A stretch of 64,000 bases of DNA from Escallonia rubra (lineage: Eukaryota; Streptophyta; Magnoliopsida; Escalloniales; Escalloniaceae): contig JAVXUO010000974.1 in assembly GCA_033065855.1 (NCBI GenBank), positions 62,001 to 126,000 of the forward strand, written 5' to 3'. A program made the position numbers and the translations under genes. How positions within the stretch are numbered: the first letter of the stretch is position 1; each line of letters opens with the position of its first letter. Under the pieces are notes generated by a model. It worked only from the letters and a program-made list of their open reading frames with translations, was not told the DNA's origin and made no database searches. Positions 1 through 64,000 of this stretch are shown one piece after another.

Positions 1-688
1 GAGGGCAGGTCGACAAAGGGCAAGCTAGTCGGGACAGTCAGCCGGTGTAGCAGAAGTCCAAGTGTGCATGAGCATAATGGGATAGCAACACGACTAAGCC
101 CAACACAAACAGACTAAATAAAACAGACATAAGTGTAGTAATATATAAGAGTCAAACAAAACAAAACAAAAGAAAAGAAACATCCAAGATGGAGTCTTTG
201 CAATTAAAACTTCAAACGCGTTTCACATCTAACGTATTCGAAAAAAATGGTTTCCATAAGAGAAGTGACGACCCTCCAAGGAATCGTACGTCAAAACAGA
301 ACTAAATTGCTTCTTTAAAAAACCTTTCGTACATATCCTTTGTTGTCATCCAATACAGCAAATCATTTGAGCCCATTTGTTGCACCACATCACTCATTAG
401 CCGCTAAAATACAGAAATTCTTATAGCTAGGAATGAGGTGCTAACTTTCCCCTCTACTAGCTCAGCTAGTAAAGATGCACGAGATACTCTCATCGTGCGA
501 AACGAAGACGACGACGGTCGACCCACTGCATATAGATATACATAAACATAGGCATTACTTTGATTTAAGCTGTATGAAATTTCCTAACCGACGACGGTCA
601 CCATTGAAATTTTGGTGAAATGTGGGTCTTGCTAATTATACGGTAGATTGATTAGGCAATATATATAAGACTACATAATCATCCATCA
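1..688. other. Non-coding flank downstream of the DUF4408/DUF761 gene
   Basis: No open frame of note on either strand. The part nearest 688 is the 3' side of the minus-strand gene at 689-1690 and probably holds its 3' UTR. I see no repeat, terminal inverted repeat or RNA gene here. Confidence 0.5.
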
Positions 689-1690
689 TTAAACCCCACG
701 CTTAATCATTTCTAGGAAACGTTGGTCGGATTCTTGTCTCTGAATCCGAATGTCGTCGTTAAATTTGTGGATGAACGCTTCCACTCGCCGGTTCAACTCG
801 TCATGAGTCATTGACGCATCCCTCCTCATCCCTCCTCTCTTCCGCACAGACACAGCGTCGTTGAAAGTCTCCGACTTCCTCAGTTCCTTGGAAGCTGCAG
901 CCGCCTCCTCTTTGAACTCCTCTTCCTTATTAGACTTCACATGGCGTCGCGGCACGAGCCATGTTTCACTCTTCTTCAACTGCGGCCGTCTTTCCCCTGC
1001 CTTGCCTCCTCCCTCTGTAATCGCCTTCCAAGTTCCTTCCAGCGTGTTTCCGTCTTCATCGTCGGTATCGCCCTCGTTTTCTTCCCTGTCGTCTTCACGG
1101 TTCTGCTCCGTCACAAGGAGGAGTTCGTCGGCAAGTTGGCCAGCATCAGAGTACTTAATCATTCTCGACAAGGATTCAATGGACTTTTCACTGCACAACA
1201 TCATTGCCTCCCTAACTGGAACATCGGACGACGTTATTCCATTATCAGGAAGCTGGGGATAGGTTGGGTTCGCCTGCAGTGGCGAATCTGTTAGCACAGT
1301 TGTGGTGACCATGAGGGTATCTTCCAGGAGGTCAAAATCGTTTTCTTGTAGGTGAGGGGGCGTTTTGACAGGGTCGTGGTCGTAAAAGATGGAGGAAACA
1401 GCGATGAAGATGATGATGAAATTGAGGATTAAGTAGATATAAGGCGGGGACAGCCAGCTTTTCACTTGAGCCCAGAGTCCCGGCAGGATCAAGGCTATGG
1501 CATCGAATGAGTAGGGGATGACGGATACTTTGAGAAGAAGGAACGTGGAAATGATGCCGGCCGATAGGAGTAGGAGCTGGACGGCCCATAAAGCCGTCTC
1601 CAAGGTGGTGGTAAACTGGTTTCTACGGAAATGAAATGGACCCCGTAGCAGATCAATCATCGCCATGGTTGATAAGATAAGACGAATCAC
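689..1690 (-). CDS. DUF4408/DUF761 family plant membrane protein
   Basis: Single-exon gene of 333 residues and the only convincing host gene in the window. The N-terminal third is hydrophobic, with two likely membrane segments at about residues 33-56 and 84-106; the second holds the YIYLILNFIIIF stretch typical of DUF4408 (the tract just after a W-L-S-P-P motif). The middle is acidic and low complexity. The last ~35 residues are a classic DUF761 tail (LNRRVEAFIHKFNDDIR, then QRQES and a final FLEMIKRG). Proteins with this pair are known in plants as cotton-fibre-expressed-like proteins; their biochemical role is not established. The first Met gives MIRLILSTMAMIDLLRG; the Met-Ala-Met two lines in is an equally good start, and I cannot separate them. 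No break is visible. Codon use and composition differ clearly from the AT-rich repeats around it. Confidence 0.9.
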   Translation of the reverse strand: MIRLILSTMAMIDLLRGPFHFRRNQFTTTLETALWAVQLLLLSAGIISTFLLLKVSVIPYSFDAIALILPGLWAQVKSWLSPPYIYLILNFIIIFIAVSSIFYDHDPVKTPPHLQENDFDLLEDTLMVTTTVLTDSPLQANPTYPQLPDNGITSSDVPVREAMMLCSEKSIESLSRMIKYSDAGQLADELLLVTEQNREDDREENEGDTDDEDGNTLEGTWKAITEGGGKAGERRPQLKKSETWLVPRRHVKSNKEEEFKEEAAAASKELRKSETFNDAVSVRKRGGMRRDASMTHDELNRRVEAFIHKFNDDIRIQRQESDQRFLEMIKRGV

Positions 1691-2131
1691 TTGCGAAGGG
1701 TGAAGAGAGAGGAGAGTGTGTGTCTCCTGTCCTGTGGCAGCAGGCAGCAGGCAGCAGGGTCTTCTGTTATTGTTGATTTTCTGTACGGCCTAAAAAGGCA
1801 CTAGAGAATACTGTATATGACAGGCCAGGCTTTATTTCAACCTAAAGAAGCACCAAGTTACCAACCCATATTTCTTTAGGCTTTTAAGCAACCACAGATT
1901 CTTTAAAGTGGTTGCAGGTTTTGCTCCACAGGACTGAGCCTCGACAAAATATTCTCGGTGGCTCCTTTTTTAAATAAGCAACATATAAGTTTACAATTAT
2001 GGTGCATTTGTTGGAATTCTGAGTAGCCATCAGTTGCACATTGACTTTTAGCTCCTCTTATTTGGGTGCATAATGTCGGAATAACCGGTGGCCTTTCAGG
2101 TAAAAGCTGTATAAGGGTGGGTCACATAAAT
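1691..2131. other. Upstream region of the host gene, up to the copia insertion
   Basis: No open frame. It should hold the promoter of the minus-strand gene ending at 1690. The nearest part contains a short CAGCAGGCAG-type microsatellite (about 1737-1760). I could not assign a TATA box with confidence. Confidence 0.4.
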
Positions 2132-2446
2132 TGTTACGAAATCGCTCTAGATAAATATGTATAGATCACGATAACCGAACAAGAGAACACAAGAGATATG
2201 AGAGATCTCAAATCTACTTTGCACAAGTCAGATTTATAACACTCTCTCACGTGTATCTCTCAATTGTTTTCCTACTCAAAGAATGATTATTCTCTCTTGA
2301 CCTTAAACACAATACAAGACAACTAACTTATACTAGAGATAAGCAATGATCTTCTCTATACAACCAATGTGAGACAATATGTCTTATATACTAAGGATCA
2401 AGTTACAACCTTCTTTGAGTAACCGATGTGAGATATAAATACAACA
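2132..2446 (-). repeat. 3' LTR of the nested copia
   Basis: 315 bp, beginning TG and ending CA on both strands. The plus-strand start (TGTTACGAAATCGCTCTAGA) recurs almost unchanged at 9632. Purine-rich sequence of the minus strand (GGAGATTG) abuts the internal edge, as expected for a polypurine tract. Confidence 0.88.
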
Positions 2447-2614
2447 ATCTCCACATTGGCTTGTATTGACAAACCACTCCATAAAGAAAGTGTAATATGC
2501 CTTCAGTACCTTCTTCAGGTACTCCACTTTACATCCTCCTTAAGGGTAAGGATCCATTCCACCTTGAACTCAGCAAGAAAGAAGATAAATCAAGCTCAAG
2601 CAATACTTGAACTT

Positions 2615-3846
2615 CTATGTCGTGACTGTCTTCGTGAGCATATCAGTTGCGTTATCATTAGTGTGAACCTTGTGCACTACAATGTGTCTAGAATTAATCC
2701 ATTCCTGGACCCTATGATAACGTACATCAATATGCTTGGTCCTTGCATGAAAAACTTGATTCTTTACCAAATCCATTACACTCTGACTGTCACACTGTAA
2801 CAAAACACCATGTTGCTTGAAGCCAAGCTCCTCTACCAGTCCCTTAAACCATAATGCCTCCTTAGCTGCCTCTGTCAATGCCATATACCCTACCTCCGTG
2901 ACAATCCTGTAGTAGACTGTAACACTGATTTCCAACATATCGGCCCTCCATAGAATGTAAAAATATATCAAGTCGTGGACCTCCTGGAATCCAAGTCCCC
3001 AGCATAATCAGAATCCACAAAGCCCGATACCTCACCTTTTGCTTCATCACGATCAAACATAATGCCAAAGTTGGTCGAACCTGCTAGGTAACGGAAGATT
3101 CACTTCACTGCATCCCAATGCTTCTTTCCTGAATTTTCCATATACTTGCTGACCATACTAATTGCATATGAGATATCCGGTCTGGTACACACCGTGGCAT
3201 ACATAAGACAACCAACCGCATTTGCGTACGGTACTCGAGACATATACTCAACATTTTCTTCTGTACTAGGGCAAAATTATGAGGATAACTGAAAATAAGC
3301 ACCCAAAGGTGTACTAACCGGTTTAGCGTTGAGCATACTAAACCTCTTTAGTACTTTTTCAAAATAACTTTTCTGAGTTATCCACAACTTTCTTGCCTTT
3401 CAATCTCTACGAATCTCCATACCAAGGATCTTCTTGGCAGAACCAAGATCCTTCATATCAAACTCTCTGCTCAACAATTTCTTCAAGTGCAGAATATGAG
3501 ACTTACTCTTTGCAGCAATCAACATATATATCATTCACATATAATGTAAGCAACAATAGTGAACAATCATCAAGGACTCGATAATACACACAACAATCAT
3601 ACTACACCGAGAGTAACCATGAGTTACCATAAATGTATCAAATCGCTTGTTCCAATGGTGAGGAGACTGCTTCAAACCATATAAGGACTTTTTCAGCTTG
3701 CACACATAGTCCTTCTTCCCAGGCTCAATAAATCCCTCGGGTTGTTGCATGTAGATCCTCTCCTCCAAATCACCATGGAGGAAAACTGTCTTCACATCAG
3801 GCTGTTCCAACTCCATATTCTGCGCTGCTATAATGGACAATATCAA
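2615..3846 (-). pseudogene. Copia reverse transcriptase (C-terminal half) and RNase H
   Basis: Fossil pol segment. Reading the minus strand from 3846 it shows copia RT sequence (QPDVKTVFLHGDLEERIYMQ, then GLKQSPHHWNKRFD) and further left RNase H sequence (EAAKEALWFKGLVEELG, HARTKHIDVRYH, ADMLTK-like tail). These are the family's standard landmarks. The segment is discontinuous with the N-terminal RT part at 6959-7183 because a CACTA element lies between them. It is broken in several places. Confidence 0.88.
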
Positions 3847-3857
3847 TATGATAGAAG

Positions 3858-3960
3858 CACTACACCAAAACTGGCCTATGGTGACAAGAAGGCCTACGGT
3901 ATAAAAGGAACCGTAGGTACAAGTTATGTATGCCTACGGTTCATTTTGCACCGTGGCTAT
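3858..3960. repeat. Left subterminal repeat array of the first CACTA element
   Basis: Several direct and inverted copies of the core GCCTACGGT (for example near 3893, 3911 and 3931), matching the denser array at the opposite end. Confidence 0.75.
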
Positions 3961-3994
3961 TCGTGCTGCTTCAGCTTGGAAGAGCAGTCACATG

Positions 3995-4560
3995 GTCTAT
4001 CTCTCTCTCTCTCTCTGAGACTTGCCCAGTTGCCAAATACTCTCACCCACTCCCAGACAGGCAGACGGCAGCACTCACCGGCGACGGGCGACGGAGACAC
4101 ACAGACACGGACACGGCAAGGGCTCCTCGAGTTGACTCTTTTTGGCAGAGCTCAGCTCAGATCTGGAACGAACAAGACAACGAGGGGAGGACTTCACTGG
4201 TGGACTCGACTACCGAGGTCCGACGCCGTCTTCAAATTCAGATCTGGAACAACAATTGAAGAAGAAGCAGTGACCGGTGAAGGCGAGAACTCCACCGGCC
4301 AATGACCCTCCCCGGTGACGACGCGTTGATGAACGGTGACCTTAGAAGAAGCAGTGACGGGCAGACTGATCAACGAGTGTCGACGGCGAGGCGAGGACTC
4401 CGGCGGCGGCGAGTCGTTGACGACTGGTGCGGCAATAGTGCACCTTCCCCTGTCAGTCGAAAGTTTTCTGGTTTCTCTCATTTCCCATGTCTGCGGCAAC
4501 AGTGCACTTCCGATCTCCTCTTCAGCCTAATTAAGCCACTCCACAGGTAACAATTCTCAT
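3995..4560 (+). other. GC-rich interior of the first CACTA element, possible captured 5' region
   Basis: A (CT)n tract at about 4000-4016 is followed by ~550 bp of GC-rich sequence with overlapping open frames on both strands and no recognisable domain. The composition differs from the AT-rich element ends. It may derive from a captured gene's 5' region, but I recognise no protein. Confidence 0.25.
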
Positions 4561-4839
4561 TCAATTTCCAATTCCAATTTCAATTTACACTTTCTTCTTG
4601 TTCTTTCTGCGAATTTGTCCCGGTCTATCTCTCTATTCGTGCTCTTGCAATCTTAGGCCAAGTTTTTACTAGGTCTTATACCTTTGCTAACTAGTAGTGG
4701 TGATGGCCAAGGTGGGTCGTCTGTTGCTACTGGCCAAAGCGACGATGAGCTCTCCACAAACCATATAGAGCGAGCCATCCACTGCTCATGCTTCTCATGC
4801 ATGGCTGCCTCGGGGAGAGAGCGAGATGTAGCGTGAGAA

Positions 4840-5370
4840 GCTGGTACTGTGAGTGGGGTTATTGGGGGGGGCTGTAACTGTTACTATTTCAGGGAGGAGG
4901 GGGTTGCGGGGTGGTGGGGAATTTCCGTTGTTATGGGGGTCGTGGGTAACCCCGGGGTGGTGATGGGGTTCGTGAGGGGTGGGTAGCAGGGGTTTGGGGG
5001 GGTGGCTGGTGTGTGAGAGAAAGGGGTGGGGGTTGGCGGGACTGTGTGAGAGAGGGGGTATGTGTTGTTGGATGATGGGTTAAGGTGTGTGTGCAGTGGA
5101 AGGTGGGTGGGTATTGCGGCGATAGGGTCGTTGGGTAGTTGGGTACTAGCCCGGGGGTCGTGGGGGTGGGGGGGTTGTGACTGTTACTGTGTGAGAAAAA
5201 CGGGGGGAGGGGGTGCTGTTTGGTTATGGGTAGCGGGGTGTTTGAGCGGGTGTGCGTGTGTGTTGTAACTGCGTGTGTACGTGCGAGGGGGTGGGGATGG
5301 GCTGTGTGTGTTAATGCATTGTGTGAGAGAGGGGGATTGGGGGGGGGGGGTGTGGAGCTGTGTGATGCTG
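4840..5370 (+). repeat. G/T-rich low-complexity tract in the CACTA element
   Basis: About 500 bp with strong strand asymmetry. Plus-strand runs of G (up to about ten) are interspersed with GTGTGTGAGAGAG and GGTGGGTGGG motifs. The open frames on both strands here follow from this composition and look non-coding. Repeated GGG tracts could fold as G-quadruplexes. Confidence 0.7.
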
Positions 5371-5556
5371 TGTTTCTGTGAATATATATATATATATTTA
5401 ACCACAAAAAAAAGGATAATTTTCACCTAATTTAAAATACATGTACGTATCATTTAATTTTATGCAAAAATTAGGTTTAAATTCTTTTACTTAGGAATTT
5501 CATTTCCTTACAGCAACATGCATTAGAATGTGATGGTTTCGATTCCTTACTTTAAG

Positions 5557-5653
5557 GATTCGTACTGGATGAGAGAGGGTTAAAGATGAGCAAGTCTTTG
5601 GGGAATGTTGTAGATCCAAATACAGTGATCGAAGGAGGAAAAAGAAGTCAAAG
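5557..5653 (+). pseudogene. Captured exon of an isoleucyl-tRNA synthetase (KMSKS motif)
   Basis: The exon translates to [20 protein letters not shown] followed by [14 protein letters not shown] is the catalytic loop of class I aminoacyl-tRNA synthetases that stabilises the transition state of amino-acid activation, and the surrounding residues match the isoleucyl enzyme. A splice acceptor (TTTAAG, AG at 5555-5556) precedes it and a donor (AAAG then GTTAGCC, GT at 5654) follows, so the exon was captured with both splice sites from genomic DNA. No other part of the enzyme is recognisable nearby. It is a Pack-type transduplicate and not a functional synthetase. Confidence 0.85.
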
Positions 5654-6599
5654 GTTAGCCACACCTTCTCTCATGTATGAATTGTGGTGAGCTGTGCATG
5701 TGTGGTGTATTTGCGTGTGTTGCGTGAGTGAATTTCTGTGTGTCTTTGGTATGGTGAACTGGTGTAGTGTAGGGTGCTTAATGGGTTTAATTCTTGAAGG
5801 TGTGAGATGTGTACATATGTGGAATATACAGTGAGTGAGATGGGTGTTTTACCTGGGTAGTTCAGGCTTGATGTGAGTGTGTGCTTGAGGTTTGATGGGT
5901 GGCTAAATGGTTGAATGAGGGAGTGTTAAAACACACCTTCTCTCACGCGCGCGCACACTTACTCACACCTACACTTAATCTATCTATATATTCGTTGGAC
6001 CACATTGTAAAGTTGTTTACTGACACTTGGGGTTCTGCAGAAATATAAGCACACAATATATATGTATATGGCATCGTCTATAGATTAGGACAGCTTTATG
6101 CTTCTGCATTTTTTTTTTCTTGAAATAACTAGAGGTCCATGTTGTATTAATGCAGATGGCTTCTAATTTATGTTTCTCAGGATTGATGCATGCAAATTCT
6201 GAAACAGGACCTTTAGAAGGTTTTCGAAGTTTTCATGGGGCAGTTCTGGCAACTATTTGGTCTGAAATCTGACGGCATTTACGTCGGTGCATCAGGCACG
6301 TCAACCCTTTTAGCTAGTGAAAGAGGCTTTACAGAATGGTACGCTATTGAAGTTTAATACTTGTATCGCATGCTTTTTGTTATTACCTATCTTAACCTTC
6401 TTCGACGAGATTGTTATGCATTTGGCTAAACTATAGAGTTAAGTCCCTAAAGCATTGTGATTTTAGTTAATTTGATTGGCATGATTATGGTTCCCTTACT
6501 GGTGCATCTATTGATCTTGCAGTAGCGGTTCTATAAGTTGGTGCTTGGCAGGGGTGTAGTGATAGCATGGAAATGATTTTGTAAATATTTTTTTTGACA

Positions 6600-6867
6600 A
6601 ATAAGGAGCTATGCCTACGGTATGTACCGCAGGCATAGCTATAAAAATAATAATACAGCTATGCCTACGGTAGTACCGTAGGCATAGCTGGGAATAAGTG
6701 GGCTACGGTATAACCGTAGGCATAACCTTCAACCCCCGTAGGCATAGATCTAGGGCATCGCCACTTCTGGCTACGGTATAGTACCGTAGGGATAGGCTAT
6801 GCCTACGGGACATGGCACCTATACCTACGGTACTGTACCGTAGGCATAAGCTGGTTTTCTTGTAGTG
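6600..6867. repeat. Right subterminal repeat array of the first CACTA element
   Basis: Repeated hairpin-forming pairs of GCCTACGGTA and TACCGTAGGC at about 6612-6850, ending in the terminal inverted repeat. Several copies are near-perfect palindromes around a central TAC or GTAC. Confidence 0.88.
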
Positions 6868-6958
6868 AAGTATGCTTCACTACTGGCGAAAAAATCTCAT
6901 TATAATCAATTTCCTTTTTTTGAGAATATCCTTTTGCCACCAGTCTTGCCTTGTACTT

Positions 6959-7183
6959 CTAATCTTCCTTTTTCATGTGAACCCACTTGCATCCGATAGC
7001 CTTTACACCCTTTGGAAGTTTAACCAATTCCCAAGTCTGATTCTTCCATAGAGATTCCATTTCCTCATCCATTGCTATCAACCACGAGTTACCATCCTCT
7101 ACCTTGACAACCTCGTTGTAACTGGTAGGATCTCCACTTCCCACAATCAGTGCAAACGAGACCATGTCCTCAAAACCATACAT
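6959..7183 (-). pseudogene. Copia reverse transcriptase, N-terminal segment
   Basis: Reads SWLIAMDEEMESLWKNQTWE and then KAIGCKWVHMKKED, the conserved N-terminal start of copia RT. It continues logically into the RT segment at 3535-3846 on the other side of the CACTA insertion. Confidence 0.85.
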
Positions 7184-7457
7184 TTGAGTTGGTTTCTTAG
7201 TACGTGGCTTTCTATCTCTGACTAGATTCCAAGAATCACTAGGATGCTCATCTGAATCTTCTAAAGACTGCTCATCTGTAGATCCATCTGAGACTCATCA
7301 GCTAATTTTGTCCTTTGCTCATGCAACTCTATCTCCACTGTGTGACCCTGCCTCTCGCTACAAGTTGCATCCGTATTCAACATCTATGCTTCATTGAATA
7401 CCACATCTCTACTAATCACTTTTGTCTTGGCCACTGGATCCCATAACCTGTATCCTT

Positions 7458-7961
7458 TTACTCATTCCTCATAACCAAGAAATATACATTCTTTCGACTT
7501 AGGATAAAGTTTGATCGTTCTTCATTCTGAAGGAGAACATATGCAGGACAACCAAAAATTCTCATTGCAGAAAAATTAACTTGTTTACCAAACCATACCT
7601 CCTCGGGAACTCGGTGATTAATGGTAGATGATAGAGAACGGTTGATCAAGTAACAAGCTGTGTTAATAGCTTCAGCCCAGAAACTCTTAGGCAAATCTGC
7701 ATTCAACCTCATGCATCCAGCTCGCTCCAGCAAGGTTCTGTTCATCCTTTCGGCAACTCCATTCTGCTCTGGAGTCCTCTTCACTGAAAAGTGTCTGATG
7801 ATACCCTTATCCTTGTAGAATTGCAGAAACTCCCCATCCTTGTATTCCATGCCATTATCTGATCTGAAGTACTTAAACTTCTTACCCGTCTGATTTTTAA
7901 CTCTAACCTTCCACTGCTTTAACACGTTGAAAACTTCAGACTTATGCTTCATAAAGTACAC
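7458..7961 (-). pseudogene. Copia integrase core
   Basis: Contains FRSDNGMEYKDGEF and TPEQNGVAERMNRTLLERA, the DDE integrase core around its second acidic residue and the conserved Q-N-G-V-A-E-R block, then AYLINR-like and FGCPAYV motifs. The match is best to Tnt1-like copia polyproteins. Fossil, with breaks relative to its neighbours. Confidence 0.9.
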
Positions 7962-8100
7962 CCATACCTTTCTTGAGAAATCATCTATAAATGTAACAAA
8001 GTAACGAGCTCCCCCATTTGAGATATGCTTGATTGGTCCCTAAACATCCGAATGTACATAGTCCAGACTCCCTTTACTAGTATGAGAAGCATCTTTAAAA

Positions 8101-9312
8101 CTAACTCGTTTCTGTTTCCCAAAAACACAAAATTTGCAGAAGTTCAGCTTGCATGATTTTCACTCCCTGCAGCAAGTTGCGTTTGTGAAGTTCTAGCATA
8201 CCTCCCTCGCTCAAGTGTCCCAGCCGTTTATGCCATAACTCAGAATTATCATTGCTAGAACCTGCACGAGTTGATACTGAAGCTCCACCTATAACTGTGT
8301 TCCCTATCATTTTATACAAATTTCCAATTTTCTGACTTTTCATTATCACCACGGCACCTTTGTTGACTTTCATGACTCCACCTTTTATAGATATACTGCA
8401 ATCTATAGAATCGAGTGTGCCCAAGGAAATCAAATTCTTCTTCAAGTCAGGTATGTACCTTACATCACCTAGGGTTCTCACAATCTCATCAAACATTTTA
8501 ATTTTAATTTTAATAGTACCTATCCACATGACTTTACATACAATGTCATTACCCATTAACACAGTACCACTATTACATGGAGTAAGACAATCAAACCATT
8601 CCTTATGTTGGCACGTATGAAACGAACATGCAGAGTCAAGAAACCATTCCATAGAAAAACTGTTGTCTCTAACTGATAAGAGATTACCTTCCTTCTGCTC
8701 GACCGAGGAAACTAAGTAGAGATCACCATCGCTGCTTTTGTCATCTTCTTCAGCAACATTAGCATTGTTCATATGTTTCTTTTCGTTCTTCTTATCCTTC
8801 TTTTCTTGACACTTCCTTGCAATATGGCCAATCTCTTTACAATACCAGCATTCAATATTAGAATTGTCCTGCTTTCCACGAGACTTAGACATGTCCTTTA
8901 CATGTCCTGAATTTTTACTTCTAGACCGACCTCTACCTCTTCCATGACCATTCTTATTTTCAGACTTTACCACCAGACCTTCGCCTTGACTGCTTGAACT
9001 CGTACCATTAATTCTGCTCGAGTCCATAAGAGCCAACATAACATCATCAACAAGCAATGTCTCCTTTTCAATAAGCAACGTAGTCTTCAAGGTCTCATAT
9101 GATTTTGGAAGCGAAGATAACAATAGAATTGCATGATCTTCTTCCTCGAGTTTAACATCTATACTCGACAATTGGGACATCAATCGGTTAAATTCTGATA
9201 TTTGGTCACCCAGATCTGAACCTTCATCCATCCGTAACCGGTAAAAATCTTTTTTTAGATATACCGATTCGACAAAGATTTTGACATATATATCTTCTCC
9301 AATTTCTGCCAC
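8101..9312 (-). pseudogene. Copia gag with zinc knuckle and pre-integrase domain
   Basis: About 400 residues. UBN2-type gag is followed by a CCHC knuckle (CWYCKEIGHIARKC), an aspartic-protease-like stretch around WFLDSACSFHTC, and the GAG pre-integrase motif LWHKRLGHLSEGGM. The order is that of Tnt1-like copia elements. It lies directly inside the primer site near 9620. Confidence 0.9.
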
Positions 9313-9631
9313 AGAACTGTTGGAGAAGTCTCTGTCAAACCCGGTACTTAACTTTCGGGGCTAGATTCAACTGTATCGTAGATACAGCCTTAGCCTTTAA
9401 TTCTTCTCAATCGTCTTGATCCATCGACTTAGGCTTATTCTCCTGCAAAGGCTTGAGCAATCCTTGCTGCACAAGGATATCCTTCACCGTGCTCTGCCAT
9501 ATACCAAAATTCATCTTTCCATCGAATTGTTCACATGCATACTTCATGGTTGTGTTGTTCGACATATTTATCCTCTTAAATCGATTTCAATTTCGCCCAA
9601 AAAATAAACCTGGAATGCTCTTGATACCACT

Positions 9632-9891
9632 TGTTAAGAAATCGCTCTAGATAAATATGTATAGATCACGATAACCGAACAAGATAACACAAGAGATATG
9701 AGAAATCTCAAATCTACTTTGCACAAGTCGGATTTACAACACTCACTCACGTGTATCTCTCAATTGTTTTTTTACTCAAAGAAGGACTCTTCTCTCTTGA
9801 TCTTAAATACAATACAAGACAGCTTACTTATACTAGAGATAAGCAGCGATCTTCTCTATACAATCAATGTAGGACAAGATGTCTTATATAC
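9632..9891 (-). repeat. 5' LTR of the nested copia, first part
   Basis: Matches 2132-2446 and stops where the Tat-type element begins. It resumes at 14892 after the 5-bp duplication TATAC. Confidence 0.88.
9887..9891. repeat. Target site duplication TATAC (left)
   Basis: TATAC at 9887-9891 recurs at 14892-14896 on the far side of the inserted element. The uninterrupted copia LTR at 2132-2446 has only one copy at the equivalent place. Confidence 0.9.
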
Positions 9892-10318
9892 TGTTGCAGC
9901 TTGAATATTGATCGAGACCACGGCTAGGAAATGCACCTGCAAAACAGAACACGAAGTGACCACCGGGGATGTTCCGGTGGAGGATGCTCCGATGCTAAAG
10001 TCAGAATGTCGCTACTAGGGTAGGAGTCTGAATAATCGAAAATGAACTGGGTCTTTGTGTATGTGTGTGTCCACCTGTCTGTGTACCTGAGGATTCGCCC
10101 TATATATAAACCGCTTCCAGACTTCCTTCTTCTTTAGAACTCTATTCTGATTGATCCTTTTGTAGAAGAGTCATACCAGGACTCTTCTATTAGTACATGA
10201 GTCCTAACCAATCTCTATCTGTCCTCTGAAGTTTATCCGATATGAGTCTGTTAGCCCACTCAGAATTGGTTACGCCACGTGTCAACAGTTGGTTGGGCGG
10301 ATATATTTAGCTATATCA
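9892..10318 (-). repeat. 3' LTR of the chimeric Tat-type element
   Basis: 427 bp, TGTTGCAGCTTGAATATTG to TAGCTATATCA on the plus strand. Nearly identical to 14465-14891. Confidence 0.93.
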
Positions 10319-10345
10319 TAATGCCCCCTGCCTTTGACGGTTCCT
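10319..10345 (-). other. Polypurine tract of the chimeric element
   Basis: On the minus strand AAAGGCAGGGGGCATTA abuts the LTR start TGATATAG. This is the expected plus-strand priming site of reverse transcription. Confidence 0.7.
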
Positions 10346-10479
10346 TCAAGTGAACAGTTAAAGGCATTTAATGCAGAAAGTTGACTAAAAGTAGTTCAGC
10401 CACAAATCTTCCATGCCCGTTGTCACTTAGGAATTTCCAAAACATCATGCTCTCAAATCTTGATTGAGCATCTCAATTG

Positions 10480-11660
10480 GATAATCTGCTCGGGAGGCCT
10501 GCTCGGAAGGTCTGCTCGGGAAGTCTGGTCGGGCTTTCTGTTCGGGAATCCTGGTCAGGCTTTCTGCTCGGGAATCCTGGTCAGGCTTTCTGCTCGGGAA
10601 GTCTGGTCGGGCTTTCTGCTCGGGAAGTCTGGTCGGGAAGGATGAGCAAAGACTTCCTTTTGGAAAATGAGCCAAGGATCCTGCTCGGACTTTCCTGCTC
10701 GGGCAATTTGGTCCGCCTTCCTGTTCGGGAATCCTGGTCGGGCTTCCTGCTCGGGAAGGTTAACCAATGTTCTCCCTTTGGATGGTAAACAAGGAACCCT
10801 GCTCGGGCTTCCCTGCTCGGGCAGTCTGGTCGGCCTTCCTGCTCGGGAATCCTGGTCGGGCTTCCTGCTCGGGAAGGTTGACCAATTGTTCCTTCTTTGG
10901 ATGGTAAACCAGAAACCCTGCTCGGGCTTCCTGCTCGGGCAGTCTGGTCGACCTCATGTCTTGAGACTTTTGACCTACGATCTTGCTAGGTCATCCTGGT
11001 CGGGAAACCTGTTCGGCCATCCTGGTCGGGATGTCTGAACGGGCATCCTGGTCGGGCATCAGTCTTGAGACTGTTGACTTAAGCCTTGCTAAGTCATCCT
11101 GGTCGGGAAACCTGTTCGGCCATCCTGGTCGGGATGTCTGAACGGGCATCCTGGTCGGGCATCAGTCTTGAGACTGTTGACCTTGGTCCTTGCAAGTGAT
11201 CCTGGACGGGAACCTGTTCGGACATCCTGCTCGGGATGTCTGGACGGGCATCCTGGTCGGGCATCAGTCTTGAGACTGCAGACCTAGGACCTTGCTAAGT
11301 CATCCTGGTCGGGAGCCCTGTTCGGTCATCCTGCTCGGGATGTCTGAACGGGCATCCTGGTCGGGCTTCAGTCTTGAGACTGCAGACCCTAGGACCTTGC
11401 TCAAGTTATCCATCCTGGTCGGGAGCCCTGTTCGGTCATCCTGCTCGGGATGTCTGAACGGGCATCCTGGTCGGGCTTCAGTCTTGAGCTAGGACCTTGC
11501 TAAGTTATCCTGGTCGGGAGCCCTGTTCGGTCATCCTGCTCGGGATGTCTGAACGGGCATCCTGGTCGGGCTTCAGTCTTGAGACTGCAGACCTAGGACC
11601 TTGCTAAGTTATCCTGGTCGGGAGCCCTGTTCGGTCATCCTGCTCGGGATGGTAGTCCGT
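10480..11660. repeat. Two-level minisatellite (~21-bp and ~104-bp units)
   Basis: From 10480 to about 10960 the sequence is a run of ~20-21-bp units around CCTGGTCGGG / CCTGCTCGGGA. From about 10980 to 11660 these become higher-order units of ~104 bp, each starting CTTGCTAAGTCATCC and ending with a CAGTCTTGAGACTG palindrome (starts near 10982, 11086, 11188, 11291, 11397, 11497, 11600). The array sits upstream of the polypurine tract, in the 3' UTR of the element, where Tat-lineage elements are known to breed tandem repeats. ORFs across it are products of the repeat. Confidence 0.9.
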
Positions 11661-12002
11661 AGATGCTTCTTGGGAAGAGGGCTCATGATCAGGTTATCAA
11701 TTGTGTTGCCACGTGTCAAGTACAACCGTCCTTTAGCCGCCAGAACCTAAACGGTTACAATTTCAAATTTCAAAATTTAATGCCCCGGGAATCGCGCGGG
11801 ACACGCGTCTTGAATGCTACCGCCTTTATAGGGGAAGTTATTTCTTCCTCCCTCTATATATTTGGAGTTCCTCTCCTCATTTGCCCCCTGCTATTCACTT
11901 TCATTGTTCGGCTTAACTTTGACAAGTAAGTTCTCTTCTCTTCTTCTTGTTCGGCACATATCTATTTCCTTTTAGTAGCTTTCAATATCGTAGTCTTAGA
12001 AA

Positions 12003-12686
12003 ATGTCTTCATCCACTTCAAGTAGTACTTCGTCCTCTTCAAATAGTTTTTCAGAGAACGATTTAGAGAGTGAGTCGGAGAGTAGGTCATCACAAGTAGG
12101 AACTTCAACACACTATAGCCAAGTAGGAACTTCAGCTCCCCAAACTAGCACTTCATTTCCCCGTAAAGATGATGCTCTTGGGGATATCAAAGATGAAGCT
12201 GAAGACAAATTTGACGAGGACATTTGGTTTGCCTCAGATGAAAAGAGGAATAAGATGTCAAAAGAGAGCATTGTCGAGCTCTTAAAAGAGTATCCTTTGC
12301 CTCCTCCTTTTTCTGCTCGGGTACCCGCAATCCAAGAGCCTGCCAATTATGGTACAGACTTGGAAACTAGTGTCTATGAAGGCCAGATTAAGTCTGGCTA
12401 TAGAATCCCCATGCATCCCTTTGCAGTCGCCTTTTTCAAACACTACAAAATGGCTCCGGGTCAGCTCGTGCCCAACGGGTGGAGGAAACTAGTTGGCTTA
12501 ATTTATCTTGTGCAGACCTCAGGGTATCCAGTGACGGTCCATGACTTCATGAGATTATACCTTGAGGTATGTTTTATAAAGAATGTGGCCAAGTGCGATG
12601 GCTGGTATTACATCCATAACTGGATCAGGGTGATAAAGGGGGGTCCCAAAAAGTCCCACGGATGGCGCCAAAATGTTGCTGCTTAA
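12003..12686 (+). pseudogene. Antisense extra ORF with 'putative gypsy type transposon' (Transposase_28-like) domain
   Basis: A 227-residue frame on the strand opposite to the element. A Ser-rich N-terminus is followed by a block resembling PF04195: PLPPPFSARVPAIQEPAN, YRIPMHPFAVAFFKHYKMAP, VPNGWRKLVGLIYL and CDGWYYIHNW. This domain is found in additional, sometimes antisense, ORFs of plant Ty3/gypsy elements; its function is unknown. The 3' end runs into the primer site of the internal LTR, so only the N-terminal part of the family domain is present. A plausible leader precedes it: TATATATTTGG near 11855 and a T/C-rich leader to 12000. Confidence 0.7.
12653..12670 (-). other. Primer binding site beside the internal LTR
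   Basis: Complement reads TGGCGCCATCCGTGGGAC, identical to the site at 14444-14461 beside the outer LTR. Confidence 0.8.
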
Positions 12687-13078
12687 AATATGTCCCGCGT
12701 ACGTTGCGGAACCCGAGCCTGGACCGATGACCTGCAAGACAGAAAACGAGTGACCGCCGGGTGGGGTTCCCGGCGGAGAACTCTCCGATGCTTAAGTCAG
12801 AGCGCAGCTACATGATAATGACTCTGAAAAAGCATGAATGGGTGTAGTTGTGTAGTCGTCCCTTTTACCTGGGGGGTAGACCCCTTTATATAATGGTAGG
12901 AAGAAGAGCCATAGTAGGACTTGAATGTGAACAAATCCAATTAGGATTGTATTAGGATTCTAGAGAATCACGTGTCTATCTCTGATGATAGAGTCTTGAT
13001 AAGATAATCCCCAATGTCCTAGTATGACTGAGAGTGTCGGTATTCCCCAATTATTGGGAGTATATTTGAGATATATCA
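12674..13078 (-). repeat. Diverged internal LTR of the chimeric element
   Basis: 405 bp, TGTTGCTGCTTAAAATATG to TTGAGATATATCA. It is clearly homologous to the outer LTRs (shared TGTTGC start, ACGAGTGACC-type block, CTCCGATGCT, TATATAA stretch, ATATATCA end) but only about two-thirds identical by eye. It is bordered by its own primer site (12653-12670) and polypurine tract (13079-13105, minus strand AAGGAAGTGGGGGGCTTA). Confidence 0.82.
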
Positions 13079-13429
13079 TAAGCCCCCCACTTCCTTAGCC
13101 AAAATGTTTGGCTGAGGAAGTTCATACTTGGTGTCTTGAGACACACGTTAGATTTGTAAGGGATTCTCCATCCGCTTGTAGGGGTAATAATATTTCTCTA
13201 CTCCATGTACTCGGACCTAAGCTCTTGGTACCTTAAGCCTTGGAACTTTGCCCGAGTAGGATGCTAGAACTCTAGCTCTTGAGAGCTAGGTCTTTCGAAT
13301 GTCGCCTAAGTAGGCTATTCGGAATCATCTTTGGGAAGATGAATAATGGGATCTCGGGATCCATTAAAGGATGTGCCCCACGTTAGCCTCTCTAGAGAGA
13401 GGACACAGAGCTGTGCATGCAAGTTGTTG

Positions 13430-13890
13430 CATGTGCTAAGTGTTTGAATGTCCCCTTGAGGGGTCACCTCTCCTGTGGAGGGTGTTTATTTTGTGCAAGT
13501 GTGTGTTCTTTAGCTTGAGCTGACCACATCATGCTTGCGTTTTACTTTGACGCGAACCCTTATCGTCAGCTAAGGGCTGGCAAAGAAGCCTCACACTCAC
13601 GCTCGGCCAGGTTTCGAATTAACAAAACAGGGTAGGGCGACGAACTCCCACGTGGTTTTGCCGTTTCTCGGGCTAGAACTAAAGCTAGACCGTGTCAGAT
13701 AACACTTGTGTGCTATCCTATCACCCTTGAGGGTGACCGCCCTAGAGGGCTAGTGGAACGTAGAGTTCTGATAAGTGCCCTTGAGGGGGAATGGAGCATG
13801 GAGCTCATGTAAATACCCTCGGAGGGTTGACGGAACTTAGAGTTCTCATCATACGTACCCTTGGGGGCAGATGGAGCACAAAGTGCTCTG
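13430..13890. repeat. Second minisatellite-like 3' UTR region of the chimeric element
   Basis: Imperfect repeats around CCTTGAGGG..GAC, ..GGAACGTAGAGTTCTGAT.. and GTGCCCTTGAGGGGGAATGG, in the same relative place (near a polypurine tract) as the array at 10480-11660 but unrelated in sequence. Confidence 0.55.
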
Positions 13891-14186
13891 ATTCACCAGT
13901 TGCATTGGTAGCATGCGCTGGTGTGAATGTTTGGCCTTTGACAGTCGGTCACTGTATGACCGGATATATAATGTCGAGACGGCAGGATACTGCCGCAAAA
14001 ACCCTAGGCGTGACCTTTAAGTCGCCGGGTGCTGTGAATTTGTTCCTTGCTTGTGAAGTGGTCTTGCGTCATTGTTGATGCTTACGAGCGCAGTATAAAC
14101 CCTTATTGGGTCTGCTCCACTTTCTCTTTGACCGAACTTGAGGTGGCGCAATAGAGAGGTGGTTGCGTGGTGGCGCGCTGGCGGCG

Positions 14187-14442
14187 CTACTTGTCTTTGC
14201 GGATTTGGTTGTTGTTTTTGTCTGAAACCTTTACTGGACCGTGTTCGGTAAAGAGTTGGGTCTTACCTTGTCCATTTGGGGTGACTGAAGTCACGTTAAT
14301 GCAGTCATTACTGGAATATCGTTGGGAAGGTGTTGACTGTCGCCCTCTTCGGCGGGAGCCGCTTGATCTCGTTCGCTTATTCTGGACGGAGCGACTGATC
14401 GGCGTGTTATTTGAAGATGATTGTCTAGCCATGTTCTCTCTC
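14187..14442 (-). pseudogene. Short gag-like N-terminus after the primer site
   Basis: Just inside the primer site the minus strand has an ATG followed by ARQSSSNNTPISRSVQNKR and a basic RSSGSRRRGRQSTPS stretch, then a short frame. Position and composition suit the start of a Tat gag; no capsid domain follows. The remnant is far too short to be functional. Confidence 0.45.
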
Positions 14443-14443
14443 G

Positions 14444-14461
14444 GTCCCACGGATGGCGCCA
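14444..14461 (-). other. Primer binding site of the outer element
   Basis: TGGCGCCATCCGTGGGAC on the minus strand, three bases inside the right LTR. The TGGCGCC start is the usual type in plant Ty3/gypsy elements. Confidence 0.82.
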
Positions 14462-14464
14462 AAA

Positions 14465-14891
14465 TGTTGCAGCTTGAATATTGATCGAGACCACGGCTAG
14501 GAAATGCACCTGCAAAACAGAACACGAAGTGACCACCGGGGATGTTCCGGTGGAGGATGCTCCGATGCTAAAGTCAGAATGTCGCTACTAGAGTAGGAGT
14601 CTGAATAATCGAAAATGAACTGGGTCTTTGTGTATGTGTGTGTCCACCTGTCTGTGTACCTGAGGATTCGCCCTATATATAAACCACCTCCAGACTTCCT
14701 TCTTCTTTAGAACTCTATTCTGATTGATCCTTTTGTAGAAGAGTCATACCAGGACTCTTCTATTAGTTCATGAGTCCTAACCAATCTCTATCTGTCCTCT
14801 GAAGTTTATCCGATATGAGTCTGTTAGCCCACTCAGAATTGGTTACGCCACGTGTCAACAGTTGGTTGGGCGGATATATTTAGCTATATCA
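14465..14891 (-). repeat. 5' LTR of the chimeric Tat-type element
   Basis: 427 bp, the near-identical partner of 9892-10318, followed by the duplicated TATAC at 14892-14896. Confidence 0.93.
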
Positions 14892-14953
14892 TATACTAAG
14901 GATCAGGTTGCAACCTTCTTTGAGTTACCGATATGGGATATAAATATAAGACA
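14892..14953 (-). repeat. 5' LTR of the nested copia, second part
   Basis: Resumes the copia LTR (ACTAAGGATCAGGTTGCAAC...) exactly where 9891 left off, ending near TATAAGACA. Confidence 0.8.
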
Positions 14954-16750
14954 TATATATATCAACATATATTTTGTTAGATCGTACGGGAAAGAAACGC
15001 AATACCAAGATCTTTGGTGCATAACAAAAGCCCGTCTTTTGTCACCAAATGTGAGTTTTTTTTCCCCTACGTGAACAAGAGTCAGTGCCCCAGTAACAAT
15101 TACAAGCCCTGGCCGCTTCATATGGCTATTGTGAAGCTCTTACAAATTTGAAAAAATCTAGAGGTGCATTATTGCAGTGAGTGGTAACGAGGGCAAATGG
15201 GGGATGGGCTGTCTTGTAATGGGGAACAGCCGCGCATCTCTTTCCTTCTCTACAATCGTCCATTCTTGCTCCTCTCACTACAAAAATCTGTCCAGCATCG
15301 TTGAATACGTATTGCATTGTATGTGTGTGTGCCAACCTTGCCTTGGGATAACAATGGGTCCTGCGATGCTGCAAGCCACCAAAAGTAAAGAGGAGTTAGT
15401 TGTCACTCGCACAAACAAGTGAAAGGGCCATTCGAAACTACAACAGGATGTTTTGTCAAGTCTCTTTCAGTCTTGTCACATGATATAGATGGAGTCACTT
15501 TCATCTTGTCATCGTGCTTATGCTTTAGATTTGAAAGTTGAACATAAAATCAAAATAATAAGGCCCCTACGTTTTTTATTTTTTGTAATGATGATAATTT
15601 TAAAAAATATATATATTATTATTATTTTTTTGTTTTTGTTTTGGATAAATTTATTTGAGCAGTAATAAAAATTTGAAAACACTTTCGGGATATTTTCAAT
15701 TTTTCACCTAAACTTAACTCAATGTAAAAAAAAAGTAATTACATTTTTTTGGTGAAAATGATAAAAGTATATGAGCGTATTTTCTAACTGAATACGAAAA
15801 TCATGAAAATAAAAACGAATATGATAAACCAAATTTCAAGGCGTGTATATATAGTCTGTGAGAAGAAAATACATATGGTCCAAAACTATTGGTCTTGATT
15901 GATACATCGTCCAAGAAATCTCAATGCTTTTTTGTTAGGAGCTAAACAAGTTATTTTTCACGGTTGTTATTTGTCGTTCCACTTAAAAAAACTCTAATTT
16001 ATTTGTTCCTAGATCCTCATGACAGTGATAATGATGGTAGCAGGGACATGTTTAAGCTTCTAATTACTTGGACATATGGTAATACTATTCATGAGACGTG
16101 AGCTTGTAAGCTCGTATAAGCACTGAAAATGTCATGACCAAATTTTATAGCTTAGAAGTTAGAAATGCAAGAACATAAAAAAGGATAGACTAAATTTACA
16201 CAATTTTTTTGGTTTGATCGACATCCTTTTGTCAATAAAGAATTCAAAACATCAACAACCACATGCGCAAATTCTAAGAATCCACAAATGTTAAACGGGT
16301 TAAATTTTAATCCACCAGCAGTTGACATGAAATCGTATGCAAGCTTTCCTCCGGTACGATACGCGTCTATTAACAAAAATCAACTAACTCTTCGAGTAAA
16401 TTTTTCCTCCACAAAGTTAATAGCGCTTTATGCATCGATTTGAAGGTTGTCGCATTTACGATAGTTGCACGCCACCTCCGCTTCGATGGTTGCGGCATGA
16501 CCACCACTGAAACCACCATGGAAGCTCCAAATTAACGTGCCCTTGATTAGCTAATCGGCCCACGCTGCTGGGGAGTCAATACCGCTGTACAATCTTCACA
16601 CTAAAATATAGCCCTAACTTTTTATGTGCGAAAATCACAATTCTTCAATTGATTACGGTACACCGTAGAATGGGTAACCCACGGAATGTCATGGTGCGTG
16701 ATAAAAATGATGGTCGGGATGAATACGTGAGTATCACTTTTGCAAGGGGG

Positions 16751-16789
<39 letters not shown>

Positions 16790-17910
16790 TTGGTAGCTAG
16801 CTAGCTAGTAGCGGCTATTTACGTAAACATTACTCTAAAGTGATAGCACTGCATATATACATATGATTATGCACACGCGGGGTTAGTGGGGGTGGTGGTG
16901 GTGGGGCTCCACTGGCCGCCGCTTCTATCCTTTTTCCGTATTCTTTGTCTGTAACCCAGGAACCAAATGGTCATAGCCAAAGGCTTTTATATTATAGCCT
17001 ATACATATACAGGAGAGAGGGGCCGGGGACGGACGGGGGAAGAAGGGATGATTTTTTTTGGTTGACATGGGGGTGGGCTCCCTCTGAGTCTGCGTCAAAG
17101 CTACCAGCTTTAGGCTGCAAATATCGAGCATGCTTATTGCTATTATGATGACGACGATATAGAGTTATAGGTTGGGGGGGAGGCATTGTCTTGCTTTGAA
17201 GATTAGATTAGGCTCCCAATTGGATGTGGGGAGATTGGGAGGCCCAAACAAGTTTTCTGCACTACATTTTTCTATGAGCTTATCATACGTTTTGGCAAGT
17301 TATAATCACCTGCTCAGTGTAGAAGGTATTGTATGTGATTTCTCACATCGGATCCATAATTGTATGATATTGTCTTCATAAAATCGTACTTATGATCTTG
17401 AATCGCTTATTTGGATAGCCCTTTTCAAAAATACATTGTAATGTGATGAAATCATGTACTAAGTCGTTAAATTATATTTGCTACCTTTCGTACTTTACCC
17501 ATTCATATTTGTGTTTGAGTTATAATTTCTCTCATCTTAAAATAGCTAATAGGCAAAGGCGTCTAACACCGCATAAGAGACTAAGAGAGGCATATGGCAT
17601 GAGGTGTCGAGGTGTTAGCCTTTCTAGTATAGTACAACATTAATTAATGACAAAAGCTCTACTTTTTATGACATTAGAAGTCTAAAATAAATGTAAAAAG
17701 TATGTGGAAGAATTTTGAATACATTTTTCATGTAAATATCTTACATTGCTATGGGCAATTTGCAATTATCCTTCGGTCTTAATTCCACGTCAGATAACAA
17801 ACAAAAGCCGCACAATTAAGCGGCGGAGATGATGAAATCTGTCGCTAAGTTTTCTAAATTCACTGATCATTTTTCTTTTCTGCACCTAATCTTATTCTTC
17901 CACACCAAAT
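14954..17910. other. Non-coding spacer between copia and MITE/MULE cluster
   Basis: About 3 kb of AT-rich sequence with short ORFs only. None of the translations resembles a known family, and the longest (minus, 15126-15374; plus, 15177-15422) overlap on opposite strands. A (CA)17-18 microsatellite lies at 16752-16786. Confidence 0.55.
16752..16786. repeat. (CA)n microsatellite
   Basis: Uninterrupted CA dinucleotides, about 17-18 copies. Confidence 0.97.

Positions 17911-17960
<50 letters not shown>
17911..17960. repeat. (TA)n tract to the left of the MITE
   Basis: About 25 TA dinucleotides. It abuts the first base of the MITE, and with the tract at 18086-18149 it is the likely target-type sequence. 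Confidence 0.95.
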
Positions 17961-17962
<2 letters not shown>

Positions 17963-18083
17963 GAGCTGATCCGTTGCTAGCGCTAGCAAGCTGTTTTGCA
18001 GTCCGCTATATAATATAGCGGACGATAATTTACGTCCGCTACATTATATAGCGGACCTGCTAGCGCTAGCAATGGATCACGAT

Positions 18084-18085
<2 letters not shown>
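17961..18085. mobile_element. 125-bp hairpin MITE of the GGGAGCTGATCC family
   Basis: The left end GGGAGCTGATCCGTTGCTAG and the right end, read in complement GGATCGTGATCCATTGCTAG, form a ~29-bp terminal inverted repeat. Between them are two perfect 22-24-bp hairpins of the type GTCCGCTA...TAGCGGAC. The same ends and hairpins occur in the MITE at 39785 and at the left end of the MULE at 40006, so this is a miniature derivative of that MULE family. It sits between (TA)n tracts, which prevents exact definition of the target duplication. Confidence 0.88.
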
Positions 18086-18149
<64 letters not shown>

Positions 18150-18152
<3 letters not shown>

Positions 18153-21100
18153 GGCTGATCCACACCCACCGGTGGAGAAAACATTATTTCTCCACCGAAT
18201 CGCTGCTCTTAGCAGCGATTGTATAAAAAGGCAAAACCCCAATCGCAACAAAGAGTTGCGATTGGAATTATTGAAGCACAAAGCCCAATCGCAACTCTTT
18301 GTTGCGATTGGCAATTGTGAGAAAGAATGGTGATCAATAATCACGGCCCTTGTCCTTTCTCCCCCCTCGTGGCCCCCACCCCTCCTCCCCCCGTGGCCCC
18401 CACCCCTCCTCCGGTCAACAAAAGCCCAATCGCCCCTCTTTGTTGCGATTGGCAATTGTGAGAAAGGCTCATTCGTCCTTTCTCCCCCCCCCCCCCGTGG
18501 CCCCCACCCCTCCTTTCCCCCGTCCTTTATTTTTTTTTAAACATTCGGGCCCTTTCTTTTCCCGAAAAATTAGAAAGAAAGAGAAAAGGGCCCCCACCCC
18601 ATTGTCCTTTCCCCCCGTGATGCCCCCTTCCCCCCACGTGTCATTTCCCCCCTCCCCCCACCCCTACGTGTTATTTCCCCCCCCCCCTCCCCCCACCCCC
18701 ACGTGTCATTTCCCCCTCCCCCCACCCTACTGCTCACTCACGGGCTCAATTTTTGTCCGTCTTCTTTCTTCTTTTTCCCTCACTTTTTCTCTCTATAAAA
18801 TCCCTTCTCCCCGAACCATTTCTTCCAATCTCCTCATTCTCCATATCTCACCTACATAATCTCCACAACAATACAAACAAAAAAAATTTATGCTAGAAGA
18901 TCGGTGGATAACCGCTACAAGATCGGTGAATTTTTCGTTAAATATATCAAGTCAAAACAAGTAAGTATTTTGAATTTTCTTATAATTCAATGTTAATTTC
19001 AAATTGTTCTTACCAATTGATTGTTTAAATTGTGTTACGCTTAAATTGTTCTTACCATAGTCTAAAATTCGTGTTTAGGGCGTCAAAATTACGTTTTTAC
19101 AAATCGGGGTATTACATTCGAAAGATTCCAAAATAGCGATTTTTTAGGGCGTCAAAATTAGGACTTTTCACGAATTTATAAAAAATAGCTAGAGCTAAAT
19201 TTTGCCAAAGTGCAAAAAGGAGACCCTAGTTATTTGTAAAAGATCTGTGTCAGGTAAAAATTTCAGATTTTTCCAAAGACTGGAAAAGGGTAAACTGATA
19301 CGCGCAACCTTGTAACTTTGCAGTGTAATTTAAAATATCAAGCTAGTGCAATTTTGCGTGAAACTTTTTTGAGAACCCTAGGATGTTGGGGAGTTCCATT
19401 TCCCAGGAATTCGGGCCATTCCGAAGCCGTTAGCAATTTTTTTGCCGAACGGGCTTTTAAGCGCTCGATCCGGACACCGGTTCGGGATTTTTGGGCGAAA
19501 AATCCCTAAAAACTTTTTAGATCACGAATGAGTTCAGGAAGCTTAAAATAGCATTTTAAAGCACTTTTGAGATTTTTCCTGATGCCAGGGGCATTTTGGT
19601 AATTTGCCACCCCGAGAGGGGTATTTTGGTAATTTTACGGTGTCAAGTGTTTCAAACGACTTTTCAGTCCATAAATGTAAGCAAAGCACCTGAAATGCTA
19701 ATTTGAAGCCGGTTCGCGGGGCGTAACTGTCGCTAAAGGTGAAAACTTAATTAGACAGTTTTTCACGAATTTATAAAAAATAGCTAGAGCTAGATTTTGC
19801 CAAAGTGCAAAACAGAGACCCTGGTTATTTCTAAAAGATCCATCCTCGGTAAAAATTTCAGATTTTCCCAAAGACTGGAAAGGGGTTAACTTATACGCGC
19901 AACCTTGTAACTTTCCAGAGTAATTTAAACTATCAAGCTAGCGCGATTTCGCGCGAAACTTTTATGAGAACCCTAGGATGTTGGGAAGTTCCATTCCGCA
20001 GGAATTCGGGCCATTCCAAAGCCGTTAGCAATTGTTTTGCCGAACGGGCTTTTAAGCGCTCGATCCGGACACCGGTTCGGGATTTTTGGGCGAAAAATCC
20101 GTAAAATATTTTTTAGATCACGAATGAGTTCAGGAAGCTTAAAATAGCATTTTAAAGCACTTTTGAGATTTTTCCTGATGCCAGGGGGCATTTCGGTAAT
20201 TTACCACCCAGAGAGGGGTATTTAGGTAATTTTATGGTGTCAAGTTTTTCAAACGACTTTTTAGTCCATAAATGTAAGCAAAGCACCTGAAATGTTGTTT
20301 TGAAGCCGGTTCGCGGGGCGTAACTGTCGCTAAAGGTGAAAACTTAATTAGACAGTTTTTCACGAATTTATAAAAAATAGCTAGAGCTAGATTTTGCCAA
20401 AGTGCAAAACAGAGACCCTGGTTACTTCTAAAAGATCCATCCTCGGTAAAAATTTCAGATGTTTCCAAAGAATGGAATGGGTTAACTTATACGCGCAACC
20501 TTGTAACTTTGCAGTGTAATTTAAAATATCAAGCTAGCGCGATTTCGCGCGAAACTTTTATGAGAACCCTAGGATGTTGGGAAGTTCCATTCCGCAGGAA
20601 TTCGGGCCATTCCAAAGCCGTTAGCATTTGTTTTGCCGAACGGGCTTTTAAGCGCTCGATCCGAACACCGATTCGGGATTTTTGGGCGAAAAATCCGTAA
20701 AATACTTTTTAGATCACGAATGAGTTCAGGAAGCTTAAAATAGCATTTTAAAGCACTTTTGAGATTTTTCCTGATGCCAGGGGGCATTTTGGTAATTTGC
20801 CGCCCCGAGAGGGGTATTTTGGTAATTTTACGGTGTCAAGTTTTTCAAACGACTTTTTAGTCCATAAATGTAAGCAAAGCACCTGAAATGAAGTTTTCAA
20901 GCCGGTTCGCGGGGCGTAACTGTCGGTAAAGATGAAAACTTAATTAGACAGTTTTTCATGAATTTATAAAAAATAGCTAGAGCTAGATTTTGCCAAAGTG
21001 CAAAAAAGAGACCCTGGTTACTTCTAAAAGATCCGTATCAGGTAAACATTTCAGATTTTTCCAAAGACTGGAAACGGGTTAACTGATACGCGCAACCTTG

Positions 21101-21960
21101 TAACGTTGCAGTGTAATTTAAAATATCAAGCTAGCGCGATTTCACGTGAAACTTTTATGAGAACCCTAGGATGTTGGGAAGTTCCATTTCCCAGGAATTC
21201 GGGCCATTCCGAAGCCGTTAGCTATTTTGTTCGCCGAACGGGCTTTTAAGCCCTCGATCCGGACACCGGTTCGGGATTTTTGGGCGAAAAATCCGTAAAA
21301 TACTTTTTAGATCACGAATGAGTTCGGGAAGCTTAAAATAGCATTTTAAAGCAGTTTTGAGATTTTTCCTGATGCCAGGGGGTATTTCGGTAATTCGCCG
21401 CCCCGAGGGGTATTTTTGTAATTTTACGGTGTCAAGTTTTTCGAAGGACTTCTTAATCCATAAATGTAAGCAAAGCACCTGAAATGCTGATTTGAAGCCG
21501 GTTTGCGGGGACAATGAACCCCCGGGGACATTTCGGTAATTTGTCGCCCATCGGGGGCTATTTTGCTAATTTTACATTACACAAATTTGTGCTTAAAAAA
21601 CTTTTAGTTCAGGAAAGGGTGTGAGACACCCGAAAAGTTATTTTAAAGAGTGAATTCAGGAAGCTTAAAAGTCGTTTGAAAAAACTTTTCAGCTTTTCTG
21701 ATGCCAGGGGGCATTTTGGTAATTCGCATTCCCGATAGGGGTATTTTCGTTATTTTGCCCCTTTCAGTTTTTCAAATGACTGCTTAGTCCAGAAATGTAA
21801 GCAAAGCACCTGAAAGGTTGTTTTGAAGCTGATTTGGGGCGTTAGGGTGATAATGAACCCCCGGGGGCATTTCGGTAATTTGCCGCTCATCGGGGGCTAT
21901 TTTGGTAATTTTACATTATACAAATTTTCCAACAATTACGTTTAAATAATTTTTATTCTT
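18150..21960 (+). repeat. Left terminal inverted arm of the MULE
   Basis: First ~270 bp: terminal motif, then palindromes CGCTGCTCTTAGCAGCG and CAATCGCAACAAAGAGTTGC-type hairpins in several copies, then C-rich sequence (18350-18720). A promoter/exon block (18790-18960) is followed by four ~596-bp tandem units starting near 19166, 19761, 20357 and 20953, and a fifth diverged stretch to about 21960. Each unit holds a conserved GATGCCAGGGG..CATTTTGGTAATTTGCC segment. The arm is mirrored at 29120-31901. Confidence 0.9.
18794..18800 (+). promoter_or_regulatory. TATA box in the left arm, probable transposase promoter
   Basis: CTCTATAAAATCCC about 95 bp upstream of the exon 1 ATG, followed by a C/A-rich leader (CTCCACAACAATACAAAC). 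The corresponding site in the right arm (about 31355, minus strand) reads TTTAAAATCC. MULE terminal repeats are known to carry promoters. Confidence 0.65.
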
Positions 21961-24327
21961 CTTTTATTTAATTCTATGACTTGTTGAGAATGATATAATT
22001 TTTATTTTATAGATTTCAGTATAAATAAGGATGCAACTAAAGGAAGTAATTTTTGTGAAGGTTCTGATCCACCTTACTTGGGTCAAGTTTTTCAAACACT
22101 GGACGAAATTGAAGCATACTATAGAGCATATTCGAAAACGATGGGTTTCGGTATTAGAACTAAGACGACTAGAAAACGGGTGAATACAGATCAAATTTGT
22201 GCAAGACTATTTGAGTGTCATAGAGGAGCACCGCATGTACCCCCGGTCGTTCAGATCAGTGACGAAGGGACAACAAGACAAAGAAAACGGGACACATTTC
22301 CGGGTACCGGCTGCAAGGCCCATGTGTATGCAGTACACCAGAAAAATGAAAACCATTGGGTTGTGACGGGAGTGGAGTTGAGTCATAATCATCAGTTGAT
22401 GACCCCTAGTAAGATTGGTCAAATTCATCAACACCGAGAAATAAGCGCGGCACACAGACAACTGATTTTTACAATGGCCGGGGCTAAAATTCCACCTTCT
22501 AAGATGATGGGGGTTTTCTCAAGCCAGGCTGGGGGGATTGACAAGTTGAGTTTCAACGAAGTAGACCTTCGAAATGAACTTCGTGCTCAGAAGAGAGAGT
22601 CTTTCGGTAAGAGTGATTCTCAAGCTACACTTGATCTCTTCAGGTGCCTTCAGAGTGAGAATTCTGGATTTTTCTACAGTCTCCAACTGGATGATGAGAA
22701 CCGCATTAGTACTATATTTTGGGCGGACCCCCGTTCTAGAGCTGCTTACCAAAATTTTGGGGATGTTGTGACGTTTGACACCACATACCGCACCAATAAG
22801 TACTCTATGCCTTTTGCTCCGTTCACCGGGGTGAACCACCACTATCAGTCAATCTCGTTTGGCTTTGCCCTGCTTAGGGATGAGACGGAGGAGTCATTTA
22901 CGTGGTTATTTGAAACGTGGCTTAAAGCAATGTATCATATTCCTCCAAAGACCATCATCACCGACCAAGATCTGGCAATGAAAAATGCAATCGCTAAGGT
23001 CCTTCCAGATACTCACCATGGCCTGTGCACATGGCACATAAGCAACAAATATCCCGAACGGCTTCACAATGTATATGCAAACCATCCGGAATTCAAGACT
23101 GACTTTAATACATGTGTGAAGAAATCGTTGACGGTAGACGTGTTCGAGGAGAGGTGGGCCACGTTAATGGATGACTACTATTTGCACAATCATGACTGGT
23201 TACAATCGTTGTATGAGATCAAGACACAGTGGGTCGGTGCCTACACCAAGAAGTTTTTTGCAGCCGGAATGACTACGACCTCGAGAAGCGAAGCTATGAA
23301 TTCATTCTTTGATGGGTACGTAAGCCAGTCTTCAAGTATAGTGGAGTTCGTACTAGAGATGCAGAAAGCCGTTGACAGGCAATTGTACCGTGAGAGAGAA
23401 GCCGACGCGGCTACAGTTTACAGAGAAAGAGCCATACTACTCTTTTCACCTTTGGAGGCTCATGCGGCTCAAGTCTATACCAAGGAAATGTTTAGACAGT
23501 TTCAAGATGAACTACTAAAGTCGAATCAATATGGCATGACAAAGTTGCACGAGTATTCCACCAGAGATCTCAAGGTTTATGCTTTGACAAATGTGACGAA
23601 TTTTGCCAATTCGTGCTCTTCGTCGACTCCGAGGAACATAAGACATTTTACCGTGGCTAAATGTATGGACACCGGGTTGGTAAATTGCAACTGTCAACTG
23701 TTTGAGCATAAAGGTATACTTTGTCGACACGCGTTGAGGGTTTTGAGCGCCAAGAATGCTCGTGAAATCCCTCCACAGTATATCTTGGAACGGTGGACGA
23801 AGGAAGCCAATAGAGTCCACGGTCACATTCCTTACGTGCCCAATGTTTCAGTTGATTTCGAGCAATCTGAGATGCTGCGATATAATCACCTTTGTAACAT
23901 CATGCACGGTTTATCATTGGATGCAGCGTCAACATTTGATGGGTACAGGTATCAAGTTGAAGCAGCCGCACGGGATAAGGCTAAGCATGCACAGTTTAGG
24001 ATGGCATTACCAGAAAGACGGGACACTCCGACTACTCGGACGACTCCAGCCGGTAGATTCGATCGAGCCAAACAGCCAGTCATTGACGGCACTAGCATGC
24101 AAGGTGAGGAGGACGACATTTTTTATCCAATTATTTCTCAAACAAAAGGGCGAAAACGAGAAATACGCATGAAGAATCCGATTGAAAAAGCAACGGGTCA
24201 AAAAAAATTGCGAAAGTGTGCGTTGTGTAATAAGATGACTGATCATGACAAGAGAAACCATTATAAAGTGTTAGGTCTCGAACCTGGCAGTATGGTCGAG
24301 GAGGACGATGATGATGAAGAGTGTTAG
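18890..24327 (+). CDS. MULE transposase, FAR1/FHY3-like, two exons
   Basis: Exon 1 (18890-18960) starts MLEDRWITATRSV and ends at a consensus donor (GTAAGT, 18961). Exon 2 (22020-24327) follows an acceptor (ATTTCAG). The phases fit, giving 792 residues with no stop. The intron (18961-22019) is made of the arm's tandem units. Domains, numbered from GQVFQ in exon 2 (add 43): FAR1 zinc-binding domain 1-110 (C47, C79, H103/H105); MULE DDE core with D234 in FDTTYR, D296 in ITDQD, CTWH 317-320 and an E in FEERW 356-360; SWIM finger C537, C539, C549, H551; C-terminal CCHH knuckle C714, C717, H723, H728; acidic tail. It should bind the arm ends and catalyse cut-and-paste. All expected catalytic residues are present. 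The exon 1 assignment is inferred from splice signals and phase. Confidence 0.88.
18961..22019 (+). other. Transposase intron 1, built from the arm's tandem units
   Basis: Donor CAA/GTAAGTATT at 18960/18961 and acceptor TAGATTTCAG/T at 22019/22020. Exon 1 leaves two bases and exon 2 supplies one before ATA AAT AAG, so the frame is kept. The same donor block occurs in the mirrored arm at 31195. Confidence 0.65.
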
Positions 24328-24437
24328 GGTTAATGTTTCAGTTGTATAACGAATAACTTTTATAATGTTTAAATTTGTGATTTGGTTTGTTGAATCTTTA
24401 ATTTGTGATTTGGTTTGTGGATTATTGATATTTTTGG
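24328..24437. other. 3' region of the transposase gene
   Basis: Short AT-rich stretch (TTTGTGATTTGGTTTGT twice) between the stop codon and the satellite-like array. It probably holds the polyadenylation region. Confidence 0.4.
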
Positions 24438-25855
24438 AAGGGCCTATTCGCGCACACTTTAGGGCCCAATTCATTGCTTCCTAAAAATCTTGTACATTTT
24501 GTTGTTCATTGCACCTCAGGCACGCTAGTTAGCCCATTCGTAAGAATTTCGGCGAAAAACGAGACACGTTATTTTTTGGGTTTTCCTATGAAGGGCCTAT
24601 TCGGGCACACTTTAGGGCCCAATTCATAACTTCTGAAAAATCTTGTCATTTTTTTTGTCACTTTTTTTTCGCTCATTGCACCTCAGGCACGCTAGTTAGC
24701 CCATTCGTAAGAATTTCGGTGAAAAACGAGACACGTTATTTTTTGGGTTTTCCTATGAAGGGCCTATTCGGGCACACTTTAGGGCCCAATTCATAACTTT
24801 CGAAAAATCTTGTCATTTTTTTTGTCACTTTTTGTTCGCTCATTGCACCTCAGGCACGCTAGTTAGCCCATTCGTAAGAATTTCGGCGAAAAACGAGACA
24901 CGTTATTTTTTGGGTTTTCCTATGAAGGGCCTATTCGGGCACACTTTAGGGCCCAATTCATAACTTCCAAAAAATCTTGTCATTTTTTTTGTCACTTTTT
25001 GTTCGCTCATTGCACCTCATGCACGCTAGTTAGCCCATTCCTAAGAATTTCGGCGAAAAACGAGACACGTTAATTTTTGGGTTATCCTATGAAGGGCCTA
25101 TTCTGGCACACTTTAGGGCCCAATTCATAACTTTCGAAAAATCTTGTCATTTTTTTTTTTTTTTTTTTTCGCTCATTGCACCTCAGGCACGCTAGTTAGC
25201 CCATTCGTAAGAATTTCGGCGAAAAACGAGACACGTTATTTTTTGGGTTTTCCTATGAAGGGCCTATTCGGGCACACTTTAGGGCCCAATTCATAACTTC
25301 CGAAAAATCTTGTCACTTTTTGTTCGCTCATTGCACCTCAGGCACGCTAGTTAGCCCATTCGTAAGAATTTCGGCAAAAAACGAGACACGTTAATTTTTG
25401 AGTTTTCCTATGAAGGGCCTATTCGGGCATACTTTAGGGCCCAATTCATAACTTCCGAAAAATCTTGTAATTTTTTTTTTCACTTTTTTTCGCTCATTGC
25501 ACCTCAGGCACGCTAGTTAGCCCATTCGTAAGAATTTCGGCGATAAAAAAGACACATTATTTTTTGGGTTTTCCTATGAAAGGCCTATTCGCGCACACTT
25601 TATCGCCCAATTCATAGCTTCCGAAAAATGTTGTAATTTTTTTTGTCATTTCTTTTTTGCTCATTGCCCCTTAGGCACGCTAATAGGCCATTTATATGAA
25701 TTTCGGCGAAAATCGAGACAAATAATTTTTTTGGTTTTCCTATAAAAGACATATTCGCGCACACTTTATCGCCAAATTCATAGCTTGCGAAAAATTATGT
25801 ACATTTTTTTAAGGGGTTCTTTGCTCATTGCACCTTAGTCACGCTAGTTAGGATA
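24438..25855. repeat. Tandem array of ~165-bp units between the convergent MULE genes
   Basis: Nine units, starting near 24438, 24591, 24758, 24924, 25092, 25258, 25412, 25579 and 25744 (spacing 153-168 bp). Each has AAGGGCCTATTCGGGCACAC, a CTCATTGCACCTCAGGCACG segment, an AGAATTTCGGCGAAAAACGA segment and a poly-T tract. The first six or seven are highly similar; the last two (right) are degraded. The length is near one nucleosome repeat, like plant satellites. No coding capacity. Confidence 0.95.
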
Positions 25856-28703
25856 ATGGTAATGAAGGCATCTAGCTTCATTCTTTTTCAGCTCCCAGGC
25901 TATCCTATACCTAAACGTCAAGGCAGCCTTCCTAGTCCACGACGTATATTTGAGCACCTCCGAGCGAGCAATGTAGTCCATGTACTTGAGGACGTAAATC
26001 CCACAATCGTGACTGTTATATTGCTTTGGTCGGTCCTGTATCATCACGACCGTCCAAGGCTCTACCGTCGAATTCCTGGTGATGGATTCCCCCGAATAAT
26101 CTCGGCACGCTAGCGAGAAGATAGTAGTCTGCATCCAACAATAAAAAAGGCCATCAAGCCTATGTTACAATAAGAATATACTATGAGCCAAGGTCAACCG
26201 ATAAAAACTAACCACTGCAGTGATGTACTCGCTGTACATCTGTGCCAGCGACCGCCCATGAGAGTCCTCCCTTAGGCTATCGTATATGTTGACCGCTCTG
26301 TTCGCTGGATGGAGAACTAATAGGAACCAGTGGTTTTCATGATGGCAAGGTATCATGATAAGGTTCGCATGAGCAGCGTGACATTGATAGTCTGCGTTCA
26401 ACAGGGCTAACACGTTTCCAGCTGGTTTCCACTTACCCATGCCTGCCCCTCGCCTCCTCCATTCTGTTAACTCCCTCATGCTGGTCACCATTAATGTGAC
26501 AAAATAAGTGGGATACATGTTAAGCTTCAAATCTTCGCACTGGTTATAACGTAGCTCTCTAATCCGGAGCAGATCTATATAAGCGTTCATGACAAAATTT
26601 GAAATATCTGTCTCCGGTGCCAACATTCTCACATCCTCGTGACTTAGGAATGTTTCAAGAGGAAAGTCTGAGGTATCGACAGGCTCAGGCCCGAAGTAGT
26701 GCCGGTCGATCCAATCCCGCTTCCACTGCCTCAATGGCTTTGTCGCTTGTCCTTTATCCGACCGGATGCTTGGGCGCGAGGCCTGGATTCCTACTTGGGT
26801 CACCTGACTCTGGCGCTGAGAGTCGTACGTGTCAGGAGGCAAGCGACTAGACGGCTCCCAGAATTCCCTCTGGGGCAAAGACGCGTCAGGAGGCAAGCGA
26901 CTAGACAGCTCCCACACCACACTCTGGGGCACAGAGTCGTACGCGTCAGGAGGCAAGCGACTAGACGGCTCCCACACCTGACTCTGGGGCTGAGAGCCGT
27001 ACGCGTCAGGAGGCAAGCGACTAGACGGCTCCCCTTGGTAACCCCGGTACGCAACACTAAAGTTGTGAAGATCAGCCTTGTACCTCTCAATAGAGCTTTT
27101 GAGACTGTCAGGCGCATGCGCGACATACCAGTCAAACCGCTCGAGCTGCTTGAACACCTCAGTGCCCTGGTCAACCTAAAAAACATGCATAGAAAAATCA
27201 CCGTCATCATTTCAGGCATGGTCGAGAAGGTGCGCAAATAAATATTGAAACAACACTAGGTTGACTTACAATGCTCAATGCCCAGAACTGGTCATAGACC
27301 TCACGTGGCGCATACGATGTCTTCCTCACTTGGGAAGGGCGATTCACCCTCGTGCGCGTCACCTTGAGAAACCATTGCAGGTACTCCTCAGTACTGGTGC
27401 CGTCGTCCTTGAGCGATACAAGGCTACCATACGTTTCTTGCCAAGTATTCCACTGTTGCACCTCGTCGCTCAGCGAATTCAAGGCATCAGGCACCTCAAA
27501 ATTCAGACCTCGACCGCTCCTGTATAGCTGTATGTCTACAGCGGGTTTTGGTATCCCTTGTAGACAGCCAGCTTGTTTCATAGCTCGATCGGGCATCTGA
27601 AACTCACATACTTCGAAGTGAATAAGTGGCACCCGAACCAAACCTGCCAGCACGTACGACACCGGAAGTTGCCAACACCACTCATCCAACCGATGCATCA
27701 CCTTCCCATATGGCTGCCACGTCACCTGGGATGCATCCATCATATCTAGTTCCCCCCGATAGAACATTAGATGGTGGTGAGGGTCTACCCGTCTCCTCCG
27801 TTTGGTCGTAGGCCCACACCCTCGGCCACGTCTCATCGGACTCAGCTCCGGGCTGTGGACGACCTGTGGGTAGCCTCCCGTAAGACCAAACCGGTGAATG
27901 TAAACATTATATGGAATTAGTAATTAATCACGAATATATTGACACGTCAACCAAGAATATAAATGCTCAAACCTGTAACAGAGTGATGCAGGCGGTAATG
28001 GACTTGGCACCCTTTCTCGTAGCTTTGTGCAATGCTCGATATAGGTGCGCAAGGACAGCTGAACCCCACGAATACGAGTATACCTCCTCAAGATCCTCCA
28101 AGAACACCATATACTTCGGATGCACCGTGTTTTTTGAATGCGTCGGAAGTAATATAGCTCCAGTAATATACAAAGGAATGCCTTCGTACACGTCACCAAA
28201 TCATGAGGAGTGTATTCATCCGGTAGCTCACCATACTGCTCTCTCAGCCATTTAAGTTTTATGCTGTTGGTTGTATGAGCTTCCCTCGGAATTCCTGAAA
28301 AATACTGCCTAGCCATCTTCGCTATGGATGCAGACGTTTTGCTCGAAGTAATGGGTCTGCCGTGACATGGGATTCCAAGTATAAATCCGACGTCCTCTAA
28401 TGTAATAGTCATTTCACCAAACCGGAAGTGAAATGAGTTCGTCTCGCCCCTCCATCGTTCAACTAGAGCGGATATAAGGCAATCGTCGTGCCGAGACCAA
28501 ATCCCGCAATCGGTGAACATGGTCAAATTTTGACGGTGTAATAGTTGTATTTGTTCCTTGGTCAGTACCCACTCGTCAAGGTGACTTGTGCTTTGAATTG
28601 TTTCCAAAACACCCCTATCGACACCGTCAAATACGTGCCTCGCGACGTGCTCATCGTCATCGTATAGGATTGATGTATCATGAGGTCCAGGGTTGAAATC
28701 CAT
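25844..28703 (-). pseudogene. PMD-linker-Ulp1 fusion gene of the MULE, partly decayed
   Basis: Exons on the minus strand: 28703-27973, ~27895-27270, 27175-26213, 26128-25844. The first two encode a plant mobile domain (PMD, PF10536 type): MDFNPGPHD start, MTITLEDVGFILGIPCHGRP, RVDPHHHLMFYRGEL, PLIHFEVCEFQMPDRAM. The third has a linker of four 20-residue repeats (SSRLPPDA core) then a Ulp1/C48 peptidase: His in HHENHWFLLV, Asp in VNIYDSL; the fourth has the nucleophile in NSHDCGIYVLKYMDY. Clear GT-AG introns lie at 27176-27269 and 26129-26212. The PMD part is shifted in frame near 28165 and near 27790, and the acceptor before ~27895 lacks AG, so this copy is probably not functional although the protease part is clean. 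C48 proteases usually cleave SUMO; the real substrate here is unknown. Confidence 0.85.
26815..27035 (-). repeat. 60-bp tandem repeat encoding the PMD-Ulp1 linker
   Basis: Four 60-bp units (GTCAGGAGGCAAGCGACTAG at 26827, 26887, 26947 and 27007), in frame, encoding 20-residue Pro/Ser-rich repeats. Confidence 0.92.
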
Positions 28704-29119
28704 ATCTCTAAGAACAAAATATAATCGTAAACCAACTTAGCGTCCATAATATTTACATTCCAAAACTGTAACTGAATCGTTAACCTAGCTTACCAACGCA
28801 TTAGCAATAGTCAATAAATCATTATTTTAATGTATTAAAACCATTCCTCACTTCCCACCACTCCGAACGCCTAATAACGCAAGTTCCCAAAATTTAGCGC
28901 CAACGTGGTTATTTAGCAATATCCCCCCCCCCCCCCCCCGCGATGGCCGCTACACCCCCAACACCTCAAAACCGCGTTAAAACCACTTTTTAAATGTATT
29001 ACATCAATTATATACCAAATATTTCCTCAGAATATTTTAAGGGGGAAAGTTACCAAAACACCCCCAACTTATGCAAAATACCCTGTGGCAGTCATCGCCC
29101 CAACAAACATCTCAGAACA
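28704..29119. other. Non-coding part of the PMD-Ulp1 leader intron
   Basis: Acceptor TTGTTCTTAG (minus strand, AG at 28709-28708) four bases before the PMD ATG. A poly-C run lies at 28923-28939 and AT-rich sequence leads to the arm repeats. With the donor at 31195 this makes a ~2.5-kb leader intron (28708-31195). Confidence 0.5.
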
Positions 29120-31901
29120 ACTTTAAAATAACTTTTCGGGTGTCTCACACCCTTTCCTGAACTAAAAGTCATTCGGAAAATTTGTGTAATGTAAAATTAG
29201 GAAAATAGCCTCCGATGAGCGGCAAATTACCGAAATGGCCCGGGGTTCATTATCACCCCAACGCCCCAAATCAGCTTCAAAACAACATTTCAGGTGCTTT
29301 GCTTACATTTATGGACTAAAAAGTCGTTTGAAAAACTTGACACCGTAAAATTACCAAAATACCCCTCTCGGGGTGGCAAATTACCAAAATGCCCCCTGGC
29401 ATCAGGAAAAATCTCAAAAGTGCTTTAAGATGCTATTTTAAGCTTCCTGAATTCATTCTTGATCTAAAAAGTATTGTACAAAAGTTTCGCCCAAAAATCC
29501 CGAACCGGTGTCCGGATCGAGCGCTTAAAAGCCCGTTCGGCAAAAAAATTGCTAACGGCTTCGGAATGGCCCGAATTCCTGGGAAATGGAACTTCCCAAC
29601 ATCCTAGGGTTCTCAAAAAAGTTTCGCGCGAAATCGCGCTAGCTTGATATTTTAAATTACACTACAAAGTTACAAGGTTGCGCGTATCAGTTAACCCGTT
29701 TACACTCTGTGGAAAATTCTGAATTTTTTTCCTGATACACATATTTTAAAAATAACTAGGGTCTCTTGTTTGTACTTTCGCAAAATCTAGCTCTAGCTAT
29801 TTTTTATAAATTCATGAAAAACTATCTAATTAAGTTTTTACCTTTAGCGACAGTTACGCCCCGCGAACCGGCTTCAAATCAGCCTTTCAGGTGTTTTGCT
29901 TACATTTCTGGACTAAAAATCCCTTTCAAAAACTTGACACGGTAAAATTACCAAATATCCCTCTCGGGGCGGCAAATTACCAAAATGCCCCCTGGCATCA
30001 AGAAAAATCTCAAAAGTGCTTTAAGATGCTATTTTAAGCTTCCTGAACTGATTCGTGATCTAAAAAGTATTTTACAGAAGTTTCGCCCAAAAATCTCGAA
30101 CCGGTGTCCCGATCAAGCGCTTAAAAGCTCGTTCGGCAAAAAAAATCCTAACGGCTTCGGAATGGCCCGAATTCCTGAGGAATGGAACTTCTCAACATCC
30201 TAGAATTCTCAAAAAGGTTTCGCGCGAAATCGCGCTAGCTTGATATTTTAAATTACACTGCGAAGTTACAAGGTTGTGCGTATCAGTTAACCCATTTCCA
30301 GTCTTTGAAAANATCTGAAAATTTTACCTGATATAGATAGTTTGAAAATAACTAGGGTCTCTTGTTTGCACTTTCGCAAAATCTAGTTCTACCTATTTTT
30401 TATAAATTCGTGAAAAAAATGCCTACTTAAGTTTTCACCTTTATCTATAATTACGCCGCGCACACCCGAATCAAACCAACATTTCTGGTGTTTTACGTAT
30501 ATTTCTGGACAAAAAAGTTGTTTGAAAAACTTGACAGGGGAAAATTACCAAAACACCCCTCTCGTGGTGACAAATTACCAAAATGTCCCTGGCATCAGGA
30601 AAAATCTCAAAAGTGCTTTAAAATGCTATTTTAAGCTTCCTGAGTTCATTCTTGATCTAAAAAGTATTTTACGGATTTTTCGCCCAAAAATCGCGAACCG
30701 GGGTCCGGATCGAGCGCTTAAAAGCCGTTCGGCAAAAAAATTGCTAACGGCTTTGGAATGGCCCGAATTCTTAGAAAATGGAACTTCCCAACATCCTAGG
30801 GTTCTCAAAAAAGTTTCGCGCGAAATCGCGCTAGCTTGATATTTTAAATTACACTACAAAGTTACAAGGTTGCGCGTATCAGTTTACCCCTTTCCAGTCT
30901 TTGGAAAAATCTGAAATTTTTACCTGATACAGATCTTTTAAAAATAACTAGGGTCTCTTTTTTGTACTTTGGCAAAATCTAGCTCTAGCTATTTTTTATA
31001 AATTCGTGAAAAATCCTAATTTTGACGCCCTAAAAAATCGCTATTTTGGAATCTTTCGAATGTAATACCCCGATTTGTAAACACGTAATTTTAGACTATG
31101 GTAAGAACAATTTAAGCGTAACACAATTTAAACAATCAATTGGTAAGAACAATTTGAAATTAACATTGAATTATAAGAAAATTCAAAATACTTACTTGTT
31201 TTGACTTGATATATTTAACGAAAAATCCACCGATCTTCTAGCGGTTATCCACCGATCTTCTAGCGTAAAATTTTTTTGTTTGTATTGTTGTGGAGATTAT
31301 GTAGGTGAGATATGGAGAATGGAGAATAGAAGAAATGGTTCGGGGAGAAAGGATTTTAAAGAGAGAAAAAGTGAGGGAGAAAGGAGAAAGAAGAAAGAAG
31401 ACGGACAAAAATTGTGCCCGTGAGTGAGCAGTAAGGTGGGGGGAGGGGGAAATGACACGTGGGGGTGGGGGAGGGGGGGAAATGACACGTGGGGGGAAGG
31501 GGGGCATCACGGGGGGAAAGGACAATGGGGTGGGGGCCAAGGGGGGGGGGTGGAGGGGTGGGGCCCTTTTCTCTTTCTTTCTAATTTTTCGGGAAAAGAA
31601 AGGGCCCGAATGCACAAAAAAAAATAAAGGACGGGGGAAAGGAGGGGTGGGGGCCACGGGGGGAGGAGGGGTGGGGGCCACGAGGGGGGAGAAAGGACAA
31701 GCCGTGATTGTTGACCACCATTCCTCTTTCTCACAATTGCCAATCGCAACAAAGAGTTGCGATTGGGCTTTTTGCTTCAATAATTGCAATCGCAACTCTT
31801 TGTTGCGATTGGCTTTTTGCTTTTTTATACAATCGCTGCTAAGAGCAGCGATTCGGTGGAGAAATCACTAATTTCCCACCGGTAGACGTGGATCGCTTCC
31901 C
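29120..31901 (-). repeat. Right terminal inverted arm of the MULE
   Basis: Mirror image of the left arm: about three ~596-bp units (GGCATCAGGAAAAATCTC-type landmarks at 29397, 29993 and 30592), then the promoter/exon block, C-rich (here G-rich) sequence and the hairpin-bearing terminus. It is about 1 kb shorter than the left arm, in line with fewer tandem units. One ambiguous base is at 30312. Confidence 0.9.
31196..31360 (-). promoter_or_regulatory. Mirrored promoter/leader exon for the PMD-Ulp1 gene
   Basis: Complement matches the left-arm block that includes transposase exon 1: same leader (CATCTACATAATC-like, CCACAACAATACAAAC), same GCTAGAAGATCGG block and the same GTAAGT donor at 31195. 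The ATG of the left arm is ACG here, so the exon would be an untranslated leader spliced to the PMD exon at 28707. Inferred from sequence symmetry only. Confidence 0.5.
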
Positions 31902-32307
31902 TATATATATATATATATATATATATTGGAATTTTGAGAAATATATGCCAATAGTGAAAAAGTTAAAGTCACTACAGTTAATTGCATCACAAGTAAACTA
32001 ACACCAGTCTACCTAAGAAAGGAATAACCAAACAAAGAAAAGACACAACCTCAAACCACACAGGCTATAGAACATAAACAAAAGGCTACAATTTGTAGTC
32101 TTCAAAAATAAGGAGGGAGTTTTTAGTATTTAGCGACACTTTGAGCCAAAAGAATATCAACCTGTACATTATTGAACCATTCCTGCTGATATCCATCTTC
32201 GTGACGTAAAGCAAAAGAAGCTATAACTAAAGCTACAGTAAGAACTTTATATCTATCCCTTCCGATATGCACTGAGTGCAAAAATATGTGCGAACCAAAA
32301 TAATTAT
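31902..32307. other. (TA)n and non-coding spacer between MULE and copia
   Basis: (TA)n at 31902-31926, then ~380 bp of AT-rich DNA with no recognisable gene. A 66-residue minus ORF at 32123-32323 overlaps the copia LTR and has no domain. Confidence 0.55.
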
Positions 32308-32600
32308 TGAAGGATATTTTCATTAATCATTTCCTTATTTCACATAGTTGACATTTTCTTATTCCACATCGTTGACTATGCACTGATCTTGATTGATTCT
32401 TTCCATATTGTAGAATAGTTGACTATGTACTGATCTTGATTGATCATTTCCTTATTATAGAATAGTTGACGAAGCACTAATTTTGGATAGTTGACTAGGC
32501 ACTAATTATAGAATCCATTCCTTATAAGGATTCGGCACTAGTACATAAGATATACTTTGTGATTCAATGAAATTATTCCAGAGAGAAATTCAATTCTTCA
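32308..32600 (+). repeat. 5' LTR of the second copia
   Basis: Matches 37188-37473, including the repeated ATAGTTGACTA..GCACTAATT blocks and the terminal AGAGAGAAATTCAATTCTTC. Confidence 0.92.
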
Positions 32601-32652
32601 TTGTAGCAGAGCAGGTTACGAAAACCTGATTTTTTCCCCTTTCTTACCAGCC

Positions 32653-33742
32653 ATGACGAAGGTTACGATAAATAGCAATCATGGAGGCTTGATGTCAGTT
32701 ACGAGTACACCACCAAGTACCGTAATCGATATCAACTCACCATATTATTTGCCTACATCAGACCATTTGGGCTTGATTTTTGTAACACACCCTTTCAGTG
32801 AAAATGGTGAAAACTATTTCACTTGGAGGCGTAATTTTCTGAATGCACTCCGATCCAAAAATAAGGCAGGATTCATGGATGGAACCATAGGTAAACCGGA
32901 CGTCAATTCCTGGAATTTTCGTCCATGAGTACAGTGCAATGCCATTGTTATATCTTGGTTAACAAATGCTCTTGCTAAAGAGATCCAGAGTAGCGCAGCC
33001 CATGCCGACACCGCCAAGTGAAGTTTGGTCAGACTTACAAGAGTGCTTCACTCAAGGAATCGCTCAACGAGTCTATGAATTGAAGCGTGCGATGGCTTTA
33101 TTGTAACAGGAGAAAACAACAATCTCTTTCTATCACGGTAAACTAAAATATGTCTGGAATGAATTGCATGCTTCCAATCCTATTCATGTTCGTACATGCG
33201 GATGCGGATGCACATGTGGTGCGGCAAAGAAGATGGAGTTAATGCAAGAAGAGGAAAAGGTATATGATTTTCTCATGGGCCTTGACGACATTTTCAGTAC
33301 TGTACGATCACAAATATTAAATGTAGACCCACTACCCACTTTGGGCCGGGCCTATGCCATTGCAGCCCAAGAAGAAAACCAACGATTAGTTGCTGCAACC
33401 AAAACACTATCACTTAACGCCACGACGCTGCTTGCACAACGTGTTGGAGACATCCAGTCCATGGCATTTGCTGCAACCACGAGACGAATCAGAGAGAACA
33501 AAATTGAGGAAATGGGGAAAAACTCCGGTGTACCCACTGTGGGAAACCCAATCACACCAAGGAGCAATGTTATGAACCGGTGGGTTACCCGGCTAACTGA
33601 AGTGCATCTCGTCACCGCAGTAGTGACCAGCGATAGCCTAAAGGAGCTAATGAGCATGCGCGATCCGTACCGTCCTCATCAGCCTTGCAGACGACATTCA
33701 CGATGTCATCACCCTCATCAGATTCACCAACGGCATTTATAA
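32653..33742 (+). pseudogene. Copia gag region
   Basis: Starts MTKVTINSNHGG; the stretch SPYYLPTSDHLGLIFVTHPF then YFTWRRNFLNALRSKNKAGF is the N-terminal gag domain typical of Ale/Retrofit-like copias. The second part (33164 on) has FLMGLDDIFSTVRSQILN and LPTLGRAYAIAAQEE. Fossil. Confidence 0.88.
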
Positions 33743-34285
33743 CGTCCTTTGACACCAAATTCAGCACATCACCTATCACAGACCTCAACCCGAGACAATA
33801 TCAACAACTTATGGATTTGCTTGGTCAAGGTGGTGTCGAGGCAGGAACCTTAACAAATATGTCCGATAATTTATCTGGTAAGACAACTACTAAAATTCCT
33901 TGGGTAATTGATATAAGGGTTACTGACCACATTACAGGTCAACCGAATATTTTGATTGACAAGATCGAGAACCCCAACATTGCACCTATTGAAATTCCCA
34001 ATAGAGATAAAGTACCCGTGAAATCCATGGTCGAGTGATGCTTGGCAACAATCTGGTTTTGAAGGATGTCCTTGGAGTTCCTTAATTTTCATATAATTTA
34101 ATATCTGCTACTAAATTGACCAAGGATTCGAACAGTGTTTTGATTTGTTGTCCTGAATTTTTTCTCAAACAGGACTTGCCCTCGAGGAGACTGATTGTAG
34201 TGGGTAAAGCGCGAAGAGGCTTATACTTCTTGGAATCAACATGAGGGGGCACTGTATTGGTAATAGATAGGCAGAGGATACAAAT

Positions 34286-35058
34286 ATGTGGCATCGCCGG
34301 TTGGGTCATCTACCTATTGATCGTCTTCCTTTGATTTCAAATATTTCTGAAAAGTTTGATCTTAAGTCTCAGTTAATTTGTGATGCTTGTTGCAAAGCGA
34401 AACAAACTCTATTATCTTTTCCTACTCGGACGACTAAAACTACTCGTGTCTTTGAATTAATTCATAGTTACATTTGGGGACCATATCATATTGGATCTTG
34501 CTCAGGAGCACATTATTTTCTCATTATCGTAGATGATTATAGTCGTGTTACTTGGGTATGACTTATGAAATTTAAATCCGAAACAAAAGATTATTTTCTT
34601 TATTTCTTTCAGTGGATACACACCCAATTTGATTCAAGGGTTAAGATTTTGAGGACTGATAATGGCTTGGAATTTCAACATCATGACTTATTGGCATATT
34701 ACAACAAAATGGGATGGAATGCCAATTCAGTTGCACGGACACCCCACAACAAAATGGAGTGGTGGAACGAAAACATCGCCACCTTTTGGAAGTGGCCAGA
34801 GCCTTACGTTTTCAAGCACACCTTCTAATACATTTTTGGGGTGAGTGCATTTTAACAGCCGCTTATTTGATTAATCACATACCTTTATCAGTGTTACAAA
34901 ATAAAACGTCCTATGAAGTTCTAGTTGGAAAGACTCCATCCTATGATCATATTCAAAGTTTTGGTTGTTTATGGTATGGTCATGTGAATCGAAAACCTCG
35001 AGATAAGTTTGCAGCTCGCTCCAAACCAGGAATCTTTGTAGGATACCCAAATGGATAG
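34286..35058 (+). pseudogene. Copia pre-integrase and integrase region
   Basis: MWHRRLGHLPIDRLP (pre-integrase), CDACCKAKQTLLSFP zinc-binding part, YFLIIVDDYSRVTWV, then QQNGVVERKHRHLLEVARAL and SFGCLWYGH. Standard copia landmarks in order. Fossil, broken. Confidence 0.9.
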
Positions 35059-35445
35059 AAGGGTTATCGAATATTTGATCTCGAAGATAAATGTATTTAC
35101 ATCTCTCGAGATGCGACCTTTTATGAAGAGCATTTTCCATTTCAAGCGAGCAAACCCATTCGACCCCTTGAGATAGACTATCCGGGAAACCGAAAACAAG
35201 GAAATAGTCAAGTTGATTCTTTGGGTCAATCAACCATAGCTACCAACGAGCCGTAAATTTGCAGTCAACTAGATGAACCCGTTAACAGTCAAGTGGATGC
35301 GTTAAAGTCCACTTCCATGGACAATATCCACAACATACATGTAGACAGTGAAACAAGTGACAACGATCCGAGTTCAAATCCGAGTGTATTAGACCATTAA
35401 GCATGGGTAATTCCTCAACTGGATTCTCTTCCTCAAGTTCAGTCT

Positions 35446-36350
35446 ATGGTCCTAACAAAGCGTGTTCATCAGTTATCTTGGAAGCTCACTGACTATGACT
35501 TCATATTGCCCCCCTCTCTCTCATCTTCGCACTCTACCACGCCATCAGTTAACTCAACGGTATTTCCTTTATCTCAAACACTCTCATATTCACGATTTTC
35601 TCATGATCATACTGCCTTCTTAGCGACCATCTCCTTTGCGGATGAGCCAAAGTCATTTTCTCAGGCAATCAAACATAGTCATTGGCGTGAAGCCATGGCC
35701 AAGGAGATTTCAGATCTTGAAGCGAACAAAACATGGGTTTTAACTACTCTTTCACCAGGGAAACGCGCCATTGAGTCAAAGTGGGTTTATAAAATGAAAT
35801 ACAATCGATATGGTAGTATCAAACGCTTTAAGGCGAGGCTGGTTGCTAAAGGATAAACTCAAATTGAAGGGGTGGATTTCCATGACACCTTCGCACTAGT
35901 GGCCAAATTAGTCACATTCGTTGCTTGTTAGTTGTTGCTTCGGCTCGCAACTGGGAATTACATCAATTGGACGTCAAAAATGCGTTTCTTCATGGCAATT
36001 TGATTGAAGAAGTTTACATGATGATTCCATAAGGATTTTCTCGAAATGGGGAGCAACGTGTTTGTCGTTTGCGCAAGTCTCTTGATGGACTTCGACAAGC
36101 TTCGCGTAATTGGTATCAAAAGTTCACTTCTAGTCTCTTTAAAATTGGTTTTGAACACTCATGCGGATCATTCACTATTTATTTTGTGCCAAAGGAATTC
36201 ATTTTTGTTGTTCTTATTTATGTCGACGACATCGTAGTCACAAGAAACAACTCTATTCGAATAGCAGCTTTGAAGCAATATCTTGATACTCAGTCTCGGA
36301 TCAAGTATCTTGGGAAGCTGAAATATTTTCTTGGTCTTAAAGTGGCATGA
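35446..36350 (+). pseudogene. Copia reverse transcriptase region
   Basis: HWREAMAKEISDLEANKTWV and ESKWVYKMKYNRYGSIKRFK, then further on LIYVDDIVVTRNN, which holds the YVDD catalytic box. Fossil, broken. Confidence 0.9.
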
Positions 36351-36368
36351 TCATCTACGGGCATAGTT

Positions 36369-37100
36369 TTGAGCCAACGAAAATACGTCTTGGACATTTT
36401 AGCAGAAACTGGCATGCTGGGTAGTAAACCCTCTCCATTCCCAATGGAGCAACAACATAAATTGTCTAAAGACTATGGCACTCTTCTTATTGATCCCGAG
36501 CATTACCGTCATATTTTCGGTCGATTACTATATCTTACCATCACTCGGCCTAATATTTGTTATGATGTGCACATTTTGAGTCAATTTATGCACACACCTC
36601 GACAACAGCATTTGGATGTTGCTTTTCGAGTTCTGCACTATATAAAAAATGCACCAGGACAAGGCATTTTGTTTCCTTCCCGTAATTCTCTCACTCTACG
36701 TGGATATTGTGATGATGCAGATTGGGCAGGTTGTCCCATGACCTGTAGGTCAACAATCGGGTATATTTTATTTTTGGGGTTTTCTCCTATATCTTGGCGT
36801 GCCAAGAAACAGTCAGTTGTATCACGTCTTCAGCAGAGGTTGAATATCGAGCAATGGCAACCACCACTAGTGAAATCATTTAGATGGTTCGGCTTCTTCA
36901 GGAGCTTCGTGTTCCTTGTTCCTATCCTATATCTCTTTATTGCGACAATCAAGCGGCTATACATATTGCAGCCAATCCAGTTTTTCATGAACGTACCAAA
37001 CACATCGAGATCGATTGTTATTTCATTCGACATCATGTTAAAACTTGGATGCTTCTCCCTCGATCCATCTCCACGTAGCACCAATTAGCAGATATCTTCA
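36369..37100 (+). pseudogene. Copia RNase H region
   Basis: RKYVLDILAETGMLGSKP, YRHIFGRLLYLTITRPNICY, DADWAGCPMTCRSTIGYILF and later [19 protein letters not shown]: the copia RNase H order, followed by the polypurine tract. Fossil, broken. Confidence 0.9.
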
Positions 37101-37187
37101 CTAAAGCACTTGGCCGCGAGCGGTTTCATGACTTGTTTTTCAAGTTAGGCATTTCCAATCTCCATGCTCCAACTTGAGGGGGAGTAT

Positions 37188-37473
37188 TGAAGGATATTTT
37201 CATTAATCATTTCCTTATTTCACATAGTTGACATTTCCTTATTGCACATAGTTGACAAGACACTGATCTTGATTGATTCTTTCCATATTGTAGAATAGTT
37301 GATTGTGTACTGATCTTGATTGATCATTTCCTTATTAAATAATAAGGCACTAATTTTGGATAGTTGACTAGGCACTAATTATAGAATACATTCCTTATAA
37401 GGATTCAGCACTAGTATATAAGATGTACTTTGTGATTCAATGAAATTATTCAAGAGAGAAATTCAATTCTTCA
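37188..37473 (+). repeat. 3' LTR of the second copia
   Basis: 286 bp partner of 32308-32600, directly after TTGAGGGGGAGTAT. Confidence 0.92.
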
Positions 37474-38240
37474 TTACTATTTGCGAACCATATATGCAAT
37501 AGATGTGCATGTTATTCTTCTCCTTCTTCTTTATGCTTCCTCTAATCACTATGATAATATGGGCATATGTTGAGCAGAGATCTTGGAATTGCACATTGTT
37601 CTTTCTTTTGTTGGGCTTTCTCAACCTAACAATCATGTAATCAAAGGGATTTGATTGGATTAAAATTCTGCCTAGAATTAGTCAACCAGCGATGCATATG
37701 CATAGAAGTCAAATCCACAAAAAAGCGTTAAAAGTGCAAAAGGCGTTCACTTCATAGTTGCAGTGTGAATGCCTATCCAGTAATTTGCCTTCCATTGAAT
37801 GCCTCAAAGGTCAATTGGCAATTTTTTTTTTCTAGAAACTGGGAGAATTTTATATATTACTTAAATAGTATTTTCTTGAGTCACACAATGTGGGGTGGCT
37901 CTCCCACTAGTACCTTGAGTCAGGAGGGTAGACAAGAGAATCGAAGGTATCCTTGTTGCTGATTTATTGCGTATTTTTCCATGAAGTCCACACAAAAGTT
38001 TTGTGCGCTTATCTGCCACCATTGTTTAAGGAGCGCCTACAATCAAGAACTAGAGTTTTTTTGTTGTTGTTGTTGTTGTGGGGGGTGTCCATTTAGCAGT
38101 GATAAGGAAACAGTTTGAGCCTCAACGTCTAGCATGATGTCTTTGAAGCTTTGATTCCAAGCTAATGTTAGGCTATCCAGAATGACCGACCATTATGCTA
38201 TATGTCTGTTAGAGTCCCTAAGGCGTCTACAATAGCCTAC
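37474..38240. other. Non-coding spacer
   Basis: About 770 bp without a supported gene. Contains a (TTG)n tract near 38062-38078. Short ORFs show no family resemblance. Confidence 0.5.
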
Positions 38241-38259
38241 CACCCATTTACCGAAGTAC

Positions 38260-38760
38260 TTAAAGAAAAAGAATTTTTAGCGATAGACAATTCGGTCGCT
38301 AAAAGTTCTAGTTTTGTTGCAAAATTTTTTTAGCAATGGACACCATCACTAAAAGTCCGTTGCGAAAAACCTTTGACAACAGAATTTGAAAATCCGTAGC
38401 CAAACAACTAACTTTTAGCGACGGGATGATAAAGTAATTAGCGACGGGTATTCTGTCGCTAAAGATAATTTTCCTTCTTTAGTTCAATTTCTTTTTTTAT
38501 TTTTGAAAATATTTAGTAACAAAATTTCCCGTCGCTAAAGGTTTTAGCAACAGATCTTTAGCGACGAACCTTCCGTCGTTAAAAGCCCAGTGACAAAAAA
38601 TGAATGAACTTTTAGCGATGGTCCATTGCTAAAAGTTCGTTGGTAAAACATTTAGCAACGAAAAATTTTTGCCACTAGAAGTTTTAAAATACATTTCATT
38701 TTGTGTTTTAAGCGACGGAATAAAATCTGTCGCTAAAAATATTGTTAATACCCCAACCTG
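38260..38760. mobile_element. Remnant of the 'GCGACGG' CACTA family
   Basis: Many direct and inverted copies of TTTAGCGACGG / CCGTCGCTAAA (for example near 38268, 38416, 38445, 38530, 38565 and 38710), the same subterminal motif as in the intact CACTA at 55939-59929. I find no CACTA terminus here, so this is a decayed or truncated copy. Confidence 0.7.
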
Positions 38761-39752
38761 TAATTCAACTAAAAACTTGTAATTCAAATTCCAACACTCA
38801 ATTCTCATCATTAAGGTTAAATAATTGCTAATAGAACACATTATATATATCAAATTTCAAATTCTATACTAACTGAAAAATAAATTATATAAAAAGTTTT
38901 TTCAGAACTGTGATCCAAATATAACAGCGGCGGGGACAACAGCGGGATGGGGATACAAATAGGGAAGGGGAAGGGAGCACAAGTCTAGGAGGATACGGTA
39001 GCGGAAGAGGGGAAGGGCTCATCAGGACTCGTCGAGACCAGGATCTAGATCCTTCTGATCTTCCTCATCCACGATGTTACTGTCATCTGGATCCGGCTCG
39101 GTATGTTCAGTAACAATGTCTTGTAGGCAAAGGCACGGATGCGTTAATCTCGATAGTAAGTGTATATTGTGTTTAGTTCATGTATATAAATTGAGTTCAT
39201 AATATAATCAACAATGCGACGAACATCATCCGAGTGCAACTATTGCTCCGCAGTCGGCGTTTGTGTCTGTGGAGGGGTAGCAGGGGGTGCAGACGCTCCT
39301 ATCATGGCACGTGCAGTCCACTGGCAGGCCACATACGCCCAACAGACTGCACGTGCCCGTACTCGTACTCATAGTCGTGGACGTTAATGGTTGTCCGGAT
39401 TGCTGCCCAGACCTCCTGATCTGTGCATAAGAGGTTTGCAAAACAATGATTTGACATTGAAGACATTAGGGTAACGAACATCGAATACATAGGAAAAATT
39501 TTAACTATAAAAAAATTAATTTATAATTAACTTACATCGATCTGCCGGACAATATCTGAAACGAAGTCCCCCGCCCGATGTGCATCATCCTTAATTTTTT
39601 TTCCTCGGGTGCATCATCGGGTACGTCAAAGTGCACACCTCATCCTTCTACAGGTACGGGTTCTCATTATTCACCCAGCTAGCCTCATTACAGAGCCAAA
39701 TCAAGAAGCTGGAAGTTAAATATGCACCAATCATGAGTTCTGATATGCTACA

Positions 39753-39758
<6 letters not shown>
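38761..39758. other. Unassigned sequence, possibly CACTA interior
   Basis: The stretch beside the remnant (AATTCAACTAAAAACTTG..) resembles flanks seen inside the 55.9-kb CACTA. At 39190-39490 the minus strand has short Pro/Thr- and Ser-rich frames with weak resemblance to a degraded CACTA gene, which I cannot confirm. A direct assignment is not possible from sequence alone. Confidence 0.25.
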
Positions 39759-39784
<26 letters not shown>

Positions 39785-39786
<2 letters not shown>

Positions 39787-39974
39787 AGACTGATCCGTTG
39801 ATAGCGCTAGCAACTTAACCCAAGTTGTTAGCGCGATCTGGTCGTCCACGCACTAGAGTGGACGGCAAATCGCTCGCCACAACAGCAATTTTTTTCACCG
39901 TCCGCAACATAATGTAGCGGACGGTAAATTATCGTCCGCTACATTATGTTGTGGAGCTATCAACGGATCAGCTC

Positions 39975-39976
<2 letters not shown>
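39785..39976. mobile_element. 192-bp hairpin MITE of the GGGAGCTGATCC family
   Basis: Ends GGAGACTGATCCGTTGATAG and, in complement, GGGAGCTGATCCGTTGATAG. The interior holds GTCCACGCACTAGAGTGGAC and ACCGTCCGC..TAGCGGACGGT hairpins. Flanked on both sides by (TA)n (39759-39784 and 39977-40005). Same family as 17961-18085. Confidence 0.88.
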
Positions 39977-40008
<32 letters not shown>

Positions 40009-40893
40009 AGCTGATCCGTTGAGAGCGAAATATGAGATTTTGCTAGAACGACGACCTAGATTTTTTTTTTCAAAAACTGTCAGTCGTTCGCGACACTATG
40101 TCGCGAACAGTATTTTTTTACCATTTTGCCCCTCCTCCCTTGTCCGCTACACTGTGCGGCGGATGACTTTCTTGTCCTGACATGTGTCAGGAAAAAGACG
40201 TCCGCTACACAGTGTAGCGGACTACATTTCGACTGACACATGTCAGAAAATGTCCCGTCAATTCTTTACCCCCACGACGGTTACCTTGTCCTTATCTGTC
40301 ACGTCAACAGTGTCCACTACACAGTGTGGTGGACTGTTATTAATGATAAATTGTCCGCTATATAGTGAAGCAGACGTTGTAAACTATCCACTGCATTATG
40401 TGGTGGACAGTTAATATATATTCAAAAAAACCCTAACTACGAAACTCTTCTCCATTCTTTCTACTCATAAATTTTCTCAGCGGCGTTGGCAAGCAGATCT
40501 GCGTAATTTCTTCTTAAGAACACCTTTAATACCCTAATAGATCGCGTAAGTTCATAAAATCAATCATTTACATGTTTGTAATCTATAGTTGTGATGAATA
40601 TTGCGTTTATGCGGACTTTTGATTACGCATTGAACATGTGCTAGCGATGAGAATTTATATACATATATATGTATGTATTTGTTCATGTGCTAGCATTTGT
40701 AAAATCCGATTCTGTGTATGCATATATATATCTATTATACATATGAGTATATACTAACATTGTATGTATTATGCATGTGCTTGCGTTATATGTATTATGC
40801 ATGTGCTAGCGTTGTATTTTTGCGAGCGATTATCAAAATCCAAACTGTAAAATCCAAACTGAGAAAGTTTTTCCATAATTTCAGTTGCAAAAA

Positions 40894-43800
40894 ATGGAAT
40901 TTAACCCTGGAACAGAAGATCCATCCGTGTTATACGACCAAGCCAACCATATCAGTATGCTCATATGGGATGGTGGAGTAAGATACTTAGCGAATAAACT
41001 TTCTTATTCCCGCAAATATTGTATACTTTTGCTTTGCTTAGATTGTATTTATTAATTCGTAGGAAAGAGCACTTCTCACCACAGTAGAAGTATCCAATGA
41101 GTTCACAGCATGGAAATTGAACAAGTCCCAGAAAAGGATACTGCGTGGAATTGGGTTTGGGATTTTCACGCATGGGCAGATCTTTCAACACCTTGACCGG
41201 CACTTAATAGGTGCCCTTGTTGAAAGGTGGAGAAGTGAAACGAATACGTTTCACTTCCCTCTCGGAGAGATGACAATTACCCTAGAAGATGTAGGGTTCA
41301 TCTTAGGGTTACCGGTGACGGGGCGGCCGGTAATTGCTCCTCCGTCGGAAGCAACGAATAAGAGAACCGCTAGGGACTTCTTCACTTCGATACCCTATGA
41401 ACAATTTAGCAGTGGTGGTATAAAGTTAAAGTGGTTGGTAGATACCTACAAGGTTTTGCCGAAAAACTATACGGCCGAGATGCTTGTGCTGTACACACAA
41501 GCCTTCTTCTTGTGGGTGATTAGGGCAATTTTATTTCCAATGACGTCGAAGAACACGGTCAGTGTGAAATTTTTACCGTTGTTGGGTAACCTGCGGGAGG
41601 TTGGGGATTATGCCTGGGGTGCAGCGGTTCTTTCGTATCTGTACCGAGCATTCCACAAGGCAACGAGGCCCGACTCCAAAGCCATATGTCATGTCTTTCG
41701 CTATTGCAGGTATATCATATAAATCCTGATTTTGTTAATTTTTTTTTGTTGAATCGACAATATAAATATAATTTGCCCATGTTATCATGTGTGGTCTTGT
41801 GAACACCTTGCTACCGATGCACCAACGCGCATGGATGAAACCGATAAAGTGTGGCCTCAGTTGTGTGCTTGGGAGTATAGCCGGAAAGAGAGCCACTACC
41901 AGAGGAGAGTTGATCCCTATCACAACATTACGTACTATCAAGGGGAGTTCGACCGTCTATCTCCGGGCCAAATGCGTTGGGCACTGTATAGCCGTTTAGC
42001 ACGACAGGTGGGATAGTCGTTCATCTTCATGCTCTCCGGGTTACATCGCACACCCATGATCCACTTTGAGGTCACAGAGTGGCAGCTGTCAGACCGAGCA
42101 ATGCACCATTTTGACTGCCTACAGGGGTTTTCAGCCGATGCCCCAGATATGAGGGTTAACAGGAACCCACCAGGTGCCGGACGGTTTGGCAAGGCCATTG
42201 CGCACGAATTATGCACGGCCGAAATAGAGCTTTGGAATTCTTGGCAGGACACACTGGTGGCCATCGTGTCGGAGCCTGACCCCATTATCAGTATCGAGCA
42301 GTACACTGAGTGGTACTACCGCATCACGCGGAGGAGAGTAGCCCCAGTAAGGTTTGAACGCGGGGAGAAGTACCACCCTAGGGGTCAGATCGATGAGCAT
42401 ATGGCATACAATCTCGTTAGTTTTCCAACAAGTGTTCTTAATTGAATTTGATGATTATTAATGCCACGCTCGCATTCTTCCAGAAGTTGAGTGAGCGAAA
42501 GGATCTGGTGAGCGCAATGGGCAAGGATTTTCGCCAACAGGATGCTGCATTGGCTTTAGGTTGCAGGAATTTTTTGTGCCAAGTTTCGGGACAATTTTCG
42601 GTCGTCAGCCCGAGAATGAGTTATACGGGCGTCAGCGAGGGATATGGTGATCCTTCGGGATAGGCTTTAGGGGTGAGCTAGGGAGTTGGTGGTCCCTCTG
42701 TAGCAGGGATGGGACAGGCTCAAGCATCGTAGGATGATTACAGCGTCCCCTCCTTCAATTTGTTCCCGGAACCCCAACCCCTCTCTCAGAGTCAAGTCAC
42801 ACAAGACTGGCCTTTCAGAAACTACGGTTTCTCTGAGGCACTGCCCATTATCCCATGGGCGGGACCACTTGGCGCCCCCGGAAGGCAATATCCCCCGTTT
42901 GACCTCCCCAGAGGGCAATATCACACGGTGGAAGAAATGGCCGAAGAGCAATATCAGCTGGTCGAGCCCCCCGAAGGACATTACTAGCCGGCCCAACCTC
43001 CCGAAAGGCAATATCAGCTGGCCGAACTAGGAATTGGAGGCCAATATCCCTTGCTCGAGCCCCCTGAAAGAGGGCAATATTTGTCGATTGACCCCCCCTC
43101 GAAGGAGGGCAATATCCCCCGGTCGACCCCGAGGGCAATATTGCAAAGGGCATCCAACCAGGCCCCTAAAGCCACCTAAATGTGAGCTAATCCGAGCTCG
43201 TTATTTTAGCGGGCCCCCCCGAGACAAAGCGTCGTATGACGTGGATCACCCGGAGGGCTTGGATTACAATTGCTCGTGGTCAAAAATGGCCTCGCTGGCT
43301 CCGGGAGCTTGGTTAGACAACGGTGTCATCTCGTACTACGTGCATATTCTGAGGCAAAGGGGTCGGGAGCAGCCGGCTGACCTTCCGCGCATTTTTATCT
43401 TGGATGCTTATTTTCATGGCATCCTAGTACAAGACTGGCACGAGTGAGTCTCTTCAAAGGGGATGAGAACCCTGACCAGTGGAAACCGTCTGCTAACCTA
43501 CGGGCATATCTTGCTAGGGATAGTCCAGTGAGCGCAAGTGTTGCCGACGTGTTTCTAACCCCATTTTTAGGGAATCACCACTGGTACTTGGTTTGCTATG
43601 AACCAGTAGAGAAGGTCATATCAGTCATCGACAGTCTCCACGATGATACCCCCGAGATGCCTGTGCTTTGTATGTACAAAGGCCTAGGCCAGTTGGATGC
43701 CATGGTAAGATCCTGTTTAATTCTTATTGTAACTTGCATATTGTAAAATTGATTAATGCTTATTCTATTTGCTATGTTTAATGTTTAATGCTTATTATGT

Positions 43801-44121
43801 TTCTCGTAGAATCTATTTTGTGCCTTGGTCAATTCTAGGCGTGACGAAAGAGTACCGAGCAGGCCAAAGCTCCATTTCTTATTGAAGAAGAGGAGGCCCA
43901 AGCAACATAATTCATCGGACTGCGGCGTGTTCGTCTACATGTACATGGATTACATTTGTCGGTCTGAGAGCCTCAGAAAGACCATCTGGATCCGAGAATG
44001 CATACAAGGCTTTAGGTATAGGATAGCTTGGCAAATTATGAAAGGCCGGCCTAGAGCTATTAGGTTTATTGAAAATCCGTGTAATGATGAGAATCGCGCA
44101 GGAGATGAGGGCCCCAATTGA
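40894..44121 (+). pseudogene. PMD-linker-Ulp1 fusion gene of the second MULE, decayed
   Basis: Exon 40894-40977 encodes MEFNPGTEDPSVLYDQ (compare MDFNPGPHD in the other MULE); GT-AG intron 40978-41062; PMD exon from 41063 with MTITLEDVGFILGLPVTGRP and AWGAAVLSYLYRAFHKATR, ending at a donor after TATTGCAG (~41710). The next PMD block is ~41790-42445 (VDPYHNITYYQGEFDRL, PMIHFEVTEWQLSDRAM). A repeat-built linker (42840-43150) leads to the Ulp1 domain: His in GNHHWYLVCY, Asp in VISVIDSL, GT-AG intron 43705-43809, Cys in NSSDCGVFVYMYMDY, stop at 44121. A leader intron 40546-40884 is likely. Breaks include an in-frame TAG near 42014, stops in the linker and a one-base shift near 43445. The catalytic triad itself is preserved. 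Confidence 0.83.
42840..43150 (+). repeat. Degenerate repeat encoding the linker of the second PMD-Ulp1 gene
   Basis: Irregular ~33-39-bp units around CCCGAAGGACATTACT / GAGGGCAATATC, encoding Pro-Glu-Gly-Gln-Tyr-type repeats. Unrelated in sequence to the 60-bp linker repeat of the other MULE. Confidence 0.75.
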
Positions 44122-44519
44122 CATTGTAACATTATATTCATTTTTTTAATAAACATTTATTATCTTTATGAAAGATGTTCTTCATTCATCGGGTTTGAAT
44201 TGATTTGTGTTGACATCAGTTGATCGGTGTTGAATGCGATTGATTTGACTGACCGATTTGTGTTGAAATCAGTTGAGTGTTTGATTTGTGTTGAGATAGC
44301 ATTGGCATTTTGACTGATTTGTGATTTGCTTTGAACGGTGGGAAACAAAGTGTGGGTAAGTGTTGGAGCTTTAAGATTGCGCAGGGCCAAAAAAGTTCTA
44401 AGTATTGAAGTCTTAAATTGTAGTTGACATTTGATTTGGGTTTGAATGATGATTGGAGTTGACATTTAAATTGTGTATGAATTAAGGAATGGTGGGAAAG
44501 TTCTACAAAAAATTTCTGC
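44122..44519. other. 3' region of the PMD-Ulp1 gene
   Basis: AT-rich with repeated TTGATTTGTGTTGA motifs (44200-44330) and no open frame of note. Confidence 0.45.
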
Positions 44520-44990
44520 TGCGCCGTCCGCTACACTGTGTAGCTGACGTATGGGGAATAAATTTTTTTCTAAGTGTTGGAGATCAAAGTTTCTGCTGCG
44601 CCTAAGAAAATTTTTTCTAAGTGTTGGAGCTGAAAGCTTCTGCTGTGCCGTCAGCTATACAGTGTAGCGGACGTGTAGAGAACAAAAAAATTTCTAAGTG
44701 TTGGAGAACAAAGTTTCTGCTGTGCCGTCCGCTACACAGTGTAGCGGACGTGTAGAGAACAAAATTTTTTCTAAGTGTCGGAGATTAAAGTTTCTGCTGC
44801 GCCATCCGCTACACAGTGTAGCGGACGGGTAGAGAACAAAAAAATTTCTAAGTGTTGGAGATCAAAGTTTCTGCTGTGCCGTCCGCTACACAGTGTAGCG
44901 GACGTACATGAAACAATTTTTTTTGAAGTGTTGGAGATCAGACTTTCTGCTGCGCCGTCCGCTAGACATTGTAGCGGACGTCGATAATTC
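44520..44990. repeat. ~80-90-bp tandem repeat with perfect hairpins between the MULE genes
   Basis: About six units, each with CCGTCCGCTACACAGTGTAG followed by CGGACG, then AACAAAATTTTTTCTAAGTG and TTGGAGATCAAAGTTTCTGC. Each unit can fold as a 24-bp hairpin. A few more units occur at 45800-45980 beyond the inserted CACTA block. Confidence 0.9.
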
Positions 44991-44994
44991 TGTT

Positions 44995-45790
44995 TTATGA
45001 AATTGGCGACGGAATAAATGTTTTAGCGACGGAATCAACAATCTCAATATCTCAAATGTACGATTAACAATAAAAAATCATCGATTAACAATCACAATTC
45101 TCAAATGCACAATTAAGAACCTAAAATTCGGAAAAATAATGAACATTAACATAAAATTGTTCATAACTTGATTTAGGGTTCAACATTGGGGGAAAGTTTT
45201 TTCACAAGTGCTCCGATCAAACACCGTCACTTGAAAATTCCAGTTCCCCGTGTGTTCAAAGATTACAAAGTCCCCTAGATGGAGGTCATGCTGCTGCACG
45301 AATTCGTTCCAACCCTCTGCGAAACAAATTTGATCTTGGCTGCACTTCTTCTTGATTCTAACATGCCATGACCCCTTGCGGCTGGTTAAAGTTGAATCGA
45401 AATAAAGTGTGGTAAGCCTTGTGCAAAAGGCTACCGGTATGTCCTAACATATTCATAATACAGTAAGACATGTAAGTTTTTAACCAAAGATAAAACTTTT
45501 AACACACACAAAAACACAGAGAAAGAGGGATGGCCTACAAGTTCAGTATGAAAACCAGGCATTATGACCTTGAAGAAATGTATGCCTACAAGTGCCATGT
45601 TGCCTACAAATTCACTGCTCGACGAATCAGAAGCCATCAGGACGGATCTGTCGCCGAAGGTGGCGCCGCGTCGGGGGGAGGACGGTGGTGTCGCCGGAGA
45701 TGTGGGTCACCGTAGATGGGGTAGCGGCTGGGTGAGAAGTTCGAGACATATAGAGAAACGGGAGAAAGAAGATTGGGCGATCTGATTAAT
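44995..45790. mobile_element. CACTA-derived block inside the second MULE
   Basis: Begins with GCGACGGAATAAATG and TTAGCGACGGAAT, the subterminal motif of the 55.9-kb CACTA family. The following CAACAATCTCAATAT...CGATTAACAATC stretch matches 56320-56410, the B3 gene matches 56516-56948, and the right part (GTGTCGCCGGAG, GGGTCACCGTAGA, GGGAGAAAG) resembles 59440-59560. It is therefore an internally deleted relative of that CACTA element, without its terminal repeats. Confidence 0.78.
45180..45637 (-). CDS. Captured single-domain B3 (REM-like) DNA-binding protein gene
   Basis: Two exons on the minus strand: 45637-45539 (MASDSSSSEF... to HFFKVIMPGFHTEL) and 45443-45180 (DIPVAFCTRL... to CEKTFPQC, TGA stop), joined by a 95-bp GT-AG intron (45538-45444: donor GTAGGC, acceptor ATGTTAG). 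The frame is open throughout, giving 120 residues that are almost exactly one B3 domain: HFFKV strand, IPVAF turn, GSWHVRI, FAEGWNEFVQQHDLHLGDF and FQVTVFD. B3 domains bind DNA in plant REM/VRN1 factors. It has no other domain. It lies in CACTA-derived sequence inside a MULE, so it is a transduplicate; whether it is expressed is unknown. A second copy is at 56516-56948. Confidence 0.75.
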
Positions 45791-45799
45791 ATATAACAG

Positions 45800-46166
45800 G
45801 ATATAGTCGTTCGCTACATTGTGTAGCGGACAAAAAGAACACCAAAAGTTTTTTGGACTCTGCAGAGTCGTCCGCTACATTGCATAGCGGACATAAAAGA
45901 ACACCAAAAGTTTTCTAAGTGTTGGAGTTTTAAGACTCTGCAGAGCCGTCCGCTACACTGTATAGCAAACATAAAATAACCAAAATTTTTCTAAGTGTTG
46001 GAGTTTTAAGACTTGGGGCGAATAAAAAAAAACTTAAAATTAGATTTGATGGCTCTCATAGGTCCATCAGAAAAAAAAATTATAGTCTTCGGTCGAAATA
46101 TTATTAGAAAAAAATTACAAAAAAATATTACAAATGTCAAACAGACTTGATGGCTTATACAAAAAA
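45800..46166. repeat. Further hairpin repeats and 3' side of the transposase fragment
   Basis: Three degraded GTCCGCTACA..TGTAGCGGAC units (45810, 45870, 45945), continuing the array at 44520-44990, then AT-rich sequence to the transposase stop codon. Confidence 0.7.
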
Positions 46167-46735
46167 TTAAAGGTCCACTGCAGCTTGTTCTTCCGCATCT
46201 TCGACGTCATCTTCTTCCTCGTCTTGCAAACCCAAACCCCCTGGACTTATCCACAGTGCCTTGTAATGGTTCCGCTTGTCATGGTCGGTCATTTTGTTGC
46301 ATAATGCGCACCTTCTCAGCTTTTTAGGTTGAGTTGCCTGTTCAATAGAGCTCTTCATCCGCGTAGATCTCTTACGGCCTTTCCTTTGCGATATAATTGG
46401 ATCCAAAGGCCAGATATCATTGTCGTCTTCCTCCCCTAGCTCGTCATCTTCTGACCCCGTCGTAGGCTCGGTGTCAACAGCATTGTTGACTGAAGCTGCT
46501 TCCAACTGGTCGACGATGGGCTCTTGCTGCTGAGCTACCTCGAGGAGATGTTTATATCCGACCATTGTAGCAGCACCCTTTACGGACAAACGGGTGAACA
46601 TCATCACCAGATGATGGCTGACCCCCTGGGGTTGGCCAAGGCCATTTGCCCCTTGACCCCGTTGCTCCAAATAAGCCATCGGCCGATGTTTTTGGTGAAA
46701 AGATGTTCAGGTGGTCGTGGCGTGACGATCGCGCT
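46167..46735 (-). pseudogene. C-terminal fragment of the second MULE's transposase
   Basis: Matches the last ~200 residues of the transposase at 22020-24327: the RHA of its SWIM finger near 46730, then PIISQRKGRKRSTRMKSSIE, KKLRRCALCNKMTDHDKRNH (CCHH knuckle) and an acidic tail. An in-frame stop occurs just after the SWIM remnant. Everything N-terminal, including the DDE core and FAR1 domain, is missing; the similarity ends abruptly near 46735. Confidence 0.85.
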
Positions 46736-47420
46736 AGCGTGAGTGACGCCAACGTGAAATCAAATCGTGCCTAAGTCGCGCACAAGTCGCGCGGAGCGAA
46801 AAAAATGCACGTAACTTAAGCGTGCGCGCGCTGACTGGTTCGGTGCGTTGGAAAAATGACTATTGCATCTGTCGACGTGTTTGTGCGGAGCGAGACCCCT
46901 AGTGGGCCATTGGGTCTGACCAAGATAGTTGGGAACATAAGCCCCTGTGCGTGGTGGGCGCGAAGGGGCAACCCGAGCGGGCACCGCACACATAAGCTTT
47001 GGTCTTTGAAAAAAAGTGTCGTGCTCGAATCTTGAGGAACGGGCGCTATAGTAACACAAGATGTGAGGGAGCGGAGGTTTCCTTGAAATTTGCAATTTTT
47101 CAAATTTTTTTTTTTGCAAAAATAAAGCGGTAGCACGCACAGCGTAACAGGAAACTCGAGAAAAAAATGGAATGGCGAAAACAAAACGGAACATGTGCGT
47201 CCGTTGGCGTTAGCATGAAAAAAAGAAATAGCGTGAAAGAAGAATTTTTATTCCGAAATTGGTTTGGGCGAAAATTTTGATAGCGGCTTAAATTATGAAC
47301 GTAAAATAATGATGTTGTTTCGCCACAATAAAGACGCGTAAGAAAAGGTCATCGTTAGAATGTGGAACGCTAAAAGAGTTGTTGGGGATTTTTGGGGGGA
47401 AACTTGGAATTTGAATTGAT
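46736..47420. other. GC-rich junction sequence, unassigned
   Basis: Dense CGCGC motifs (for example GTCGCGCGGAGCG) and overlapping short ORFs on both strands, with no recognisable domain. It may be the 3' LTR side of the Tat-lineage element to the right, but I could not find a matching second LTR. Confidence 0.3.
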
Positions 47421-47489
47421 GTGATGGATTTGGAGAGGGGAAAGTTAGGTGGGAGCCTTGATCTTTCAAGACTTTTGAGAGGGAGGGAA

Positions 47490-48065
47490 AGACTTAGCCA
47501 ACAAAAGAGAAAAGAGAGGAGAGAAGGCAAAGAGAGGAAGAAGAAGAAGAAGAAGAAGGAAGGCTTGGAGACCCACATGGTGATGTTGAGAACTTCGCAA
47601 GAGGCTGGGAGGATGCAACAAGGGAGAGGAGTTGGAGCACAAGGTGGGAGAGGCCATGGCCGAACCTCGGCGGTGGCCGAGGCACACCAAGGGGCCGAGG
47701 CCGACCATGGCACGGTTGGAAGGGGCGTGGATGGGAGGGAAAATTGAGGGGATGATGAAGGAGTTGCCAAGGACGGCCGAGGCAGAGGCTTCGTCGAGGC
47801 CGAGGCCGAGGCGTTGCCAAGGCTGAGGCAGCCTGGCATGGCGCGGGTTAGCGGTGGCGGCGAGGGGGAATGGGGGAGGGGGAGGGGGGGAGGGGGGAGG
47901 GGGGAGGGGGGATGGGGAAAGGGAGAAGGGAGGGGAAGAGAAGGAGGAGATGAGGAGAAGAAGGGAGGAAGAAAGGGAAGAAAGGGAGAGGAAAAAGGAG
48001 GAAGAAAGGGAAGAAAGGAGAAGAATGAGGGAAGAAGAGGAGAGAAGAAGGGAAGAAGATGAGAT
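47490..48065 (+). repeat. Purine-rich (GA/GGGGA) tract
   Basis: Long strand-asymmetric run: AAGAAGAAG near 47540, GAGGCCGAGGCCGAGG near 47800, GGGGGAGGGGGGAGGG at 47880 and GGAAGAAAGGGAGAGG to 48060. The Glu/Arg-rich N-terminus of the PMD ORF and the Pro/Ser-rich minus-strand ORF (47288-48463) follow from this composition. Confidence 0.8.
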
Positions 48066-48864
48066 AAGAGGAAAATGCAAGGCAAAAGGGAAGGCGGTCG
48101 ATGCTGGGCAAACCATGCACGGCTTGGATTCTCTTGGCGTGATGGGTGATGATGGAGAAGCCCGAAAGAAGTCAAGGAAAAAGCAAAATGCGCAGCGCCG
48201 CGGCGGGGCGAGTGGGCATTCACAGTTGTCGCGGGGAGAGATGTTTGATGATGACGAGGACGCACCGGTGCCGGTTGATGCATCGGGTGTGCCCTTGGGT
48301 TTTGCCGATGGTGGAGTGAGGAGCTTTGATCAAAATCCAAGTCAGAGCAACGTATTACTGACCGCGAAGGGGGCGGTGCCCGGGTGTCCACCCGAAGGGT
48401 TATGGAGGGAGTTGGCGCGACGAGTGTCTGCTGAGGTGTTTTCGGTGCCTTGGAGCTCTGCATCGATGGGCGATGGTCCTATGGTCCCTTCATTTTATGT
48501 CCGTGCACCGAGCTTTGATGTTGCTCCCGTGATGTCGCCGCGGTATGTACCAGGTTTGTTGGCTGAGCGAGAGGACATTCCGTGGTCACCTGTCATGTTC
48601 AAGGGCCACAATGCCATGCCAACCGGTTGGGGCTTCTGGTGCGTGTACATGTTGGGGCGCGAGGTTTGGAGAGAGAGGTTGGAGGCGCTTGGGCTAGTAG
48701 CGACAGTGGAGGCGACATACAAGGGTGTTGATCCTGTGAGGGACATTAGCGGCCTCACACTTTTACTTTCGAGGTGGAGCTCACAGACGCAGACCTTTAT
48801 TACGGAGTTCGGGGAGATTGGTCCGACGCTTCTGGATGTCGTGACGTTGACCGGCCTACCGATG

Positions 48865-48922
48865 CTCGGGACAAAGGATGCCCGCGTACCGATGCTCGGG
48901 ACAAAGGATGCCCGCGTACCGA
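48865..48922 (+). repeat. 30-bp direct duplication in the PMD exon
   Basis: GATGCTCGGGACAAAGGATG followed by CCCGCGTACC occurs twice in tandem, in frame, adding ten residues (PMLGTKDARV twice). Confidence 0.9.
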
Positions 48923-50489
48923 AGTTGACAACGGAGGTACGCCTGACTGTCAAGGCGTTGATTGGTTTTCTGTCGGATACGAAGCTCAATCGCAAAGGCA
49001 CGTATAGTCGGTGGATTCAGCACTTCTATGGCACAGTGGTCATGCTGCCCTGGCAGAGGGTGATGTTGGACGATGACTTCCATATGGGTCCTTCTTACAG
49101 GGATGAGAGACACGAGCTATCTGCATTCCTTGCCATGTTTCTTTCGAGGTACGTCATTTTGTTATTTTCATCCTTGCATTACTCGTATGCTGCATATCCA
49201 TTGCTTTGTACATGTAGTGTGTCGATTATTATACTTAGAGAAAAAAATCATGCTTAAGAACAAAGAGAAGTAATGTAGCATGATGCCATGTGTTGTACTG
49301 CATATTCTGCTAGGGTGGGGTGGTCATGATGGGTGTCTCATTTTCTATACGTATAGGTTTGTGTTTGAGGGGACACCCGAGGATGGTGTTTCTTAGAAGG
49401 TCTTCCTGTTAGCGGTGCGGATGGCCGCAGGTAACCGCATTGGTTTGGCATCGATATACTTAGACACTTTGTATTCATGTCTAGACCAGTTTTCGAATGA
49501 CATGCAGAGATCGTATGGGCGGTATCAGGTGTCGACCTATGTCGATTGGATGTTCTTGCAGAGGTATCTGTTCGAGTGCTACGTAGAGTACAGGCCTTTG
49601 GGATACCCGAAAGTACATCCCTCATCGAGGAAGGGAACAGTGACACGTCCGGGGAAGTCCATGGTAGTATCGAAGTGGTACGCAGGAGGACGGGTTTATG
49701 CTTGGGTTGGCGGCAAGAGGCCTGCATGCGAGTTATCACAGGTGTTCGATGTGCGAGACGCGTGCCTTAGCCGTCTGTACGTCAACATGCACTCTTCATA
49801 CGGGACTCCTCCCTGGATGCATTTGTGGGACATCAGTTCACAGTTGCACAACAGAGCAGACTTGACAGAGCTTGAGGTATCCCTGCTAGTGGCCTTCTTC
49901 CCCCGGTGGCTTCCGGTATTGACCGATGATGGCGGGAAGCCGGCCGTCTGCCGGTATTTCGTTGCACGCTATAGCCCAGACCGCTTAGCCTTATCATTTG
50001 GCTATGATCTGGAGCCCCCCTGTGGTTATGCCCGACCTTGGAATGTTGACACGGCCTTCCAGTATACCATGCTAGGGAAGGCGCGTTCGTGGCCGGCACT
50101 GACGGACGAGTGGAGGAGACCTGGTTCGTTGTCCACCGGAGTGGTCACAGTTGGGTATGCCTGTTGGTGGTGGTGGTGGGAGAGGTGTTGCCTCGCGTGA
50201 GCCAGCGCCAGTCCACGTGCCTAGGGTACCGGGTGCCGGTAAGGGTCCCCTTTCGTCAGTGAGAGTGAGGATGATGGAGAGCACGCAGCGTGGTGGCGGG
50301 GGCCCTTCAGCAGGCGACAACCATAGGCCGAAGAGGCCGCGTGAGGCGTTGGAGTATTTGACTCTGAGGTTAGTGTTACCATTTTGCTTTTGTTTCATAG
50401 TTGCCGATCATTGTGTTAATCATGTGCTAAGTCTTTTTTTTCAGGAGCTCGAACAGGACATAGATGCAGAGTCGTCTGAGGCAGCAGAG

Positions 50490-50610
50490 GATGCCGAGGT
50501 GGCTTTGATGATGGCGAGGACGTGGATGCCGAGGTGGCTTTGATGATGGCGAGAACATGGATGCCGAGGTGGCTTTGATGATGGCGAGGACGTGGATGCC
50601 GAGGTTGCCG
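50490..50610 (+). repeat. 36-bp tandem repeat in the PMD gene's 3' exon
   Basis: About three units of GATGCCGAGGTGGCTTTGAT followed by GATGGCGAGGACGTG, with small differences. Confidence 0.9.
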
Positions 50611-51680
50611 ATGTGCCTGGGGAGACAGATGCGGAGACCATTGTGGATGCTGGGGCTATGGATACCGAGGCTGTCGCTGAGGTAGATGAGGTAGTGGTCG
50701 AGGCGGTCGACGAGGTAGAGCAGATGGATGCCGAGACTGCCAGCGTGGTTGGTTCCATGAACAGGGGGGCAGTTGAGGAGGTGGGGGTAGCGGAGAAGGC
50801 GGCGGCCTACCTCGTGGAACCGATCGGTCATTCTAGTCTGTTGCCTGTCCCGGTTGAAGCAGTTGAGTCTCCATTCGGTGGCCAGATGGGTGGCTCCCAC
50901 TTGTTCGAGGGGTCTGCTTGGTGGGCGGTGAGAGAGCCGGACGCTTTGTCTGGCGTTCATCATGTTTTTGCTACTATACATATGCCTACTGCAGATCCGT
51001 CCCCGCAGCCTGAGGCACCTATTCCACCGGCAGCGGAACCTATTCTGGAGGCATTGTCAGGTTTGGTAGCGGATGCTGGTGATACTCTGCTAGCGATGCA
51101 TTTTGGTGCAGTGGATGCACAGTCGGCAGGTGGCGGCGTCACAGGGGTTGGTGATGCCCGTGGTAGATTCCCGGTCGTACAGGCGGACATGATCCCGTGG
51201 GACAGTATGGAGTTTTCGGATGCAGTAGCATGCCATCTGGAGATGGTTAGAGTGCGACACCCATAGACATTCGCTGACTCCGCCCTGATTTGTGGTGCAA
51301 CATTCTCGAAGGTGATGTATGCGGCCTTCGTGGAGTGGTTAGTCACCCTTGGTGCAGTGCCGGTCCCGAGTTGGACTCCGGCGATCATATCACAGTACCT
51401 CTCAGAGCTTATGCCCTTCGCGGCCCTTGGCTTTCAGTTGGACTGGCTGGCGGACTACATCAGATCGAGAGGCCAGAGTGCTGAGGCGGCGGCGAGACTG
51501 ACTCTGATCGGAGCTCAGGAGGTTGCCTTGCCGGGTCAGAGACATGTTCTTGATGCCGAGGTGACAGCGATGACCCAGGAGGTGACAGGGCTGCGCCCCC
51601 AACTCAGGGAGGCAGAGAGGCGGTTGGCCAAGACGGAGGGTCGACGAGCTGATTGGGGTGGCAGGTGGTCTGATCTTTAG

Positions 51681-52196
51681 GCACAGCGGTTGACATTGGA
51701 GACATATACCTCCGATCCTATCGGTTCATTATTTGCTCATTTACATTAGATGTCATGTACTTTTCATTTCACTAGTAGTCATTGGTCCGTAGCGGCCTAC
51801 AAACCTGTGACCTGTATACATTTTGTTGATATTGATATAGCAGTCATATGGTTATTTTGTACCTGTGTTTGTTGTGAGGTGATGCTTAGCTTTTGATGTG
51901 CTTGTATATCTTGCATGTGGTGTCTTCCCGTTGTGGTTCCCCCTTCCCCGCCCATAGCAAGCAACTTAGTGAACGATGTGTAAATGAAAGAGTGCATTAC
52001 ATACAGTAGTTGAGGCGAGTAAATGATATTTGCATTGATAGTATTTGGGCCAAAATGCCATTACATGAATAAAGCAAGAACTTGTAATAAACAAGAAAAG
52101 TTACAAGTCATGAACATGTGTGCATATACAAAAAATGATGTGTGTAAATGTTCTAAACTTTGGGCGGGTAGGGCTGGGGGAACACTCCGCTGCTGG
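51681..52196. other. Intergenic region between PMD and integrase
   Basis: About 500 bp of AT-rich sequence with no domain, containing the 3' ends of two convergent genes. Confidence 0.45.
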
Positions 52197-53040
52197 TCAT
52201 GCATAATACTTCTTCAAATAGCGGCCGTTGATAGGTGTCGTGATTTTTTCATCTTCCGTGTTGAGCAAGATGTAGGAGCCGTTGTCTCTGGCTTCATGTA
52301 CTTGAAGTGGTCCTTCCCAATTCGGTGTGAACTTGGGGGCTGACATGTTGGCGCGTACATGTTTGGCGGCTTGGAGAGCAAGGCCGCCCTCGACGAATGT
52401 TCGTTGCTTCACAGTCTTTTCATATGCCTTGGTGAGTTATTCGTGGTATTTCTTCATACGGCGCAAGGCATTGGCTCTCCTTTCATCAAGTCCTTCAAGG
52501 GCGGTCATTCTGGTTTCTTCCTCCCCAAGCCCACTGCTTAGGGAGAGTCTGGCTGATGCGACCGCAATCTCGGCTGGTACCACACACTCGTCCCCGTAGA
52601 CAAGGGAGAAGGGTGTGGTCTTTGTTGCTGTATGCTTGGAGGTTCTGTAAGCCCAAAATGCAAGGCTTAGCTTCTCGGACCATGAATCACTTGCATCATG
52701 GACCATTTGTGATAACACCCGCAGTAGAGTCTTGTTAAAAGCTTCGGCTTGACCATTCCCTTGTGGGTAGTAAGGAGTGGATGTGGCGTGGTTGATGTTG
52801 TATCCTTCCATGAAAGCTCGGACATCTCTGTTGATGAATGGTGTGCCGTTTTCAGATATGATACACCGGGGGATACCAAAGCGACAGACGATGTGATCGC
52901 GTAAGAAGTTGGCGACGACGCCTCCCGTGGCTTGTCGTATAGGTATGGCTTCGACCCACTTTGTAAAACGTTCCGTTGCGACCATAATCCAAGTGTGACC
53001 CCGTGATGTTAGGTGGATGGGGCCTATGAGGTCGAGAGCC
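52197..53040 (-). pseudogene. Ty3/gypsy integrase (Tat-like), C-terminal two-thirds
   Basis: Reading leftward from 53040: DLIGPIHLTSRGHTW, then VATERFTKWVEAIPIRQATG, FGIPRCIISENGTPF, STPYYPQGNGQAEAFNKTLL, LAFWAYRTSKHTATKTTPF, LVYGDECVVPAEI, and the C-terminal WEGPLQVHEARDNGSYIL with a final GRYLKKYYA. The order and the RTS..TTPF..VYG.E..LP-type block are those of plant Tat/Ogre-like integrases. Fossil, broken, with its N-terminal part cut off by tandem arrays. Confidence 0.88.
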
Positions 53041-53735
53041 TAGGGGGTCGGCCTCGGCCTCTAGGAGGGGTTGGCCTCGGCCATTTTCCCCCGGTGGTTC
53101 ACCCCTTCGAGCACCCCCATTTTCATAATTTTTTCACTTCGTACGCTTCACACGTGACTTTGGCACCTTGTTCGCTATGTGGGTATGATTCTTGGCAATA
53201 CGTTCATCATAACACAACTTCCGGATTTGTCATTGCTTATCAAAACATCTACCGACGGCGCGTCCAAAGTTTGCAAAAGGAGAAGTGGCCTTGGGCTCCA
53301 AAAATGGAAGTTGGCCATTTGGCCTTAGCCAACCCCAGGGGGTCGGCCTTGGCCTTCCCCATGCCTAGGGGGTCGGCCTCAGCCTCCAGGAGGGGTTGGC
53401 CTTGGCCATTTTCCCTCGGTGATTCACCCCTTTGCGTACCCCCATTTTCACACTTTTTTCGCTTTGTACACTTCGCACGTGACTTTGACACCTTCTTCAT
53501 CATGTAGGAACAATTGACGTCGACACGCTCGTCATGATACAACTTTTGGATTTGTCTTTGCCCATTAAAACACCTACCGTCGACGTGCCCAAAGTTCACC
53601 AAGAGGGGGGAGTGGCCTTGGGCTCCTTCATGGGAGTTGGCCATTTGGCCTTGGCCACCCCTAGGGCCGACCTCGGCCTCCCCAGGGGGTTGGCCTCGGC
53701 CTCCTAGGGGCCTTGGCCTTGGCCTTCCCCCCATT
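53041..53735. repeat. ~300-325-bp tandem repeat with GGCCTCGGCC cores
   Basis: Units start with CTAGGGGGTCGGCCTCGGCC at 53041, 53365 and (partial) 53661. Each contains GGCCATTTTCCCCCGGTG, CACCCCCATTTTCA, GCTTCACACGTGACTTTG and AGTGGCCTTGGGCTCC segments. Two full units and part of a third. Confidence 0.85.
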
Positions 53736-54079
53736 TTTGGCCTATGGCCTTTCCCACCGCGCGCACTTATTTTCTCGAGTCTTTGCACCTCCGCGATGTT
53801 TATGGACGTTTGTACATCAACCCCGCGATGTTTACGGACATTCGTACATTAACCCCGAGACATTCGTCGTCTATCGCCCATGATCGCGCACCACTCTCGC
53901 GATGCCCGTCGCCCAAAGTCGCGCGCTACCACCGTATGACCCATCACCGACGACCGCATACCATCACTCCCAACTTTGTCACTACTACATGTTGCATTCA
54001 TTATCTTGTTATGACAGGTACACTCAACTCACATCCTGTCTTCGAAACACCCGACGTGCGCCCGTTCGCTGGCTCTGCG

Positions 54080-54510
54080 ATGTTGGTCGCCGCGCCCGTG
54101 CTCCACCGTCATGATACGTGCCCCGGCACCAAGCATTGCTCCGCGACGTTCGTCGCCGCGCCCGTGCGCCACCGTCATGATACGTGCCCCGGCACCAAGC
54201 ATTGCTCCGCGACGTTCGTCGCCGCGCCCGTGCGCCACCGTCATGATACGTGCCCTGACACCAAGCATTGCTCCGTGACGTTCCTCGCCGCCCCTGTGCG
54301 CCATCGTCATGATATGTACCCCGCACCAAGCTTTGCTCCGCAATGTTTGTCGCCACGCCCGTGCGCCACTTCCATGATACGTGCCCCGGCACCAAGTGTT
54401 ATCTCTGCGACGCTCGTCGCCGCGCCCATGCGCCACTTTCATAACGTGTGCCCTTGGCACCAGGTATTGTCTCGTGCTGTAGGCACCGCGCCCATGCGCC
54501 ACAATCATGG
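54080..54510. repeat. ~66-bp GC-rich tandem repeat
   Basis: Six or so units of GCCGCGCCCGTGCGCCACCG followed by TCATGATACGTGCCCCGGCACCA (shown in part), starting near 54088, 54154, 54221, 54287, 54352 and 54418. The first three are nearly identical; later units are degraded. Long ORFs on both strands follow from the repeat. Confidence 0.92.
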
Positions 54511-54540
54511 TACATGCTTCCGGGATGGGCTCACAACCTT

Positions 54541-55205
54541 ATAGCTACTAGGCAACCCTCACCGCTGTCAGATTCTCTACGCGTCTCTTGACGCATCTTG
54601 TGGGATTCAGTAAGGGCTTGGACTGGTGTCTGGGGCAACGGGCTTACTCTGATCATGTTGTCATGGTGTGGTTAGTCTTCTCAGACAGGTAGAGCGACAT
54701 TGTGCGAGGCAGGCAACGCAAATTTGGTAACCAACAGTCCAACGGAGAACTAGTATTTTGGTACCCCTGGTGACGTGTCACTCCCAGGGGACGTCGTGTG
54801 GCACTTTATGACATAAGCACACCGTTTTCTATAAATAGTGGACTTTACAACTCAAAAAGGGGACTTCTTCTTCATTCTCACAAAATTGCTTTCTCACTCT
54901 AGAATTTGAGAGCTCTTGGATTCTAGAGAGAGAAACACAAAATTGGACATAACTTTGCACCGTAACATTGGACCCCGACTCGGACCCTGACTTGGACTGT
55001 CGACTGCCGGCCCTATTCGTCTCAGCTTTGCCTTGGCAGCACTGCCACTCCTCACGGCCTATCTGGGAAGCCTTGCTCTCTGCCCTTACTCCGCCCTCAC
55101 TGTCTCTTACTTTGCATATTTGGAAGCTGACTCGGACTGTAGCCTTTGTGGCACCTCCACGTAGGTACGAACCCATTTTCCTTGGCATCACACTGACCAT
55201 GCAAT
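54541..55205 (+). promoter_or_regulatory. LTR- or promoter-like region
   Basis: CTATAAATAG at 54829-54838 is a strong TATA match. It is followed ~20-40 bp later by TTTACAACTCAAAAAGG and a TTCTTCTTCATTCTC leader, and then by CCCGACTCGGACCCTGACTTGG. This resembles a retrotransposon LTR/leader, but no partner LTR was found and no gene follows. Confidence 0.35.
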
Positions 55206-55209
55206 AAAC

Positions 55210-55938
55210 TGGATAAACAAAGACAGATGTTATCATGACTGTCAAGAAAGTGGACTCATAGGGAGCCCCTAAGTAGAAAAAAAATGCATGCAAAAACAGA
55301 CATTATCCTAACTATTAGGAGATGAGACTTTTATGAAGCTCCTAAGTAAGCACAAAAAGGACACCAAGACAGACACTATCCTGACTGCCGTGAAAGGGGA
55401 ATCACAGAGAGCTGCCAGACCAAAAAACCATGCAAACGATGCTGACTGTAAAGTAAATTGGGGAAATACAGACACTACCCCGATTTTCGTGAGTGGGGAA
55501 TCATAGAGAGCCACTAGACAATAGTGCATCTAGACAAAATTGACCATGCAAAGGACAAACAATATCATAACCGTCATGAAAGGTGGATCGCAAAGAGCCC
55601 CCTAGACTAAAATACAAGTAGACAAAACTGACAATGCAATGAGCTGGATAAAGACAAATAATGCCATGACAGTCGGGGAGAGGGACTCACATGTAGCCCC
55701 TGGCTAAGAAAAATGCACGCAAGACAGATACCATCCAGACTGTCAAGAAAGGGGGCTCACTCACAGCGAGCCTCTTAGACAAAATGCTTGTAGACAAAAC
55801 TGATCGTGCAATAAACGGGACAAATAAAGACATATGTTATCGTGACTGTTAAGGGAGGGACTTCACATGAAGCCCCTGAATTAAGACAAAATGCATGCAA
55901 GGATAGACGTTATCCTAACCATTATGAAAAGAGACTTA
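55210..55938. repeat. Degenerate 75-105-bp tandem array, left part
   Basis: About nine units with a shared core AGACAGA(T/C)(A/G)TTATC(C/A)TGACTGTCA, then AGGGACTCA, then GAGCCCCTA and a variable ATGCATGCAA or GTAGACAAAACTGA tail. Interrupted by the CACTA element at 55939; the array resumes at 59933. Confidence 0.82.
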
Positions 55939-56515
55939 CACTACAAGGAATAAGGTCTTTAGCGACGGATTTTCCCGTCGCTAAAGGCCTATATTCCGTC
56001 GCTAAAACTTTTAGCGACGGAATTACCGTCGCTAAAAGTCCCTCGTATAAAAGGCCGTTGCTAAAAGTTTTGCGACGGAATTATAAAATCCGTCGTCTAA
56101 TATAGAAATTTTGGCGACGGATTTATTTCTGAATTAGCGACGGAATATCCGTCGCTAATTATGTTTTACGTACTTTAATTTATTTTCTTTTTTACGAAAT
56201 TAGCAACGGGATAAAATGTTTAGCGACGGAATTAATCCGTCGCTAAAAGTTAAAGTCATTTTTTAAATTTTTTAATGCCCAAACCTGTAATAAAAAATTC
56301 AAACCAATTGGGTCCCATCCTCCGTCAACAATCTCAATATATCAAATGCACGATTAACAATCTAAAATCATCGATTAACAAATCATCGATCAATAATCAC
56401 AATTAACAACCTAAAATTATCAAACAAATAGTCAATGTTCACAACATTGTTCAAAATGTACATATCCGATGCGATTAATTTAAAATATTGTCTAATTACG
56501 CCTCAGAGTTCAACA

Positions 56516-56948
56516 TTAGGGGAAAGGCTTTTCACAAGTGCTTTGATCAAACACGCTGACTTGAAAACGCATTTGGCCCATGTGTTGAAAGACTACAAAG
56601 TCTCCTAGATGGAGGTCATGTTCTTGCACGAATTCGTTCCAACCCTCTTCGAAGCAAAGAACCTCTTGGCCAACCTTCTTCTTCAATTTAACAAGCCATA
56701 ACCCCTTGCGACTGGTTAAAGTTGCTTCAAATCTCAATGTGGTAAGCAATCGCCAAAATGCTACTGGTATGGCAATATTCATAATACAGTAAGACATGTA
56801 AGTTTTTAACCAAAGATAAAACTTTTAACACACACGAAAACATAGAGAAAGCGGGATGACATACAAGTTCTGTATGAAAACCAGGCATCATGACCTTGAA
56901 GAAGTGCCTGTTGACTGAAACGTCCCTGTTCACCGAAGCAGAAGCCAT
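56516..56948 (-). pseudogene. Captured single-domain B3 gene in the CACTA element
   Basis: Exon 1 56948-56865 (MASASVNRDVSVNRHFFKVM to FHTEL) ends at a good donor (GTATGT). Exon 2 (~56780-56516) encodes IPVAFWRLLTTL, RKGLWLVKLKKK, FEEGWNEFVQEHDLHLGDF and FQVSVFDQSTCEKPFP with a stop, a full B3 domain. The acceptor AG that the related copy at 45444 has (ATGTTAG) is replaced here by ATATTGCC, so correct splicing is doubtful. Same gene as 45180-45637, with both coding and flanking similarity. Confidence 0.75.
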
Positions 56949-59340
56949 TTAACCTACTTTAACATGAAAAACCAATCGATGATTATTCAATCGACGAGCA
57001 TCAATTTCATAGCTGAATTAAATCTATCAAATTATGTTAAAGTGATGCTAAAAAAACAGATCCACAGTGAGTTGTAGCTAAAATGACTACCACAAAAATC
57101 TCAACTACGCACATCATCATTTCACCACCCAAATAGCCACCTATGTCACGGAAAGTAAGAAGCAAAATGTTGTTGTGCGATAAAGTCCTGAGTAAGAGTA
57201 TCAAGCTATGGCGCATGCTCCATATTACCGCTAATAAGACAGCTCCCGTAGTCTTATATAAGCTTGGTTTTGGGAATCCATCTCCTGTGCAGTTTTAGTG
57301 TCTATTCATATTGCTTCCAATCAAAGGCCACTCTGCCCTTGGGAATAGTGTGTGTGTGTGTGTGTGTGTGTGAAACTATTCTCACCTTTTCCACCACCCT
57401 CTTTTCAAGGGGTTAGCTCCCAAAAATTCTGGTTAGACCAAATATAATCCGCTTTTTGCCTACAAGCATATGAATCCACTTCACTTGTAGCTTGAAACTT
57501 CGGTGGTACCCTTTTGCAAATTTGCAAAGATTACAAGATGTGTGTTAGTCACATTGGCAGCTTTCAAATGTCGCTAAAATGCTTTTGTAGTCTTTTAATT
57601 TGTTCAATCCTTTGATATTCTTGCTGCTTGAAACTCATTACTCAAAAGAAAATCTTTAGTTGCAACCCAATAACGTAGGAAAAGCCTATAATTCCTCCCC
57701 TCTCTCCTGTTTCCCTATAGCGATAAATGATGGTCGCTAAATATGCTTAGTAACTTCGAAATAGGGATACTAAAAAATTGCTGTTAAAATTTGTCTCTAA
57801 TGATGTCTGCAACAAATGTCACTAGCAATATCTACTTATAACTAGTGGTCACTGAATAGGGATTCGTAGGCTATTTCTCTCACAGAGGTTGCACCCAAAA
57901 TCTTCCTAATAAAATTGACACTCTCTCCCTCTCATTTTGAGTGTCTTGTTTGACTTTACATTTTGATTAAGGAAGCAAAAATTAAATACGTTAGCAAGTC
58001 ATAAAACTTACACATTTTCTGCAAAGGTCCCTACAAGCAAAAGTTTCAAGAAAACGCATTAGATGTGATCACCCTATTTTTTAGGGATAATACATAAGAA
58101 AATGTAATGCACTAGCTTGCTATATACTTTGGAACCGACTAAAGTCGAAAGCATGACACTCAAAATGAGACGGCGAGAGTACATCAGAAGATCTCAAGCG
58201 CTCCTAGTCGTCGCTACTTGTTTTGTTCGTGTGTGTGTGTATGTGTGTGAAAGAAAGAGGGGAGGGGAGGGGAGGTGGGGCGGCTATGGGGGTTTGGTTG
58301 GTGGGAGGGATGGTGGGTGGGTGGGTGGGTGGGTGCACACAACACACTGCAAAGCTCGTGTTGGAGCTGCATGGGAATATGAAGGGTGTGGTCCAAAGTC
58401 CAAACTGCATATGAAACTACGATTACAACTACTAGTAGTAGTAGTTTAATTGTTTTGAGATTCGAGCTGATGAATTGAAGAATAGAGGGCCCCCAAGTTT
58501 TATCTCCCTTTTTCTCTCTCTGCAAACGCAATGCAATGCCGTGCCTCGGCATATCAAAAGCATCATCCACAACATCCGCCATTGCTTCTGCTGCATCTCC
58601 CTCCACCATATGCGCTGAGGATCGATATGTGTCTCTCTCTTTTGACGGTTTTTATTCCTTCTCAATAACTCCCTCCCTCCCTCCTCTCTCATATATTCCT
58701 TTCAAACACAATTCCTTCTTAAAAGATATTCCCAGTTCATCCATACCTTAGCTAGCATTTGATCATCTAACAAAAATCTAAAGGACTGCATACAAACAAT
58801 CAAGTATTGTCCATGCTTAACTACCCGATATAGAGCAGCACTATATGCATCAATGATCCATGAACCACAGAGCTGATGCAAAAAACAATCAAGTACTGTC
58901 CATGCTTTAATCGTTTTCGTCATTGTTTGTCTCTCTATGCTCATTTTAAACTTGGATGGTTTTAGGCAAAGATGTGGGCTGATTGATTCTGAATATTACA
59001 GCGTAAGCTTCCTGAAAATGTTCACTAGAGGAGCCAATCTTCCATCTAGCATAGAGTGCTAATGGGCTGTTTCAGAATATTACAGCACTCTCCATCTAGC
59101 CTTCCAAAGAGTGCTGTGTATAGACCTCCACTCTCCAGGGTTGCAATTTAACTAGTATATTAGTGATGAGTACTCTAATTTAGGGCAATTGACAAATTAA
59201 CAAAAAATTGAACCTAAATTGACATACAAATCTAAATAAACCAGGCATAATTTAGGGCATGTAACCTAAATTGAAGACAAAATAACAAAACATTCAGATG
59301 ATTTAGGGCCATTGACATACAAATCTCGAGGTGGGTACGA
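56949..59340. other. Interior of the second CACTA element, no supported gene
   Basis: Non-coding except for a possible captured exon on the minus strand at 58500-58609 (MVEGDAAEAMADVVDDAFDM and on), which I do not recognise. (GT)n lies at 57348-57372 and a GGTGGGTGGG tract at 58300-58335. Low-complexity ORFs here follow from these tracts. Confidence 0.4.
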
Positions 59341-59589
59341 CGGCGGCGGCGTTGGTGGTGCGGCGGCAGTGGTGGGCTTCGTTGCGCGGCGACAGTGGAG
59401 GGCTTTGTGGCACGACCGGAGTGCAAGGCTTGGTGGCGCGGCGTCGGGTGGGGGACGGGAGTGTCGCCGGAGCTGGGTCGCCGTAGAGAAGGGTCGCCGG
59501 AGGTGAGAACGGCGGTGGGTGGGTGAGAGCAGGTATTCAGAGAGAGAACGGGGAGAGAGAAAGAAACCAGATGTGTTTTTAAATGGAGG

Positions 59590-59910
59590 ATCTTTAGCGA
59601 CGGAATAACACCGTCGCTAAAACTCCGTCGGTGAATGTATTATTATAAAGACTTTTTGCGACAGACTTTTTAGCGACGGTTTTGTTCCGTCGTTTAAATA
59701 ATTTAAAAAAAAAATTAAAATTACTAATTTTATAAAAATATTTAGCGACGGTAGGTCCGCCGTTAAAACTCCGTTGCAAAATACTTTTACCGACGGTGTC
59801 TTCCGTCGGTAATAGTATTTTGCAACGGAGTTTTAACGACGGGATATTCCGTCGCTTAAAGACAGTTTTAGCGACGGAATACCTTCCGTCGCTAAAACTC
59901 CGTCGCCAAA
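59590..59910. repeat. Right subterminal hairpin array of the second CACTA element
   Basis: Alternating TTTAGCGACGGAAT and ATTCCGTCGCTAAA cores, about ten copies, next to the terminal inverted repeat. Confidence 0.9.
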
Positions 59911-59932
59911 TACATATTTTCTTGTCGTGTTA

Positions 59933-60110
59933 CATGAGGCTACTAGACCAAAAATACCGGCAGTGTAGCGAAAAAGTCAACCTAAGACAAATATTGTCCT
60001 GACCATCAGTACATGATATCCACATGGAGCCTCCGAAAAAAAATACAACTAGACTTAACCCCAGTGAAACTATAACAAAAAGGGGAATCACCTGAAAAAG
60101 CCCCTTGAAG
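59933..60110. repeat. Degenerate tandem array, right part
   Basis: Continues the array at 55210-55938: ATGAGGCTACTAGACC, then AATATTGTCCTGACCATCAG and GGAGCCTCCG. Confirms that the CACTA element inserted within the array. Confidence 0.72.
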
Positions 60111-62555
60111 ACATAAGGAAAGAAGAATCTATAGCGAAGTTAATATCCTTTCACAATTTGAGAGCATGTTGAAATTGAAAACCATTTAGGTTTCCTGATA
60201 TGATAAATCAACCAAACACTTCGAGATTTTTTTTTGTGTGTGTAAGAATTTAAGGCGATGGTGCCCACTCTGTTGACACGTCTATCTTCACCCTGAGAGG
60301 GAAAGACCACTGGTGTTTTTTATCGAAACATTTCGATTCCTTATCATCAAATGTCATTCAACTTCACGGAAAAAGTTTCTTCTTAACTGAAACACACGAG
60401 TTTGAATCCTTAAGACTACAATGAAAAGTTTGAGACCAAAAGATGGACAGTGAGGGTGTAAGGTGCATGAGTTGGGAGGCTGATGTGTATGCTGCGAAAC
60501 TGTATAAGTTGTAAGGCTGATGGGGTTTCGGCCCAATGTATAATGATTGGGCTGAGCAGAAGTACATGGAAAGGCACATAATAGAGTCATAAAGCCTTAC
60601 ATATTATCATTGAACTAGTGGCAAATACATCAAACTGCTTTTTAGAATAGGGTAGGCTAGATTAGTCATGAATATCAATGGGTCATCATCAGGTCACAAG
60701 AGGTGAACACATTAGGTTCGGAAGATCAGGAATCGAAAGGTCATCCAACAAGCCATAGGGAGGTGAACAGATTGTGTAATAATGTAGAAAGCTCAAAAGA
60801 TGAATGGACCATCATCATCTTTTTATTTTTCATTTTTTTCGACCTCATCAGAACTTAAAAGATCAGTTGTCTCTGTTAAAGAAGCATAACCCTCAAGGAG
60901 GATTTTATATATGGGACACAATGTAAACCAGGGTATGGGCTAAGAAGCGAATGGTAATTAGACTCAAGAACCCAAGTATGGAACTAAAACCCCTAGTGTG
61001 TGCCCATGGAGACTGAACCTAGAAGGTGACTAAGCTGGCTACGTATCCTCACTAGGGGAATCAGATAGACGTAATTCAAAATGGACCTGCTAAATATCAA
61101 TTCTTCAAACTTAATCAATGGCAATTTTATGCGCTGCACTCTGTCAATGATTCTTCAGTCGCATCTGTTCCTTCTCTTCTTTCTTTTTTTCGTTCTTCTT
61201 CTTCTTTTTCTCTTTTTTTTTTGTAATACTTCTTCCTTCTTTCAAGATAGAAAAAATAATCACCATCTATCTTCAAGATCTTGGTTCATATGAAGGGGAA
61301 CCTTTTCTATGTTGACTTGACTTTGCCAAATAATTTAGGACATAGGCACACACACTGAGACTACCAGCCTCAAGGTTAGAGATATAGGCTTCCAAAAAGA
61401 AAGGCTACGCTGTTTGGCAAAACGGCTAGCAAGTGGCAAAATTTTAGTATTGTGTAATCAGGATAATATTGGTGGCCAAACGATGGCCTATAATCATCGG
61501 GAATGTTCCTTTCAAGGAAGACTTTTGTAAACCTACATTCTTTTGAGGTCTCTCTTTGTTCTTTTTTTTTTTTTTTTCTTAACCCTAACTTCTGCCTAAA
61601 CCGCCATTTTCAAGGATTTCAGTCCAATGAGCTTTCTTCTTCTTCTTCTTCTTCTTCTTTTTCTTCTTCTTTCTCTCTCTCTCTAAGATAACTGGTCTAA
61701 GCTAGGAGAGGGAGTAAGTGAGCTTCAAACCGGAGAAAGTCTTGACATCGTTCGACTTGTTCCTGGTAAATGAGGGGTTGGCTAAGAAAGGAAGTCACGC
61801 CGTTCTCTCGACAATCTCTTAGATTTTCACTCAAATGTTTAGATCTTAAACCAAGTTCTTCCATTAATTTTTTTGACAATTAATTTCAAAGAAACTGAAC
61901 TTCTATTATTTACGTTTGAAAATACAGGGATCACTACCCCTCTAGTGTAAATAAGAAATGTCAACGTGGTAGACCACTAGTCTTAAATTTGCAATCATCT
62001 TTTGCACAATATCCTGAAGTGATTGGCAAATTATGAATTCAACCAGTATGAAATCGGGCAATTCTCTCTTGCTTTGAAAATGGTCATGCTCTCGACTTAC
62101 TAATGATGAACTCCTAGACTTACTGAAAGCATAATTTATAATTTTGCGTCAGATGTCCGTTTTAGGCACTTTTTTCTTAAAGTTGCGTGTTTTTTTGTGA
62201 TCTACAAGGTTGAAGAGGCCAAGGGACGAAATCAATATGGTACGAAGGCTGTTTGTTTAGAGTGTAAGTATAATGGAAAACTTCGGAAGGGCATAAGTTT
62301 GAGCTTGGGCATCCAATTGAGGCGATTTATTTTCTGAAATTGGGTATCTCTTTGCGAAGGATGCATTGGTAAACAGCCCACGATAGTTTGGAGAACTTTT
62401 TTTCTTTCCAAAAAAGGCCTCCCCCCCCCCCCCCCTCAATTGTGTAGTATTCTAGATATTGGTAGAAATTTGGAACCTTTAACCCCCAATAAGTTCTATG
62501 TGCTGAATGACAAACCAAGCTTTGAATATCGTAGCAAAAAGGTTCATGGGTAACA
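60111..62555. other. Non-coding region
   Basis: About 2.4 kb with short ORFs only. Holds (TTC)n runs at about 61190-61205 and 61640-61680 and a poly-C run near 62410-62424. A stretch near 61033-61075 (CTGGCTACGTATCCTCACTA and on) looks like retroelement leader sequence, but I cannot place it in an element. Confidence 0.45.
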
Positions 62556-62559
62556 TTTG

Positions 62560-63570
62560 TCTGTGGAGTTAAACCGAGTTTTCTATGGCGACAATATCTA
62601 GTATGGTGCTCAAGTTTTCCACATATAAAGCACGTAGCATGCTCATTTCCAAAATGATTTTGCTTTCATTTTCTTGTTGTTATTTGCACGGTTAAAAGGA
62701 TGGCCTTGGTTCCACTTCTTTGAGGCATAAGAGGAATATTTATATTTGAAGTCTTTGCTTTTTATATGCTTGCTTCTAGCATTCAAAAATTTATTTTGCA
62801 TTCAAAAACTGTTTTGACCTTTAGGCGTGCGTCACTAAACATTGAGAAATTTACCACTATCATTACTGTTACCTTGGCCATTTTTTGGCATGGTTGGCAT
62901 GTGTGTTGTTGGGAAGAGCTTCATTCTTCGTGTCTTGCTTTCTCGCTTCCTCCTTAATTTGAAGTTGCGCCATGAGGTTCACAATTGACAGGTTCAATTG
63001 GTTGTGATACATGTCTTTTCGGAACTTCTTCCACAAATTCGGCAATTTGTTGATGATGGCAGCCACTTGCATTTGTTCATCTACACCGATTCCTTCAAAA
63101 ATAATTTCGTGAATAATCATCTGGAGGTCATGCATCTGAGCTATAATTAATATTTTTCTGACATCATACGATTGAAAAAGTGGCTACACGCATAATCTTT
63201 TTTCTGCCTCAATGTCGTATTTGTGCTACAATCCTTACCACATTCTTTTGGCAAAATTGTAAGTAGCAGAATAACAATTATAAAGCTAATCAAAAAGACA
63301 ATTTAGCATATAAGTACGACATTCTTCTTCGTCCCTTTCTCACTTTGCAATATAATATTCATACTTCGCCAATTATCCCCCATTCATATTTCTTATGTCT
63401 ACCTTCTTTGGGTTCTTGGCAGTTAAAATCCAAACCACCTTCATCAACTTAAGAAAACACGTTATCTTGTTAGCCCATGTTTTGATGTTTCTTCTACCAC
63501 AACGAAATGGCTTATTCAAGACATTCAAGTTGGTAGTAGGAGTGGCTGAAGAGGTGGTGGAATCAGCCAT
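62560..63570 (-). pseudogene. Copia gag of a third LTR retrotransposon
   Basis: Starts near 63570 with MADSTTSSATPTTNLNVLNK, the typical start of UBN2-type copia gag. Further left come IIHEIIFEGIGVDEQMQVAA, IINKLPNLWKKFRKDM and LQIKEEARKQDTKNE, then a CCHC knuckle (CFICGKLEHHTRYC) at ~62590-62640. Fossil, broken; pol is not in the window. Confidence 0.88.
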
Positions 63571-64000
63571 GGAGTCCTCTTAAATTATTGGAAGTGTTAC
63601 AAAAAAAATCAAGAGCGACTACCAAAATCAAAATTAAGATTAGCTAGTTGAGGGGCGGACTAGGTCGCTCTCTTATGACGACTTGTGTCCCTTCGCATTA
63701 CCATCGATGCAGCAAGGTTCTTGATATGTCGCCTCTGTAATACGGTAATCCAACTCTAATTGTTGCTTTGCTCGTCCCTCACTTGTCCTCCACCTTTGCG
63801 CGTGTTACTAAGAGCCCAATGAGTGTTCTCTCATATACTCCTTAAAGTTCTTTAAAAGACCAATGTGAGACAAGTTTTTTTCAAAAGTTCAAGTATGTAA
63901 GAAAAATATATCTTCTCACTTACAAGAAATGTGGTACTAAAGCATCTAAAGATTATTTTTATCAAAACCATTCCTCTATGGAAAAAGAATCTTTTGTTGA
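63571..64000 (-). other. Leader/5' LTR side of the third copia
   Basis: Upstream of the gag start on the minus strand, so the primer site and 5' LTR should lie here or just beyond the window. I see no clear primer site and no partner LTR inside the window. Confidence 0.35.

What the first reader, a model, noticed from the sequence alone, without database searches (positions are those of the whole stretch)
45180..45637. Uninterrupted single-domain B3 gene inside a CACTA fragment inside a MULE
Seen: two exons with GT-AG intron and stop encode 120 residues that are just one B3 DNA-binding domain. The block around it carries GCGACGG subterminal motifs of the CACTA family at 55.9 kb. Inferred chain: host B3 gene captured by a CACTA, then a shortened CACTA taken up by a MULE. 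A free B3 domain could compete with host REM factors if expressed.
Basis: partly seen in the sequence, partly recalled or inferred. Interest (0 to 1): 0.75.

Follow-up and report, generated by a model that had tools for sequence, protein, structure and literature searches.

The report
B3 gene riding a MULE transposon
A small, complete plant DNA-binding gene that was once part of one kind of jumping gene has become a fixed passenger of a second kind, which copied it to dozens of places in a plant genome; whether it does anything for its carrier is open.

Summary
Observation confirmed. Minus-strand exons 45637-45539 and 45443-45180 with a GT-AG intron encode 120 residues holding one B3 domain (PF02362, E=5.5e-12). 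The surrounding block aligns with the CACTA at 55939-59929 (77% over 587 columns, gene included) and keeps two GCGACGG motifs.

Beyond the finding: this is a repeat family. All 40 places that the genome search scored match the 811-bp block at 83-100% (40 is a scoring cap). In 8 of 8 loci read (one is the window) the block lies inside a palindromic tandem array of a FAR1-type MULE, next to its transposase gene. A related MULE at 18.1-31.9 kb has the same layout without B3.

The frame is intact in 6 of 8 copies. Signs of selection are modest: 1 coding against 8 noncoding indel events (p=0.012), MULE-CACTA dN/dS 0.44-0.65; against this, copies differ in exons about as much as in noncoding parts.

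The host donor could not be sought: the genome machine stopped answering. 'Host gene into CACTA' and 'competes with REM factors' stay untested. A VANC-like accessory role is possible, unproven.

The parts
45539..45637 (-). B3 gene exon 1 (99 nt, ATG at 45637)
45444..45538 (-). intron, GT-AG
   Evidence: splice dinucleotides kept in 8 of 8 copies
45180..45443 (-). B3 gene exon 2 with stop
44988..45717 (.). CACTA-derived block as bounded by the three BLASTN pieces to the CACTA at 55939-59929
   Evidence: 51 nt at 82%, 587 columns at 77%, 58 columns at 84%; GCGACGG at 45006 and 45026
44509..44981 (.). MULE central array, 77-bp units with palindrome GTCCGCTACA-CAG-TGTAGCGGAC, left of the block
45805..46013 (.). 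same array, right of the block
46167..46706 (-). ORF with the C-terminal end of a MULE transposase (shared with copies up to 46615)
   Evidence: 43% identity to the 777-aa transposase at 21994-24327; SWIM finger in the adjoining part in L002 and L003
41063..42445 (+). plant mobile domain (PMD) ORFs 41063-41722 and 42017-42445
   Evidence: PF10536 E=1.6e-42 for the first; none for the second, which matches the related PMD by BLASTP
43031..44119 (+). Ulp1-like region
   Evidence: BLASTP to the C48 ORF of the related MULE, E=7e-7 and 5e-10; no Pfam hit of its own for the two ORFs tested
40006..40021 (+). left MULE terminus, GGGAGCTGATCCGTTG after a TA microsatellite
   Evidence: read by eye, right terminus not in the window
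55939..59929 (.). CACTA element with TSD TTA (55936-55938 and 59930-59932)
56513..56948 (-). homologous B3 gene in the CACTA; both exons open, intron acceptor altered by a 4-nt deletion
18105..31946 (.). related MULE without B3: transposase 21994-24327 (+), central 167-bp array, PMD and C48 ORFs 28736-26165 (-), long inverted ends; limits approximate

Best explanation
A CACTA element carried a one-intron, single-domain B3 gene. A CACTA segment holding the whole coding unit but neither CACTA end came to lie in the central tandem array of a FAR1-type MULE, between its PMD/Ulp1-like genes and its convergent transposase gene. From then on MULE transposition copied the B3 gene along with the MULE, to at least 40 places. 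Shown: the anatomy, the CACTA relation, the shared position in 8 of 8 loci, the intact frame in 6 of 8. Inferred: the direction CACTA to MULE; that the reading frame was under selection while it resided in these elements, so that they made the protein; and that single copies decay afterwards, as is usual for transposon genes. The product should bind DNA through its B3 domain; target and effect are unknown.
For: CACTA noncoding sequence on both sides of the gene. 40 of 40 scored places match the 811-bp block. Array on both sides of the block in 8 of 8 loci; homology to the PMD/Ulp1 side in 7 of 8 (not seen in the stretch held for L008) and to the transposase side in 8 of 8, L008 through the related MULE. 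B3-less relative with the same layout. Frame intact in 6 of 8. Indel events 1 coding against 8 noncoding, p=0.012. MULE-CACTA exon 2 dN/dS 0.44-0.65 in 8 of 8 comparisons; p 0.0095-0.047 in the 4 of 8 tested. Chance that exon 2 stays open over that distance 0.037-0.049.
Against: Among MULE copies exons differ about as much as noncoding sequence: exon 1 8.6%, exon 2 6.1%, intron 6.0%, 3' flank 8.1%; pairwise dN/dS 0.24-1.29 in 27 of 28 pairs, undefined in one. Substitutions on the tips alone leave 4.8 of 8 intact, not far from 6. Two of the 8 noncoding indels may be one alignment trade-off. The CACTA comparisons share one CACTA sequence. No expression data; no donor gene; one CACTA copy read.
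Confidence: 0.7

Rival explanations
1. Pure passenger: the segment was captured by accident, has no function for the MULE, and looks intact only because copies are young; any constraint dates from the CACTA or host stage.
For: Exon and noncoding divergence are alike among copies; dN/dS among copies ranges up to 1.29; 4.8 of 8 intact expected from tip substitutions alone; L003 and L005 are 98.8% identical, so copying is recent.
Against: Fewer coding than noncoding indel events, 1 against 8; L004 and L002-type copies are several percent apart yet open.
Confidence: 0.45
2. Transposon accessory that works like VANC: the B3 protein binds motifs in the MULE's own array, or competes with REM factors that recruit Pol IV, and so lowers silencing of the family.
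For: A DNA-binding gene embedded in a tandem palindromic array of its own element resembles VANC and its tandem-repeat targets (PMC5735166 passages). Arabidopsis REM proteins steer Pol IV, and the REM8 motif AAGCGGAT shares AGCGGA with the array's TAGCGGAC (PMC12270911 passages); this likeness was noticed afterwards.
Against: B3-less MITEs with like ends carry the same palindrome arms, so it may be a transposase site; the B3-less relative has its own array; the REM factors named in PMC12270911 have two B3 domains and a dimerising one, this protein has one; no binding or methylation data.
Confidence: 0.1
3. The MULE and the CACTA took B3 genes independently from related host genes.
For: Uneven similarity: intron plus 42 nt of exon 1 94%, exon 2 79%. 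No donor search was answered, so this was not tested directly.
Against: CACTA subterminal motifs and other CACTA noncoding sequence accompany the gene in the MULE block.
Confidence: 0.08

Closest known systems
VANC-bearing VANDAL MULEs, with Ulp1-carrying KIU forms (PMC5735166 passages; PMC10398659 abstract and introduction; PMC13317346 passages)
   Same: MULE carrying a non-transposase gene plus tandem repeats of short motifs in noncoding parts; Ulp1-like sequence in the element
   Different: The protein here is B3, without a DUF1985 match; binding and demethylation unknown; this MULE sits in a TA microsatellite and has a terminal motif, VANDALs are described as non-TIR (PMC13317346 passage)
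MULEs that captured plant mobile domain genes (PMC5418596 passages)
   Same: FAR1-type MULE here also carries PMD sequence; authors speculate about an anti-silencing use
   Different: There PMD is fused to transposase in grasses and Amborella; here PMD is a separate, opposite gene and B3 is an extra cargo
Transduplication by Pack-MULEs and Pack-CACTAs (PMC13317346 passages)
   Same: Non-transposase gene sequence moved by a DNA transposon
   Different: The carrier family holds transposase sequence, and the cargo comes from another transposon rather than straight from a host gene
B3 domain in Gypsy LTR consensus sequences of Aegilops tauschii (PMC9289625 passage)
   Same: B3 domain inside a plant transposon family
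   Different: LTR retrotransposon; no detail on frame or amplification in the passage seen
MuTAnT MULEs of Medicago that target TA microsatellites (PMC4486113, abstract start in a search listing only)
   Same: MULE-type element sitting in TA microsatellites
   Different: Sequence relation not tested

Membership tests
B3 DNA-binding family (PF02362) | Match to the B3 profile above its curated cut-off | tested here: met
   45.9 bits against 30.1
B3 DNA-binding family (PF02362) | Sequence-specific DNA binding | not testable with these tools
   needs DAP-seq or gel shift
REM subfamily of B3 | Groups with REM genes in a B3 tree | not tested
   no host B3 set could be fetched; nearest solved structures include At1g16640 and VRN1, REM membership of these recalled
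MULE (Mutator superfamily) carrier | MULE/FAR1-type transposase | tested here: met
   SWIM tail beside the block in L002 and L003; 43% identity of the window ORF to a transposase with FAR1, MULE and SWIM domains; the window copy itself keeps only the tail
MULE (Mutator superfamily) carrier | Terminal inverted repeats and target duplication | tested here: inconclusive
   left end at 40006 in TA repeats; right end not in the window; full copies could not be fetched
CACTA element at 55939-59929 | CACTA-type ends, 3-bp TSD, subterminal repeats | tested here: met
   CACTACAAGG and CACGACAAGA ends, TTA on both sides, TAGCGACGG repeats
CACTA element at 55939-59929 | Encoded transposase | not tested
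   not scanned
VANC | DUF1985-type VANC protein | tested here: not met
   B3 protein has only PF02362; the PMD ORF has a sub-threshold DUF1985 match, E=0.0035
VANC | Binds repeats of its own element and removes methylation | not testable with these tools
   needs binding and bisulfite data
Pack-MULE | Non-autonomous MULE carrying gene sequence and no transposase | tested here: not met
   transposase sequence adjoins the block in 8 of 8 loci, as a tail or fragment in the stretches held

The most novel reading that the evidence does not exclude
The B3 protein is a MULE-encoded, sequence-specific regulator that binds the MULE's own palindromic arrays, or blocks REM factors that recruit Pol IV, and so shields the family from RNA-directed methylation: a second, independent invention of the VANC strategy from a transcription-factor fold, handed from one transposon superfamily to another.
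Probability: 0.1. Interest if true: 0.88.

Novelty: new variant of a known kind. Interest (0 to 1): 0.5.

Why it matters
Capture of gene pieces by plant transposons is well known. Here a complete DNA-binding gene appears to have passed from a CACTA into a MULE family that also holds transposase, PMD and Ulp1-like sequence, and has been copied to at least 40 places, with its frame intact in 6 of the 8 copies read. Because REM proteins with B3 domains steer Pol IV in Arabidopsis (PMC12270911, abstract and passages), a free B3 domain spread by a transposon is a concrete, testable candidate for interference with that pathway. If it is only a passenger, it is still a clear case of cargo moving between two transposon superfamilies.

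Tried and rejected
Tried without result. (1) Fetching twenty 10-kb copies for element ends, a large dN/dS set and target sites: 29 of 29 genome-fetch runs unanswered (16, 19, 25, 31, 37, 41, 46, 52, 58, 60, 65, 69, 72, 76, 79, 82, 85, 87, 91, 96, 98, 100, 104, 109, 115, 119, 123, 126, 131). (2) Of 21 genome-search searches were answered (2, 14; without loci) and 19 were not: donor protein search 15 (listed above), CACTA search 2 (10, 92), block search 2 (9, 70). (3) Literature searches: no listed title or abstract start describes a B3 gene in a MULE or CACTA; one search returned no paper; the lists were cut (10-20 rows shown of up to 389 papers) and most subscription papers are not in that library. 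One search, on the CACTA motif, gave only unrelated papers in the 10 of 50 shown. (4) The species was not determined.

Considered and rejected. Chance ORF: excluded by Pfam and the copies. REM8 motif likeness as evidence of binding: noticed afterwards, and the palindrome arms occur in B3-less MITEs. Adaptive change on the branch between L004/L007 and the other six: one search lists 10 codons that differ, most of them replacements, but its CACTA column is out of register by one codon and I made no test; not used. The 'x' at codon 14 of L003, L005 and L008 is an alignment slip; one search shows them open. The unit profile was built from units picked by the palindrome, with a few false units; not used. 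The first CACTA start that I used (55944, in queries and) was 5 bases inside the true end 55939. AlphaFold was not run: the spliced protein is not one contiguous reading of the window.

Full report
What was claimed.

The gene. On the minus strand exon 1 runs 45637-45539, the intron 45538-45444 begins GT and ends AG, and exon 2 runs 45443-45180 with a stop; the product has 120 residues. Pfam finds B3 alone, E=5.5e-12. Among solved structures the best 5 of 12 rows are B3 proteins, E 0.00028-0.032; the rest are unrelated, E 0.62-1.8.

The CACTA link. A CACTA element lies at 55939-59929, with ends CACTACAAGG and CACGACAAGA read inwards, TTA on both sides, and many TAGCGACGG repeats. The block around the B3 gene aligns with it in three main pieces: 51 nt at 82% with the GCGACGG motifs, 587 columns at 77% with the gene, and 58 columns at 84% from near the far CACTA end (shorter, low-scoring motif matches not counted). 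About 2.4 kb of this CACTA is absent from the block, and both CACTA ends are absent. The simplest reading is a shortened CACTA; since I read only one CACTA copy, a later gain in the CACTA is not excluded. The CACTA's B3 copy has both exons open but a 4-nt deletion at the acceptor.

The MULE link. The block interrupts an array of 77-bp units (44509-44981 and 45805-46013) built on the palindrome GTCCGCTACA-CAG-TGTAGCGGAC. With one mismatch allowed per arm the palindrome occurs 12 times in the window, against 0 in 19 and 1 in 1 of 20 shuffles. To the right on the minus strand is a transposase tail (ORF 46167-46706); L002 and L003 carry the adjoining part with a SWIM finger. To the left on the plus strand are PMD pieces (PF10536, E=1.6e-42 for one of two ORFs) and an Ulp1-like region, seen by BLASTP to the related element only. 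The left end is at 40006, where GGGAGCTGATCCGTTG follows a TA microsatellite. Homology to the copies stops at 46615, so the right end is not in the window.

A B3-less relative. At about 18.1-31.9 kb lies a related MULE with long inverted ends, a 777-residue transposase with FAR1, MULE and SWIM domains, a central 167-bp array, and PMD and C48 peptidase ORFs facing the transposase. Identity to the finding's MULE is 39-43% for PMD, 28-30% for the Ulp1 part and 43% for the transposase tail. With the B3 protein as query the window gives only the two known genes, plus two hits at E=3.0 and 8.8. The shared layout without B3 suggests that the block is an addition.

Copies. The 461-bp query gave 40 scored matches at 91-100% from 1281 candidates; the 811-bp block gave 40 scored places at 83-100% from 2526 candidates. 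Forty is the scoring limit. I could read 8 places, the tool's best matches, of which L001 is the window itself. The array motif lies on both sides of the block in 8 of 8. The transposase side is recognisable in 8 of 8, in L008 only through a match to the related MULE's transposase gene at 22685-22876; the PMD/Ulp1 side in 7 of 8, not in the stretch held for L008.

Is the gene kept? For: 6 of 8 copies have the whole frame and splice sites; L006 and L007 have early stops, L006 also a one-base insertion. Distinct indel events: 1 in 363 coding nt, 8 in 280 intron and 3' nt, p=0.012; the 22-nt 5' stretch was left out, and two of the eight may be one alignment trade-off. Exon 2 dN/dS between MULE and CACTA copies is 0.44-0.65 in 8 of 8 comparisons; in the 4 of 8 tested, one-sided p is 0.0095-0.047, with one CACTA sequence shared by all. 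Exon 2 would stay open by luck with probability 0.037-0.049 over that distance. Against: mean pairwise differences among the 8 copies are 8.6% in exon 1, 6.1% in exon 2, 6.0% in the intron, 8.1% in the 3' flank and 16.1% in 22 nt of 5' flank; pairwise dN/dS among them is 0.24-1.29, undefined for L003-L005; tip substitutions alone predict 4.8 of 8 intact. I read this as past constraint followed by decay of single copies; a pure passenger remains nearly as likely.

An uneven pattern. The intron with 42 nt of exon 1 (45449-45580) is 94% identical to the CACTA, exon 2 (45175-45441) 79%. Exchange between elements or fast change of exon 2 could do this; unresolved.

How it may work. Shown is only that the gene spreads with the MULE. 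Two published neighbours suggest a function. VANC proteins of VANDAL MULEs bind short motifs in tandem repeats of their own elements and cause loss of methylation (PMC5735166 passages; PMC10398659 introduction). Arabidopsis REM proteins recruit Pol IV (PMC12270911 abstract and passages). A B3 gene within a palindromic array recalls the first. But MITEs at 39785-39976 and about 17962-18088 have like ends and the same palindrome arms without B3, so the palindrome may be a transposase site. I put the VANC-like reading at about one in ten.

Not done. Donor gene, full element ends, target sites and a large copy set needed the genome machine, which answered nothing.

Verdict. Observation confirmed; interpretation partly supported. 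New content: the B3 gene is resident in an amplified MULE family. New variant of a known kind.

Noticed in passing
18105-31946: Near-complete related FAR1-type MULE with long complex inverted ends, open 777-aa transposase frame, 167-bp central array, PMD and C48 peptidase ORFs, lying between TA microsatellites.
   Followed up: partly
39785-39976 and about 17962-18088: Short MITE-like elements in TA microsatellites with ends like those of the finding's MULE and GTCCGCTA..TAGCGGAC palindromes, no B3.
   Followed up: partly
45449-45580 against 56775-56906: The intron and part of exon 1 are 94% identical between MULE and CACTA copies while exon 2 is 79%: the intron is better kept than the coding exon.
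   Followed up: no
38300-38750: Further TAGCGACGG repeats (38416, 38439, 38529), probably another CACTA of the same kind just left of the MULE.
   Followed up: no
47827-50200: A second PMD region (PF10536 E=2.1e-11 and 4.8e-6, the latter below the curated cut-off), not closely related to the MULE's PMD.
   Followed up: no
L003 and L005: Two copies 98.8% identical over 3.46 kb with identical exon 2: recent movement, or duplicated contigs.
   Followed up: no
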